Shown one piece after another: positions 1 to 53,509 of a stretch of 53,509 nucleotides of DNA; the stretch's first letter is position 1, and each line of letters opens with the position of its first letter. The notes beneath the pieces are model-generated. The model did not search any database and was not told where the DNA came from. It saw only the letters and a list, made by a program, of their open reading frames with translations. The position numbers and the translations under genes are program-made. The stretch is from Gammaproteobacteria bacterium (GTDB taxonomy: Bacteria; Pseudomonadota; Gammaproteobacteria; Ga0077536): assembly GCA_016209015.1 (NCBI GenBank), contig JACQWY010000043.1, positions 1-53,509 of the forward strand. Reading direction: 5' to 3'.

Positions 1-486
1 GCCCTCGCGCAGGCGAGGGCCCGGTCGTTCAGCCCCGGCGTCGAGGTCGAACCGCGGGTCGAGTGCAGATGACCAGCGCGGCGCACTCGAATGCCCGAGG
101 TTCACTGTGCGTGCCATGGGTCACCGACTGGGCCCTCGCCTGCGCGAGGGCGACGAAGATCAGCCGAGGCGGAATGCGTCGACTGATCCCGCAGTCTGGA
201 GAAGAACCATCTCTCTTGGTTCGTCTCTGAACTGCGGGACTGTTCCTCGGTACACTGCGGCGCGTATTTCCCACTGGTCGCCCTCGCGCAGGCGAGGGCC
301 CGGTCGTTCAGCCCCGGCGTCGAGGTCGAACCGCGGGTCGAGTGCAGATGATCAGCGCGGCGCGCTCGAAAGTCCGAGGTTCACGGCGCGTGCCATGAGT
401 CACCGACTGGGCCCTCGCCTGCGCGAGGGCGACGAAGATCAGCCGAGGCGGACTGCGTCGACTGACCCCGCAGTCTGGAGAAGAAC
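1..486. repeat. Two direct copies of a ~207-bp repeat, period 279 bp
   Basis: Copies at 1–207 and 280–486 are nearly identical. Each opens with a perfect 8-bp-stem hairpin (arm GCCCTCGC, loop GCAG; 1–20 and 280–299). Each also carries the exact reverse complement of that 20-mer 131 bp further on (132–151 and 411–430). A further inverted pair, CCCGCAGT (188–195) and ACTGCGGG (231–238), follows copy 1. I see no convincing gene in 1–640; the open frames there are GC-driven. The window starts inside the array, so more copies may lie to the left. The layout, with hairpins in alternating orientation, resembles a BIME/REP-type element, but no named family is recognised. Confidence 0.8.
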
Positions 487-644
487 TCTTTTTGCGCGCG
501 TTTCGAGCGTTCGATCGTGCGTCACCTGTAGGCGACGTGCCGAGGAAGGAGGGGCATCGATCGCGTGTTCGTGCGCAATACACCTTTCCTTGATCCACCT
601 CGATTGACGCCCGCACGCGCCGGGCGTTACTCTCCGCGCCGCAA

Positions 645-858
645 GAATTGCTACGGGTGCCCCGACGCCGATCGGCGAAAGGGTGAAACGGGAAGCCGGT
701 GCGTTCGAGTCGAATCTCGAGCCAAGCCGGCGCTGCCCCCGCAACGGTAAGCGAGTCCCGGAACCTCCACAGCCACTGTGCCCCGCGCATGGGAAGGCAG
801 GTTCCGCCGGTGCCTCCACGGCATCGCTCGCAAGCCCGGAGACCGGCCCGCAGCGTGT
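645..858 (+). promoter_or_regulatory. Cobalamin (adenosylcobalamin) riboswitch
   Basis: The landmarks of the cobalamin aptamer appear in order: CGGGTGCC near 654; GAAAGGGTGAAACGGGAAGC near 677–696, followed by GCCGGTGC; GCCAAGCCGGCGCTGCCCCCGC near 721–742; the conserved GCCACTG at 772–778; TGGGAAGGC at 790–798; and GCAAGCCCGGAGACCGGCC ending about 848. It sits 140 nt upstream of a B12-receptor gene, which is the expected target. In this RNA family, ligand binding normally represses expression, often by hiding the ribosome binding site. The expression platform is probably within 850–997, but I cannot assign its pairing. Confidence 0.93.
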
Positions 859-997
859 GACCACCGAGCCTCGGCGGGAGTGCTCCGGAGTCGTCAGCGG
901 ACGATTGCGAAGCTGCGTCCGCTGCGCCATCCGAACTTCTCCGTCGTGCTCAACATCGCCGTACGTCCGGGTGTGGGCGCGGGCAGGAGAGACCACG

Positions 998-2971
998 ATG
1001 AATTTCCGATATGCGCCGCTGGCGCTCGCTCTTGTCCAATGCTCGCTCAGCGCCGCGCCGACCGCGAGCGGCGGCGGCGACGACATCGTCGTCACCGCAT
1101 CCCGCATGCCCGTCACGCTCGCCGAGGCGGGCAGCTCCGTCACCGTCGTCACGCACGAGGAAATCGAGCAGCGCGGCGCGACTTTCCTCACTGATCTGCT
1201 GCGCGACGTGCCCGGGCTCGCGGTCAGCCGCAGCGGCGGCGTCGGCCGTTATGCGCAGGTGCGCATGCGCGGCGCGGAGGCGAACCAGGTGCTCGTCCTC
1301 ATCGACGGCGTGAAAGCGAACGACCCGACGCGCGACGACGCCTTCGACTTCACGCACCTCCTCGCCTCGAACATCGAGCGCGTGGAAATCGTGCGGGGTC
1401 CGCAGAGCGCGCTGTGGGGCAGCGAGGCGCTCGCGGGCGTGATCAACATCGTCACCGCGCAGCGCAAGGAGCCCTGGCACGCCGACGTCGCGGTCGAGGG
1501 CGGCTCCTTCGACACCTACGGCTTCAACGGCAGCGTCGGTCACGCCGGCACGAATCATCACGTGAACCTCGGCGTCGGCTACTACGACACCGGCGGCGCG
1601 AACATCTCGCGCACGGGCCCGGAGCGCGACGGTTATCGCAACACGACGCTGAACCTGAAAGGCGACTGGTCGCCGATCGACGCGCTGCGCGCGGATTTCA
1701 CGGCGCGCGTGCTGGATGCCAAGACGGAATACGACAGCACGGACTTCACGACCGGCATCCCCGGCGACACGCCCGGCATGACGCATCTGCTGCAGAGCTT
1801 CCTCGGCGGCCACGTGCAATGGGGATTGTTCGACGAGCACTGGGTGCAGGATCTGTCCGTGAACTGGAGCGGCGTGCGCAATCGCGATACCGATCCGGCG
1901 ATCTTCGATCAGCGTCGCACTTACGGCAATCGTTACGGCGTGAGCTACCAGAGCACGTTCGCGTTCGCGACGCCCGGCCTCCTCGACGCGCACCACACGT
2001 TCACGGCCGGCCTGGACTACGAGCGGCGCGATTTCCGCCAGCGCGCGCCGGCCTCGATCTTCGGCGATCCGAATCAGGATCGCGAGCTCGACGTGCTCGG
2101 CTACGTCGGCGAATACCGCATGCGCTTCCTGACGTCGTGGCTGTTCGCGGCGAGCGCGCGCTACGACGACAACAGCGATTTCGCGGACATCGGCACCTAC
2201 CGCCTGTCGCTGACGCGCGACTTCAAGGAGACGGGCACGAGCGTGACGGTCGCCTATGCGACCGGCCAGAAGGCGCCGACGTTCTACGATCGCTTCGGCT
2301 TCTCGAGCGGCGGCTCGTTCGGGCCGGTGTTCATCGGCAACGCGAGCCTGAAGCCGGAACGTTCCCAGGGTTACGAAGTGCACCTGAGCCAGAGCCTGCT
2401 GGCGGAGCGCGTACGCCTGAACGCGACCTGGTTCCGCGAGCGGCTGGAGGACGAGATCAACGGCTATGTCGCGGACGCGACGGGCGCGACGGCGACGGCG
2501 ATCAACCTGCGCGGCACGAGTCCACGCGAAGGCGTGGAGCTCGAGGGCGAGGCGCACCTCGACACGCACTGGTCGCTGCACGCCGGCTATACGTATCTCG
2601 ATTCGCAATCTCGCAACGCGACGACGAGCCTGCTCCAGCACGCCGTGCGCCGGCCGCGCCACAGCGCGAGCGGCAGCGTGAACTATGCGTTCGACGGCAA
2701 GCGCGGCAACGTCGACGTCCACGTCACGCACACCGGCGATCAGGCGGACGATTTCTTCCCGCCGCCGTTCTTCGCCGCCCAACGCGTGACGCTCGCCGAC
2801 TACACGCTCGTCGGCGTCTCGGCGTCGTGGAAAGTATTGCCCCACGTCTCCGTCCTCGGCCGCCTCGACGACCTCGTCGATCAGCGCTACGAGGAAGTCT
2901 ACGGCTACCGCAGCGAAGGCTTCGGCGCGTTCCTCGGCGTCCGCTTCGATACGAGCGCCCTCGGCCTGTAA
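998..2971 (+). CDS. btuB: TonB-dependent vitamin B12 outer-membrane receptor
   Basis: A 657-aa outer-membrane transporter predicted to import cobalamin using TonB energy. The ATG at 998 follows an AGGAGA ribosome site (986–991), and a short hydrophobic signal peptide covers about residues 1–20. A TonB-box-like DDIVVTASR follows, then the plug domain with NQVLVLIDGVKAND and VEIVRGPQSALWGS-type motifs, and then the β-barrel. The assignment to B12 rests on the BtuB-like plug and on the cobalamin riboswitch just upstream. The protein ends in ...VRFDTSALGL, so the usual terminal aromatic residue is a few residues internal. A longer frame reads upstream through the riboswitch but is not a plausible start. 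Confidence 0.92.
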   Translation: MNFRYAPLALALVQCSLSAAPTASGGGDDIVVTASRMPVTLAEAGSSVTVVTHEEIEQRGATFLTDLLRDVPGLAVSRSGGVGRYAQVRMRGAEANQVLVLIDGVKANDPTRDDAFDFTHLLASNIERVEIVRGPQSALWGSEALAGVINIVTAQRKEPWHADVAVEGGSFDTYGFNGSVGHAGTNHHVNLGVGYYDTGGANISRTGPERDGYRNTTLNLKGDWSPIDALRADFTARVLDAKTEYDSTDFTTGIPGDTPGMTHLLQSFLGGHVQWGLFDEHWVQDLSVNWSGVRNRDTDPAIFDQRRTYGNRYGVSYQSTFAFATPGLLDAHHTFTAGLDYERRDFRQRAPASIFGDPNQDRELDVLGYVGEYRMRFLTSWLFAASARYDDNSDFADIGTYRLSLTRDFKETGTSVTVAYATGQKAPTFYDRFGFSSGGSFGPVFIGNASLKPERSQGYEVHLSQSLLAERVRLNATWFRERLEDEINGYVADATGATATAINLRGTSPREGVELEGEAHLDTHWSLHAGYTYLDSQSRNATTSLLQHAVRRPRHSASGSVNYAFDGKRGNVDVHVTHTGDQADDFFPPPFFAAQRVTLADYTLVGVSASWKVLPHVSVLGRLDDLVDQRYEEVYGYRSEGFGAFLGVRFDTSALGL

Positions 2972-2972
2972 C

Positions 2973-3063
2973 TTATCAACAGGGGTCGGAGGGACTTTTG
3001 CAAAAGTCCCTCCGACCCCTGTTGATAACTGCAAAAGTCCCTCCGACCCCGGTGGATAACTTG
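2973..3063. repeat. Palindromic repeat, family A (copy 1); possible terminator
   Basis: 2973–3028 is a perfect 56-bp palindrome centred at 3000/3001 (half-site TTATCAACAGGGGTCGGAGG plus GACTTTTG). A half-copy follows at 3031–3060 (CAAAAGTCCCTCCGACCCC then GGTGGATAAC). It begins 1 nt after the btuB stop, so the transcript could fold into a very long hairpin that ends or insulates btuB. Related copies lie at 10517–10656, and a divergent relative is at about 33255–33320. Confidence 0.85.
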
Positions 3064-3135
3064 ATCCGTTGCGTGGCTGGATCGACGACCGACGTGCACA
3101 ATGTGGGGTCTCCAAGCACCTCCACGGAAGATTTC

Positions 3136-4395
3136 ATGCGCGTGCTCATCATCGGCGCCGGCCTGCTCGGCCTCACCACGGCTCATTTCCTGCGGCGGCA
3201 CGGCTGTGACGTCGTCGTCGTCGAGCGCGCGCCGGGGCCCGGCCTCGAGACGAGCTTCGCGAACGGCGGCATGCTGCACGCGAGCCAGGCGAATCCCTGG
3301 AACGAGCCGGGCGTGTTGTGGCGCGCGCTGAAGATGCTCGGGCGCGAGGATTCGCCGCTCTTGTTCCGTCCGCATGCGCTGCCGCGGATGCTCGGCTGGA
3401 GTCTCGGCTTCGTGCGCTATTCGGCACCGGCGCGTTATGCCCGCAGCGTCGAGCTCAACGCCCGCCTTGCGAAGTATTCGCTCGGCGTGATGCGCGAGCT
3501 CCGCAGCGAGTGCGCGTTCGACTACGACTACGTCGGCCGCGGCACGCTGAAGATTTTCCGCACGCCGCAAGAAGTCGCGGCCGGCTCGGCGCTGCTCGCG
3601 CCGCTCGCCGGCTGGGACATTCCCTACACGCAGGTCGATGGCGCCGGTGCCGCGGCTCTCGAGCCCGCGCTCGCACCGATCGCGGACCGCATCGCGGGCG
3701 GCGTACATTTTCCCCAGGACGAGGCGGGCGACGCGTACCGCTTCTGTGTCGGGCTCGCCGCGCAGTGCGCCGCGGCCGGCGTCGAATTCCATTACGAGAG
3801 CGGCGTCGCGGCGCTCTCCGCGGACGGCCGCGGTGTGCGGGCACGCCTCGTCTACGGCCGCGAGATCGCGGCCGGGCGCTGCGTGATCGCGGCCGGCAGC
3901 TACACGCCGCTGCTCGCGCGCGACTTGGGCCTCAAAGTGCCCGTGCAACCCGCGAAGGGCTATTCGATCACGCTGCCGCTGAACGGCTGGAGCGCGCCGC
4001 CCGTCGTGCCCGTCATCGACGATCACCTGCACGCGGCGGTCTGTCCGCTCGGCGATCGCCTGCGCGTCGCGGGCACGGCGGAGTTCACCGGCTACGACGT
4101 GGAACCCACGGCGAGCCGCATCCGCAATCTCTTCGGCCTCGTCGCGAAGCTCTATCCCGCGTTCGCGCCGCACTGCGACGAGGCGAAGGCTGAGCGCTGG
4201 GCGGGTTTGCGACCGATGAGCGCGGACGGCGTCGGCATCATGGGTGCGACGAAGATACCCGGCGTCTATCTCAACACCGGCCACGGTCCGCTCGGCTGGA
4301 CGATGGCCGCAGGCGCCGGCCAGGCCGTCGCCGACGAAGTCGCGGGCCGGCCCGCCGGGCTCGATCTCGCACCCTATCGCCTCGCGCGCTTTTGA
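3136..4395 (+). CDS. FAD-dependent D-amino-acid dehydrogenase (DadA-like)
   Basis: A 419-aa DAO-superfamily flavoprotein. The N-terminus MRVLIIGAGLLGLTTAHFLR is a Rossmann FAD-binding site (GxGxxG) ending in VVVVE. The C-terminal WAGLRPMSADGVGIMG and NTGHGPLGWTMAAGAG segments are typical of DadA/ThiO-like oxidoreductases that deaminate D-amino acids and pass electrons to the respiratory chain. The length fits DadA (about 420–430 aa). The start at 3136 has GGAAG (3126–3130) at good spacing; longer frames to the left run through btuB. No alanine racemase or dadR lies nearby, so the substrate is open. Other amine oxidases of this family are possible. Confidence 0.85.
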   Translation: MRVLIIGAGLLGLTTAHFLRRHGCDVVVVERAPGPGLETSFANGGMLHASQANPWNEPGVLWRALKMLGREDSPLLFRPHALPRMLGWSLGFVRYSAPARYARSVELNARLAKYSLGVMRELRSECAFDYDYVGRGTLKIFRTPQEVAAGSALLAPLAGWDIPYTQVDGAGAAALEPALAPIADRIAGGVHFPQDEAGDAYRFCVGLAAQCAAAGVEFHYESGVAALSADGRGVRARLVYGREIAAGRCVIAAGSYTPLLARDLGLKVPVQPAKGYSITLPLNGWSAPPVVPVIDDHLHAAVCPLGDRLRVAGTAEFTGYDVEPTASRIRNLFGLVAKLYPAFAPHCDEAKAERWAGLRPMSADGVGIMGATKIPGVYLNTGHGPLGWTMAAGAGQAVADEVAGRPAGLDLAPYRLARF

Positions 4396-4452
4396 CGCGC
4401 CCGCGCGGCGATGCGATCCTCCCGCCTCGTCGAACGCGGAGGGCGGGCAAAC

Positions 4453-4830
4453 GTGGATTCCGATCTGACCTGCTGGAAATGCGGCACCTCGCTCGCCGAC
4501 GTACCCGTGCCGTTCGCGCGCGCCGCGGAATGCGCGGCCTGTCGCGCCGACCTCCACGTCTGCGTGATGTGCACGTTCTACGCGCCGTCCGTCGCGAACG
4601 CCTGCCGGGAACCGATCGCCGAGCCCGTCGCCGAGAAGCGTCGCGCGAATTTCTGCGGCTACTTCACGCCGCGCGCCGGCGCGCAGCGGCCGGACGTCGC
4701 GGCGGATTCCGCGAAGGCGCAGCTCGATGCGCTGTTCGGCGCGCCCTCGGCCGCGGCGAGCCCGAACGACGGCGCGAGCGCGAAATCGGCGCTCGACGAA
4801 CTGTTCGGCCTGAAACCCGAGAACCCCTGA
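4453..4830 (+). CDS. Small zinc-ribbon-like protein of unknown function
   Basis: A 125-aa protein starting at GTG 4453, chosen because GGAGGG lies at 4438–4443. The N-terminal half has paired cysteines (CWKCG, then CAAC, CVMC, CREP and a later CGYF) that fit a zinc-binding ribbon. The C-terminal half is low-complexity Ala/Asp with two repeats of the type LDALFG / LDELFGL. I recognise it only as a conserved hypothetical type. It sits 17 nt before the thioesterase gene and may be co-transcribed with it. No enzymatic motif is visible. Confidence 0.7.
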   Translation: MDSDLTCWKCGTSLADVPVPFARAAECAACRADLHVCVMCTFYAPSVANACREPIAEPVAEKRRANFCGYFTPRAGAQRPDVAADSAKAQLDALFGAPSAAASPNDGASAKSALDELFGLKPENP

Positions 4831-4847
4831 ACCGGAGCCCGATCCCG

Positions 4848-5339
4848 ATGCACGATCATTCCGCCGCCCGCAACGGCATCCATGTCTCCACGCTGCGCGT
4901 CGTGCCCGAATGGCTCGACTACAACGGCCACATGAACGTCGCCTACTACAGTCTCGCGTTCGACGTCGCCGGCGAGAACTTCGTGAAGGAGCTCGGCATG
5001 GGCGAGGACTACACCGCGCGCACGCGCAATTCCTGGATGGTGGTCGAGGCGCACATCACGTATCAGAACGAAGCGCGCCTCGACGAAGAGCTCCGCATTT
5101 CCTCGCGCGCGCTCGCCGCGAGCCCGAAGGCCGCGCATCTCTACCAGGAAATGTATCGCGGTGAGGAGCTGCTCGCGACCCAGGAGCAGCTCGTCCTGCA
5201 CGTGAGCCTCGAGACGCGCCGCTCCTCGCCGTTCGAGGCCGAGGTCTACGCGAACCTCGAAGCGGCGATCGGAAAACAGGCGCACCTCGCGGTGCCCGAG
5301 TGGGTGGGGCGGACGATCGGCATCCGCAAGAAGGACTGA
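4848..5339 (+). CDS. Hotdog-fold acyl-CoA thioesterase (4HBT family)
   Basis: A 163-aa single-hotdog protein. The motif WLDYNGHMNVAYY at the N-terminus matches the catalytic segment of 4-hydroxybenzoyl-CoA thioesterase-like proteins, including betainyl-CoA-type thioesterases, with the Asp as likely catalytic residue. The rest has the alternating pattern of the hotdog sheet (VVEAHITYQNEARLDEEL). The ATG at 4848 is preceded by CCGGAG (4832–4837). It probably hydrolyses a short or small acyl-CoA in the cytoplasm; the substrate cannot be read from sequence. It faces the dodecin gene on the opposite strand. Confidence 0.85.
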   Translation: MHDHSAARNGIHVSTLRVVPEWLDYNGHMNVAYYSLAFDVAGENFVKELGMGEDYTARTRNSWMVVEAHITYQNEARLDEELRISSRALAASPKAAHLYQEMYRGEELLATQEQLVLHVSLETRRSSPFEAEVYANLEAAIGKQAHLAVPEWVGRTIGIRKKD

Positions 5340-5347
5340 GGCCGCGC

Positions 5348-5557
5348 TCAGTCCTCGAGCCGGAAGCCGATCTTCACCGTGACCTGCCAGTGGGCGATCC
5401 GCCCCTGGTCGATCTGTCCGCGCATGCCGACGATCTCGAACCAGTCCATGTGGTGAATCGTCTTCGCCGCACGGGCGATGGCGTTGACCACGGCATCGTC
5501 CGAGCTCAAGGTCGAACTGCCGGTGATTTCGATGTTCTTGTAGACGTGCTCGCTCAT
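5348..5557 (-). CDS. Dodecin family protein
   Basis: A 69-aa protein, [11 protein letters not shown]...[11 protein letters not shown]...[14 protein letters not shown], matching the dodecin family. Dodecins are small dodecameric flavin-binding proteins that store riboflavin or FMN. The characteristic Trp in the WFEI segment, which stacks on the isoalloxazine ring, is present, as is the Gln of WQV. AGGAGA lies just upstream of the ATG at 5557. The gene is monocistronic, facing the thioesterase gene. The length is typical (65–75 aa). Confidence 0.93.
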
Positions 5558-5687
5558 CGGGGATCTCCTGGGCGTGAGAGACGAACGGCCGTCGCGGTGC
5601 GCGGCGGCACGATGATGAGGAAGTCTCGGTGAGCCTGGGGGGGCGTGCTGTCGGTGAGTGGCGGGCGTCGCGTCGGACGCGGTGTGC

Positions 5688-6518
5688 TCAATGCGCCGAT
5701 CGTCGCATCCGAGCCCGATATTCCTGCGGCCGGCAGCCGAACGCACGCCTGAACTGACGCGCGAACGTCGAGAGATCCCCGAAGCCGCAATCGAGCGCGA
5801 TTCCGCCGATCGCATCCATCGTCGTCGCGATCCGGCGCGCGGCCCGCGTGAGCCGTGCATACAGCACGTATTGGCGCGGCGGCATGCCGACGACCTGCTT
5901 GAACGTGCGCAGAAAATGGAACGGGCTCGTGTGCACGGCCGCGGCGAGCGTCTCGATGCCGGGCGCCGTGTCCGGCGTCCGATCGATGATGCGCACCGCT
6001 TCCGCGATGCGCTCGCCGTCGCGCCGCGATACGCGCGCCGCGCCCGCGTTCGGTTCGCCGCCCCCGAGCGCATGCACGAGCAGCTCGAACGCGCATTCCT
6101 CGAGGAGTTCCCCGTCCTCGCGATCGCGGGCGACGAGCGCGCGCGACAGCAGCGGCAGGTTCGCGGCGCGCGCCGGGAGATGCGCACTTCCGAACGTGAT
6201 GCGGCGCAGGCCGGACACGCTCGCGGCCGCGTCCTCGAGGAAATCCGCGCGGAAGTGAAATGACAGACAGCGATCGCCGCGATGATGTTCGTGGCTGCAT
6301 TCGAAGCACGCGCCCGCGTTGCCGAGCAGGCAACTGCCGGGAACGAGCAGCGCCGCGCCCGCGCCGCTGCGGTAGCGGAACGCGCCGCTGTCGAGGATTG
6401 CGACACAGGCCTCGGCGTGCTGCTCCTCGAACGGCGCGTCGTGCGGACCCGCGTCGCACACGAGGTCCTCGACGCGCAAGCCGACGGTCTCGATCAGCAC
6501 GTTGCGATGCAGGCTCAT
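5688..6518 (-). CDS. AraC-family transcriptional regulator
   Basis: A 276-aa protein. The C-terminal ~100 residues hold two helix-turn-helix motifs of the AraC/XylS type ([20 protein letters not shown] and [19 protein letters not shown]). The N-terminal ~170 residues form a cupin-like sensing domain ([35 protein letters not shown]) of the kind that responds to small molecules. The ATG at 6518 is chosen by domain extent; the frame continues upstream without a better start. It diverges from the gene at 6603, which it may regulate. The ligand is unknown. Confidence 0.88.
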
Positions 6519-6602
6519 GGGCGCAGGATAGCAATTTTTCCCAAGCGCGGACTGCCACCGCCGCGCGAGCATGACGGTACTTTCCAACCCGGAGTGAACC
6601 GC

Positions 6603-7088
6603 ATGCCATCGCAATTCCTCAGCGTGCTCGCGAGCACGGCCCCCGATCCCACGCGCGAACCCGGGCTCTATGCCTTCCTGGCCGGCGACTGGACGTTCGA
6701 CGCGCGCGTCTGGCTGCCCGACGGCCGCGTGCACGAAGGCGAGGGCGAGATCCACGCCGACTGGGTGCTCGCAGGCCGCGCGCTGCAGGACGTCTGGATC
6801 CTGCCGGGAATCTTCCACGGCACGACGCTGCGCATTCCCGATGCGGCGCGCCACGGCTGGCACATCTTCTGGAGCGATCCGCTGCACCACTACTACGGCC
6901 GGCAGCTCGGCCGCGCGGTCGGTCCCGACATCGTCCAGATCGGGCGCGACGACACGGGCCAGGCGACGCGCTGGAGCTTCAGCGATCGTATGCCCGACAG
7001 CTTCACCTGGCGCGGCGAGACGGCGGACGACGAAGCGGGCCCCTGGCAGCTCGTCGCGGAATTCCACTGCCGGCGTGCGCCGGCCTGA
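6603..7088 (+). CDS. Lipocalin-like conserved hypothetical protein
   Basis: A 161-aa cytoplasmic protein without signal peptide. The pattern FLAGDWTFDARVWLPDG, then WVLAGRALQDVW, then a run of short β-strands ending in an EFHCRR segment, is typical of small β-barrel (DUF1579/lipocalin-like) proteins. No catalytic residues are evident. The ATG at 6603 has CGGAG at 6591–6595. It diverges from the AraC gene and is followed 22 nt later by the VOC gene, suggesting a short operon. The function is not known to me. Confidence 0.72.
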   Translation: MPSQFLSVLASTAPDPTREPGLYAFLAGDWTFDARVWLPDGRVHEGEGEIHADWVLAGRALQDVWILPGIFHGTTLRIPDAARHGWHIFWSDPLHHYYGRQLGRAVGPDIVQIGRDDTGQATRWSFSDRMPDSFTWRGETADDEAGPWQLVAEFHCRRAPA

Positions 7089-7110
7089 AAACTTCATGGA
7101 GGTCACACCG

Positions 7111-7485
7111 ATGTTCGACCACCTTTCTCTCGGCGTGCGCTCGCTCGCGCGCAGCGGCGCGTTCTACGACCGCGTCCTCGCGCCGCTCGGGATCTCGAAA
7201 TTGCACGACAGCGCGGGTGCGCTGGGTTACGGCCGGAACCGCATCGGCCTGTGGTTCGGCGAGACGGCGAGCCCCGTGCCGGCCGATCCGAGCTCGGGAT
7301 TGCACGTCTGCTTCGACGCGCCCGATCGCGCAGCCGTCGCGGCGTTCCATCGTGCGGCGCTCGCGCACGGCGGCACGGACAACGGCCCGCCCGGGATCCG
7401 CGCCGACTATGCGCCGGACTACTACGCGGCATTCGTGATCGATCCCGACGGTTACCGGCTCGAGGCGTACTGCCGCGACGCATGA
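7111..7485 (+). CDS. VOC (glyoxalase/bleomycin-resistance fold) family protein
   Basis: A 124-aa single-module vicinal-oxygen-chelate protein. MFDHLSLGVRSLARSGAFYD is the first βαβββ unit with its metal-ligand His, and YAAFVIDPDGYRLEAYCRD is the second, with the ligand Glu. The start at 7111 is preferred over the upstream ATG at 7096 because GGAGGT (7098–7103) is correctly spaced for it. These proteins are usually metal-dependent lyases or dioxygenases, or binding proteins; the substrate is unknown. It lies in a row with the preceding lipocalin-like gene and the following enoyl-CoA hydratase. Confidence 0.87.
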   Translation: MFDHLSLGVRSLARSGAFYDRVLAPLGISKLHDSAGALGYGRNRIGLWFGETASPVPADPSSGLHVCFDAPDRAAVAAFHRAALAHGGTDNGPPGIRADYAPDYYAAFVIDPDGYRLEAYCRDA

Positions 7486-7552
7486 GGCCGCTGCGGACGC
7501 GGCGGGGAGTGCGCTACGCTGCGCCGACCATCCCAACGCAGGAGTGCGCGCC

Positions 7553-8353
7553 ATGTCCGTCCGCATCGAGAGAGCCGGCCCCGTCACGACCGTGGTGCTC
7601 AGCCGTCCCGAGGCCCGCAATGCCATGGATCCCGAACATGCCGAGGCGCTCGTCGCGGCCTTCGAAGCGTTCGAACGCGACGACGAGGCGAGCGTCGCGG
7701 TGTTCTTTGGTGAGGGCGGCGCGTTCTGCGCGGGCTGGGATCTGAAGTGCGCGGCGGAGCTCGCGACGCGCGCGGATCCGATCGGTGAATTCGACTTCCC
7801 GGCGGGCGAGGGCGCGATCCCGCGCGGTCCGATGGGGCCGAGCCGCCTCCAGCTCTCGAAGCCCGTCATCGCCGCGGTCGCGGGGCCGGCGGTCGCCGGC
7901 GGCTTCGAGCTCGCGCTGTGGTGCGATTTGCGCGTGATGGAGGAGAGCGCGTATTTCGGCGTGTACTGCCGGCGCTGGGGCGTGCCGCTCATCGACGGCG
8001 GCACGGTGCGCCTGCCGCGTCTCGTCGGCCAGGGCCGCGCGCTCGACATCATCCTCACCGGCCGCAAGGTCGCGGCCGATGAGGCGCTGCGCATCGGCGC
8101 CTGCGAGCGCGTCGTGCCGGACGGCCAGGCGCGCACCGCTGCGGAAGCGCTGGCCCGCGAGATCGCGCGTTATCCGCAGGGCTGTCTGCGCGCGGATCGC
8201 CGTTCCGTCCATGCGCAGGTCGGACTCGCCGAGCTCGACGCGCTGCGTTCGGAGTGGGACATCAGCGCGCACATGGTCGCGGCCGAAGGGCTCGCCGGTG
8301 CGGCGCGTTTCAGCGGCGGCCGCGGCCGGCATGGCGAATTCGGGGACATTTGA
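7553..8353 (+). CDS. Enoyl-CoA hydratase/isomerase family protein
   Basis: A 266-aa crotonase-fold protein. The N-terminal VLSRPEARNAMD motif, the oxyanion-hole segments FFGEGGAFCAGWDLK and VAGPAVAGGFELALWCDLR, and the length all fit. At the position where hydratases have the first catalytic Glu, the sequence reads GVYCRRWGVPLIDGG, so classical hydratase activity is doubtful and another crotonase reaction is possible. The ATG at 7553 is preceded by GCAGGAG (7538–7544). It is predicted to act in acyl-CoA metabolism in the cytoplasm. Confidence 0.85.
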   Translation: MSVRIERAGPVTTVVLSRPEARNAMDPEHAEALVAAFEAFERDDEASVAVFFGEGGAFCAGWDLKCAAELATRADPIGEFDFPAGEGAIPRGPMGPSRLQLSKPVIAAVAGPAVAGGFELALWCDLRVMEESAYFGVYCRRWGVPLIDGGTVRLPRLVGQGRALDIILTGRKVAADEALRIGACERVVPDGQARTAAEALAREIARYPQGCLRADRRSVHAQVGLAELDALRSEWDISAHMVAAEGLAGAARFSGGRGRHGEFGDI

Positions 8354-8592
8354 GCGCGCAGTGCCGTCCCGCCCGGGGCCCGCACGGCGATTGCTTGATC
8401 CATCGCAGTCGCGGCACACGGACCGCCGGGCTTCGGACTCGATCTCGCCGGTATCGCTCGTTATGCTGCAAAGCGCGCCACGGGGACGTGGCGCGACGCC
8501 CGCGTGGCGTCGTACGAAACATCGCGGGTCGTCCGCGCCGGACGCAGGGCCGCTGCGCCGCGCCCGGCTCCGCAAGCACGATCGGGCCGCAC
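8354..8592. other. Intergenic stretch with a perfect 8-bp-stem hairpin
   Basis: This is a 239-nt gap between the hydratase and the diguanylate cyclase. It holds one perfect hairpin, arm GCGCCACG (8475–8482), loop GGGA, arm CGTGGCGC (8487–8494). There is no U-tract, so it is not a clear intrinsic terminator. I see no gene or recognisable promoter in the rest. Confidence 0.5.
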
Positions 8593-9855
8593 ATGAATCG
8601 AGCCGACACGAACGACGAGGCACAATCGCCGCAAGATCGACGCCGCCCGGAGGCGCTGCCGCCGGTACCCGGCATACGCGCGGTGCCCGGCATGCTGGCG
8701 CGCCTGTTCCGCGGCTTCGAGCTCGGGGACGTCCTCAGCACGCGCGAGCATTCCGACGACTTCATCGAGACGCGCGCCGAATACATCGCCGTGCGGCTGC
8801 GCTTCATGATCCTGTTCTACGCCGTTGCGCTGCCGGCCTGGATCCCGCTCGACTATCTCCTGCTGCGGCCGGAGCACGTCTTCCCGATGGTGCGGATCCG
8901 GCTGCTGACCGGCGTGTTCCTGTTCGCGCTCGGCACACTCGGTCTGCAACGGCGCTCGAGCCGCCACGTGCACGTCTTGCTCGCGCTGATGGTGTCAGCC
9001 TCGTGCGCGTTCTACGCCGCGGCGATTACGACGCTCGCCAGCGGCGTCGCGGAAGCGCCGCTCGCCGGTTATACCGCCATACCCTGTCTCACGATCGCGA
9101 TGCTGGGCGTGTTTCCGCTCACGCTCGTCTGGGGCTTCGGCCTGATCGCGGCGATCACCGCGACGGTGTTCGCGGTGCAACTCGGGACCGGCCAACTGTT
9201 CACGCTCGCGGCTTTGAACGAGCTGTGGGTGATCGCGATGGCGGGCGGGATCTCGTTGTGGATCCAGGCCGGGCAGATGCTCATGCTGCTGAAGCTCTAT
9301 CGCGAATCGACGCTCGATCCCCTCACCGGGCTCATCAACCGGCGCGTCCTCATCAAACGCCTCGGTGCGCTCGTCGAGCACGCGAAGCGCACGCAGCAGA
9401 CGTCCTGCGTGCTGATGTTCGATCTCGATCGCTTCAAGCGCATCAACGACAGGTACGGCCATCTGCTCGGCGACGCCGTGCTGCGCATCGCCGCCCGAAC
9501 CCTGGAAGACGGTCTGCGCAAGCACGACGTCGTGGCGCGCTTCGGCGGCGAGGAGTTCGTCGCGGTGCTGCCGGATTCGACGATCGAAGGCGCGATCGCG
9601 GTCGCCGAGCGCATTCGTCAGGCCATCGAGGCCGTGACCGTCCCGGCCGGCGCGCAGGAGACGATCACGCTCAGCACGAGCGTCGGCGTCACGGCCTACG
9701 AACCGGGCGAGGCAATCGACACGATGCTCAACCGCCTCGACGGCGCGCTCTATCAGGCGAAGAAGCTCGGCCGCAACCGCGTCGTGCACAGCCAGAGCGG
9801 GAGCCCGCCGGAGAGTGCGACGGCAGCGATCGCCGCACTTCCGAGCGGCGTTTGA
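8593..9855 (+). CDS. Membrane-bound diguanylate cyclase (GGDEF)
   Basis: A 420-aa protein that should make cyclic di-GMP from two GTP at the inner membrane. Residues ~60–225 contain about six hydrophobic segments forming a membrane sensor. The C-terminal GGDEF domain begins near STLDPLTGLINRR and has the active-site variant GGEEF (about residue 318). The inhibitory I-site RxxD (RKHD) sits exactly five residues before it, so product feedback is expected. MFDLDRFKRINDRYGH supplies the metal-binding Asp. The start at ATG 8593 is chosen because upstream sequence reads as non-coding. No adjacent effector gene points to its output. Confidence 0.92.
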   Translation: MNRADTNDEAQSPQDRRRPEALPPVPGIRAVPGMLARLFRGFELGDVLSTREHSDDFIETRAEYIAVRLRFMILFYAVALPAWIPLDYLLLRPEHVFPMVRIRLLTGVFLFALGTLGLQRRSSRHVHVLLALMVSASCAFYAAAITTLASGVAEAPLAGYTAIPCLTIAMLGVFPLTLVWGFGLIAAITATVFAVQLGTGQLFTLAALNELWVIAMAGGISLWIQAGQMLMLLKLYRESTLDPLTGLINRRVLIKRLGALVEHAKRTQQTSCVLMFDLDRFKRINDRYGHLLGDAVLRIAARTLEDGLRKHDVVARFGGEEFVAVLPDSTIEGAIAVAERIRQAIEAVTVPAGAQETITLSTSVGVTAYEPGEAIDTMLNRLDGALYQAKKLGRNRVVHSQSGSPPESATAAIAALPSGV

Positions 9856-9864
9856 GCCCCGGTT

Positions 9865-10257
9865 CTACCAGAGGCCCGCGCCGCGCCCGAGCAGCGCACC
9901 CGAGCCGACGAGCAGCACGAGGAACGTGAGGTTCGTGCCGATGAAGCGGCCCGGCGACACGCCGCGGCTCTTCAAGAGCCCCTGCGCATGCAGCAGCCGC
10001 GAGACGACGAGCGTGCCGCCGAGCGCCGCCGGCAACCACGCCGGCCCGATCTTTCCGGTCTCGACGAGCATGATCAGTACGAGCGCGAGCGGCACGTATT
10101 CGACGAAGTTCGCATGCGTGCGCACGCGCAGCGCCATGTCCTCGTTGCCGCCGTCGCCGATCCCGATGCCGTATTTCGCCCGCGCCGCGATCACCCAGCC
10201 GCTCAGGACGAGCAGCAGGATGCCGAGACAACCGGCAGTGATGAACGTTGCAGTCAT
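9865..10257 (-). CDS. MAPEG family membrane protein
   Basis: A 130-aa integral membrane protein with four hydrophobic segments. The loop MALRVRTHANFVEYVPLALVL is the MAPEG signature (membrane-associated proteins in eicosanoid and glutathione metabolism). SRLLHAQG and the C-terminal hydrophobic helix also fit. Bacterial members are often glutathione transferase-like, but their substrates are mostly unknown. It converges with the diguanylate cyclase gene, ending 9 nt from it. Confidence 0.9.
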   Translation of the reverse strand: MTATFITAGCLGILLLVLSGWVIAARAKYGIGIGDGGNEDMALRVRTHANFVEYVPLALVLIMLVETGKIGPAWLPAALGGTLVVSRLLHAQGLLKSRGVSPGRFIGTNLTFLVLLVGSGALLGRGAGLW

Positions 10258-10516
10258 GGTGTCCCTTCTCTCGTGACGATGTGGCGCCTCGTCGGCGACA
10301 TAGAATCCTGGCGCAACGGCAGCGATGAGGCAAATCGGCTGCGCTCGCCCTCGGCACGACGGGGAATCCGCGGCCCCGGGGCCACGAGGCGTCGCGGTCG
10401 CCTCATCTGCTCGCGGCTCACGTCAGGCAGTGATCGGGGCGCGTGTGACGTCCGACGGTGGCGGCATAGGGTCCGGGCCTGTCGGAAAGGCGTGCTGGAA
10501 GGCCCGGCCGGCCCAA

Positions 10517-10656
10517 CTTACCCACAGGGGTCGGAGGGACTTTTCAAAACCCCCTCCAACCCCGGTGGATAACTCCGCGCTTATCAACAGGGGTCGGAGG
10601 GACTTTTCGAAAAGTCCCTCCGACCCCTGTGGGTAAGTTGACCCCTGTGGGTAAGT
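10517..10656. repeat. Palindromic repeat, family A (cluster of copies); possible terminator
   Basis: Several family-A units are packed here: an imperfect unit at 10517–10572, a perfect 44-bp palindrome at 10587–10630 (arm ACAGGGGTCGGAGGGACTTT plus TC), and a trailing half-unit at 10639–10656 ending in GTGGGTAAG. It ends immediately at the stop codon of the seven-gene vWA/PEGA cluster and could act as that operon's terminator. The rest of the gene-free stretch 10258–10516 shows no gene; weak frames there are out of register with the local codon bias. Confidence 0.82.
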
Positions 10657-10657
10657 T

Positions 10658-11656
10658 TCAGCGGAAGGCGTTCAGGCCGACGAACGTGCCGCCGTTCTTG
10701 CCGGTGATTTCGCGCATCAGCGCGGCGAAGCGGATGCCGGTCGTCTGGCGCTGAGGGGCGTTCGCGAACTGGGTCGGGAAGCCGACGGCGTGGATGCGGA
10801 TGAGCGGGGCGCCGCCGTCGCCGGCGTGATTGAGCTTGTGGACGTAATCGACGACTTCCTTGATCGACTTGCCCGTGAACTCGTCGCCGTAGACGAAGAG
10901 GCTCATCTTCGTACCCGGCCGGTAGAGCTGTTCCATGGCCGTGTAGATGCCCTTCGAGGGACTGCTCTCGCTGAAGACGTTGAAGCCGCCGAGCTGGCTC
11001 ACCATCTGCCGGCGCAGCTCGGGCGAATCGGACATCCACTGGCCGGCGAAGCCCTGGAACAGATACGTGCCCTGGTCGCTCATGATCTGGATGCCCTTCA
11101 CGTGCGGATACACCTGCAGTGTCTGCATGATCTGGTCGAGCACTTTCGGCCAGGCGTAGTTGAACATGCTGCCCGAGGTGTCGATGACGAACACGATGTA
11201 TTCGCTGTCGACCGGGATGCCGCCGATCATATTGTCCTTCGGCGGCCGCCGCCGCGCCTGCAGCCGGCGCATCTCGTCCGTCAGCTCCTGCTGCGCGACC
11301 TTCAGCTTACCGGCGATCTCGGCGTTCATCGCCGCTTCGTTGTCCGCGTTCTTCAGCCGCCCGGTGAGCGCCGCGATCCGGCCCTCGAGCTTCGCGAGCT
11401 CGGCTTCGGCCGCGGCGAGCTCGCGCTGCTTCGCCGCGCTGTCCTCGGCGGCGACGGCGGCGGCGTCGCGTGCCGCGAAGAGCTGCCGCTGCAGGCCCGA
11501 GATCTCCGCCGTGCGCGGGTCGATCTCCGGCCGCTTCGCGGTCGCGATTTCGATCTTCGTGATCATCATGAGCAGGATCACCGCCCCGAACGCGCAGGTG
11601 ATCACGTCCAGGAACGAGATGTTCGTGTCGTTCAGCTCGCGGCGCTCGAACTTCAT
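10658..11656 (-). CDS. vWA-domain protein with ExbD/TolR-like membrane anchor
   Basis: A 332-aa protein. Residues ~14–34 form one transmembrane helix beginning SFLDVITCAFGAVILL, with an Asp (D17) in the position seen in ExbD/TolR-type anchors (FIDVM). Residues ~50–135 are an Ala/Glu-rich coiled coil. The vWA domain starts at about residue 150, and its MIDAS motif is intact (VIDTSGSM, D159). The topology implies a periplasmic vWA domain that binds a partner through a metal ion. It is the last gene of the seven-gene cluster, and its start overlaps the stop of the upstream vWA gene by 4 nt (ATGA), indicating translational coupling. The precise function is unknown. Confidence 0.85.
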   Translation of the reverse strand: MKFERRELNDTNISFLDVITCAFGAVILLMMITKIEIATAKRPEIDPRTAEISGLQRQLFAARDAAAVAAEDSAAKQRELAAAEAELAKLEGRIAALTGRLKNADNEAAMNAEIAGKLKVAQQELTDEMRRLQARRRPPKDNMIGGIPVDSEYIVFVIDTSGSMFNYAWPKVLDQIMQTLQVYPHVKGIQIMSDQGTYLFQGFAGQWMSDSPELRRQMVSQLGGFNVFSESSPSKGIYTAMEQLYRPGTKMSLFVYGDEFTGKSIKEVVDYVHKLNHAGDGGAPLIRIHAVGFPTQFANAPQRQTTGIRFAALMREITGKNGGTFVGLNAFR

Positions 11657-12735
11657 GGCCAGTCGTACGAAGGGGTGAGGAAGGAGCCGCGCGTGGTCAT
11701 CGCGATCTTCCAGTATGCGGAAGCCGCGTGAGGGTCGCCTTCCATCGGCAGCAGGATCGTATTCACCGGCACACCGGGCGGCAGCAGCGCCGCGGCTTCC
11801 TCGAACAGCTCGAGCCGCTTCGCGCCCGAGACCGTCGGCGTCGTGACGGGTTTCAGCCCCTGCGTCGGCAGCTTGTCCGTGATGAGGAAGACGTTGTCCG
11901 GTAATGGAGAAAGGCGCGCGACGGCCTGGAACGCCGCCGCGAGGTTCGCGCCGCCGTCCGGCACGCGCTGCTTGAGACCCGCCACCGCGCGGTTCAGCGT
12001 GTCGACCTCGCCCGCGTCGAGCCAGCGGCCGTCGGAATCGGGCACGAGGGTGTGCGCCGTGTTGTCGTAGGCGATGAGCTGGTAGCGGCAGCTCGCCGGG
12101 AAGCGCGCGGTGATCCAGTCGACGACCGCGAGCGCCTGCTGCCATTTCTCCGAGCGGCGCTTCGCCGCGTCGTCCATGTTCCGCTTGCGCACGACGTTCA
12201 CGATGCTCGAATCCAGCATGCTCGCCGAAACCGCGACGATGACGACGATGCGCCGGCCGCCGAGCTTGATGCCGGTGAGGTATTGCCGGTTGCCGGCCCC
12301 GGCGAACGTGCGGATCGCCTCGGAGTGTTCGTTCAACTGCGATTCGAGCTGATGCTTCTCGGCCTCGAGCTTCTTCACCGCCGCGCGCAGCAGCTCGATG
12401 TCCTTCGCCGTGACGAGCAGCGGCTGCGGCGTCGCGCCTTTCTGCGCCTCGGCGAGCTCGCCGCGCGCATCGACGATGCGCTGGCGCAGCGCCGCGAGCT
12501 GCGCCGCGACGTCGCCGCCCTTCGCCTGCGCGTCCTTCGTCTGCCGCGCCGCGCCGCCGATCTCGCCCTGGAGCTGGTGGATCTCGGCGTCGAGGTCGTA
12601 GCTCGGCGGATGCTGATCCTGGTTCACCTGATGACGCGTGATGAGGAAGACGAGCAGCACCGCGCCGAAACCGCAGCACATCACGTCCAGGAACGCGAAC
12701 GTGAAGACGGAGAACGTGCGCCGGCTACGCGGCAT
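11653..12735 (-). CDS. vWA-like protein with ExbD/TolR-like anchor and degenerate MIDAS
   Basis: A 360-aa paralogue-like partner of the downstream gene, with the same architecture. Its transmembrane helix contains FAFLDVMCCGFGAVLLVFLI (D17, residues ~12–32). A coiled coil follows (~48–140), then a vWA-like fold. Where MIDAS should read DxSxS, this protein has AVSAS (residues 168–172), so the metal-ligand Asp is missing. The later segments (RYQLIAYDNTAHTLVPD, DNVFLITDKLPT) keep the vWA strand pattern. It probably forms a heteromeric pair with the intact vWA protein. Its start overlaps the end of the Hsp70-like gene by 11 nt. The function is unknown. Confidence 0.83.
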   Translation of the reverse strand: MPRSRRTFSVFTFAFLDVMCCGFGAVLLVFLITRHQVNQDQHPPSYDLDAEIHQLQGEIGGAARQTKDAQAKGGDVAAQLAALRQRIVDARGELAEAQKGATPQPLLVTAKDIELLRAAVKKLEAEKHQLESQLNEHSEAIRTFAGAGNRQYLTGIKLGGRRIVVIVAVSASMLDSSIVNVVRKRNMDDAAKRRSEKWQQALAVVDWITARFPASCRYQLIAYDNTAHTLVPDSDGRWLDAGEVDTLNRAVAGLKQRVPDGGANLAAAFQAVARLSPLPDNVFLITDKLPTQGLKPVTTPTVSGAKRLELFEEAAALLPPGVPVNTILLPMEGDPHAASAYWKIAMTTRGSFLTPSYDWP

Positions 12736-14023
12736 CGGGTGCGAGCACCGTGATGGCGACGAAGGACCCGCCCGCGCCGCTGAAGCTCACGTGGTCGCCC
12801 GCGGCGAGCGCGGCGGGGGCGGCGAGCGGCATGCCGTTGACGAGCACGTGCGCGCCGTCGAGTGCCTCGATGCGCGCGCCGTCCGGGCCGGCGCAGACGC
12901 GGCACACCGCGTCGAGCTCGCGGACACGGGCGAGACGTCCGCGCGGCGCGAGGTAGAGCGGCTCGGCGGCGAGCGCGTGGGCGTGGTGGTTCACGAGCAG
13001 ATGCGTCGCGCGGTCGTGAGTCGTGCGCGCGGCGCGCGAGACCGTCGCGTCGGGTGCGGCCGGCAGCTCGGTGACGAGCTGGCTCGCGGCGCGGCCGCCC
13101 GCGAACACCTTCTCGTGCAGCGCGAGCCCGCAGAACACCGCGTCGTCGGGTAGCTCGAGCGCACCGCGACACGCGGCGGCGAAACCGGGCAGCGCCGCGA
13201 CGCGCTCCGTCGTCACGAGCTGCTCGCCGGGCGCGAGCTGGCGCACGATGTCGGCGAAGAGCGGTGCCGCTGCTCGATCGAGCGCGGCACGATCGACGCG
13301 TGCCTCGAAGCGGCTGCCGCGGAAATCGACGTGCACGCGCAGCTCGCCGCGGTGCGCGAGCAGCGCGAGCCATTCCGACAGGTGCGTGTAGAGCAGTTGT
13401 TCCGTCGCCGCATGCGCGAGCGGATCGAAACGCGCCTGCACGAGGAAGGCCGCGACGATCGCGCGCACGCACGCCGTCTCGAGGCGATTGCGTCCCGCGC
13501 CCGGCACGATCTCCACACCGCGCCGCGCGATCCGGTCCGTCACTCTCAGACGGGTGATCAGCGCCTGGTGCTGCTGGAGCTCGAGGAACGCGTAGTCGCC
13601 GGGCGCGAGATGCGGCGCGCCCGCCGCGACCGCCGCGTCGACGAGGCCGACGGCCTTCACGCCCGCCGCTTCGCAGAGCCCGAGGAGCAGCGCGAGCTCG
13701 GTCTTGCCGTAATGCCCGGGCACCGCGAACACCGCGGCCTCCGGATGGCCCGCGAGCTCGCGCACGTGCTGGAGATGCAGATACGCGAGATCCGCGTGAT
13801 GGCGGCAGCGCTTGCCCCAGCCCGGCAGCGGCGTCTCGCTCAACTGCTGCCAGAAGCGGTTCAGGGTCTCGCGCGGATGCAGGAACGCCTGGCCCGCCGC
13901 GGCACGGCCGATCTCGATCTGACGCTTGCGCACGAGCGCGTAGCCCGGGCTCGCCGCGATCACCTGCTGGCCGCGTGCGGCGCGCACTTCGACGTCGTTC
14001 AATTCGATGCTGCAGAGGGCCAA
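12725..14023 (-). CDS. Hsp70/actin-fold-like protein, probably a pseudo-ATPase
   Basis: A 432-aa protein with segments resembling the Hsp70/actin ATPase fold. AVFAVPGHYGKTELALLLGL corresponds to the VPAYF...R.A region, followed by AAGVKAVGLVDAAVAAG, as in Hsp70 proteins. The first phosphate loop (DLGTT in DnaK) is replaced by SIELNDVEVRAARG, so ATP hydrolysis is doubtful. The last ~80 residues (ARIEALDGAHVLVNG...AAGDHVSFSG) look like a small FHA-like β-sandwich. I chose TTG at 14023 because AGGAGA (14030–14035) precedes it by 6 nt; GTG at 14041 is the alternative. It is predicted cytoplasmic and lies in the middle of the cluster. The fold assignment is by pattern only. Confidence 0.68.
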   Translation of the reverse strand: MALCSIELNDVEVRAARGQQVIAASPGYALVRKRQIEIGRAAAGQAFLHPRETLNRFWQQLSETPLPGWGKRCRHHADLAYLHLQHVRELAGHPEAAVFAVPGHYGKTELALLLGLCEAAGVKAVGLVDAAVAAGAPHLAPGDYAFLELQQHQALITRLRVTDRIARRGVEIVPGAGRNRLETACVRAIVAAFLVQARFDPLAHAATEQLLYTHLSEWLALLAHRGELRVHVDFRGSRFEARVDRAALDRAAAPLFADIVRQLAPGEQLVTTERVAALPGFAAACRGALELPDDAVFCGLALHEKVFAGGRAASQLVTELPAAPDATVSRAARTTHDRATHLLVNHHAHALAAEPLYLAPRGRLARVRELDAVCRVCAGPDGARIEALDGAHVLVNGMPLAAPAALAAGDHVSFSGAGGSFVAITVLAPDAA

Positions 14024-14037
14024 GGGCGATCTCCTGG

Positions 14038-14265
14038 TCACATGTCGGACGGAATGGCCACGGGGAAATCCTCCGGCAGGCTCTCCGCCGGCGTGAACGT
14101 GTCCGTGGGCAGCGGACGCGAGTGGTATTCGGGACGATCGGCGTCCTGCGCCGGATCGACGCTGTCGTCGCCTTGCGGTGCGTCGGCCGCGCGTGCGGCA
14201 TGCAGGGTGACGCTCGTGCCCGCGAGCGCGGCGAGGAGCAGGAACAGGCGGAGCTCATTGCGCAT
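14038..14265 (-). CDS. Small exported protein of unknown function
   Basis: A 75-aa protein with a clear signal peptide (MRNELRLFLLLAALAGTSVT, cleavage probably after the ARA near residue 26). The mature part is an acidic, proline-rich peptide of about 49 residues without recognisable domains. Its ATG overlaps the end of the PEGA–FGE gene by 11 nt, and its stop lies just before the ribosome site of the Hsp70-like gene, so it is part of the same operon. The overlaps argue that it is real despite its size. It may be a small periplasmic component of the complex. Confidence 0.65.
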   Translation of the reverse strand: MRNELRLFLLLAALAGTSVTLHAARAADAPQGDDSVDPAQDADRPEYHSRPLPTDTFTPAESLPEDFPVAIPSDM

Positions 14266-16495
14266 AGCGGGCGATCCTGAAACCGAGATCGTTGCGCGGA
14301 CCCTGGCCGGCCGCGCGTGCGGCGAGCCGCAGCAGGGCGGGATCCGCATCCGCCCAGCTCGAGCCGCGCACGACATGCTGCGTGCCGCTCGCGGGGCCGA
14401 GCGGATCGACCTGCACGCCGGGCGTGTCCTCGGCGGCGTGGAAATCGTGCACCCATTCCGCGACGTTGCCGGCCATGTCGTAGAGGCCGCGCAGATTCGG
14501 CGGATAGCTGCCGACCGGCGCGCTGCCGGCGAAGCCGTCCTCGTAACCGGGGATCACTTTGCCGATGAGCTCACGCGCCGCGAGATCCGCGAAATTGCCG
14601 ACGCGTCCGCGCGGCGGGAACGGTCCCGTCCACGGCACGTGCAAGGTCTCGCCGTCCGGCGTCGTGCGCGCCGCCCATTCCCATTCGGCTTCCGTCGGCA
14701 GGCGGTAACCCGTCGCTTCCGGATGCACGCCGAGCACCTTGCCGTATTTGATCTGGTAGAACACCGGCAGCTTGTCCTGGCGCGAGAGCCAGTTGCAATA
14801 GAGCGCCGCTTCCTCCCAGCTCACGTTCGCGACCGGCAGGCTGTCCGCGTTCAAATCCGCGGTCCCGCTCGCGCCCGAGGAATGCGTGGTGACGAACTGC
14901 CGGAACTCGCGGTTCGAGACTTCGCGCACCGAGATCCAGAACGGACGCGACAGGCGCACCTGGCGCGCGATCTCGTTCGTCCGATGGCCGGGATCGCGGG
15001 CGATCGTGCCCATCAGGAACTCGCCGCCCTCGAAGCGCTTCAGCTCCTGGCCCGTGAACGTCTTGCGGAGCGGTTCTTCCTGAGGCGGCGTCGCCTGTTT
15101 CGTCTCGGCCTCGACGAACTCGACCTCGCCCTGCGGCGCCTGCTTCGCCGCCGGGGCCGCGTTCGACGGCGCGGCGGTCGGCGATCCGGCGGTCGACGCT
15201 GCCGGCGCAGCGGCCGTCGCTTGCGCCGGCGGCGCGGGTGGCGGCGGCTCGGGATTCGCGGCGAGCTCGGCCTGCATCTCCGCGGCGGTCTTCAATTCGA
15301 TCCGCAGACGCTTCTCCACGCCCCGGCGCGGCGTGACCGTCGTCTGATAGCTCGCGTAGCCGCGCTTGCGCACGACGAGCTCGTGCTCCGTCGTCGGCAG
15401 GCTCAGCACCTGCGTCGCGCTGCCCGCGGGCTGGCCGTCGACGAGGAGCTCGGCGTCGGCCGGCGTCGTGTCGAGGCGGACCGGCGCGAGCTCGGGCGCG
15501 AGCGTCACGGCGAGCGCGCGCACTTCGCCGGACGCGACGCGCAGCGTGCGCTTCTCCGCACCGTAACCTTCCTTGAACGCGGTGAGATCGTGGTCGGCGT
15601 CCGGCGCGAGCGCGAGGCGCTGCGGCGCAACGCCCGCGTAGCGTCCGTCGATCGTCAGCGCGGCGCCCGGCGGGTCGCTCGTCACGTCGAGCGTGCCGTC
15701 GGCCTTCTCGAGCACGACGTCCTTGAACGCGACGGGCTGGCCCGCGACGACCTTCACGTGCCTGCGCCAGGGCTTGTAGCCTTTGAGCTCCACGGTGAGC
15801 TCGCGCTCGCCCTGGATCAGCTCGTGTCGGAGCGGTGTGCGGCCGGCGACGGTCCTGTCGATCGTCACGATCGCCCCGGCAGGCTTCGTCGTGAGCGTGA
15901 ACGCGGCCCAGGCCGGCACGAGCGTCGCGGTGAACGGCTGGGTCTCGCCGCGGCCTGCGACCTCGAGAGTCGCGGTGAACGGCAGATAGCGTTCGGATTT
16001 CACGACGAGCTCGCGGGTGCCGGATTCGACGTCCGCGACGATGCCGGGTGCCTTGCCCGCGGGTTTGCCGTCGATGTCGATCGTCGCCTCGACCGGCGGG
16101 TCGAGCTTCACGTCGAGCCTGCCGGGCCGCGGCTTCATGACGATCGGCAAGACCTGGTGCGCGTCGCTGCCGACGTGGATCGTGCCGTGATAAGGGAGAT
16201 GGCCCGGCGCTTCCGCGCTCACTTCGTGCTCGCCCGGCAGCAGCATCCAGTGCGAGGAGACGCGCGGCGCGAAGCCCAGCACCGTGAGCTTCGCGTCCGG
16301 TGGCGAGAGATCGAAATCGATCGAGCGCGCGGCGAGCACGTACCAGGCCGTCGCGAGCGCGAGTGCGAGCCAGGCCGTCGTGAACATCCGGCGCCAGGGC
16401 AGGCGCAGCTCGGGCAGGTGCGCGAGCGGCCCGGGCGGCCGGAAGCGCACGGGCTCGAGCGGTGTCTCGGGCGGCATGCCGGCGGGCGAGTTCAC
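14255..16495 (-). CDS. Membrane protein with five PEGA repeats and a sulfatase-modifying-factor (FGE-like) domain
   Basis: A 746-aa protein starting at GTG 16495 (GAGGAG at 16506–16511). A short cytoplasmic N-terminus and one transmembrane helix (TTAWLALALATAWYVLAA) precede five PEGA-type β-modules with the pattern xDPPGAxLxIDGxxxGxxP. A long Pro/Ala linker follows, then a C-terminal FGE-sulfatase domain (EGGEFLMGT, YRLPTEAEWEWAAR, GLYDMAGNVAEW, VVRGSSW). The catalytic cysteines of true formylglycine-generating enzymes are absent: the end reads SSWADADPALLRLAARA. The domain is therefore likely a binding module. PEGA modules usually face the cell envelope. It is a central gene of the seven-gene cluster. 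Confidence 0.86.
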   Translation of the reverse strand: MNSPAGMPPETPLEPVRFRPPGPLAHLPELRLPWRRMFTTAWLALALATAWYVLAARSIDFDLSPPDAKLTVLGFAPRVSSHWMLLPGEHEVSAEAPGHLPYHGTIHVGSDAHQVLPIVMKPRPGRLDVKLDPPVEATIDIDGKPAGKAPGIVADVESGTRELVVKSERYLPFTATLEVAGRGETQPFTATLVPAWAAFTLTTKPAGAIVTIDRTVAGRTPLRHELIQGERELTVELKGYKPWRRHVKVVAGQPVAFKDVVLEKADGTLDVTSDPPGAALTIDGRYAGVAPQRLALAPDADHDLTAFKEGYGAEKRTLRVASGEVRALAVTLAPELAPVRLDTTPADAELLVDGQPAGSATQVLSLPTTEHELVVRKRGYASYQTTVTPRRGVEKRLRIELKTAAEMQAELAANPEPPPPAPPAQATAAAPAASTAGSPTAAPSNAAPAAKQAPQGEVEFVEAETKQATPPQEEPLRKTFTGQELKRFEGGEFLMGTIARDPGHRTNEIARQVRLSRPFWISVREVSNREFRQFVTTHSSGASGTADLNADSLPVANVSWEEAALYCNWLSRQDKLPVFYQIKYGKVLGVHPEATGYRLPTEAEWEWAARTTPDGETLHVPWTGPFPPRGRVGNFADLAARELIGKVIPGYEDGFAGSAPVGSYPPNLRGLYDMAGNVAEWVHDFHAAEDTPGVQVDPLGPASGTQHVVRGSSWADADPALLRLAARAAGQGPRNDLGFRIARYAQ

Positions 16496-16514
16496 GTTCG
16501 CGGGGCTCCTCGCA

Positions 16515-18044
<1,530 letters not shown>

Positions 18045-18219
18045 GCTCGCTGGGCTTTTGTCTGTGAGGTTCCGGAGCGGGGCCGGGAGCTTCAGCGCCG
18101 GAGGGCCTCCCGGCGCACGGCCGCGTCTGTATTGCGCATGGACCGCGAAACGCGTGCTCCGTTCTGCGCTCTGCGCAAGATGCGGGCGGCGCCGGCGCTT
18201 TGCAATGCGGGGGCCACGC

Positions 18220-19143
18220 TCACTGTTTCGCGCCCGTGCCGCTCACGTAGCGGCGGTATTCCGCCCACAGCTTCTCGCGCAGCACGGGATCGCGTTCGGC
18301 CTCGGCGGCGTGGCGCATCTGCGCGGCGACGATGTCCTCGAGCGCGGTGCCGCCGGGCGCCGTCGGATCGCCTTCGGTGGCGAGCGCTTTCTCGTCGTCG
18401 CTCGTGCGATCGCCCGCGTGCTTGCCGGGGACGCGGCCCTTGCCGGTGTTCCGGCCCGGCACGCCGCCGCGGTCGATGTCGGCGGCCGCGGGCCCGGCGG
18501 CCGGCTTGCCGGTACGCGCCTCCTCGTCCTGCGCGCGCCGCATCTCGGCGTCGAAGTCGCGCTTCTTCGCCTCGAGCTTCTGCATCTCGGCGGCGGCACC
18601 GCCCGGCGGGGGTTTGAAATCGATCGGCGGATACTTCGAGTCCGGCGCCGGGGGCGGGACCGGCGCGACGCGGCCCATGGACTGACCCGCGGGCGCGTCG
18701 GGCTGCTGCATGCCGGGCGGCGGCAGGTAGGTCGGGGCACCGGCGGTCGTCGGCATGTTGCCGCCCTCGTCACCGGCGCTCTTCGCCCGCGCGCCGCCCG
18801 CCGCGCCGCCGTCCGGTGGCTTCGCGCCGCCCACGGTCTCGCGCCGTGACGCGTTCGCGGGCGTGGTCTGCGGGGGCGGGCTGCCTTCCGGCGCCTCCGT
18901 CATCTCGACGCGCGCGCCGCGCGCACTCGGCGGCAGATACGCGGGGGCAGCGCCCGCGGCGCCGCCGGGCTTGCCCTGGGTCGTCTGCTCGCCGGGCTGC
19001 GCGCCGGGCACCATCTCCGGCTTCTTCTCGACCTCGACGTAAGTCTTCTTCTTCGGCTGGGCCTCGTTGCAGCCCGCGAGCGCGAGGGCGAGCACGGCGC
19101 AGAGCAGGGCGCGGGAACGGGAGGGTCTCGAGATGCGTGACAT
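18220..19143 (-). CDS. Proline-rich lipoprotein, first gene of the vWA/PEGA cluster
   Basis: A 307-aa protein with a lipoprotein signal (hydrophobic run then LAGC, lipidated Cys at 25; Asn at +2 would not force inner-membrane retention). The mature chain is low-complexity (Pro, Gly, Ala) from about 35 to 190, with repeats of AYLPP / TYLPPP. A charged helical segment (EMQKLEAKKRDFDAEMRRA) and a C-terminal helix follow. No known domain is recognised. The length and composition suggest a tether across the periplasm. It leads the cluster from a promoter at 19171–19179, and 175 nt separate it from the TPR gene; I see no gene in that gap. Confidence 0.78.
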   Translation of the reverse strand: MSRISRPSRSRALLCAVLALALAGCNEAQPKKKTYVEVEKKPEMVPGAQPGEQTTQGKPGGAAGAAPAYLPPSARGARVEMTEAPEGSPPPQTTPANASRRETVGGAKPPDGGAAGGARAKSAGDEGGNMPTTAGAPTYLPPPGMQQPDAPAGQSMGRVAPVPPPAPDSKYPPIDFKPPPGGAAAEMQKLEAKKRDFDAEMRRAQDEEARTGKPAAGPAAADIDRGGVPGRNTGKGRVPGKHAGDRTSDDEKALATEGDPTAPGGTALEDIVAAQMRHAAEAERDPVLREKLWAEYRRYVSGTGAKQ

Positions 19144-19179
19144 GACGCTCTCCGAATGGGCTTCGGAGTCTTTATATCA
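19144..19179 (-). promoter_or_regulatory. Extended −10 promoter and ribosome-site hairpin of the vWA/PEGA cluster
   Basis: On the minus strand TGATATAAA (19171–19179) is an extended −10 element (TGnTATAAA), about 30 nt before the lipoprotein ATG. Between the two lies a perfect 7-bp hairpin: CTCCGAA (19162–19168), loop GCCCA, TTCGGAG (19150–19156). Its 3' arm contains the GGAG ribosome site, spaced 6 nt from the ATG at 19143. The transcript should therefore carry a hidden ribosome site. No good −35 is visible, as expected for an extended −10. Confidence 0.6.
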
Positions 19180-19223
19180 GAACGGCGAACGCGCGGGCCT
19201 GACGCCCGCCAAGCGCGCGGCGA

Positions 19224-19652
19224 TCAGGCGGGGATGCGACCGAAATCGTCGACCATGAAGCTCGCCTCGGCGCTCGCCACGAGACTGCCGTCGTCCTGCC
19301 GCGTGAGCTTCGATTCGAGGACGACGAGGCGGCTCTTGCGCTGCTTCAGCACGCACTCGGCGCGGATCGGCGTGCCGACCGGCAGCGGCTGGCGATAGCG
19401 GATTTCGCACTTCGCGGTGAAGCCGCGCGCGCCCTGCAGGAACAGCCAGTTCGCCATCACGTCGTCGAGCACGCTGAAGAGGATCCCGCCGTGCGTGACG
19501 CCGTCGAAGCCCGCATGCCACTTGCCCGGCGTGAACTCGCCGACGCAGAGCCCGCCGTCGAGGCGGAAGCGGATGTGCAGCCCGAGCGGGTTGTCGGTCC
19601 CGCAGACGAAACAGTGGTCGGCGTCGTTCCGGCCGCGCGTGTCTTCGCTCAC
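19224..19652 (-). CDS. PaaI-type hotdog thioesterase
   Basis: A 142-aa hotdog protein. CFVCGTDNPLGLHIRFR at the N-terminus, HGGILFSVLDDVMANWLF (the PaaI motif with HGG and a catalytic Asp) and the following sheet pattern identify it. It should cleave a cytoplasmic acyl-CoA or acyl-ACP. Its GTG start at 19652 overlaps the stop of fabY (19649–19651), so the two are translationally coupled and may share a role in fatty-acid initiation or proofreading; that link is inferred. Confidence 0.88.
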   Translation of the reverse strand: MSEDTRGRNDADHCFVCGTDNPLGLHIRFRLDGGLCVGEFTPGKWHAGFDGVTHGGILFSVLDDVMANWLFLQGARGFTAKCEIRYRQPLPVGTPIRAECVLKQRKSRLVVLESKLTRQDDGSLVASAEASFMVDDFGRIPA

Positions 19653-21541
19653 ACCATGTCCTCGTAGCGGTTCGGGAGATCGAGATTCACCGCGCCCGCG
19701 ATGCCCGGCAGGCGCAGGCTGTGTCCGTCGAGCGCGATCTGATCCTCGTTGCCGAGATCGTCGCCGAAGCGGTAGACGGGTTTCAGCGGGCCCTGCATGC
19801 AGCGCTCGTCGTAGGCCGCCGCCGCGGCGCGCACCGCTTCGCGGCGCGTCTGGTAGGCGCGCAGCGCGGTCGCGCCGTAGCGCTTCGCGAGCATGCGCTC
19901 GACGACGCGCGGCGAGACGATCGCACCCGTCGCGTTGTTGCCGCCGAAGCCCTTGGAATTGAGGAAGCCGATTTCCGCTTTGCCCTTCAGGTCGCGATCC
20001 TCGAGCACGATGTCGAGGTGCTCCGGGTGGATGTCGTCGGCGAGCTTCGTGACCGTCTTGATGCCGGGCAGCAGCTCGTGCTTGAAGATGCCGAGCGTGT
20101 TCACGAGCTGGTCCGCGCTCGCCGGCGCGAGCGAGTGCCCGAGGAAGGCCTTCACCGCGGTCACCGGCCAGTGCTCGATGCCGAACGCCGCCGCGACGCG
20201 ATCGAAGATGCGCGATTCCGTGACGCGATTCTGCGGCGTGCTCGAGCCGTGCGCCTGCAGGAAGCTCTGCGTGCGGACGGCCTCTTCGCCGAGGAGGCTG
20301 CGCATCGCGGCGACGGCCTTCGCGAGCGTGATGTAGTTGCCGGGCCCGGGCGAGGAGATCGATTTCTTGTAGCCGTCGGCGTTCACGAACACGTCGGTCA
20401 CGCCGCCGTGGATGTCCGCACCGAGCTGCATCGCGAGCTCGTCGTCCATCAGCACGAAGTACTGCGCGGACTCGGCGAGGACGAAGCCGCAGTTCTCGCC
20501 GAACGGCCGGCTCGCGCGGCGCCAGTCGGGGATCGTCGTGCCGTCGAGCTTGCAGAGGTTGTCGTCGGTCGCGAGCGCGCTCATCGCCGCATAGCCTTCG
20601 ATGACTTCGGGGAGCAACGGTGCTTCCGCGTTGCCGACGACCGCGACGCGGCGGCGGCCGGACTGGATGTCCTCGACGGCGAGACGCAGGTTGTAGAGGA
20701 AGCTCGCGCAGGCGCCGGCGATGGCGCCCGTCGTGCCGACGTTGCCGAGCACGTAGGCGTTCACGAAATCGGCGGGCATGGTGTTCAGGCCGAGCGGAAG
20801 CTGCTTCGAGCTCACGCGTCCGCCGCGCAGCCGCGCCTGGAGCATGCCGCCCGTGCCGTGCTGGTCGAGCTGCGCCATGGCGCTCGAGGCGTAGACCGAG
20901 ACTTCGTCGGGCGGCACGGCGGCGAGGATCGTCTCCCAGGGAAGGCCGACCGACTGGATGGCGTCGGAGGCGCCGACGATCGTCATCTGCAGACCCTTGG
21001 GATGAAAGCGCGACTGGTAGAGCTTCGCGGGATCGAAACCGCTCGGGAGCTGGCCCGCGGACTGCACGGCGAGCTTGCGGTGCGTCTCGACCTTGATCTC
21101 GCTGCGCGCGGTGAGCTCGATGTGCGCGACGCCGTCGACGACCTCTTTCACGACCCAGCCCGGGGGCAGGGGATCCGGCAGCTCGCCGGTGCGCGAGGCG
21201 AAGTGGACGGGCGCGCCGTCGGGACCGATGTCGAAGTTGAGATTGCCCGGCACGCGGTCGGGATCGAAATGCTCGATGCGGCGGATGAGCGTGCCGTCGA
21301 GGATGCGCTGGCGGTAGTGCAGCGCGATGCCGGCCTCGTCGAGCGTCCGTCCGTCGGCGTCCCGGTAGGCGCCGTTCTCCCAGGTCACGAGACCCATCAT
21401 AACCGCCAGCGAGCTGAGCGTCCGCGCCTGGACGGTCGCCGGCAGGCTGTCGATGACGGTGCGGCGATAGGCGTGGTGGAACGAGGAGCGGCCGGCGGGC
21501 CCGATGCCCCCGAAGCCGACGATAACCGGGAGTCGTGTCAT
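19649..21541 (-). CDS. fabY: β-Ketoacyl-ACP synthase, FabY type
   Basis: A 630-aa condensing enzyme. The N-terminus MTRLPVIVGFGGIGPAGRSSF and the unusual length match FabY of Pseudomonas, which condenses acetyl-CoA with malonyl-ACP to start fatty-acid synthesis and can replace FabH. The active-site Cys is in AGACAS (C278), and the two His are in QAHGSSTPQNR (H431) and KAFLGHS (H469), with Lys464 nearby. This is the Cys-His-His triad of FabF-like enzymes. The assignment comes from memory of the family. It is divergent from a GlxA-type regulator and overlaps the thioesterase gene downstream. Confidence 0.85.
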   Translation of the reverse strand: MTRLPVIVGFGGIGPAGRSSFHHAYRRTVIDSLPATVQARTLSSLAVMMGLVTWENGAYRDADGRTLDEAGIALHYRQRILDGTLIRRIEHFDPDRVPGNLNFDIGPDGAPVHFASRTGELPDPLPPGWVVKEVVDGVAHIELTARSEIKVETHRKLAVQSAGQLPSGFDPAKLYQSRFHPKGLQMTIVGASDAIQSVGLPWETILAAVPPDEVSVYASSAMAQLDQHGTGGMLQARLRGGRVSSKQLPLGLNTMPADFVNAYVLGNVGTTGAIAGACASFLYNLRLAVEDIQSGRRRVAVVGNAEAPLLPEVIEGYAAMSALATDDNLCKLDGTTIPDWRRASRPFGENCGFVLAESAQYFVLMDDELAMQLGADIHGGVTDVFVNADGYKKSISSPGPGNYITLAKAVAAMRSLLGEEAVRTQSFLQAHGSSTPQNRVTESRIFDRVAAAFGIEHWPVTAVKAFLGHSLAPASADQLVNTLGIFKHELLPGIKTVTKLADDIHPEHLDIVLEDRDLKGKAEIGFLNSKGFGGNNATGAIVSPRVVERMLAKRYGATALRAYQTRREAVRAAAAAYDERCMQGPLKPVYRFGDDLGNEDQIALDGHSLRLPGIAGAVNLDLPNRYEDMV

Positions 21542-21846
21542 GTCGTGAATTCTTCTCGATGGGACCGATTAGGCCGAGAGTCTATTGCGCGGCGCCGCAT
21601 CGTGGTCAGGTATTCAGGCCAAAAAATTGGCCATATCGGCCAATCGGGCTATCCTGTGGCCGTCAGTTCGGGACACTCCTCGACTGACGGCGCAGACGCG
21701 CCGGACGTCCGGGACATCGGGCAGACGCGTAGCGCGCGACTCGGCACCCCCTTCATTGAGACGACGTACCGACCCATGCACTCGACGTTCGGGACACTTC
21801 TGAATTCGCGCCGATCGCGGACACCGATCGACTGCGGGCCACGCCC
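21542..21846. promoter_or_regulatory. Divergent fabY / AraC-regulator control region with palindromic operator candidate
   Basis: This is a 305-bp divergent intergenic region. It contains a perfect interrupted palindrome ATTGGCC-N5-GGCCAAT (21626–21644) lying closer to fabY. It also contains a direct repeat GTTCGGGACAC at 21666–21676 and 21787–21797. The palindrome is a plausible site for a dimeric regulator, perhaps a fatty-acid regulator or the adjacent AraC protein. No gene is seen in the region. Confidence 0.5.
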
Positions 21847-22881
21847 ATGAGATCCGCCGCAAAGCCTCCCACCGCGACCGCGGGTCCGGGGACGCTCCGC
21901 CTCGCCTTCGTGCTCACCGACCAGATGCTGGCGGCGAGCTCGATGCTGCCGAACGAGATGTGGCGCGCGGCCGCGGGCACGGCCGGGGGGCGCGGCCGCC
22001 ATGCGCCCGGGCTCGCAATCGAGGCGCTCGCCGCGGACGACCGCCCGGTCGGCACGCTCGCGGGCGTCGGGCTCGAGCCGACGGCGCGACTCGCCGACGC
22101 CGGGCCCTGCGACGTCGTCTACCTGCCCGCACTGTGGCGCAATCCGCGGCCCGTGCTGGCGCGCAGCCGCGCGCTGCTGCCGTGGCTTCGGATGCAGTTC
22201 GAGCACGGCGCGATGATCGCCGGTGTCGGCACCGGTTGCTGCCTGCTCGCCGAAGCGGGCCTCCTCGACGGCAAGGCCGCGACGACGCACTGGCACTACT
22301 TCGAGCGCTTCGCGCGCGACTATCCGCGTGTCCAGTTGAAGCGCCAGTACTTCATCACCCAGGCCGGCTCGATCTTCTGCGCGGCGAGCGTGAATGCGCT
22401 CGCCGACGTCACCGTGCATCTCATCGAGCGTTTCTACGGCCGCGCGGTCGCGAGTCACGTCGAGCGCAATTTCTCGCACGAGATCCGCCGGCCGTACGAG
22501 AAATACCGCTATCTCGAAGGCGACGATCTGCAGCACGCCGACGAGACGGTGATCGAAATCCAGCTCCGCATGCAGCGCGAGCTGAACGAGCCGTTGCGCA
22601 TGGATGCGCTCGCGCGCGAGTTCGGACTCTCGCTCCGTACGCTCACGCGCAGGTTCCGCGACGCGACGGGCACCTCGCCGCTCGAATACCTGCAGCGTCA
22701 GCGCATCCGGGCCGCGAAGGAGCTGCTCGAATCGACGAACCTCACGATCGCCGAGGTCGCCTATCGCGTCGGCTACCTCGATCAGGGACATTTCGCGCGG
22801 CTCTTCGAACGTGCGATGACGGTCGGCCCGCGCGAATACCGCCGCACCGTACGCGCGAAGGTCTTCAGCATCGAGGCTTGA
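21847..22881 (+). CDS. GlxA-type AraC regulator (DJ-1/PfpI domain plus AraC HTH)
   Basis: A 344-aa protein. Residues ~18–200 resemble the DJ-1/PfpI amidotransferase-like domain found in GlxA regulators (LRLAFVLTDQMLAASSML, CDVVYLPALWRNP, GAMIAGVGTGCCLLAEAGLL). The nucleophile-elbow cysteine region reads GVGTGCC. The C-terminal ~100 residues hold two AraC helix-turn-helix motifs (MDALAREFGLSLRTLTRRF, IAEVAYRVGYLDQGHFARLF). GlxA-type proteins sense small metabolites. Transcribed away from fabY, it may regulate it. The ATG at 21847 fits the domain start. Confidence 0.88.
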   Translation: MRSAAKPPTATAGPGTLRLAFVLTDQMLAASSMLPNEMWRAAAGTAGGRGRHAPGLAIEALAADDRPVGTLAGVGLEPTARLADAGPCDVVYLPALWRNPRPVLARSRALLPWLRMQFEHGAMIAGVGTGCCLLAEAGLLDGKAATTHWHYFERFARDYPRVQLKRQYFITQAGSIFCAASVNALADVTVHLIERFYGRAVASHVERNFSHEIRRPYEKYRYLEGDDLQHADETVIEIQLRMQRELNEPLRMDALAREFGLSLRTLTRRFRDATGTSPLEYLQRQRIRAAKELLESTNLTIAEVAYRVGYLDQGHFARLFERAMTVGPREYRRTVRAKVFSIEA

Positions 22882-22924
22882 GGAAGCTCTGAGTTCGGCG
22901 CTTCCTGCGGCACGGAGGTGCCGC
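22881..22924 (+). terminator. Tandem hairpins after the GlxA-type regulator
   Basis: Two overlapping-register hairpins follow the stop codon. The first pairs AGGAAGC (22881–22887) with GCTTCCT (22900–22906). The second is GCGGCAC (22907–22913), loop GGAG, GTGCCGC (22918–22924). There is no U-tract, so Rho-independent termination is only possible, not certain. The remaining gap to metY (to 23100) shows no gene and no recognisable SAM riboswitch. Confidence 0.45.
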
Positions 22925-23100
22925 CGTGAACAGCGGCGTATGCCTTGTTCACGGAAGGCCGGCACGAACCACGCCGCCTGCCGGCCGCGCGCTGAAAAGT
23001 CCAGGATGGACTCAATTGGCGCTTCCTCGGTGGGCCCGCTTCCGCCGCGTGCGGCGAGCCGCTAGCATGGCCGCTCTTTGCCACAGCCGAGGAAGAGCTT

Positions 23101-24393
23101 ATGAGCGCGCCGCGCTATCTGGGCTTCGATACGCTCAGTCTGCACGCCGGCCAGCGCCCCGATCCCGTCACGGGGAGCCGGGCGGTGCCCATCCACCAGA
23201 CGACGTCCTACGTGTTCAAGGATGCACAGCAGGCGGCGGGCCTCTTCGATCTCGCGCGGGCCGGCTACATCTATTCGCGCATCGCGAATCCGACCGTCAG
23301 CGTGCTCGAGGAGCGGCTCGCCGCGCTCGAAGGCGGCGTCGGTGCGGCTGCGACCGCGAGCGGCATGGCGGCGATCCATCTCGCGGTCTCGCCGCTCGTC
23401 GAGGCCGGCGCGCACATCGTCTCTTCGCGCGCGCTCTACGGCGGCACGCACAACCTATTCAACTACACGCTGCCGCGGTTCGGCGTGGAGACGACGTTCG
23501 TCGATCCGCGCGACCCGGAGTCCTTCCGCGCCGCGATCCGCCCGCACACGAAGCTCGTGTACGCGGAGACGATCGGCAATCCGCGCGGCGAGGTGCTCGA
23601 CATCGCAGCCGTCGCCGCCGTCGCGCACGCGGCGGGTCTGCCGCTCGTAATCGATTCGACGTTGACGCCGCCCGCGCTCATCCGGCCGTTCGAGCACGGG
23701 GCCGACATCGTCGTGCACTCGCTGACGAAGTTCATCGGCGGCCACGGGGTCGCGATCGGCGGCGCGGTGATCGACTCCGGGCAATTCGACTGGGAGGCCT
23801 CCGGACGCTTCCCGACGCTGACCGAGCCCTACGTCGGCCAGCAGAACATCGATTTCTGCGAGGAATACGGCCCGGCGGCCTATATCTGGCGCACGCGCCT
23901 GGAGGGACTGCGCGACTTCGGCGCGACCCTGAGCCCGACGAGCGCGTTCCAGTTCCTGCAGGGCTTGGAAACGCTCTCGCTGCGCATGCGCAAGCACTGC
24001 GAGAACGCGCTCGGGATCGCCGAGTTCCTCGCGACCCAGGACGCCGTCGAGAAGATCAACTATCCGGGCCTGCCCGGCCACGAGGATCATGCCCTCGCCG
24101 CAAAGCTCTATCCGCACGGCTGCGGCGCGGTGTTCAGCTTCGTGCTGAAGGGCGGTCGCGCCGCGGGCCGCAAGTTCATCGACGCGCTGCAGCTCTTCTC
24201 GCATCTCGCGAACGTCGGCGACGCGAAGTCGCTCGTCATCCACCCGGCGACGACGACGCACAGCCGACTCGACGCCGAGGCGCTCGCGAAAGCGGGGATC
24301 GCCGAAGGCCTGGTGAGGCTCTCGGTCGGTCTCGAGGACATCGACGATCTCATCGAGGACCTCGCGAAGGCCCTCTACCGTTCGCAGCGCTGA
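23101..24393 (+). CDS. metY: O-acetylhomoserine sulfhydrylase / aminocarboxypropyltransferase
   Basis: A 430-aa PLP enzyme of the Cys/Met-metabolism family. LSLHAGQRPDPVTGSRAVPI and HQTTSYVF at the N-terminus are typical of MetY, and the PLP lysine is in HSLTKFIGGHG (K210). The length (about 430 aa) and the C-terminal LSVGLEDIDDLIEDL match MetY rather than the shorter MetB/MetC. It should join O-acetylhomoserine with sulfide to give homocysteine in the cytoplasm. GAGGAAG lies shortly before the ATG. The downstream hydrolase gene starts 11 nt later. Substrate choice (acetyl versus succinyl) is inferred. Confidence 0.9.
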   Translation: MSAPRYLGFDTLSLHAGQRPDPVTGSRAVPIHQTTSYVFKDAQQAAGLFDLARAGYIYSRIANPTVSVLEERLAALEGGVGAAATASGMAAIHLAVSPLVEAGAHIVSSRALYGGTHNLFNYTLPRFGVETTFVDPRDPESFRAAIRPHTKLVYAETIGNPRGEVLDIAAVAAVAHAAGLPLVIDSTLTPPALIRPFEHGADIVVHSLTKFIGGHGVAIGGAVIDSGQFDWEASGRFPTLTEPYVGQQNIDFCEEYGPAAYIWRTRLEGLRDFGATLSPTSAFQFLQGLETLSLRMRKHCENALGIAEFLATQDAVEKINYPGLPGHEDHALAAKLYPHGCGAVFSFVLKGGRAAGRKFIDALQLFSHLANVGDAKSLVIHPATTTHSRLDAEALAKAGIAEGLVRLSVGLEDIDDLIEDLAKALYRSQR

Positions 24394-24404
24394 GAGGGAA
24401 CGCC

Positions 24405-25196
24405 ATGGAAATCACTTACGACGGCGCGAAAGTCTACGTCGCGACAGGCAGCAAGGCGTTCAATCCGGAACTGCCCTCGATCACGTTCGTGCACGGCGCC
24501 GGCATGGATCACTCGGTGTGGACGCTGTTCGCGCGCCACTTCGCGCGGAACGGGTTCAACTCGCTCGCACTCGACCTCGCGGGCCACGGCCGCTCGGGCG
24601 GCGCCTGCAAACCGACGATCGGCGAATGGGCGCAGTGGGTCGACGGCGTGCTCGGCACGCTCGGTGTGGAGAAGACCGCGATCGTCGGCCACAGCATGGG
24701 CTCGCTCGTCGCGCTCGAAACCGCGGCGCGCCATCCGGCGCGCATCACGAAGGCGGTGCTCGTCGGCTTCGGCTATCCGATGGCGGTCGGTCAGCCGCTG
24801 CTCGACGCGGCGAAGGCGAATCACCACGACGCGGTCGACATGATGATCATCTGGGGCCACGATTACTACGCGCAATTCGGCGCGAGCGGTGTGCCGGCGA
24901 TGAGCACGATCAACGTCTGGAAGCGCGTGCTGGAACGCGCGGGGCCGGGCGTGATCTTCGACGATCTGAACGCCTGCCACACCTACACCGGCGGCGAGGA
25001 GGCGGCGGGGCTCGTTCAATGCCCGGTGACGATCGTCTCCGGCGATCGCGATCGTATGACGCCGGTGAAGGGCGCGAAGGACTTCCTGCGCCACCTGCCG
25101 AAGGCAAAGCTCGAAGTGCTTGCCGAATGCGGGCACGGATTGATGGAAGAGCGGCCGGAGGGACTGCACAAGGCGCTCGTGGCGGCGTTGGGGTGA
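24405..25196 (+). CDS. α/β-hydrolase
   Basis: A 263-aa α/β-hydrolase fold protein. The oxyanion HGAGMDHSVW, the nucleophile elbow GHSMGS (Ser97), the acid in SGDRDRMTP and the His in ECGHGLMEE make a complete catalytic triad. The spacing fits small-molecule esterases and acyl hydrolases. GAGAGGG (24391–24397) lies just upstream, overlapping the metY stop, so it is co-expressed with metY. Homoserine acetyltransferases share this fold, but their sequence motifs are absent. The substrate is unknown. Confidence 0.87.
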   Translation: MEITYDGAKVYVATGSKAFNPELPSITFVHGAGMDHSVWTLFARHFARNGFNSLALDLAGHGRSGGACKPTIGEWAQWVDGVLGTLGVEKTAIVGHSMGSLVALETAARHPARITKAVLVGFGYPMAVGQPLLDAAKANHHDAVDMMIIWGHDYYAQFGASGVPAMSTINVWKRVLERAGPGVIFDDLNACHTYTGGEEAAGLVQCPVTIVSGDRDRMTPVKGAKDFLRHLPKAKLEVLAECGHGLMEERPEGLHKALVAALG

Positions 25197-25203
25197 AGCA
25201 CGT

Positions 25204-25317
25204 TTCGTAGGTCGGATTAGCCGCAGGCGTAATCCGACGAATCCCTCGCCCGGGAGACTGCGCAGATCGGAACCGAGGGGGTGCGTACGGTTACGCTGCG
25301 CTAACCGTACCTACGAA
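25204..25317. repeat. Palindromic repeat, family B (copy 1)
   Basis: A composite of two hairpins enclosed by 9-bp inverted ends (TTCGTAGGT at 25204–25212 and ACCTACGAA at 25309–25317). Inside are GTCGGATTA/TAATCCGAC (25211–25219 with 25230–25238) and GTACGGTTA/TAACCGTAC (25285–25293 with 25302–25310). The same GTAGGTCCGATTA...TAATCGGACCTAC theme recurs at 33101–33177 and 38521–38618. The flanking sequence up to 25388 shows no gene. Confidence 0.85.
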
Positions 25318-25388
25318 CATCTGGGCTGAAACCTCTCGATAGGGTGTGCCGACGAAGGAGGCGCAGCGATCGCGCCGCGGCGTCGGCC

Positions 25389-26207
25389 TCAGTGCGGCAT
25401 CACCCCGATCGCCGAGTGATCGTCGAGGCGTGCGAGGAACATCCTGATTCCCCGTGCCGCCAGGTACTCGTCGATCGCCTTCTGCTGACCGAGCCAGCGG
25501 AAATAATCGTCGATGAGCAGAATGCCGCCGGGGGCGAGCTTCGGCATGAGGTATTCGCACTCGGCCTTCGTCGATTCGTAGAGGTTCGTGTCGAGACGCA
25601 GCAATGCGATCGACTGGCTGTCGTTCCGGGGCAGCGTGTCCTGGACGAGGCCTTCGATGAAGATCATCTTCCCGGCGGGATAGCCGGTCAGCGCGAGGTT
25701 CGCGCGGACGTTCTCGATCGGATGGTTGTTCCAGGTGCACTCGCCGTCCTTCATCTTCTTCTCGTACTTGCGCAGCGCGGATTTGCCGAAGACGCTCACG
25801 TCCTCGGCCGTCGGCTTGTCCATGCCGCGGTAGGTGTCGTAGAGGAGGATGCGGCGCTCGGTGGAGCCGACTTCGAGCAGCGTATAGGCCGCCGCCATCA
25901 TGCTGCCGCCCGCGCCGACACCGCACTCGACGATGTCGCCCGCGACGCCGGCCGCGACGAGATGGCGTATCGCGCGTTCCATGTTCACGACGCGTTCCTG
26001 GGTCGTCATCGTGTACGGGTGGCACTTGTCCCAGAGCTCGCACGTGAACGGCGAGAAATCCTGCGGATACTTCGGCGGCAGCTCGCGCATGCCCGTCGGC
26101 GCGAGCAGCTTGCGCCAGCCCTTCGAGGTCTCGCGGAAGAAATTCGTCTTGAGTGCGCGGAGCCGATAACCGAGCTTGCCGCCGATGCCGTCGTCTTGCT
26201 GTGCCAC
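25389..26207 (-). CDS. TylF/MycF-like O-methyltransferase
   Basis: A 272-aa SAM-dependent methyltransferase of the macrocin O-methyltransferase (TylF) family. The SAM-binding segment GDIVECGVGAGGSMMAAAYTL, the YDTYRGMDKPT segment after strand β2 and LRLDTNLYESTKAECEYLMP with GGILLIDDYFRW, supplying the metal-binding Asp residues, all match. It would methylate a hydroxyl on a sugar or similar small molecule. The N-terminal ~60 residues are basic. No glycosyltransferase or polyketide genes lie nearby. The role in this host is unknown. Confidence 0.85.
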   Translation of the reverse strand: MAQQDDGIGGKLGYRLRALKTNFFRETSKGWRKLLAPTGMRELPPKYPQDFSPFTCELWDKCHPYTMTTQERVVNMERAIRHLVAAGVAGDIVECGVGAGGSMMAAAYTLLEVGSTERRILLYDTYRGMDKPTAEDVSVFGKSALRKYEKKMKDGECTWNNHPIENVRANLALTGYPAGKMIFIEGLVQDTLPRNDSQSIALLRLDTNLYESTKAECEYLMPKLAPGGILLIDDYFRWLGQQKAIDEYLAARGIRMFLARLDDHSAIGVMPH

Positions 26208-26265
26208 TGATGGTCTCTCGAATGGACCGGCCGGCCGGCCGGGCAGCGCATTCTAGCCCATGAGC

Positions 26266-27675
26266 TCAGTCATCGCGCCGCTTGCGGCGCTTGCGGGCCT
26301 GCGAGGTCGAGCGTTCCGCCGCGAAATGCCGCTTGTCCTCGGGCGCGGTGTCCGTCGCCACGCCCCACGCGAGCCCGGCGTCCTGCTCGTAGCGCTTGCC
26401 GAGCTGCCAGGCGATCTGGGCACGCGCGAGCTCGAGGCCGAGGTAGAACGCGTGTCCGCCGTCGGCTTCCACGCCGAGCAGCGGGAAGAGATCGTAGGGA
26501 TCGCGCGCGCTGTGCAGGCCGTGGCGGTTGTAGACGTGGACGCTCTCGGCGCTCACCTGGATGCGGAAGTTGTCGTCCTTCACTTCGCGCGCGAAATCCG
26601 CGATTTCCGCAACGCTGTACGGGAAGGGATGGCGCTCGTGCAAGGCCATGAGGCCTTCGTGGATGTGGCGCGGGGGCGCGTCTTCGGCTTTCGCGGCACG
26701 CAGGATGCGGGCGCCGAGATCGACTTCGCGCACGACGCGCCGGCAGTGCTGGCTGACCTCGGTCGTCAACACCGCGGCGACGTCGAGCTCCGAGCAGAGG
26801 CCGAGCAGCACGGCGTTGATGCCGGCGGTGTCGGCATGCGTGAGCTCCGTGAGGTTGCCGAGTCCCATCATGATCGCGAGATCCGGATGGCGCGCGCGGA
26901 GCGCGACGTAGCGGCCGATCGATTCCGTGAAGCCATAGTGGATGGGATCGAGGATCGCGTCCGCGTAGAACGGCCGGCCGCGTCCGGCGAACGCGTCGAT
27001 GCTCGCATAGAGGCTCTCGACGTTGCGCGGGTCCGCGCCGATGAGGATCGGCGTCGCCGCGACTTCGTCGGCGATCCACAGCGTCTCGCTCGAGAGGCTG
27101 AAGAGATAGTCCGCGCCCGCGCGCGCGCCGCTGAGCAGCTCCTCGTTCTGCAGCGAATCGACGCTCACGCGATAGCCGGCGGCTTTCAGGGCCTGCACGG
27201 TCTCGGCGAGATGCGGAAACGGCACGTCCGGCAGACAGCCGACGTCGATCACGTCCGCGCCGTCCGCCGCGTAGCGCGCGGCGCGGGCGAGCACGCCGTC
27301 GATGTCGAGGTTCGGCGCGTCGACGATCTCGGCGAAGATCTTCACGTCGCGCTGCGTGAGGTCGCGCGGTTTGCCCGCGGCGCCGAAAAACTGCGGCAGA
27401 TCCTTCAACTCCTCCGGGCCGCGCTCGAACGGCAGCCCGAAGCGCGCGACGAGCGGCGCGAGCTCGCCGCGACAGCGTCCGGGCAGGATCACTTTCGTGG
27501 CCCGGCCGACCTCGCCGAGGCGGCGTGCGATGAGGTCCGTGGTGAGCAGCGCCGCGACCGTGACGCCGAGCACGCGGATCTCGTAGGTGTAGCGTCCGGG
27601 CGCGATGTCCGCGAGCACGCGCGCGAGGCTCTTCTCGGCGAGCTTGCCCGTCACGAACAGCAGATGGTCGGTCAT
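26266..27675 (-). CDS. Dihydropteroate synthase-like protein (DUF6513)
   Basis: A 469-aa protein. The N-terminal ~140 residues (MTDHLLFVTGKLAEKSLARVL) form the DUF6513 domain. The rest resembles a dihydropteroate synthase TIM barrel (DGADVIDVGCLPD, YRVSVDSLQ, PILIGADPRN, IMMGLGNLTELTHADTAGIN). Related proteins occur with tetrahydromethanopterin-linked C1-transfer genes in methylotrophs. The ATG at 27675 is chosen over a longer frame because the extra N-terminus looks non-coding. No other pterin gene is in the window. It may make a methanopterin- or folate-like cofactor, or be a divergent DHPS. Confidence 0.75.
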   Translation of the reverse strand: MTDHLLFVTGKLAEKSLARVLADIAPGRYTYEIRVLGVTVAALLTTDLIARRLGEVGRATKVILPGRCRGELAPLVARFGLPFERGPEELKDLPQFFGAAGKPRDLTQRDVKIFAEIVDAPNLDIDGVLARAARYAADGADVIDVGCLPDVPFPHLAETVQALKAAGYRVSVDSLQNEELLSGARAGADYLFSLSSETLWIADEVAATPILIGADPRNVESLYASIDAFAGRGRPFYADAILDPIHYGFTESIGRYVALRARHPDLAIMMGLGNLTELTHADTAGINAVLLGLCSELDVAAVLTTEVSQHCRRVVREVDLGARILRAAKAEDAPPRHIHEGLMALHERHPFPYSVAEIADFAREVKDDNFRIQVSAESVHVYNRHGLHSARDPYDLFPLLGVEADGGHAFYLGLELARAQIAWQLGKRYEQDAGLAWGVATDTAPEDKRHFAAERSTSQARKRRKRRDD

Positions 27676-27790
27676 CACGGGGCCTGGTTGCGCGGCTGGC
27701 TCCCCGCTGGGGGGCGTGCGGATTGTGCCCGCATGGTACGTTGAATTACGCTCCCCGGCCAGCCGCCACCGAGCCACCGGAAGCCACACC

Positions 27791-28735
27791 ATGCACGCGC
27801 TCTACCCCGACCTCGAGCCCTACGATCGAGGCTTCCTGCAGGTCTCGCCGATCCACACGCTCTACTACGAGCAGAGCGGCAATCCGGCGGGCAAGCCCGT
27901 CGTATTCCTGCACGGCGGACCCGGCGGCGGGACGACGCCGCGCATGCGCCGCTTCTTCGACCCGCGCGCTTATCGCATCGTGCTGTTCGATCAGCGCGGC
28001 TGCGGACGCTCGACGCCGCACGCCTGTCTCGAGGACAACACGACCTGGTCGCTGGTCGCGGACATGGAGCGGCTGCGCGTGCATCTCGGCATCGAGCGCT
28101 GGCAGGTCTTCGGCGGCTCGTGGGGTTCGGCGCTCGCGCTCGCCTATGCCGAGACGCACCCGGAGCGCTGCACGGAGCTCGTGCTCCGCGGGATCTTCAC
28201 GCTCAGGCGATCCGAGCTCGAATGGTTCTACCAGCGCGGCGCGAGCGCGCTCTTTCCCGACGCCTGGGAGCCGTATCGCGATCTGATCCCCGAGAACGAG
28301 CGCCAGGATTTCATCACGGCCTATCACCGGCGGCTGACGAGCGACGACGAGCGCGTGCGGCTCGAGGCCGCGCGGGTGTGGAGCATCTGGGAAGCGAGCA
28401 CGAGCCATCTCGTGCCGGATGCCGATCAGATCGCGACGTTCGGCGCGGATGCGTTCGCGCTCGCCTTCGCGCGCATCGAGGCGCACTACTTCGTGAACGC
28501 GGGCTTCTTCGACACGGATACCGCGCTGCTCGACGGCGTCGGCCGCATCCGACATCTGCCGGCCGTCGTCGTACAGGGCAGGTACGACGTCGTCTGTCCC
28601 ATGGAGACGGCGTGGGAGCTCCACCGGCGCTGGCCGGAAGCCCGGCTCGTGGTCGTCGCGGACGCGGGACACGCCGCTTTCGAGCCCGGCATCAGCCGCG
28701 CGCTCGTCGCCGCGACGGACGGTTTCCGGCCCTGA
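27791..28735 (+). CDS. pip: Prolyl iminopeptidase (S33 family)
   Basis: A 314-aa cytoplasmic peptidase that removes N-terminal proline. The motifs are complete: HGGPGGG (oxyanion), DQRGCGRSTPH, nucleophile GGSWGS (Ser110), the acid in VVQGRYDVVCP and the His in ADAGHAAFEP. The length is typical for the family (about 310–320 aa). The ATG at 27791 follows an upstream divergent gap of 115 bp shared with the DUF6513 gene; both could be driven from it. Confidence 0.93.
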   Translation: MHALYPDLEPYDRGFLQVSPIHTLYYEQSGNPAGKPVVFLHGGPGGGTTPRMRRFFDPRAYRIVLFDQRGCGRSTPHACLEDNTTWSLVADMERLRVHLGIERWQVFGGSWGSALALAYAETHPERCTELVLRGIFTLRRSELEWFYQRGASALFPDAWEPYRDLIPENERQDFITAYHRRLTSDDERVRLEAARVWSIWEASTSHLVPDADQIATFGADAFALAFARIEAHYFVNAGFFDTDTALLDGVGRIRHLPAVVVQGRYDVVCPMETAWELHRRWPEARLVVVADAGHAAFEPGISRALVAATDGFRP

Positions 28736-28943
28736 AATCACCGTCCGGCCAGGGGAACCCTTTGCCGTTCAACGACTTGCCGGAGGCCCTGCGGGAGGGT
28801 CCGGAAAGCATTACTTAGTCCTTTGGGATCAGCGGCTTAGACTTGGTCTCAGGGGCTCGCCTACCTCACCTTGCCTCGGCTCCGACGCTCTACTAGCTTT
28901 AAAACTGTCACACGATATTCCCCTCAAGCGAGAAGGAGGTCCG
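28736..28943. other. Gene-free leader before the YdcH-like gene
   Basis: This 208-nt gap is less GC-biased than its neighbours between about 28808 and 28920 and contains no usable frame. The composition change suggests a promoter or untranslated leader, but no convincing −35/−10 pair is seen (the best is TTGCCT at 28871 with TAGCTT at 28894, which is weak). Confidence 0.35.
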
Positions 28944-29168
28944 ATGTTCGAATTCGATCAGGATGCTGTCGACGTGCTGTTGATGGAAAGCCAGCAATTT
29001 CGCCGTCTCTTCGACAAGCACACCGCTCTGAAATCGAGAGTCGAAGATGCTAACGCTGGACAACTCGCGATCGATCAGTTCGATCTGGAACACCTGAAGA
29101 AGGAGAAACTCCTGCTCAAGGACCGAATGGCGGCGATGATCAAGGAATTCCGCCAGGTACACGTCTGA
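28944..29168 (+). CDS. YdcH-like small coiled-coil protein (DUF465)
   Basis: A 74-aa protein predicted to be two helices (FRRLFDKHTALKSRVEDAN, LEHLKKEKLLLKDRMAAMI), the DUF465/YdcH pattern. A near-perfect ribosome site AAGGAGGT (28933–28940) sits 3 nt before the ATG, so strong translation is expected. The family is widespread in proteobacteria, and its function is not established. It is monocistronic, followed by a terminator-like hairpin. Confidence 0.9.
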   Translation: MFEFDQDAVDVLLMESQQFRRLFDKHTALKSRVEDANAGQLAIDQFDLEHLKKEKLLLKDRMAAMIKEFRQVHV

Positions 29169-29209
29169 GGCCAGCCCGGCCCACGCCACAACAACAGTCT
29201 GCAACACCC

Positions 29210-29250
29210 GCGCCGGTCAGACAGGGAAATCGACCGGCGCATTTTCGATT
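29210..29250 (+). terminator. Intrinsic terminator after the YdcH-like gene
   Basis: A 9-bp perfect stem (GCGCCGGTC, 29210–29218, with GACCGGCGC, 29232–29240) with a 13-nt loop is followed by ATTTTCGATT. The stem and short T-run fit Rho-independent termination. Confidence 0.65.
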
Positions 29251-29374
29251 AGCTCCCGACGTTCGAATAATCGCTCCCTGCGCCGGCCCGCGGCGCGCGC
29301 GGCGCCGCGTTTGCATCGTGCTGCCAAACGATAAAAAATGCGGTCTCCTCAGCCCGAGCCGATTGCCCAGCACC

Positions 29375-30160
29375 ATGCAGCACGAATACCTGAACGTCAC
29401 CGCGCAGAACGCGATCCTGCGAGTCCTCATCAACCGTCCCGAGAAGCGCAATGCGCTGAGCCAGGCCGTGCTCGACGAGATCGGCGCGACGTTCCGCCAT
29501 CACGCCGCGGACGACACGCTCGTCGCCGCCGTCATCACCGGCGCCGGCGAGCGCTGCTTCGCAGCCGGCGGTGACTTGCGCGAGTTCGATGCCCTGCGCG
29601 AGAAGACGCAGGTCGAACGCATGGCGGGGCGCTCCGCGGACGCGCTGGACGCGATCCGCGACTTCCCCGTGCCCGTCGTCGCGGCGTTGAACGGCGATGC
29701 GCTCGGCGGCGGCGCGGAGCTCGCGGTCGCCTGCGACCTGCGCGTGTTCGCGACGCATGCGCGCATCGCCTTCGTCCAGGGCACGCTCTGCATCTCGCCG
29801 GCGTGGGGTGGCGGCGCGGATCTCGTCCGCATCGTCGGCGGTTCGCGCGCCTTGAAGCTCCTCGCGCGCGGCGATCTCCTGACCGCGGCGCAGGCCGAGG
29901 CGATAGGCCTCGCGGACTGGGTCGCGGCACCCGGCGAGACGCTCGAAGCCTGCCTCGCCGGTTTCATGGGCCCGATCGCCGAGCGCAAACCCCAGGTGAT
30001 GCGCGCCTTCAAGAGCCTCGTCGCCGCGACGCGCAAAGGCGGCGACCGGGCACGCATCCGCAATCTCGAACAAGAGCTCCTCGCCACCACCTGGCTGCAC
30101 CCGGATCACTGGGCCGCGGCCGAGAAAGTCCTGGCGCGGATTGCCGGAGGTGCGAAATGA
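29375..30160 (+). CDS. Enoyl-CoA hydratase/isomerase family protein (mutase operon)
   Basis: A 261-aa crotonase-fold protein. INRPEKRNALS, GERCFAAGGDLREF and LNGDALGGGAELAVACDLR form the CoA and oxyanion-hole motifs. At the usual catalytic Glu the sequence reads FVQGTLCISPAWGGG, so a decarboxylase-like activity (as in methylmalonyl-CoA decarboxylases of this fold) is as likely as hydration. The start ATG at 29375 is chosen by homology; its stop overlaps the mutase start by 4 nt (ATGA). Its position at the head of a B12-mutase operon suggests it acts on the same acyl-CoA pool. Confidence 0.86.
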   Translation: MQHEYLNVTAQNAILRVLINRPEKRNALSQAVLDEIGATFRHHAADDTLVAAVITGAGERCFAAGGDLREFDALREKTQVERMAGRSADALDAIRDFPVPVVAALNGDALGGGAELAVACDLRVFATHARIAFVQGTLCISPAWGGGADLVRIVGGSRALKLLARGDLLTAAQAEAIGLADWVAAPGETLEACLAGFMGPIAERKPQVMRAFKSLVAATRKGGDRARIRNLEQELLATTWLHPDHWAAAEKVLARIAGGAK

Positions 30161-31776
30161 ACAAGCCCCAGAACATCGAGCTGAACGATCCCGGCCAGCC
30201 GTCCGACGTGACGCCCTCGGGTATCGTCGTGCCGGAGGTCGCGACGCCGGACATGATGGATCCGGCGAAGATCGGCGAGCCGGGCAAGTATCCGTTCACG
30301 CGCGGCATCTTCGAGAACGGCTATCGCGGCCGGCTCTGGACGTTCCGCCAGTACTCGGGCTTCGGCTCCGCGGAGGAGACGAACCAGCGCTACAAGTTCC
30401 TCATCGGCCAGGGCCAGACCGGGCTCTCCGTCGCGCTCGATCTGCCGACGCAGTGCGGTTACGACCCCATCGATCCCATGGCGGTTGCCGAGGTCGGCAA
30501 GGTCGGCGTCTCGCTGTCGCACCTCGCCGACGCCGAGACGCTCTTCGACGGTCTCGATCTCGCGAAGCTCTCCACCTCGTTCACGATCAACGGCACCGCG
30601 GCGATGGTCTACGCGCTCTATCTCGCGGTGGCCGACAAGCGCGGCATCCCGCGCGCGAAGCTCACGGGCACGATCCAGAACGACATTCTGAAAGAATACG
30701 TCGCGCGCGGCACCTGGATTTTCCCGGTGCGGCCGTCGATGCGTCTGATCGCGGATTCGATTCTGTACTCGAACGAGCAGACCCCGCGCTTCAATCCCAT
30801 CAGCATCGCCGGCGCGCACGTGCGCGACGCCGGAGCGACGGCGGTGGAGGAAATCGCCTTCACGCTCGTCAATGCCTTCGCGTATGTCGACGATCTGGTC
30901 AGGCGCGGCGGCGATCCGAACAGCTTCGCGAAGCGCTTGAGCTTCTTCTTCTACGTGCACATGGATTTCTTCGAGGAGATCTGCCGCTTCCGTGCCGCGC
31001 GCAGGATTTGGGCGCGGACGCTGAAGGAGCGCTACGGCGTGACGGACGAGAAGGCGCAGATGTTCCGCTTCGGCGTCGTCTGCGGCGGTGCTTCGCTCAC
31101 CGCGCAGCAGCCCTACAACAACATCGTGCGCGTCGGCATCGTGAACATGGCGGCCGTGCTCGGCGGCGCGCAGTCGATCTTCACCGCGGCCTACGACGAG
31201 GCGTTCCAGATCCCGACCGAGACGAGCGCGGAGATCGCGCTCCGGACCCAGCAGATCGTCGCCTACGAGAGCGGTGTCGCCCGCACGGTCGACCCGCTCG
31301 GCGGCAGCTACTTCGTCGAATGGATGACGGACAAGATCGAAGAGGAGATCGAGAAGGTCATCAAGGAGATCGACGACTACGGCGGCGCGATCCACGCCAT
31401 CGAGGACGGCTATCTGCAGATGCGCATCGCCCGCCGCGCGTACGAGAAGAAGCTCGACATCGATCGCGGCGCGCGCGTCGTCGTCGGCGAGAACTACTTC
31501 CGGCACGCCGAGGATCGCACGGACATCGGCGAGGTCTTCAAGGTCGATCCCGGCATCGCCGGCAAGGTGCGCGAGCGCTACCAGCAGCTCATGGACACGC
31601 GCGACGATTCGAAAGCGCAGGCGAGCCTCGCGAAACTGCGCGAGGCGGCGCTCGACGAGAACGAGAACATCATGCCCTGGCTCGTCGACTGCTGCCACGC
31701 CTATGCCACGGTGGGCGAGATGGTGACGACGCTGAAGCGCGAGTGGGGCGAATTCCAGGAGCCCGTGAGGCTCTAG
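30157..31776 (+). CDS. B12-dependent acyl-CoA mutase, large (catalytic) subunit
   Basis: A 539-aa TIM-barrel subunit of the methylmalonyl/isobutyryl-CoA mutase family, without its own B12 domain. RQYSGFGSAEETN, VALDLPTQCGYD, GTIQNDILKEYVARGT and LGGSYFVEW are the family motifs. Tyr66 and Arg184 correspond to the Tyr89 and Arg207 that mark methylmalonyl-CoA mutases, whereas isobutyryl-CoA-type enzymes usually have Phe/Gln. The Tyr before the active-site His (Tyr-His in typical mutases) is Ala220-His221 here, so the pocket may be larger. It acts with the next two genes. The exact substrate is therefore open: methylmalonyl-CoA or a bulkier analogue. Confidence 0.9.
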   Translation: MNKPQNIELNDPGQPSDVTPSGIVVPEVATPDMMDPAKIGEPGKYPFTRGIFENGYRGRLWTFRQYSGFGSAEETNQRYKFLIGQGQTGLSVALDLPTQCGYDPIDPMAVAEVGKVGVSLSHLADAETLFDGLDLAKLSTSFTINGTAAMVYALYLAVADKRGIPRAKLTGTIQNDILKEYVARGTWIFPVRPSMRLIADSILYSNEQTPRFNPISIAGAHVRDAGATAVEEIAFTLVNAFAYVDDLVRRGGDPNSFAKRLSFFFYVHMDFFEEICRFRAARRIWARTLKERYGVTDEKAQMFRFGVVCGGASLTAQQPYNNIVRVGIVNMAAVLGGAQSIFTAAYDEAFQIPTETSAEIALRTQQIVAYESGVARTVDPLGGSYFVEWMTDKIEEEIEKVIKEIDDYGGAIHAIEDGYLQMRIARRAYEKKLDIDRGARVVVGENYFRHAEDRTDIGEVFKVDPGIAGKVRERYQQLMDTRDDSKAQASLAKLREAALDENENIMPWLVDCCHAYATVGEMVTTLKREWGEFQEPVRL

Positions 31777-31788
31777 AAAGGGTGGAAC

Positions 31789-32193
31789 ATGAGTCTGACC
31801 GGAAAACGAATTCTCGTCGCGAAGCCCGGCCTCGACGGGCATGACGTCGGCGCGAAAGTGATCGCGCTGGCGCTCCGCGACGCGGGCGCGGAAGTCATCT
31901 ACACCGGCTTGCGCAAGACGCCCGACTACATCGCGCGGGTCGCGATCGAGGAGGACGTCGACGCCGTCGGCCTCTCGATCCTCTCCGGCAGCCATCTCGA
32001 GCTCGTGCGCGAGACGCAGCGATTCTTACGCGAGTTCAAGGGCGAGAACATCAAGATCTTCGTCGGCGGGACGATTCCGAAAGAGGACAACGAGGCGCTG
32101 CGCGAAGCGGGCGCGAGCGGCATCTTCAACGCGAGTCAGCGCATCGACGAGGTGCTCGCCGAGATCGACACGCTGCTCTCGGCGCCCGCCTGA
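31789..32193 (+). CDS. B12-dependent mutase, small cobalamin-binding subunit
   Basis: A 134-aa Rossmann-like B12-binding subunit. The signature DGHDVG (DxHxxG) supplies the His that coordinates cobalt, followed by SILSGSHL (SxL) and VGGTIP (GG). It forms the holoenzyme with the large subunit 12 nt upstream. The separate-subunit arrangement is usual in archaeal methylmalonyl-CoA mutases and in isobutyryl-CoA-type mutases. GAAAGGGTGG lies before the ATG at 31789. Confidence 0.95.
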   Translation: MSLTGKRILVAKPGLDGHDVGAKVIALALRDAGAEVIYTGLRKTPDYIARVAIEEDVDAVGLSILSGSHLELVRETQRFLREFKGENIKIFVGGTIPKEDNEALREAGASGIFNASQRIDEVLAEIDTLLSAPA

Positions 32194-32197
32194 GCGC

Positions 32198-33091
32198 ATG
32201 ATGCTCGACCCCGCCGCTCGCCGCGAGCTCGCGCGGCTCATCACGCGGCTCGCGAACGCCGGCACGCAGGAAGTGCTCGCCGAGCCGCCGCCGGCCATCA
32301 CGAAACCCGCACGCCGCATCGGCTTCACCGGCCCGCCCGGTGCGGGCAAGTCCACACTCGTCGGCCGCTACGTGGAACGCCGCGCCTCGGCGGGCTGCAC
32401 CGTCGCCGTGCTCGGCATCGATCCCGCGAGTCCCTACAGCGGCGGCGCGATCCTCGGCGACCGCGTACGCATGGACGATGCCGCCGGCAATCCGCGGGTC
32501 TTCATGCGTTCGGTATCGAGCCGCGATGCGTTCGACGGACTCTGCAACAACGTCGCCGACATCCTGCTCGCGCTCGACGCCCGCGGCTTCGACGAAATCG
32601 TCATGGAGACGGTCGGCGTCGGCCAGGCCGAGCATGCGGTGAAGGCGCTCGTCGACACCGTCGTGCTGCTCATGCAGCCCGAGACGGGCGACGGCATCCA
32701 GGCGCTCAAGGCCGGCATCCTCGAAGTCGCGGACGTCATCGTGATTTCCAAATCCGACATGCCGGGCGCGGCCCGCATGCGCGAGAACGTCGCCGGCACG
32801 GTGCGCTTCGGCGCGCGCCGCTCGGCGGGGTGGGACGTGCCGGTCATCGGCGTCTCGAGCGAGGCGGGTACGGGCTTCGAAGAGCTCGAAGCCGCGCTCG
32901 CGAAGCACGCGGCCTGGGCCGGCGCGCACCGCGATGCGGGCGAGACGCAGGCGATGCGCACGCGTTATCGCTTGCAAGATCTGTTGATACGTCGGCTCGA
33001 GACCGTGCTCGACGAATTGGCTGCAGCCGAGGTCAATGCGGCCTCGCCGGCGGCGTTGTACGACCGCGTGGTGAGCTTGCTGGGGCGGTGA
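32198..33091 (+). CDS. meaB: MeaB/ArgK-type GTPase chaperone of the mutase
   Basis: A 297-aa G-protein. Walker A is GPPGAGKST, and the family motifs SGGAILGDRVRM, METVGVGQAE and SKSD follow. MeaB-type GTPases load adenosylcobalamin and protect or repair the mutase. It starts 4 nt after the B12-subunit stop, so the three genes and the upstream hydratase form one operon. It is slightly short for the family (about 320 aa), mainly at the N-terminus. Confidence 0.93.
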   Translation: MMLDPAARRELARLITRLANAGTQEVLAEPPPAITKPARRIGFTGPPGAGKSTLVGRYVERRASAGCTVAVLGIDPASPYSGGAILGDRVRMDDAAGNPRVFMRSVSSRDAFDGLCNNVADILLALDARGFDEIVMETVGVGQAEHAVKALVDTVVLLMQPETGDGIQALKAGILEVADVIVISKSDMPGAARMRENVAGTVRFGARRSAGWDVPVIGVSSEAGTGFEELEAALAKHAAWAGAHRDAGETQAMRTRYRLQDLLIRRLETVLDELAAAEVNAASPAALYDRVVSLLGR

Positions 33092-33100
33092 GGCGACGGG

Positions 33101-33177
33101 CGTCCGATTACGCTGGGCGGAATCGGACGCTGGGCGTCGTGATGCGAACGTCCGATTACGCCTTCGGCTAATCGGAC
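33101..33177. repeat. Palindromic repeat, family B (copy 2)
   Basis: Two inverted units: CGTCCGATTA (33101–33110) pairs imperfectly with AATCGGACG (33121–33129). GTCCGATTA (33150–33158) pairs perfectly with TAATCGGAC (33169–33177), followed by CTACGAA. It begins 9 nt after the MeaB-type gene ends and may affect the 3' end of that transcript. Confidence 0.85.
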
Positions 33178-33275
33178 CTACGAAGAGCGCCATGTGCCGA
33201 CGCAGGAGGCGCTACGAGCGCGGTGTTCCGGATCCCTTCGTTCGATGTTCGGGAAGCCGGGGTCGGACCCCGCGT

Positions 33276-33303
33276 GGGTAACTCGCCCGGGGGCGAGTTA
33301 CCC
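33276..33303. terminator. Bidirectional hairpin between convergent operons
   Basis: A stem of 13 bp, GGGTAACTCGCCC (33276–33288) with GGGCGAGTTACCC (33291–33303) and a 2-nt centre, lies between the mutase operon (+) and the MetE-like gene (−). Flanking GGGGTCGGACCCC (33259–33271) and TGACCCC echo family-A repeats. It could end transcripts from both sides, although no T-run is present. Confidence 0.5.
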
Positions 33304-33326
33304 ATCCGCATCTGACCCCTGCCCCC

Positions 33327-34493
33327 TCAATCCTCCCTGAACGCGTACTTCGGATCCGCCGCCCGCACGTAGACGGGTTCGAGCTTCAGCTCCTTGCGTA
33401 CGATGTTCGTGCCCTGCACGAGCGCGATGCATTTGTAATGCGCGATGCGCCGCGAGAGGCCCTCGCGGCCGAAGCCGCAGTCGGCGGTGACGACGAGCTT
33501 CTCCGGTGGGATGTGCTCGAGCGCCTTGCGGATGATCGAAGCGACGAGCTTGGGCGATTCGACGGTCGTGCGGGTGTGATCGACGACGCCGATCGCGAAT
33601 TTCTTCTTCGTCTTCACGTGCTTCAGGAGCGCGAGATCGCGGCCTTCGTTGCTTGCGCATTCGAGGCCGACGACGTCGGCGTCGAGCGCGAGCAGATAGG
33701 GCAGGGCGCGCTCGTAGCTCGGGCGCTCCCAGTAGAAGCTCTGCTGATTCGGATTGCCCCAGCAGGTGTGCGCCCAGATCTCCGTCTTCACCCCCTCGAC
33801 CTCGCGGTTGAAGGCCTTCGTGTAGAACTCGAGATCGCGTTCCGTCGCGGGCGGCGTCGCGCAGCACGCGAAGTGATGCGGCGGTTCTTCCATCTGGATG
33901 ATCGGGCAGCCGGCGGCGGCGAGCTCTTTCAATTCCTCGTTCTGCGCGCAGACGAGATCCCAGATCATCTCCTGATCGTTCTTGTAGTGCTCGTTCCAGA
34001 GCATCATCGGCAGGCAGGTCGCGCTGATCGTGCCGAACTTCACCGGCTTCGCGGACATCTTCTGCGCGGTCTTCCAGATCGCGGTGAAGTGCAGCGCCCC
34101 GCGCGTGATCTTGCCGGTCACGGCCGGCGGGTGATACGCCTCCTGGACTTCGTAGAGGATGTGTCCCGGCTTGTAATCGCCGTATTCGAGGAAGTGCGAC
34201 TTGTCCTTGAAGCCGCCGATGCCGTTCAGGCGTTCGATCGTGTAGAAGAACCAGGACCGGCCTCCGACTTCGAGGTCGAAGCGCGTGTCGCCGTCGGTGA
34301 GGATGTCGAGCCCCGCGCGTTCCTGCTCGCTCAGATAGCAGGCGACGGAGTCGAGATATTGTTCGCGATACGCCGAATCGCCCATGGCGACCTTGAATGG
34401 CCGGCCGTGGAGATTCTGATTGAACCAGGTCGGTTTAGGAAAAGACCCGACCATCGCGGTCGGAAGCACCTTGCCTTTCGTTCCCTTCAACAT
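33327..34493 (-). CDS. Cobalamin-independent methionine synthase-like protein (short, catalytic-domain only)
   Basis: A 388-aa protein homologous to the C-terminal catalytic half of MetE (full MetE is about 750 aa). The zinc ligands are all present: His and Cys in AHTCWGNP, Glu in VGLECASNEG and Cys in TADCGFGREG; QMEEPPHH provides the acidic substrate-binding pair. It should transfer a methyl group to a thiol, probably homocysteine. Lacking the N-terminal half, it may use a non-folate methyl donor, as reported for short core-MetE (Mes) families. It is divergent from cysB, 151 bp apart. The start ATG at 34493 follows GAGAGGTGG. Confidence 0.85.
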   Translation of the reverse strand: MLKGTKGKVLPTAMVGSFPKPTWFNQNLHGRPFKVAMGDSAYREQYLDSVACYLSEQERAGLDILTDGDTRFDLEVGGRSWFFYTIERLNGIGGFKDKSHFLEYGDYKPGHILYEVQEAYHPPAVTGKITRGALHFTAIWKTAQKMSAKPVKFGTISATCLPMMLWNEHYKNDQEMIWDLVCAQNEELKELAAAGCPIIQMEEPPHHFACCATPPATERDLEFYTKAFNREVEGVKTEIWAHTCWGNPNQQSFYWERPSYERALPYLLALDADVVGLECASNEGRDLALLKHVKTKKKFAIGVVDHTRTTVESPKLVASIIRKALEHIPPEKLVVTADCGFGREGLSRRIAHYKCIALVQGTNIVRKELKLEPVYVRAADPKYAFRED

Positions 34494-34608
34494 GCGCCAC
34501 CTCTCTTTATCGTGTGATCGTCGACCTCGTGGAAATGCTTGGACCCCGCCGCATCATACCTGCGGGCGGCCTCGCAGGGCCGCTTCACCCCGCCCGGAGC
34601 CCGGGAGC

Positions 34609-34614
34609 TATAAT
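34609..34614 (+). promoter_or_regulatory. −10 element of the cysB promoter
   Basis: A perfect TATAAT stands out in very GC-rich sequence 30 nt before the cysB ATG. The −35 is poor (TTCACC at 34584–34589, spacer 19), which is compatible with an activator-dependent or autoregulated LysR promoter. Confidence 0.6.
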
Positions 34615-34623
34615 CGCCCTTAG

Positions 34624-35619
<996 letters not shown>

Positions 35620-35623
35620 CGCC

Positions 35624-35643
35624 GCCCCGCGTCGGGGCTTTGC
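35624..35643 (+). terminator. Intrinsic terminator of cysB
   Basis: A hairpin GCCCCG (35624–35629), loop CGT, CGGGGC (35633–35638), is followed by TTTGC, five nt after the cysB stop. Confidence 0.7.
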
Positions 35644-35952
35644 AAACTTGCGTGCCGGGGCAGGTAATTGTTCGCGGACGGTTCCATTACCGCTTGCCCT
35701 GGTCGCCGCGTCGTCTAGGCTGTGCTACAACGCAACAAAACCCCAGAGCGAATCAGAAATAAGATGACGCACGCCCGCTCCGACCACCGGCGCCTCGCGC
35801 CGCCCTGCCGGGTTTCCGGCGACACCCTGGCCGGGATCCGCCACCCCGCCAATCGCCGTCCCGCATCCTCCGGAGCAGGCGTCGCCAGGACGTAGCTGCG
35901 CCACGGGCCGCCGCCCACGCGGCCATTCCGCTGCTACGCCGGCTGACGCGCC
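35644..35952 (+). other. Leader region before the GGDEF–EAL gene
   Basis: This 309-nt gene-free stretch has a short AT-richer patch (about 35725–35765, CAACGCAACAAAACCCC then GAATCAGAAATAAG) that may hold a promoter. A possible 42-codon frame starts at ATG 35764, but its composition does not match real genes here and it has no ribosome site. No riboswitch is recognised. Confidence 0.35.
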
Positions 35953-38124
35953 GTGTCGAACAGGCTTCCCCTCATGGTCAGGCTTGCCGCCTCCGGGCTC
36001 GGCTATGTCGTGTCGACCGCGCTCGTCTCGAGCGCGCCGGGCGTCGTCGTCGCACTCCTGCTCGCCGGCCACGTGCGGCCGGGTTACGTCGTCGCCGCCG
36101 CGTTCGCCACCGCGTTCGCGACGGCCGTCGCGCTGTTGCGCTTGAGCGCGCTGCGCCTGCTCGCGCCGCTGCGCGCGCTGCGGCACGGGACGGAGCGCGT
36201 CGCGAACCAGGAATTCGAATTCGATCTGCCGGCGCACGGTCCACCGGAGATCCGGAGCCTCTTCACCGCGTTCCACGCGATGGCGCACAGCCTGCAGCAG
36301 CGCTTCCGGCTGCTCGCGACGCAGAGCGAGATCGACGCGGTGATCATGTCCGCCGAGGATCCGCTGCAGCTCATGGAGCTCGTGCTCGTGCGTCTCGGCG
36401 GCATCCTGCCCTGCGAGTGTGCCGCGGTGTGGCTCGTCGGCACGCATGGCGAACCCGTGCGCTTCATCTACTGGGACGCGGAAGCCGACGGGGTCGAGCT
36501 CGCCGAACTCACACTGCCGCCCGCGACGCTCGAGACTTTGTTCGGCATCGCCGGACCGACGCACGTCGACGCCAACGCCCCCGACGGCTGGTTCGCACCG
36601 CTCGCCGCGCGCGGCATCGAGAACGGCACGCTCGTGCCGCTCGTCGCGGACGCCGAGCATGCCGCGGCGCTCTTCGTGCGGGCTCACGGCGGAAGCAGTC
36701 TGAGCGCGGAGGAGGCGGTACGCCTGGACAATCTCGCCGCGCGCCTCGCGGTCGCGATCACGAACGCGGCCTGGGAGAGCCGGCTCTATCACCAGGCGCA
36801 TTTCGACGCGCTGACGGAGCTGCCGAACCGGCGCATGTTCAAGGAGATCCTCGACGCTGCCGTCGCGCGTGCGCCGCGCAACCAGCATCTCGTCGGCGTG
36901 CTGTTCATCGACCTCGACGACTTCAAGGTGGTGAACGACTCGTTCGGTCACGCGGCGGGCGATCGCCTGCTCAAGATCGTCGCGCATCGCCTGCGTGACG
37001 CGGTGCGCGCGACCGACAGTGTCGCGCGGCTCGGCGGCGACGAATTCGTCGTCATCATTCCCGATCTCAAGTGCGACGAGATCGCGGCCTACGAGAACCT
37101 CGCGCTGCTCGCCGACAAGATCCTGCAAGACCTCGGCCGGCCGGCGATGCTCGAAGGACGCGACGTGCGCGTGACGGCGAGCATCGGCGCGGCGCTCTGT
37201 CCGCGCGATGCGCGCACGACCGAGGAGCTCATGCGTCACGCGGATGCCGCGATGTACGCCGCGAAGGAGGAGGGCAGCCGCGGCTTCCGCGTCTACTCGG
37301 CCGAGCTCACGAGCCAGGCTTCGCGCAAGCTGCGGCTGCGCGAGGACCTCGCCGCCGCCGTGCAAGAAGGCCAGATGGTGCTGCACTTCCAGCCGCGCAT
37401 CGACGCGCGCACGCTCGCCATCGTCGGCTGCGAGGCGCTCGTGCGCTGGGATCGTCCCGGTCACGGTCTGGCCGCGCCGCAGGAATTCATGGAGGAGCTC
37501 GAGCACAGCGGACTCATCCTCGAGCTCGGCGCCTGGGTGCTGCGCGAATCGTGCCGGCAGATCGCGCAGTGGCGGAGCTTCGGCGAGGAGAACCTCGCGC
37601 TCAGCGTCAACGTGGCGACACGGCAGTTCAACGATCCGGGTTTCGTCGCGCTCGTCGAGCAGGTGCTCGCGGAGACCGGCGTGCCGCCCGCCTCGCTCGA
37701 GCTCGAATTCTCGGAAGCGACCGGCAGCGCGAACCTCGAACGTGCGCTCGGCATCCTCGCGCGGCTGAAGGAGCTCGGCGTCAGGCTCGCGATCGACGAT
37801 TTCGGCGCCGGGGCGGCCTCGCTGCGCCATCTGCACCAGATGCCCGTCGACACCATCAAGGTCGACCGGCCGTTCGTGCAGGAGATCGGACGCGGCGCGC
37901 CGGGCATCGGGCTCGCGGACGCGATCCTCGCGCTCGGCAAGTCACTCGGTCTCAGGGTCGTCGCGGAGGGCGTGGAGACCGAGCGGCAGTTCCAGCATCT
38001 GCGCGAGCGCGGCTGCGATCTCGTCCAGGGCTTCCATTTCGGCGCACCGCTCGACGCGGAGTGCTTCACCGCGATGCTCGCGACGCGCCACGGCCCGAAA
38101 TCCTTCCAGCCGTCCGCAGGCTGA
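35953..38124 (+). CDS. Membrane GGDEF–EAL cyclic-di-GMP enzyme with GAF-like sensor
   Basis: A 723-aa protein. Two transmembrane segments lie in the first ~70 residues, followed by a HAMP-like linker, a GAF-like domain (~120–280), a GGDEF domain and an EAL domain. The cyclase motif is intact (RLGGDEFVV, about residue 361), with I-site RATD five residues upstream. The phosphodiesterase keeps CEALVRW (EAL, about 494), IDDFGAG, IKVDRPF and AEGVET, so both activities are possible. It starts at GTG 35953, or possibly ATG 35974; neither has a strong ribosome site. It likely adjusts cyclic di-GMP at the membrane. Confidence 0.9.
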   Translation: MSNRLPLMVRLAASGLGYVVSTALVSSAPGVVVALLLAGHVRPGYVVAAAFATAFATAVALLRLSALRLLAPLRALRHGTERVANQEFEFDLPAHGPPEIRSLFTAFHAMAHSLQQRFRLLATQSEIDAVIMSAEDPLQLMELVLVRLGGILPCECAAVWLVGTHGEPVRFIYWDAEADGVELAELTLPPATLETLFGIAGPTHVDANAPDGWFAPLAARGIENGTLVPLVADAEHAAALFVRAHGGSSLSAEEAVRLDNLAARLAVAITNAAWESRLYHQAHFDALTELPNRRMFKEILDAAVARAPRNQHLVGVLFIDLDDFKVVNDSFGHAAGDRLLKIVAHRLRDAVRATDSVARLGGDEFVVIIPDLKCDEIAAYENLALLADKILQDLGRPAMLEGRDVRVTASIGAALCPRDARTTEELMRHADAAMYAAKEEGSRGFRVYSAELTSQASRKLRLREDLAAAVQEGQMVLHFQPRIDARTLAIVGCEALVRWDRPGHGLAAPQEFMEELEHSGLILELGAWVLRESCRQIAQWRSFGEENLALSVNVATRQFNDPGFVALVEQVLAETGVPPASLELEFSEATGSANLERALGILARLKELGVRLAIDDFGAGAASLRHLHQMPVDTIKVDRPFVQEIGRGAPGIGLADAILALGKSLGLRVVAEGVETERQFQHLRERGCDLVQGFHFGAPLDAECFTAMLATRHGPKSFQPSAG

Positions 38125-38128
38125 CGCC

Positions 38129-38416
38129 TCAGAGGCTGGCGAGCAGCGGCTCCGCCACGTCTTTCACGCACTGCCGATAAATCGTGCAGACGGCATGGCT
38201 GCCCTCGTCGCGGCGGATGAGGAAGAACGGCGCCCGCGCGACCCCGTGTTCACGCGCGAGCCGGAAGCCCGGACCGTCGGGATCCCGCTCGCCGGCGATC
38301 ACCACCTCGTCGAGCAGATGGCGCAGCCCCGCGCGCTCGAGGCGCGTCTCGACGTCGGTGCACTTCCCGCAGGCCTCGCCCTGTGCGATCAGCTTCTTCA
38401 CGAACGTGATGTGCAC
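38129..38416 (-). CDS. Small thioredoxin/glutaredoxin-fold protein
   Basis: A 95-aa protein with a CGKC redox motif at residues ~16–19, a thioredoxin-like ARAPFFLIR (a cis-Pro-like turn) and a C-terminal helix. The N-terminus MHITFVKKLIAQGEACGKC differs from standard thioredoxin in having the active site after a short helix. It may be a glutaredoxin-like reductase or a metal-binding variant. It converges with the GGDEF–EAL gene, 4 nt apart. Confidence 0.75.
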   Translation of the reverse strand: MHITFVKKLIAQGEACGKCTDVETRLERAGLRHLLDEVVIAGERDPDGPGFRLAREHGVARAPFFLIRRDEGSHAVCTIYRQCVKDVAEPLLASL

Positions 38417-38520
38417 GCGGAGCTCCGGGATTGGGGCGTGCGCATGCTGGCAGCCGGGGCGAGCGGGGATTTAGATCGACTTCGACTAGCGTTGTGACAT
38501 CCGTCGCCACCGATTCGTGG

Positions 38521-38618
38521 GTCCGATTAGCGATAACGTAATCGGACGCTCCCCCGGGATGACTCGAACGTCCGAATACGCCTGCGGGACGTCCGATTAC
38601 GCCTGCGGCTAATCGGAC
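38521..38618. repeat. Palindromic repeat, family B (copy 3)
   Basis: Two perfect hairpins: GTCCGATTA (38521–38529) with TAATCGGAC (38539–38547), and GTCCGATTA (38591–38599) with TAATCGGAC (38610–38618). A degenerate half-site, GTCCGAATACGCCTGCGG, lies between them (38570–38587). No gene is seen in the 224-nt gap 38417–38640. Confidence 0.87.
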
Positions 38619-38640
38619 CTGCGGAGGCTGCGACGGCACC

Positions 38641-39711
38641 TCAGCTCCCGGAGCTCACCATGTCCGACGGCACGTACGTGCCGTGCGAGGAGAGATCGGT
38701 GAAGACGAGCTCGCCGTATTCCAGCGGCTCGATGACGAGGTGCAGGCGCGAGACGTCGCGGTAGGCGTTGTCGATGAGCACGTTGCAGATCGCGTCGCGG
38801 CCCACGATGTTCTTGCCGGCGATGAGCTCGTGGCTGCGGCCGGCGTCGTCGATGAGCTCGAAGTGCCGGGGCTTCGGATGAGAGAGCTTGAACGCGTGCT
38901 TCGAGAGCTTCACGTCGACGACGTCGCCGACCTTCATGCGGATGCTCGTCGCCTCGCCCTTCATGAGCCGCGTGAACTCGCTCGACTGCGAGTTCTGATC
39001 GATGATCACGGAATCGAAGATCACCGTCTCGCGCATCGCGGCCGGTGCCTTGACTTCGCCCGGGGGGGCTTCGGGCAGTTCGGGCGGCAGCTCGAAGATC
39101 ATCGTGTCGCCGTGCGCCGCGGGCTTGTCGGAGGCGGCGGCCTTGTCGGCGGCATCGTCCTTCGCGCGCTTCTTGAGCTTGTAGGCCTGTTTGATCACGT
39201 CCTGCCGCGAGCGCAGGTACTGCATGTACTTGATGACCGCGATCCGGCGCAGCTCGTCGTAGTCGCCGTCCTTCTCGTTCAGCGCGCGGATCACGTCGCG
39301 CCAGTGATGGTCCTGCGAGAAGACGTGGATGTCGATCTTGCGCAGCAGCGGGCCGAGCCGGCCGGGCTCGGTGATCGCTTCGGACATGATTTCGACGAAC
39401 TTGTGCTCGACGTCGCTTATCGCCTTCGCTTCGCGCTTCAGATCGTCCGGCGAGAGCACCATGAGCTCGGCGAGCTTCTTCGTCGGCACGTCGGTGCGGC
39501 CGGAGAGCGCGAACTCGAATTCGGCGAGCGAATGGAAGGCGATGGGCTGGCCCCCGATGTCGAGGGTGAGGATCTTGTTGAAGAGCTTGTTCAGCACGTC
39601 CAGAGTCCTGAGCGCCACGGGCTTCGGGTACGGCGCGGGCATGGGCTCGGCGCCGGCGCTGATGCGCCATCCGGTCGCCGTTCGGGTTGGATCCTGTTTC
39701 TCACTTCGCAT
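38641..39711 (-). CDS. FHA-domain protein
   Basis: A 356-aa protein with a C-terminal FHA domain (NIVGRDAICNVLIDN, DVSRLHLVIEP, FTDLSSHGTYV), which binds phosphothreonine peptides. The N-terminal ~170 residues are mainly helical with no known domain (VALRTLDVLNKLFNKILTLD; WRDVIRALNEKDGDYDELRR). A middle linker carries two threonine motifs, GDTMIFEL and ETVIFDS, that resemble FHA ligand sites. The start is uncertain: ATG 39711 is chosen, but GTG 39837 and ATG 39768 are in frame. It is cytoplasmic, with no kinase nearby. It may work with the vWA–FHA protein at 42178. Confidence 0.8.
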   Translation of the reverse strand: MRSEKQDPTRTATGWRISAGAEPMPAPYPKPVALRTLDVLNKLFNKILTLDIGGQPIAFHSLAEFEFALSGRTDVPTKKLAELMVLSPDDLKREAKAISDVEHKFVEIMSEAITEPGRLGPLLRKIDIHVFSQDHHWRDVIRALNEKDGDYDELRRIAVIKYMQYLRSRQDVIKQAYKLKKRAKDDAADKAAASDKPAAHGDTMIFELPPELPEAPPGEVKAPAAMRETVIFDSVIIDQNSQSSEFTRLMKGEATSIRMKVGDVVDVKLSKHAFKLSHPKPRHFELIDDAGRSHELIAGKNIVGRDAICNVLIDNAYRDVSRLHLVIEPLEYGELVFTDLSSHGTYVPSDMVSSGS

Positions 39712-39863
39712 GTCCTGTCCGGATCGGATCGCGCTGCCGCTTCGAACCGCGAGGCCGGCTTGCGCCATAGCTGCGCACGAGGCCGGGATCCTGCAGTCGA
39801 TGGTTGAGCGGTGAGCGGATGCACGCTGCCCGGCCACCTCCGTGTCGACACAATAGGCATTCG

Positions 39864-39869
39864 ATTATA
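39864..39869 (-). promoter_or_regulatory. −10 element upstream of the FHA gene
   Basis: A perfect TATAAT on the minus strand (plus-strand ATTATA) lies 27 nt before GTG 39837 and 153 nt before ATG 39711. No good −35 is seen. The rest of the 39712–40002 gap shows no gene. Confidence 0.5.
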
Positions 39870-40002
39870 TGAACCGCCCCGGAGTGCCGCAGGAGGTCTC
39901 CGCCTTTTCGTGATTGCCATCACACCGCACTCCGCCGCCCTCCCTGCGCGGCGATTTCCCCACGCAGTCATCTTAGCAAACCCGGACCCTGCCGGAAGAG
40001 CC

Positions 40003-41052
40003 TCAGCGTGCCGCGCAGTCGCCGGCCGCCGCGTCGCGGAGCGCGGCGGCACGCGTTTCGCGCGGCAGCGCGGCGAGCGCGCGCACGCGGGCATAGAAGC
40101 GCGGGAGCTCGGCACCGCAGCGTGCATGGAGGGCGCGGAAGGCAGGCACGAGCGCGTGATACGCGACGACCGAGGCGAGCTTCGCGTTGTTCAGGTCGCG
40201 GCTCATCCACGCGTCGTAGCGCGTGTCGCCGTTCCACCCGCGCTTCAGCGCGGCGTAGTCGTTCGCGAGCGCGGCGAACAGCCGCTGCTTGCCGGCCCGG
40301 AGCGCGGCCGGCGGCTCGCCCGAGGCATAGAGCGCAGCGAAGCGCGCGCGGTAGCCGAGGAGGAGCGCGATGAGTCCGTCCTCACGTGCCTGGAGCTGCG
40401 CGGCTGCGCCGTCGTCCTGCATGCCCTGCGCCGCCTGCCAGCGCGCATAACCGATCTGCGCCACCGCGGTCGCGAAACTCTCGTTGAACTCCGAATCGTC
40501 CGCGGCGTAGACGAGCCCGTGCGCGAGCTCGTGGAAGACGATGCCGGCGAGCCGCGGTGGGTCGTAGCCGAGCCAGGTGTTCAGCACCGGATCGTCGAAC
40601 CAGCCGAGCGTCGAATACGCCGCGACGCCGCCCACGTAGACGTCGTTGCCCGCGGCGCGCAGCGTGGCCGCCCAGGCTTCGGCATGCTCGCGCCGGAAGA
40701 AGCCGCGATAGCCGAGGCAGCCCACGACGGGAAAGCAGGACTCGAGCGGCGCGAGCGAGAATTCCGGCGCGGCGAAGACGTTCCACACGACGTAGTCACG
40801 ATGCAGATCGGCGTACGTCCTGAAGCTGCCGCCCTGGTCGAGGCCGAGCTCGGTGCGGGCGAACTCGCGCATCGCGGCGACGCGCTCCAGGCGGCGCTTC
40901 GTCTCCGCGGGCACACCGGGATCCTCGAGGACGCGGGGAATCGGCCGTCGCGCGCTCAGGATCTCGAGCTGCCCGCGCACCGCCTGGCCGTAATAGCCGA
41001 GGCTCGCGCAGCCGGCCGTCGCGGCGGTCGCGCCGTGGCTGAGGCGCGGCAT
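40003..41052 (-). CDS. Predicted aminopeptidase (HExxH zinc peptidase, COG4324-like)
   Basis: A 349-aa zinc peptidase-like protein. IVFHELAHGLVY holds the HExxH metal site, and ADDSEFNESFATAVAQIG has the third ligand Glu. The N-terminal CASLGYYGQAVRGQLEIL and FPVVGCLGYRGFF are family features. Relatives are lipoproteins; here Cys15 sits in a lipobox-like AGC, but the preceding MPRLSHGATAATAG is too short and weakly hydrophobic for a normal signal. Either the true start lies upstream without a standard start codon or export is lost. It is divergent from the sulfurtransferase gene. Confidence 0.82.
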   Translation of the reverse strand: MPRLSHGATAATAGCASLGYYGQAVRGQLEILSARRPIPRVLEDPGVPAETKRRLERVAAMREFARTELGLDQGGSFRTYADLHRDYVVWNVFAAPEFSLAPLESCFPVVGCLGYRGFFRREHAEAWAATLRAAGNDVYVGGVAAYSTLGWFDDPVLNTWLGYDPPRLAGIVFHELAHGLVYAADDSEFNESFATAVAQIGYARWQAAQGMQDDGAAAQLQAREDGLIALLLGYRARFAALYASGEPPAALRAGKQRLFAALANDYAALKRGWNGDTRYDAWMSRDLNNAKLASVVAYHALVPAFRALHARCGAELPRFYARVRALAALPRETRAAALRDAAAGDCAAR

Positions 41053-41293
41053 CGAACGTCGGCGCCGTCCCGGCGCAGGCCGCGTCCGGGCCGGCGCCTG
41101 CGACAGCGGCCGAGAGACCCGGGCTTCGGGGCGTCGCCGGCAAATGACCGGTTTCGCGCCTGCGCCCCGACGAGCTCGCGGCGGACCGCCCGGCCGCGCG
41201 CTGCGGTGCGTGCGATCCGGCGTGACGAGCGGAAGCCGGCGCCCCGCCGCAGCCTGTTAGAATGCCACGCCGCTCACGGCCAGGTTCGTCCCG

Positions 41294-42181
41294 ATGTTCA
41301 CCACTCTCATCACGCCCGCCGATCTCGTCACGCTGCTGGAGCGCGCGGAGCCCTGCGTCGTCGTCGACTGCCGCTTCAAGCTGACGGCGCCCGAAGCGGG
41401 CCTCGCGGCTTATCGGGAAGGACACCTTCCCCGCGCCGTTTACGCCGATCTCGATCGCGATCTCAGCGGACCGCCCGCGACCGACCGCGGGCGCCATCCG
41501 CTGCCCGCGCCGGAGACGCTCGTCGCGCTGTTCGGGCGGCTCGGCATCGTGCCGGGCATGCAGGTCGTCGGCTACGACGACATGGGCGGCATGATGGCCG
41601 CGCGGCTGTGGTGGATGCTGCGGTATGTCGGACACACCGCCGTCGCCGTGCTCGACGGCGCATTCACACGCTGGGTCGCCGAGGGGCGCCCGATCGAGAC
41701 CACCGAGCGCACGCCCGTGGCGACCGTGTTCACCGGCACCGCGGATCGCGCACGCCTCGTCACTCTCGACGAAGTGCCCGGTCTCGCGGGGCTCGTCGAT
41801 GCGCGCGAAGCACCACGTTATCGCGGCGAGGTCGAGCCCATCGATCCCCGTCCCGGCCACATTCCCGGCGCGCGCAATCATCCCTGGCCGACGAACCTGC
41901 GCGCCGATGGCTGCTTCAAATCGCCCGCCGAATTGCAGGAGGCATTCCAGGCGAGTTTGGGTACACTACCGGATGGTGCAACCGTGCATTATTGCGGCTC
42001 CGGCGTTTCGGCCTGTCACAACGTCCTCGCGCAGGTCCACGCGGGGCTCGCCGAACCCCGTCTCTACTGCGGGTCATGGAGCGAATGGTGCAGCGATCCG
42101 GCTCGGCCGGCGGCGCACGGCGACGAGGGAAGGCTGCCGGGGGCGCCTGACGGGCCAGCGAAATCGGGAAACGAGCCATGA
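41294..42181 (+). CDS. 3-Mercaptopyruvate/thiosulfate sulfurtransferase (tandem rhodanese)
   Basis: A 295-aa protein with two rhodanese domains. The N-terminal one is inactive (VVVDCRFKL, HLPRAVYADLDRDLS). The C-terminal one has the active Cys in CGSGVSA (C234), the loop type found in mercaptopyruvate sulfurtransferases, and ends with GSWSEW. It would transfer sulfur to thiols or cyanide in the cytoplasm. Its stop overlaps the start of the vWA–FHA gene by 4 nt, indicating coupled translation. Confidence 0.9.
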   Translation: MFTTLITPADLVTLLERAEPCVVVDCRFKLTAPEAGLAAYREGHLPRAVYADLDRDLSGPPATDRGRHPLPAPETLVALFGRLGIVPGMQVVGYDDMGGMMAARLWWMLRYVGHTAVAVLDGAFTRWVAEGRPIETTERTPVATVFTGTADRARLVTLDEVPGLAGLVDAREAPRYRGEVEPIDPRPGHIPGARNHPWPTNLRADGCFKSPAELQEAFQASLGTLPDGATVHYCGSGVSACHNVLAQVHAGLAEPRLYCGSWSEWCSDPARPAAHGDEGRLPGAPDGPAKSGNEP

Positions 42182-44931
42182 AAACCATTCTGACGAAACT
42201 CGTGACGATCGGCCTGCTGGCAGTGCTCGCCGCGGGCGGTGCGCGGGCGGCCCAGCCGCTCGACGTCCTGCTCGTGCTCGACAACTCGGGCAGCATGCGC
42301 AAGAACGATCCGCAGTACCTCACGCGGCAGGCCGTCGCCGATTTCACCGCGAAGCTGCCGGCGGATGCCCGCGTCGGCATGGTCATCTTCGATCAGAAAG
42401 TCCGCCTCGCGATGCCGCTCACCGCGCTCGGCGAGGACGCGCAGAAAGCCGTCGGCAAGGCGCTCGCCGGCGTCGATTATCACGGCCAGCTCACGAACAC
42501 GCCGGCCGGCGTCGAACGCGCGATCTACGAATTGAAGACGAACGGTCGGGCCGACGCGCAGAAGATCGTGGTGCTCATGACCGACGGCATCGTCGAGACC
42601 GGCAACCTCAACGCCGATGCCGACCGCACGCGCTGGCTGCGCGAGGATCTCGCCGGCGACGCCGCGGACAGCGGCATCCGCATCTACGGCGTCGCGTTCA
42701 CCGAAGGCGCGGATCTCCTGCTCATCCAGTCGATCGCGAAGCGCACGAACGCGACCTACTACCGCGCGCTCCAAGCGGACGAGCTCGACGGCGTGTTCAC
42801 GAAGATTGACGAACTGCTCGCCGCGCCGCCCGTCGTCGCGGCGCCGCCTGCGGAGGCGCCGGCCGCGCAGCCGCCCGTCGCCCAGCCGCCGGGCGCGCTG
42901 AATCCCGCACCCGCACCGGGTACGCCGGCCGGTCCCGCGCCGGCCCCGGAGAGCCAGGCCCCCGCGCCGCTCAGCCCCGATGCGCTCGCGGCGCTGAGCC
43001 CCGAGGATCGCGCCACGCTCACACGCCTCGCCGCCGAGGGCAAGCAGACGCCGGAGCAGCTCGCGGCCGAGCTCGACGCGCTCGCGAAGGATCAGAAAGT
43101 CCCGCTCTCCCAGATCATCAAGGAAATGAGCGGCGCCCAGCCCGGCCAGGTCGTCATCACGAAGCCGGCCGACAGCGGCGAGACGACGACCGCGGAGAGC
43201 CGCACGGGCTTCGTGCTGATCGCCGCCGCGGGCGTGCTCATCATCGTTGCGGTCGGTATCGCCGCGTGGTGGCTGCGCCGCCCGAAGACGGCGAAGCCCG
43301 TCCCCGCCGGCGCGGTCGCGACGACGACGTCGATCCGCGGCCGCAGCGGACCCACGGTCGCCGAGGCGATGCTCGTCGACATCAATCACCTGACTTCGGA
43401 AGCCCCGCGCAAGCTCGGTGAGAAGCCGCTCATGGTGGGCCGCGTCGCGGGCACGGACACGGATCACCTCGATTTCTACGTCATCGACAAGGCGACCGTC
43501 GGCCGCCGCCACGCCGTGCTGAAGCAGAAGGACGGCGCCTACTGGCTCGTCGATCAGGGCAGCGTGAACGGCACGTTCGTGAACGGCGAGCGCGTCGTCG
43601 GCGAGCGCCGGCTGCGTCACGGCGACAAGCTCCGCTTCCACAAATTCGAGTTCGAGTTCTCGCAGCCCGACGCCGATCCGCTCGCGACGCAGAACGTGAG
43701 CCTCGATCAGGGCGAGCCGACGCTCATCGCCGACATGGCCGCGACGATCGCCGCGAGCTCGGCGACGCTCGGCATCGCCCCCGCGACCGCGGCACATGCC
43801 GCGCCGGCACGGCCCGCGCCGGTCGCGCCCGACACCGACGATTTCGCCTCCACGGTCGAGCGCGCTGCGCCGGCCGGGCCCGCCGACGACGAGGATCCCT
43901 TCGGCCTCACCGCGACCGTCGTGCCCGCGGCGCCGCCGAACATGCTCGACATCACCGACGAGCACACGCTCGCGACGCTCGAGCGCGACAAGTCCGATTT
44001 CTTCACCGACAGCGGCTCGCACCGGCCGATGCACGTCGTCCCGCCCGCGCTCGCGCGGGACGGTGACGAGGACGAGACCGAGCTCACCGCCGCCTGGCAC
44101 GACGACGACGACCGTCCCCTCTCCGTGCCGCCCGAGCCGCGCGACGAGGACGACGTCGACGAAAACGGCGTCACCGAGTTCACGGTCGATCTCGATTCGA
44201 CGGACGACTCCGGCAACAAGACCGCGCTGCTGCACTTCGCGGAGCCCGAGCCCGTCGCGGCGACGGACGACTTCGATGCCGAGGCCTCGGCCTTCTTCGA
44301 TGACGTCACGGTCGGACCGGTCGTCGACATCGATACGTCGCCGCGCCGCGAGGAGGACGATTTCCTGCTCGCGACGACACGCGGCGCCGCCGTGCCGGAC
44401 GAGCCCGAGATTTTCGATCCCGAGTTCGGCAAGTCGACGGTCGTGCTGCCGACGAGCCAGCACGGCGACGCGACGGTGCTGAATCCCGCGATCGCGAAGG
44501 ACGGCTTCGACGAGCTGACGAGCACGGTGGTGCAGTCCGAGCTCGCGGAGCTGCCGAGCGAGGAGGGCGATCTCACGCTCGAAGAGTTCATGTCGACGAC
44601 CTCCTTCGACAAATCGCGACTCGCCGCCGCCGGGGCCGGCGCGAGCGATCCGATGCAGAACTTCATGAGCACCTCGATGTTCGAGCGCAAGAGCGGGGAC
44701 CCGAGCCATCAGGCGACGGCGATCCTCGTCCATCGACCGACGCCGTCCGCCGCGATCGGGGATGTGTTCGACGTCACCGGCGCCGAAGGCTCGAACGCGT
44801 TCGGCGACGAGGACGCGACGCTCCTCCCGAGCGAGGTCGGGGATGACGGGGATGCGACGCGCCTCATGGTCGAGGACGACGAGGAGGCGACACGTCTGCA
44901 GCGGCCTCCGGCCAAGCCGCCGAAAGCCTGA
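42178..44931 (+). CDS. vWA–TM–FHA membrane protein with acidic threonine-motif tail
   Basis: A 917-aa protein. A signal peptide (~1–24) leads into a periplasmic vWA domain with intact MIDAS (DNSGSM, D35; IVVLMTDG). A Pro/Ala linker and a helical segment follow, then a transmembrane helix (~343–366, FVLIAAAGVLIIVAVGIAAWWL-like) and a cytoplasmic FHA domain (~418–474; VGRRHAVLK, NGTFVNGERV). The last ~400 residues are acidic and disordered-looking, with about ten repeats of the type [D/E/S]-x-T-x-[I/L/V] (DATVL, STVVL, DATLL, DATRL, EATRL). Such motifs could be phosphothreonine sites. It is a candidate signal transducer from periplasm to cytoplasm. It overlaps the sulfurtransferase gene by 4 nt. 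Confidence 0.87.
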   Translation: MKTILTKLVTIGLLAVLAAGGARAAQPLDVLLVLDNSGSMRKNDPQYLTRQAVADFTAKLPADARVGMVIFDQKVRLAMPLTALGEDAQKAVGKALAGVDYHGQLTNTPAGVERAIYELKTNGRADAQKIVVLMTDGIVETGNLNADADRTRWLREDLAGDAADSGIRIYGVAFTEGADLLLIQSIAKRTNATYYRALQADELDGVFTKIDELLAAPPVVAAPPAEAPAAQPPVAQPPGALNPAPAPGTPAGPAPAPESQAPAPLSPDALAALSPEDRATLTRLAAEGKQTPEQLAAELDALAKDQKVPLSQIIKEMSGAQPGQVVITKPADSGETTTAESRTGFVLIAAAGVLIIVAVGIAAWWLRRPKTAKPVPAGAVATTTSIRGRSGPTVAEAMLVDINHLTSEAPRKLGEKPLMVGRVAGTDTDHLDFYVIDKATVGRRHAVLKQKDGAYWLVDQGSVNGTFVNGERVVGERRLRHGDKLRFHKFEFEFSQPDADPLATQNVSLDQGEPTLIADMAATIAASSATLGIAPATAAHAAPARPAPVAPDTDDFASTVERAAPAGPADDEDPFGLTATVVPAAPPNMLDITDEHTLATLERDKSDFFTDSGSHRPMHVVPPALARDGDEDETELTAAWHDDDDRPLSVPPEPRDEDDVDENGVTEFTVDLDSTDDSGNKTALLHFAEPEPVAATDDFDAEASAFFDDVTVGPVVDIDTSPRREEDDFLLATTRGAAVPDEPEIFDPEFGKSTVVLPTSQHGDATVLNPAIAKDGFDELTSTVVQSELAELPSEEGDLTLEEFMSTTSFDKSRLAAAGAGASDPMQNFMSTSMFERKSGDPSHQATAILVHRPTPSAAIGDVFDVTGAEGSNAFGDEDATLLPSEVGDDGDATRLMVEDDEEATRLQRPPAKPPKA

Positions 44932-44975
44932 GGCAGCCGCGCTGCACTGGGGCTCATTCCGGCCGCGCTGAGCCA

Positions 44976-45953
44976 ATGCAGAGGGCATTCGAGATCCTGC
45001 GCCGCCTGCAAGACGGCGCGCCGCACTCCGGCGCCGACATCGCGTCCGCGCTCGACATCACCCGCGCCGCCGTCTGGAATCACGTCAAGCGTCTGCAGGG
45101 GCAGGGCGTGGTGATCCACGCCGTGCGCGGCAAGGGTTATCAGCTGCCGGGCGGTTACGAATTCCTCGATGCGACGGCGATCCGCCACGAGCTCGCGCCC
45201 CTCGCCGCGCGCCGGCTCGCGACGCTCGACGTCAACGCCGTCACGGACTCCACGAATCAGCGCCTGCTCGCCGCGGCCGGACGCGGCGAGGTGCACGGGC
45301 ATGCACTCGTCGCCGAATACCAGACCGCGGGCCGCGGCCGGCGCGGCGATCAGTGGCTCGCCCCGCCGGGCAGCGGCGTGTGCCTCTCGCTCGGCTGGCG
45401 CTTCGATGCGCCGCCCGCGACCTTGAGCGCGCTGAGCCTCTGCGTCGGCATCGCGGTCGCGCGCGCACTCGCCGCGCTCGGCGCGCAAGGCCTGCGGCTC
45501 AAATGGCCGAACGACGTGCTGCACGCGGGCCGCAAGCTCGCGGGGATTCTGATCGAGATGCGCTCGGAATTCGGCGGCCCGTGCGTGGTCGTCATCGGCA
45601 TCGGCGCGAACGTGAACCTCGGCGACACGACGCGCGCCCGCATCCCGCAGCCGACGGCGGATCTCGCCGAGGCCTGCGGCCGCGTGCCGTCGCGCAATCG
45701 CGTCGTCGCCGCGATTCTGAGCGAGCTCGTCGCGGCGCTCGAGACCTTCGGCAGCCAGGGCTTCCCCGCGTTCGAAGCGGACTGGCGGCACTTCGATGCG
45801 CTCGACGGCCGGCACGTGCGGCTCGAGCTCCCGGAGCGCAACGTCAGCGGCATCGCGCGCGGCGTCGCGCCCTCCGGCATGCTCATGATCGAACACGACG
45901 GCGGACTCGAAGGCTTCATCTCCGGACACGTGCGCATCGAGGACGAGGCATGA
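44976..45953 (+). CDS. birA: Biotin–protein ligase / biotin operon repressor
   Basis: A 325-aa bifunctional BirA. The N-terminal winged HTH (SGADIASALDITRAAVWNHVK) binds DNA, and the catalytic domain has GRGRRGDQW, LKWPNDV and KLAGILIEM with the biotinyl-AMP site, plus the C-terminal domain. It attaches biotin to carboxylase carrier proteins and represses biotin genes. Its stop overlaps coaX by 4 nt (ATGA), the usual gammaproteobacterial birA–coaX order. Confidence 0.95.
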   Translation: MQRAFEILRRLQDGAPHSGADIASALDITRAAVWNHVKRLQGQGVVIHAVRGKGYQLPGGYEFLDATAIRHELAPLAARRLATLDVNAVTDSTNQRLLAAAGRGEVHGHALVAEYQTAGRGRRGDQWLAPPGSGVCLSLGWRFDAPPATLSALSLCVGIAVARALAALGAQGLRLKWPNDVLHAGRKLAGILIEMRSEFGGPCVVVIGIGANVNLGDTTRARIPQPTADLAEACGRVPSRNRVVAAILSELVAALETFGSQGFPAFEADWRHFDALDGRHVRLELPERNVSGIARGVAPSGMLMIEHDGGLEGFISGHVRIEDEA

Positions 45954-46693
45954 TCGTACTGATCGACATCGGCAACTCGCGCATCAAGGCGGGACTGCTG
46001 CGCGGCAAGAGCATTCACAGGCTCAAGCCCTGCGAATGGCGCAAAGTACCGCCGCCGAGCGCGTGGGCCGCGGTGCTCTCCGGTGTGGCGAAGCCGCAGG
46101 GCGTCTACGTCTCGAACGTCGCCGGCAATGCGATCGCAACCGCGCTCAACGCCTGGGTGAGAGAGCACTGGGATCTCGCGCCGCAGTTCGTCACCGTCCG
46201 CCGCGACTGCGCGGGGGTGCGCACGCAGTACGATCGTCCCGCGCAGCTCGGCATCGATCGCTGGCTCGCGGCGATCGCGGGCTTCCATCTCGCGAAGGGC
46301 CCGGCCTGCGTGATCGACGCGGGCACGGCGCTCACCGTCGACGTCGTCACCGCGGCCGGCGTGCACGTCGGCGGCATGATCGTGCCGGGCCTCGGCCTCA
46401 TGGCGAAGAGCCTCACCCAAGGCACGGCGCAGCTCGCGCTCGACGAAGTGCAGTCCATCAACGACTTCGCGACGAACACCGCGGGCGCGATCTCCTTCGG
46501 CTGCAGGGAAGCGGTCGCCGGCCTCATCGCGCGCACCGCGGAACGCTGGCGCGATTCGCTGAACGAGCAGCCCGCGTGGTACGTCACGGGCGGCGAAGCG
46601 GATGCGATCGTCGAAGTGAGCCCCGTGCCGCTCGTCAAAGTCGCCGATCTCGTCCTGCAGGGGATCGCGATCGTGGAAGATCTCCTGCCGTGA
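45950..46693 (+). CDS. coaX: Type III pantothenate kinase
   Basis: A 247-aa kinase that phosphorylates pantothenate, the first step of CoA synthesis. The ASKHA motifs are present: VLIDIGNSRIKAG at the start (phosphate 1), QLGIDRW, VIDAGTALTVDVV (phosphate 2) and GGMIVPGL. ATG 45950 overlaps the birA stop; a longer frame reads back through birA and is not a gene. It is coupled to the SPOR gene, whose GTG overlaps its stop. Confidence 0.94.
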   Translation: MIVLIDIGNSRIKAGLLRGKSIHRLKPCEWRKVPPPSAWAAVLSGVAKPQGVYVSNVAGNAIATALNAWVREHWDLAPQFVTVRRDCAGVRTQYDRPAQLGIDRWLAAIAGFHLAKGPACVIDAGTALTVDVVTAAGVHVGGMIVPGLGLMAKSLTQGTAQLALDEVQSINDFATNTAGAISFGCREAVAGLIARTAERWRDSLNEQPAWYVTGGEADAIVEVSPVPLVKVADLVLQGIAIVEDLLP

Positions 46694-47595
46694 GAGCGCT
46701 CGCCGTGCTGCTCCTCGTCGCGAACGTCGCGTTCTTCGCCTGGCGCTACAACGTCGAGCTCCAGCATCGCCTGCAGACCGAGCAGCCCGTCACGCCGCTG
46801 CCCGCCGATGCGCCGAGCCTGAAGCTGCTCTCCGAATTGCCGCAGTTGCCGCCGCCGCGCGAAGCCGAGCCCGCGGCACCGGGCGAAGCCGTCGCCGCGA
46901 AGGCGCCCGAAACCGAACCCGCACCCGCGGTCGACGCGCAGGCGGCGAGCTCCGAGCAGGCCGAAGCGCCGCCCGCACCGCCGAGCCCCGAGACACCGCC
47001 GCCCGAGACGGCCGCGGTCACCGCACTGCCTGCGACCGAGGCGACTCCACCGCCGGTCACGAACGCGCCGCAGGACGTCACCGCGACGGAAATCAGCGGC
47101 AACGGCGCGCCCTCGGAGACCTGCGTGAGCGTCGGCCCGTTCCCGCGCGCCGAGGATCTCGTGCAACTCAAGCGCTGGTTCCTCCGCCACGCGACGAGCG
47201 TCCACGTCGCGACCCACACCGTACGCAAACGCCAGCTCTTCTGGGTCTATCTCGAAGCGACCTCCGGCGCCGCCGCGCAACGCAAAGCCGAGGAGCTCGA
47301 ACAGAAAGGCGTGAAGGACTACCTCGTCATCCAGCGCGGCGGCATCAGGAACGCGATCTCGCTCGGCCTCTTCTCCTCACAGGATTCCGTGAACAAACGC
47401 CTCGCCGAAATGGACCGCCAGGGCTACAAGCCGGTCGTCGTCCCGCGCTTCGAGACGACGGATCTCTACTGGCTCCGCGCCCGCCTCGCGACGGGCTCGG
47501 AAGACATCCACGCCATCCCGAAAGAGCTCTACAACGGCACCGCCGCGACCACGATCGAATGCGCGCAAATTGCCGCGCCCGGGCCCAGCACCTAG
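46690..47595 (+). CDS. SPOR-domain membrane protein
   Basis: A 301-aa protein starting at GTG 46690, overlapping the coaX stop by 4 nt. One N-terminal transmembrane helix (ALAVLLLVANVAFFAW) and a long Pro/Ala/Glu linker lead to two C-terminal SPOR-like units (TCVSVGPFPRAEDLVQLKRW; GIRNAISLGLFSSQDSVNKRL). SPOR domains bind denuded peptidoglycan at division sites. This gene type regularly follows coaX in gammaproteobacteria. The linker is compositionally biased, as expected for a periplasmic spacer. Confidence 0.87.
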   Translation: MRALAVLLLVANVAFFAWRYNVELQHRLQTEQPVTPLPADAPSLKLLSELPQLPPPREAEPAAPGEAVAAKAPETEPAPAVDAQAASSEQAEAPPAPPSPETPPPETAAVTALPATEATPPPVTNAPQDVTATEISGNGAPSETCVSVGPFPRAEDLVQLKRWFLRHATSVHVATHTVRKRQLFWVYLEATSGAAAQRKAEELEQKGVKDYLVIQRGGIRNAISLGLFSSQDSVNKRLAEMDRQGYKPVVVPRFETTDLYWLRARLATGSEDIHAIPKELYNGTAATTIECAQIAAPGPST

Positions 47596-47638
47596 AATGA
47601 CGCTCCCGCGCAGCCCTCAGCGCCGCGCGAACACCGAT

Positions 47639-47710
47639 GCCGGATTAGCACAGTGGTAGTGCAGCGGTTTTGTAAACCGAAGGTCGGGGGTTCGAATCCC
47701 TCATCCGGCA
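47639..47710 (+). tRNA. tRNA-Thr (anticodon UGU)
   Basis: A complete cloverleaf: acceptor GCCGGAT (47639–47645) with ATCCGGC (47703–47709) and discriminator A, D-arm GCAC...GTGC, anticodon loop TTTGTAA with anticodon TGT at 47671–47673, and T-arm GGGGGTTCGAATCCCTC. CCA is not encoded. The location after birA–coaX–SPOR matches the position of tRNA-Thr before tuf in relatives. The following genes here are foreign-looking, so this is a likely integration site. Confidence 0.95.
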
Positions 47711-47961
47711 AAATCCCTCGTCTCAAATCGTCCCATAACGTCCAAATACGGTTCGCGTGGAAGTCGGCGGCCACTCAGTCGACTCTTGGCGCTTCCAGGG
47801 AGGGATAAAGGCGTTTAGTAGCTGGTCCGTCAGCGGCCAAGCACGGCCGCAGTCGTTCTCCGCACAATTGGCCGGCCTACGGTTAATCGCTCATCGCACC
47901 AAGAATTCGAGTGCTGTAACCGTATCGCGATGGCTGCCATATCCAGAAGACCTGTGGCGAC
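47711..47961. other. Gap between tRNA-Thr and the restriction-modification cassette
   Basis: This is 251 nt of less GC-rich sequence marking the junction to the acquired cassette. The frame 47757–47999 (+) has no family resemblance and is probably not a gene. No integrase, and no second copy of the tRNA 3' end, is seen in the window. Confidence 0.4.
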
Positions 47962-50652
47962 CTACGTGCCGAACCGCACCGCCAAGGCTGCGAGCGTGAT
48001 GTTCTCGGCGATTTCGTCGTGCGGGATCAGCACGTAACGCCACGGTTTGCCGCCATAGCTTGCCGAATGGTCTGAGGCATTCGCACACCACTTGACCGCT
48101 GCTTCCTTCTTGGCGACGACTATCGGGTCTTCAAGTTCGCCGCGCTTTTTCGGTTCCAGCATGTAGATCGCATCTGTCGCTTCCGCGACGAAGTCGGGCT
48201 GATATTCCGGACGGTCCGCTCCATTCACGTAGTAGATCTGGAATTGCCCCTTCGCGGGCTTGAACCACTTGATGGCATCGCGTTCCAAAATCACTGCCAG
48301 CTTGCGTTCGGAATCGGAATCGAATTTCTGCACCGGGTAGAGGCATCTCTTGAAGCCTCCAAATAGATACTTCGCCATGTTGCTCTTGTCCGCAGGTTCC
48401 ACCCGGTAGTTGGCGGGTGGTTCCTGTACTGAATAGGTGTAGGCACTTTGCTTCAGCTCCGTGAAGCCCTTGCTGATCCGTGCCTCGTAGCCGACAACGT
48501 CTTCCCAGTAATGCGCCTGCATCTGGGCATGAATAAATCGGGCGATATCGCGCTGATAACAGCGCAGGACTTTGCGCGTGTCTTCCTCTGAAAGGTAGCT
48601 CTTGAAATGCTGCACCGTTTGGGTCGCAAGGTCGTAGAGCAGCGCGGCGTGGTCGTCGTAGGAAACATCGTCGAAGTCCACCAGTCCGCTCACCACGTAG
48701 TCTTCCAGCCGCACCTCTTCGATGCCGCCTCCGCTCAGGGACACCACCTCGAGCTGGTTCGTGCGCAGATGCTGAATCCAAAGCTCATCAGACACCGCCG
48801 GATATTTCAGCGTGGAGAGTTCGAGCGTGAAGGGCTTGAAGCCGGATTTCACTTCGCCCTTGGGCACCACCAGAATGCGCGGAATGTCGATGGTCTGCTG
48901 CGTAACCAGTTCAACCGTCTTTGCCACCACCGCAGCGATATCGGGCGGTGCTTCGGCAACACCTTCCAAATCCAACTGTGCCGGCTGGTGTTGCTCCTCG
49001 ACCGCTTTGACGATCGCAGCTTGGATTTCGGGTTTCTTCAGGTATTCGGTGGAGGGCAAGGTCCGCGGCTGATTCTCCAGCTTGCGGATGACCTCATAGG
49101 TGATCTGCGCCACCCGCTGCTCCGCCGGCTTGGTGAAGACGGGCGCCTCATCCTGGCCAGCCAGCGTCGTGCTGCTTGTGATCTGCGCAGGCTTGAATCC
49201 CAGCTTGGTGGCCAAATGCGATTGCGAAACCACGGTGGCCGTCTTTTGCCCCAGCTCATCCGACTCCAATACCAGCGTCTGCAAATGGATGGCCGAGTCC
49301 GGTTTGTTCGCCTCGCTGATGATCTCCTGGAACTTGTCGTGGGCGACGATGTTCAGCCTATCCACCGCCATCACGCCGGTGCGCTTGCCATAGGGCAGGC
49401 GCAGGCCGCGCCCTATGGATTGCTCGATGAGGATGCGGGCATTGGCCGCCCGCAATGGCACGATGGTGTAAAGGTTGGTGACGTCCCAGCCCTCCTTGAG
49501 CATATTGACGTGAATCACAATCTCCGTCGGCTCTTCGGTGTGCTCCACCTTGAGCAGGCGCGTGATCATTTCCTCTTCTTCCGCGCCGGTCTTGCTCGAA
49601 TCCACCTGGATGACCTTGTCGCGGTAGCGCCCCTCGAAAAAGTGTTCGGACTTGATCAGCTCGGACAGTTGCCCCGCATGGGTCGTGTCGCGGGCAATCA
49701 CCAGCAGGAACGGCTTGACGATGGGGTTGTCGGTCTCGCGGGCGTAGGTCTCCAGCTCCACCTTTACGCTTTCGTGCAGGCGCACGCCATCTTCCAGCTT
49801 CAGTCGCTCGATCTCATCCAGAGACATGCCGGCCGGGTTGAAATTCTTGCGCGTTACCACCGCCGGTTCCTTGACGAAACCGTCGGCCATCGCGCGGCCC
49901 AGAGGATAGTCGTAGATCACGTTCTTGAACGCCACCGCGCCGCGCGCTGACTCCACAAAGGGCGTGGCAGTCAGTTCAAGCCCCAGGATCGGCTTCAGTT
50001 CGTTGATGGCGCGTATCCCGGCGCTCGCCCGGTAGCGATGCGACTCGTCCATCAGCATCACCAGGTCCGGCAGCCCGGCCAGGTAATCGAAGTAGCTCTC
50101 GCCGATGTATTCGGAAAGCCGCTTGATGCGCGGCGACTTGCCGCCGCGAACTTCGGAGTTGATCTTGGAGATGTTGAAGATATTGATCCGCACACCGCCG
50201 AACAGCGTGCCGCTCATCGGGTCGCGCTGATCGTAGTTGTCGCCGGTGATGATCGAAGGTGCGTTGATGGCGAACGCATCGATGCCCCGGAACACATACT
50301 TGGGATGATTGCGGTCGCTGAAGTCCGTGATCAGCTTGTTGTAGATGGTCAGGTTGGGCGCCAGCACGAAGTAGTTGTCGATGCCGTGCGCCAGATGCAG
50401 ATAGCTGATGAAGGCCCCCATCAACCGCGTCTTGCCCACACCCGTGGCCAGCGCAAAACACAGCGAGGGAAACTCGCGCTCGAAGTCGGTCACTGAAGGA
50501 AATTCGCTGCGGATCGCCTCCAGCATCGTCGCAAGATCGGCGCCCTTGCCCGGCGGAGCGATTTCCGTAATGCGGTCGAGTATCTCCAGCGAGCGGCGCT
50601 GCGGATGGCGCAAGCTCAGGCGGCCGGCAATGGCGTTGACGTGGCGGTTCAT
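47962..50652 (-). CDS. res: Type III restriction enzyme, Res (helicase-nuclease) subunit
   Basis: An 896-aa SF2 helicase with a nuclease tail. Walker A is ATGVGKTRL, motif II is MDESHR, motif III is LTATPF, and motif VI is EQSIGRGLRLP. The C-terminal region contains the PD-(E/D)xK-like EYQPDFVAEA...YMLEPKKRGE. It should translocate on or switch DNA and cut it when sites are unmethylated, acting with Mod. Its ATG overlaps the YhcG-like stop by 4 nt. The codon use and GC content are lower than in the rest of the window, supporting horizontal transfer. Confidence 0.9.
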   Translation of the reverse strand: MNRHVNAIAGRLSLRHPQRRSLEILDRITEIAPPGKGADLATMLEAIRSEFPSVTDFEREFPSLCFALATGVGKTRLMGAFISYLHLAHGIDNYFVLAPNLTIYNKLITDFSDRNHPKYVFRGIDAFAINAPSIITGDNYDQRDPMSGTLFGGVRINIFNISKINSEVRGGKSPRIKRLSEYIGESYFDYLAGLPDLVMLMDESHRYRASAGIRAINELKPILGLELTATPFVESARGAVAFKNVIYDYPLGRAMADGFVKEPAVVTRKNFNPAGMSLDEIERLKLEDGVRLHESVKVELETYARETDNPIVKPFLLVIARDTTHAGQLSELIKSEHFFEGRYRDKVIQVDSSKTGAEEEEMITRLLKVEHTEEPTEIVIHVNMLKEGWDVTNLYTIVPLRAANARILIEQSIGRGLRLPYGKRTGVMAVDRLNIVAHDKFQEIISEANKPDSAIHLQTLVLESDELGQKTATVVSQSHLATKLGFKPAQITSSTTLAGQDEAPVFTKPAEQRVAQITYEVIRKLENQPRTLPSTEYLKKPEIQAAIVKAVEEQHQPAQLDLEGVAEAPPDIAAVVAKTVELVTQQTIDIPRILVVPKGEVKSGFKPFTLELSTLKYPAVSDELWIQHLRTNQLEVVSLSGGGIEEVRLEDYVVSGLVDFDDVSYDDHAALLYDLATQTVQHFKSYLSEEDTRKVLRCYQRDIARFIHAQMQAHYWEDVVGYEARISKGFTELKQSAYTYSVQEPPANYRVEPADKSNMAKYLFGGFKRCLYPVQKFDSDSERKLAVILERDAIKWFKPAKGQFQIYYVNGADRPEYQPDFVAEATDAIYMLEPKKRGELEDPIVVAKKEAAVKWCANASDHSASYGGKPWRYVLIPHDEIAENITLAALAVRFGT

Positions 50653-51824
50653 GACTGCGCGCTCCCGGAATCGAGCTCTTCCATCTCGCGCTTGATCTCG
50701 GCGCGCAGGACTTCTTCGCTGGGCAACTGGAACTGGTAGCGGCTGGCAAAAATCTGCTTTGCCTTGTCATCCAGAACGTAACGCACCATCGACTCGTTCT
50801 TGTCCGCGCAGAGAATCAAGCCGATGGTCGGCTGATCCCCCGGCTCGGCAATCTCGCGGTCGTAATAGTTGACGTACATCTGCATCTGGCCCAGGTCGCC
50901 GTGGGTCAGCTTTTCGACCTTGAGATCGATCACCACGTAGCACTTCAGTTTCGCGTGATAGAAGACCAGGTCGGGATAGAAATGGTCGCCGTCCAGCGTC
51001 AGCCGCACCTGCCGGCCGATAAAGGCAAAGCCGCTGCCCAGCTCCAGCAGGAAATCCTGCAAGCGCGAAATCAGCGCCTCCTCGACGCGGGATTCGACGA
51101 GGCGATGCGACTCGGGCAAGTCGAGAAACTCCAGCACGTAAGGGTCCTTGATGGCGTCCGTTGGGCGCGTTGCCACCAGCCCCTCGTTGGCCAGTGCCAG
51201 GACGCCAGCCTTGTCGCGGCTCTTGAGCAGGCGATCGAACAGAAAGGTGTTGATCTGCCGTTCCAGTTGCCGCGCCGACCAGCCGTTACGGATTGCCTCG
51301 ATTTCGTAGAAGTCGCGCGCTTCCCGGCGGTCTACTTTCAGCAGGGTTCGGTAATGGGTCCACGACAGCCCGGCATGCAGGCGGCCCGGCTGCCAGTCGG
51401 CCCCGGCGGCCGATGCGGAAAAGTCACGCGCTGCGTGACCTTTCGCCTTGGCGCCGGCCGCGGCCGATTCGTCACGCGCCGCGTGACGAATCTCCAGCAG
51501 CTCTGGATAGTCCAGATAGAACATGCGCATGTACTTCAGCGCCGTCACCGAAAAACCGCTGCCGTATTCCTTTTCCAGAGACTCGGACAGCGTTTCCAGC
51601 AGCCGGCTGCTGTAGGCCGCGCGCGATTTCCCTTTCTGCTCGGCTTCGACGATCTGGCGGCCGATGAGCCAGTTGGCCTGCACCAATGCCGAATTGACGG
51701 ATCGCGCTGCCTGCAAACGGGCCGATTCCCAAATGCGCCGAATCGCCGCGAGCAACTCTGCCGTGCCGACATTCTTCTTGACCATCGCACCGGCCGCATC
51801 CTTCGTCCGTTTCGCGCCACCCAT
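50649..51824 (-). CDS. YhcG-family PD-(D/E)XK nuclease (DUF1016)
   Basis: A 391-aa protein. The N-terminal DUF1016_N helical domain (ANWLIGRQIVEAEQ, YGSGFSVTALKYMRMFYL, LSWTHYRTLLKVD) is followed by the DUF1016 nuclease domain with FYPDLVFYHAKLKCYVVIDLKVEKL. This supplies the Asp and the DLK catalytic residues of a PD-(D/E)xK enzyme. Between about residues 113 and 145 there is an Ala-rich insert encoded by two short DNA palindromes (51423–51439 and 51471–51487). It lies between mod and res, overlapping res by 4 nt and starting 1 nt after mod. Confidence 0.9.
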   Translation of the reverse strand: MGGAKRTKDAAGAMVKKNVGTAELLAAIRRIWESARLQAARSVNSALVQANWLIGRQIVEAEQKGKSRAAYSSRLLETLSESLEKEYGSGFSVTALKYMRMFYLDYPELLEIRHAARDESAAAGAKAKGHAARDFSASAAGADWQPGRLHAGLSWTHYRTLLKVDRREARDFYEIEAIRNGWSARQLERQINTFLFDRLLKSRDKAGVLALANEGLVATRPTDAIKDPYVLEFLDLPESHRLVESRVEEALISRLQDFLLELGSGFAFIGRQVRLTLDGDHFYPDLVFYHAKLKCYVVIDLKVEKLTHGDLGQMQMYVNYYDREIAEPGDQPTIGLILCADKNESMVRYVLDDKAKQIFASRYQFQLPSEEVLRAEIKREMEELDSGSAQS

Positions 51825-51825
51825 G

Positions 51826-53454
51826 TCAATCCTCCCCGTCGAACAGGCCTTGCTGGCCCGGCTTCGGCGGCTCCTTGGGCAGGTTCTCCACCTGCGAGGA
51901 ATAGTCGTCGTGTCCCCACTCGCAGCGGGAGAGCACCTGCTTCGGAATCTTCTTCACCGTCAGGTTCGGGTAGGCATCCGCCCTGGCGCGGAAGGCGGTG
52001 CACAGCACCAGCAGCGATCGGTCTGGCCCTACTTCGTCGGCGAGCTGCTGCAACTGCTCGTGAGTCAGGCTGGCCGTGGTGACATAGACGAAATCCCGCT
52101 CGGTGGAATGGCCGTGCTGCCAATACACCGCATCCGAAGGCGCATAGGTGAAGCCTTCCAGCTTGCACAGGGCCTCAGCCAGCATCGCGGCGTTGTAGTC
52201 GTGGTTGATGACCCAGTTGCCCCACTTGTCCTTTTCCAGCAGCGAAGGCGCCAGGCGGTAGTAGCGGAAGCCGCCACCGCCCTGCCAGCCGACGGCTTCG
52301 GTAATGCCGCCCTTGTCCTCGCCGTCGATGACCTTCTTCAGCCGTGGGATGATGTGCGTGTGGCAGTGTTCGCCCAGTTCGACCATGATCCAGCGCCGTC
52401 CCATCTTGTGAGCGACGGCGCCGGTGGTGCCGGAACCGGCGAAAGAATCGAGGACAAGGTCGCCGGGGTTGGTGGCAATGTGAACAATTCGTTGAATCAA
52501 TCCCTCTGGCTTAGGTGTGGCGAATGGCTCTATATCCGTTAGGAGCTTGTTCAAGTGGTCACGCTTGGCCTGTTGGTTGGTTCCCACCTCGTCAGCAGAC
52601 CACCACGTTCTCGGCGCCACGCCGTCGCGTACCTCACTTAGATACCGTTTGATGATTGGAAGACGATCTCCATCGATACCAAAATACGCCCGTCCTTCGG
52701 CTATTGCCGTCACGAGAGTCTCTTGTGAGAACGCCCAATAACGGCCTGGTGGGGGAGTAACGACTCTGCCTGATGGCAGGGTTACTGGAAAGCGCTGCTT
52801 CTCAGTACCACTCTTCGCTGTACCGTCATCGCCTTGGCGCCATGGTCCGCGAGGGTCGCTGTCTGGATTCTTAAACCGGCCAAGCTGTGTTTCTGTGCGC
52901 GGCATGAGATTACGGGTTTTTGACCAGATCGATTTTTCTCTGGCGTAAACAAGAATGTTGTCGTGAGAAAGGGAAATGTCTGCATCGCCGCGTCCGCCCT
53001 TATCCTTCTCCCATACGCACGTTGCAACGAAGTTCCTTCTTCCGAAAATCTCATCGCACAACACTTTTAGGTAATGCGCTTCGTTGTCGTCGATGGTGAT
53101 CCAAAGGGAACCATCGTCTGAAAGCAGCTGCCGAATGATCTCCAACCGATCCCGTATCAGTGACAGCCAGATGGAATGCTCGATGCCGTCATCGTAATGC
53201 GTGAAGGCACTGCCGGTGTTGTAGGGCGGGTCGATGAATACGCACTTCACGTTCCCGGAAAACTCCGCCTCCAGCGCCTTCAAGGCCAGCAGGTTGTCGC
53301 CGAAGATCAGCCGGTTGTCGAAAGAGTCAGTCGTGGTGACACGGCCCTTGGCGTGATAACTCCGCGCCGGGTCTTCCAGAAGGATGCGCAGCTCCGGCCG
53401 TGGACGGACTTCCTTGTTAATCCGGGTGAGTTCGAGTTTTTGCTTTTTGTTCAT
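51826..53454 (-). CDS. mod: Type III DNA methyltransferase, Mod subunit (N6-adenine, β-class)
   Basis: A 542-aa methyltransferase. The catalytic motif DPPYNTG comes before the SAM-binding motif FAGSGTT, the β-class order of type III Mod proteins. The intervening ~200 residues hold the target-recognition region. The C-terminal ~150 residues (from the WGNWVINHDYNAAML region) are less typical. The protein recognises the target and methylates adenine for itself and for Res. It is the first gene of the cassette; 53455–53509 should contain its promoter, and the window ends there. Confidence 0.92.
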   Translation of the reverse strand: MNKKQKLELTRINKEVRPRPELRILLEDPARSYHAKGRVTTTDSFDNRLIFGDNLLALKALEAEFSGNVKCVFIDPPYNTGSAFTHYDDGIEHSIWLSLIRDRLEIIRQLLSDDGSLWITIDDNEAHYLKVLCDEIFGRRNFVATCVWEKDKGGRGDADISLSHDNILVYAREKSIWSKTRNLMPRTETQLGRFKNPDSDPRGPWRQGDDGTAKSGTEKQRFPVTLPSGRVVTPPPGRYWAFSQETLVTAIAEGRAYFGIDGDRLPIIKRYLSEVRDGVAPRTWWSADEVGTNQQAKRDHLNKLLTDIEPFATPKPEGLIQRIVHIATNPGDLVLDSFAGSGTTGAVAHKMGRRWIMVELGEHCHTHIIPRLKKVIDGEDKGGITEAVGWQGGGGFRYYRLAPSLLEKDKWGNWVINHDYNAAMLAEALCKLEGFTYAPSDAVYWQHGHSTERDFVYVTTASLTHEQLQQLADEVGPDRSLLVLCTAFRARADAYPNLTVKKIPKQVLSRCEWGHDDYSSQVENLPKEPPKPGQQGLFDGED

Positions 53455-53509
53455 CGTGGAAGAGATTCTGCTTAGGCTGCGTAGACATAACTCCGAATCG
53501 CCTCGCGAA

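Follow-up and report, generated by a model that had tools for sequence, protein, structure and literature searches.

The window analysed here is the whole 53,509-nucleotide stretch of a gammaproteobacterial contig (JACQWY010000043.1). Reading of its open reading frames identifies seven co-oriented minus-strand genes spanning 10658–19143, with palindromic repeats at the downstream end:

18220–19143, minus strand: LIPO, a 307-residue proline-rich lipoprotein with the lipobox LAGC and a conserved C-terminal block (DPVLREKLWAEYRRY)
16515–18044, minus strand: TPR protein, 509 residues, with one N-terminal hydrophobic segment (31–68) and TPRs
14255–16594, minus strand: PEGA-FGE, 779 residues, with a hydrophobic segment (70–89), PEGA stretches and a C-terminal FGE-sulfatase domain
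14038–14265, minus strand: SMALL, a weakly conserved 75-residue protein with a hydrophobic start, called secreted
12725–14041, minus strand: HSP, 438 residues, with a predicted Hsp70 nucleotide-binding-domain fold (approximately residues 6–317) and an FHA-like C terminus
11653–12735, minus strand: vWA1, with an axle-like helix containing Asp17 (FLDVMCCGFGAVLLVFLIT), a coiled coil and a vWA domain in which DxSxS reads AVSAS
10658–11656, minus strand: vWA2, with an axle-like helix containing Asp17 (FLDVITCAFGAVILLMMIT), a coiled coil and a vWA domain with an intact DTSGS
10514–10640, no strand assigned: palindromic repeats directly downstream of vWA2, with a further copy at 2970–3064

Neighbouring genes overlap by 80, 11, 4, 11 and 4 nt, and the sole gap, of 175 nt (18045–18219), lies between LIPO and the TPR gene. 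All seven frames are open, and checks of frames and junctions confirmed the co-oriented cluster and its gap as given in a preliminary description of this DNA. A longer frame for SMALL starts at 14376 and overlaps PEGA-FGE, and the vWA2 frame is open upstream to 12679, with the start at 11656 favoured by alignment with relatives. The apparent promoter of the same description was not recovered: a sigma-70 consensus scan of 10200–19300 on both strands, a weak test in GC-rich DNA, returned 0 sites against a chance expectation of 0.4.

Related loci were sampled by short peptide patterns of the query, yielding 39. The vWA1 and vWA2 genes are both present in all 39, and 37 of these have, in the same order, the TPR and PEGA-FGE genes as well. 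A chance neighbourhood is ruled out by this conserved order, and the gene arrangement on which the preliminary description had staked its reading extends far beyond close relatives. The cluster belongs, as judged from sequence, to a predicted bacterial machine that is widely conserved.

Several of the proteins have features of envelope components. LIPO matches its family profile at 1e-45 (the window itself being a profile member) and occurs in 33 of the 39 loci; the other six reach the contig end upstream. The TPR protein, which is presumably periplasmic, matches Pfam TPR_2 (6.1e-8), and PEGA-FGE matches Pfam PEGA (1e-46, four stretches) and FGE-sulfatase (1.6e-44). Active FGE uses a pair of catalytic cysteines. 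The FGE-sulfatase domain of the window protein has a single cysteine, C600, and lacks such a pair; in the family alignment one cysteine column is filled in 35 of 37 rows, and it is the only column with at least 30% cysteine. Members of the SMALL BLAST cluster are found in 22 of the 39 loci as well as in the window. Relatives encode two further proteins: a second lipoprotein, LIPO2 (32 of 39 loci), and an additional TPR protein (20 of 39), the profile of which has a TonB-type domain at its end. The end of the latter profile, built from 12 members, is matched by TonB structures (best 5.6e-7), and in the window's genome this partner has a weak match outside the cluster (3.6e-4). Family and structure searches with LIPO2 and CL11 gave nothing informative.

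The ExbB/TolQ/MotA partner predicted by the preliminary description was found: all 39 related loci include a MotA/TolQ/ExbB-type gene in the cluster, ahead of HSP/vWA1 in 32 and behind vWA2 in seven. The window contains no such gene, and loss of the motor gene from the window's genome (G000) is ruled out by a single copy elsewhere, at G000:C39:153316-154107. Within the family, 30 genomes have a vWA1 match, the window's own included; the 26 of these that were tested all encode the motor, 24 with motor and vWA1 on one contig. Across 369 genomes surveyed in the class, vWA2 was detected in 28 and the motor (E < 1e-70) in 30; a further five motor matches were weak (8e-30 to 9e-25) and were set aside. 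Both occur together in 27 genomes (Fisher p 1.6e-36, uncorrected for relatedness), on the same contig in 25; three strong-motor genomes lack a vWA2 match, and a motor match is missing from one genome with vWA2. The survey of the phylum comprised 398 genomes.

An unlinked motor is also found in G013, with different surroundings and no neighbours shared with G000. On C39 the motor is flanked by an SDR-like and a Sir2-like gene (assigned by eye), which give no hint of function. In FastTree trees, from which L086–L090 were left out, the window's motor copy is sister to the L030–L035/L038 group, and vWA1 and vWA2 are placed in the same way; distance correlations between the trees are 0.83–0.93, values that may reflect species history only. 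A blastn comparison of the breakpoint places the palindromic repeats at the site that the motor gene occupies in several same-family relatives, and no repeat copy was found in 19 kb around the C39 motor. That the repeats caused the relocation is a guess.

The motor protein scores above the Pfam MotA_ExbB (PF01618) cut-off of 22.9 bits, both in the window's genome (45.6 bits) and in L036 (49.9 bits). T190 and T223 are invariant in 20 of 20 rows; by counting of alignment positions they correspond to T145 and T178 of TolQ, which line the pore. Similarity to solved TolQ is weak (0.0041). TolQ and ExbB are the best named matches, and together with the TonB-type domain of the relatives' partner they would fit an offshoot of Tol-Pal or Ton, which we nevertheless consider highly improbable. 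TolQ equivalog scores of 21.6 and 25.1 bits lie below the cut-off of 221, the window's seven proteins match no TolA, TolB, Pal or ExbD profile, and the relatives contribute just a sub-threshold coiled-coil TolA_bind_tri match in 3 of 19 vWA2 proteins.

The two vWA proteins are candidates for the axle subunits of this motor. Pfam VWA matches of the window's vWA1 and vWA2 are below cut-off (E 0.0085 to 0.079); the vWA folds, like the Hsp70-like fold of HSP, are confirmed through relatives and at the level of predicted models. Comparison of the vWA2 profile with solved structures returned one weak coiled-coil match. The N-terminal hydrophobic segments comprise residues 7–37 and 11–41, and a second hydrophobic segment of vWA1 (162–183) corresponds to the region of the first vWA strand. 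The helix Asp is present in each vWA protein of all 39 loci and of the window; the automatically chosen start excluded it from vWA1 in L091 and L092, where it lies in frame just upstream. Neither window protein matches Pfam ExbD/TolR (PF02472) at E 1, and this family is not among the 25 families listed (of 57 and 65) for 21 vWA1 and 19 vWA2 relatives. The axle role is therefore assigned from topology, the Asp and gene linkage. At the level of sequence, a dedicated MotA/TolQ/ExbB-type protein accompanies a pair of unlike vWA proteins, both with a single N-terminal membrane helix that carries a conserved Asp. We consider it likely that the cluster encodes parts of a trans-envelope motor that is driven by protons and belongs to the MotAB/TolQR/ExbBD class, its channel subunit being encoded elsewhere in the genome.

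The preliminary description had spoken of a pseudo-vWA protein. That holds for vWA1 in the window's genome, in which AVSAS lacks the metal-site Asp, and not for the family, as DxSxS is kept in all 39 related loci. A separate reading of the metal site in 11 of 19 same-family loci (plus strand only, the other eight left out) finds the Asp in all 11. LIPO2 was searched for in G000 and not found; four of seven same-family genomes in the same search have it. On these points, and with the TonB-domain partner weakly matched and located elsewhere, the window's copy of the system may be altered. We think it quite improbable that it is decaying, with its motor separated to a different contig, a lipoprotein gone and the metal site of one vWA protein destroyed. 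The seven frames and the motor frame are all open, the arrangement is repeated in G013, L031, L032 and L038 likewise have no LIPO2 between LIPO and the TPR gene, and vWA2 retains its metal site.

HSP has no Pfam match at E 1. Its predicted model (pLDDT 91.6) adopts the Hsp70 nucleotide-binding-domain fold (best row of the structure comparison Z 28.6, r.m.s.d. 2.9, 310 residues); the VIA-align structural alignment covers model residues 6–317 only, and the C terminus was judged from sequence. The family consensus was compared with the phosphate and adenosine motifs of Hsp70 (DLGTT and others): by eye, IELND replaces DLGTT and there is no glycine-rich second motif. HSP is probably a non-ATPase. 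Hydropathy shows no hydrophobic segment at its start, and it is probably cytoplasmic. The gene occurs in 34 of the 39 loci; it is absent, with no room left for it, in L041, L042, L044, L046 and L055, and also in L091–L093 and L096.

The FHA-like part of HSP bears on a different reading. TagR of type VI secretion is FGE-like, and PpkA is vWA-bearing. The cluster could be a sensory machine, in which FGE, vWA and lipoprotein parts in the periplasm control the state of a PMF-linked channel and the FHA-like subunit reads that state in the cytoplasm, much as in the TagQRST-PpkA-Fha1 branch of type VI secretion, a pathway described in excerpts of PMC10482370 as comprising a lipoprotein, periplasmic TagR, PpkA and the FHA protein Fha1. 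The distant clusters L086 and L088 pair a related motor gene with FHA proteins and a PP2C-like phosphatase, and L086 also has a PEGA-bearing kinase (domains named by eye). This reading seems unlikely to us: no kinase, phosphatase or ABC transporter is recognised among the window's seven proteins, the system having a motor gene instead; HSP is missing from the loci named above; FHA is recognised in only 3 of 23 HSP members; and the motor is kept in every one of the 39 loci.

On the preferred reading, a proton-driven motor, the seven genes would supply periplasmic and outer-membrane parts and two axle subunits, and the proton gradient of the inner membrane would be converted into a force acting on the outer envelope. 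A pentamer of the channel protein would enclose one helix each of vWA1 and vWA2, with the helix Asp and the pore threonines forming the proton path. Swinging or turning in the periplasm, the vWA heads would act, perhaps via their metal sites, on the stalk formed by PEGA-FGE, on the TPR protein and on the lipoproteins of the outer membrane, so that force is delivered at the outer membrane; in many relatives the TPR protein with the TonB-type domain would belong to this outer side. The Hsp70-fold/FHA-like protein would be a cytoplasmic accessory or regulator. Candidate uses of the force are a surface structure, secretion, envelope upkeep and movement. The trans-envelope machine of the preliminary description is well supported by the motor partner, universal in the 39 loci and the 26 genomes and unlinked in the window's own; HSP being probably cytoplasmic, not every part of the cluster sits in the envelope. 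We give an even chance to the fully specified form: a trans-envelope rotary machine, uncharacterised in the literature searched and present in at least two classes of the phylum, in which a pentameric motor turns a vWA1–vWA2 heterodimer axle. In this form the metal-dependent heads of the axle would be coupled to PEGA-FGE as a stalk, to TPR proteins of the periplasm, one of which carries a TonB-type domain in many relatives, and to two lipoproteins of the outer membrane, and the Hsp70-fold/FHA protein would regulate the machine from the cytoplasm without hydrolysis.

Zorya has a MotA-type motor with an anchored partner, as is predicted for the system here. A PADLOC search with eight proteins (E 0.01) gave no Zorya match, and a reading as an immune system was rejected, the PADLOC matches being coiled-coil stretches only. 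To our knowledge, AglRQS has neither vWA heads nor PEGA-FGE. Its likeness lies in the combination of one MotA-like protein with two distinct MotB-like partners that both have an Asp in the membrane, as described for Myxococcus gliding in excerpts of PMC9389320. GldKLMN/PorKLMN of type IX secretion, in the parts of PMC8986121 that describe it, similarly combines a proton motor with a periplasmic ring that includes the lipoprotein GldK. The GldK profile matches the FGE domain of the window's PEGA-FGE at 107.9 bits, below its cut-off of 350, and PEGA-FGE differs from GldK in having a membrane segment and PEGA modules, not a lipobox.

A close likeness is to the TPH-vWA/TolQ-like motors of PMC12204202 (Mol Biol Evol 2025), the main text of which describes, in Proteobacteria and Verrucomicrobia, heterologous vWA pairs that have a TolR/ExbD-like helix, are encoded in tight linkage with tolQ-like genes and are assigned no function. 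It reports AF3 models of vWA–motor complexes, and its figure is sampled from Idiomarina homologues. As there, the systems here have two different vWA proteins with a helix Asp and a tolQ-like gene, without tolR/exbD, and the heterologous vWA pair with a tolQ-like gene is found in all 39 loci. The cluster family is likely the TPH-vWA family, as compared by description only. That main text does not mention PEGA, FGE, formylglycine, sulfatase, Hsp70 or DnaK, its section 8 names no lipoprotein, and its account of TPH-vWA names no TonB-domain partner or unlinked motor. The preliminary description knew of no described system with this gene set; that gives way for paired vWA proteins with TolQ-like motors, in print since 2025, and stands, by that text, for the full gene set. 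Judged from open-licence literature, without preprints, figures and supplements, the novelty lies in this gene set, in a subunit of Hsp70 fold that lacks recognisable ATP motifs, in the TonB-domain partner and in the unlinked motor; no literature on experiments with such a system was found.

Few envelope systems are known to us to run on proton-powered rotary motors. If the proposal is true, it would add a proton-driven envelope motor with a near-complete parts list from the inner to the outer membrane. Carriers include Haliea, Pseudoteredinibacter isoporae, Litorivivens lipolytica and Exilibacterium tricleocarpae, in which knock-outs are thinkable, and whether one and the same motor works with two different axle proteins, a question left open for AglRQS in excerpts of PMC9389320, would become testable.

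The window carries the seven genes in the order LIPO (a lipoprotein), TPR, PEGA-FGE, SMALL, HSP (an Hsp70-like protein), vWA1 and vWA2, together with other features:

10658-19143, minus strand: the seven-gene cluster
10514-10640: palindromic repeats
2970-3064: a second place with palindromic repeats, the repeat units being about 58 bp
19224-21541: genes for a 4HBT thioesterase and a beta-ketoacyl synthase, adjacent to the lipoprotein gene on its upstream side
47638-53454: tRNA-Thr, then genes for a ResIII-type protein and for an N6/N4 DNA methylase, an arrangement similar to a restriction-modification island

Gene calls and Pfam agree with the preliminary description of a tightly packed minus-strand cluster with PEGA, FGE and TPR domains, its genes overlapping by 4 to 80 nt except at a single gap of 175 nt. 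The products of the last two genes, vWA1 and vWA2, each have a hydrophobic helix at the N-terminus, a coiled coil and a vWA domain, the Pfam vWA match of the window's own copies lying below the cut-off. The upstream thioesterase forms one BLAST cluster with frames from four related loci; the thioesterase YbgC is also carried in tol-pal operons (PMC12204202).

A scan of genome_contigs with vWA1 yielded 39 related loci, with record titles mostly naming Gammaproteobacteria or members of it (L055 is titled as a betaproteobacterium; L038 and L053 are titled by phylum only). The records of L032 and L035 are titled Klebsiella pneumoniae; their genes group with the window's family and the titles look mislabelled. 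Profiles searched in all 39 loci detected vWA1, vWA2 and a MotA/TolQ/ExbB-type motor gene in every one (Pfam E-values for the motor of 3.4e-13 in L036 and 7.1e-12 in the window's genome), bearing out the suggestion that an ExbB/TolQ/MotA homologue is a conserved partner. The motor gene precedes HSP/vWA1 in 32 loci and immediately follows vWA2 in the other seven; in its product, two invariant threonines correspond in the alignment to TolQ T145 and T178 (solved structure). In a survey of 369 genomes from the class, vWA2 occurs in 28, a strong motor match in 30 and both in 27 (Fisher 1.6e-36, not corrected for relatedness), with the two genes on one contig in 25 of these 27. Two genomes (G009:C255 and G012:C1) have a second, divergent vWA1-motor pair besides the main pair. 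Distant sister clusters (L086:8078-17952 and L088:5122-9750) contain a relative of the motor gene and a lone vWA protein with an Asp helix. By domains assigned by eye, they also have FHA proteins, a PP2C-like phosphatase and trypsin-like proteins with FHA, and the L086 cluster in addition a PEGA-bearing Ser/Thr kinase-like protein.

In the window's genome, contig C5 gives no MotA_ExbB match, and the motor profile has exactly one, at C39:153316-154107, outside the window (64-67% identity with the L034, L033 and L030 copies). The motor, vWA1 and vWA2 trees all place the window as sister to one and the same set of seven loci. The repeats at 10514-10640 occupy the position after vWA2 at which the motor gene is found in several relatives from the same family. 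Another genome of the family, G013, shares the layout of the window's genome, its motor also being unlinked, in surroundings that differ from those in the window's genome. That the motor has been kept despite unlinking gives good support for its being a part of the machine.

VWA_2 is matched by 20 of 21 vWA1 and 13 of 19 vWA2 alignment members (Pfam, E up to 0.1). The predicted vWA1 model, with pLDDT mostly above 90 in its vWA part, retrieves vWA structures (best 1.4e-06). In both proteins the helix reads FLDxxxCGFGA or near it, and its Asp is present in 39/39 loci for each; the window's two copies have no match to the ExbD/TolR profile in a Pfam scan. The metal motif of the window's vWA1 is AVSAS, whereas DxSxS is kept in 39/39 related loci, so that the earlier term pseudo-vWA suits the window's copy, which lacks the metal-site Asp, but not its relatives. 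The window's vWA1 also has GGA, a motif whose third place is T or S in the other 20 alignment rows. Since the vWA2 site is intact, only one of the two sites is expected, from sequence, to bind metal in the window.

TPR and PEGA-FGE are found in 37/39 loci and LIPO in 33/39, the remaining two and six, respectively, ending at a contig edge. A second lipoprotein, LIPO2 (about 400 aa), is present in 32/39, and was found in neither G013 nor the window's genome. Further partners are CL11, a lipoprotein-like protein (22/39), an upstream TPR protein (20/39) and an M48 peptidase resembling BepA (13/39; 2.4e-42, 145 bits, the cut-off being 570); counts for the outer genes are lower bounds, because contig ends cut the flanks in many loci. 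Across the phylum, vWA2 occurs in 16 of 398 genomes, and a single family of another class accounts for 13 of the 16. The three of these that were examined (L091-L093) have LIPO, LIPO2, TPR, PEGA-FGE, motor, vWA1 and vWA2, likely the core set, without HSP.

HSP, which precedes the vWA genes, is present in 34/39 loci, with no room for it in L041, L042, L044, L046 and L055. Its predicted model has the Hsp70 nucleotide-binding-domain fold (pLDDT 91.6; best row Z 28.6, 310 residues, rmsd 2.9). As the consensus is without the characteristic ATP motifs of Hsp70, and FHA is recognised at the C-terminus in 3/23 relatives, this Hsp70-fold/FHA-like protein is best seen as a putative non-hydrolysing scaffold or regulator.

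In the TPR protein encoded upstream in 20 loci, the C-terminal part matches solved TonB domains (12-member profile; TonB2 2k9k, 5.6e-7; TonB 2gsk, 1.6e-6), a domain not reported by Pfam for the one member scanned. The window's genome has a weak match to this part on C17, near other MotA_ExbB genes (3.6e-4), which may be an ordinary TonB. Together with one or two lipoproteins, a PEGA stalk and a TPR protein, the TonB-type part fits a route between the inner and the outer membrane. Only one Cys is present in the FGE domain, and catalysis of the FGE type therefore seems improbable; the nearest parallel is the structural use of such a domain in GldK.

The preliminary description knew of no described system with this gene set. 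PMC12204202 reports vWA proteins, mostly heterologous pairs, whose pore helix resembles that of TolR/ExbD and has an Asp; their genes show tight linkage to tolQ-like ones, and the paper assigns them no function; in its AF3 models the two Asp of the pair meet a threonine ring. The window's cluster answers to this description, yet PEGA, FGE, formylglycine, sulfatase, Hsp70 and DnaK have zero occurrences in the paper's main text ('lipoprotein' has 16, none in section 8), which makes the cluster a variant of a reported kind, not wholly new. AglRQS likewise joins one motor to two different Asp-bearing partners (PMC9389320). With gene set, linkage, conserved residues and the predicted folds of two subunits established, the best reading is that cluster and motor probably form a proton-driven trans-envelope motor, in which vWA1 and vWA2 would make a heterodimeric axle, their heads would grip in a metal-dependent way, and force would be passed to the outer membrane.
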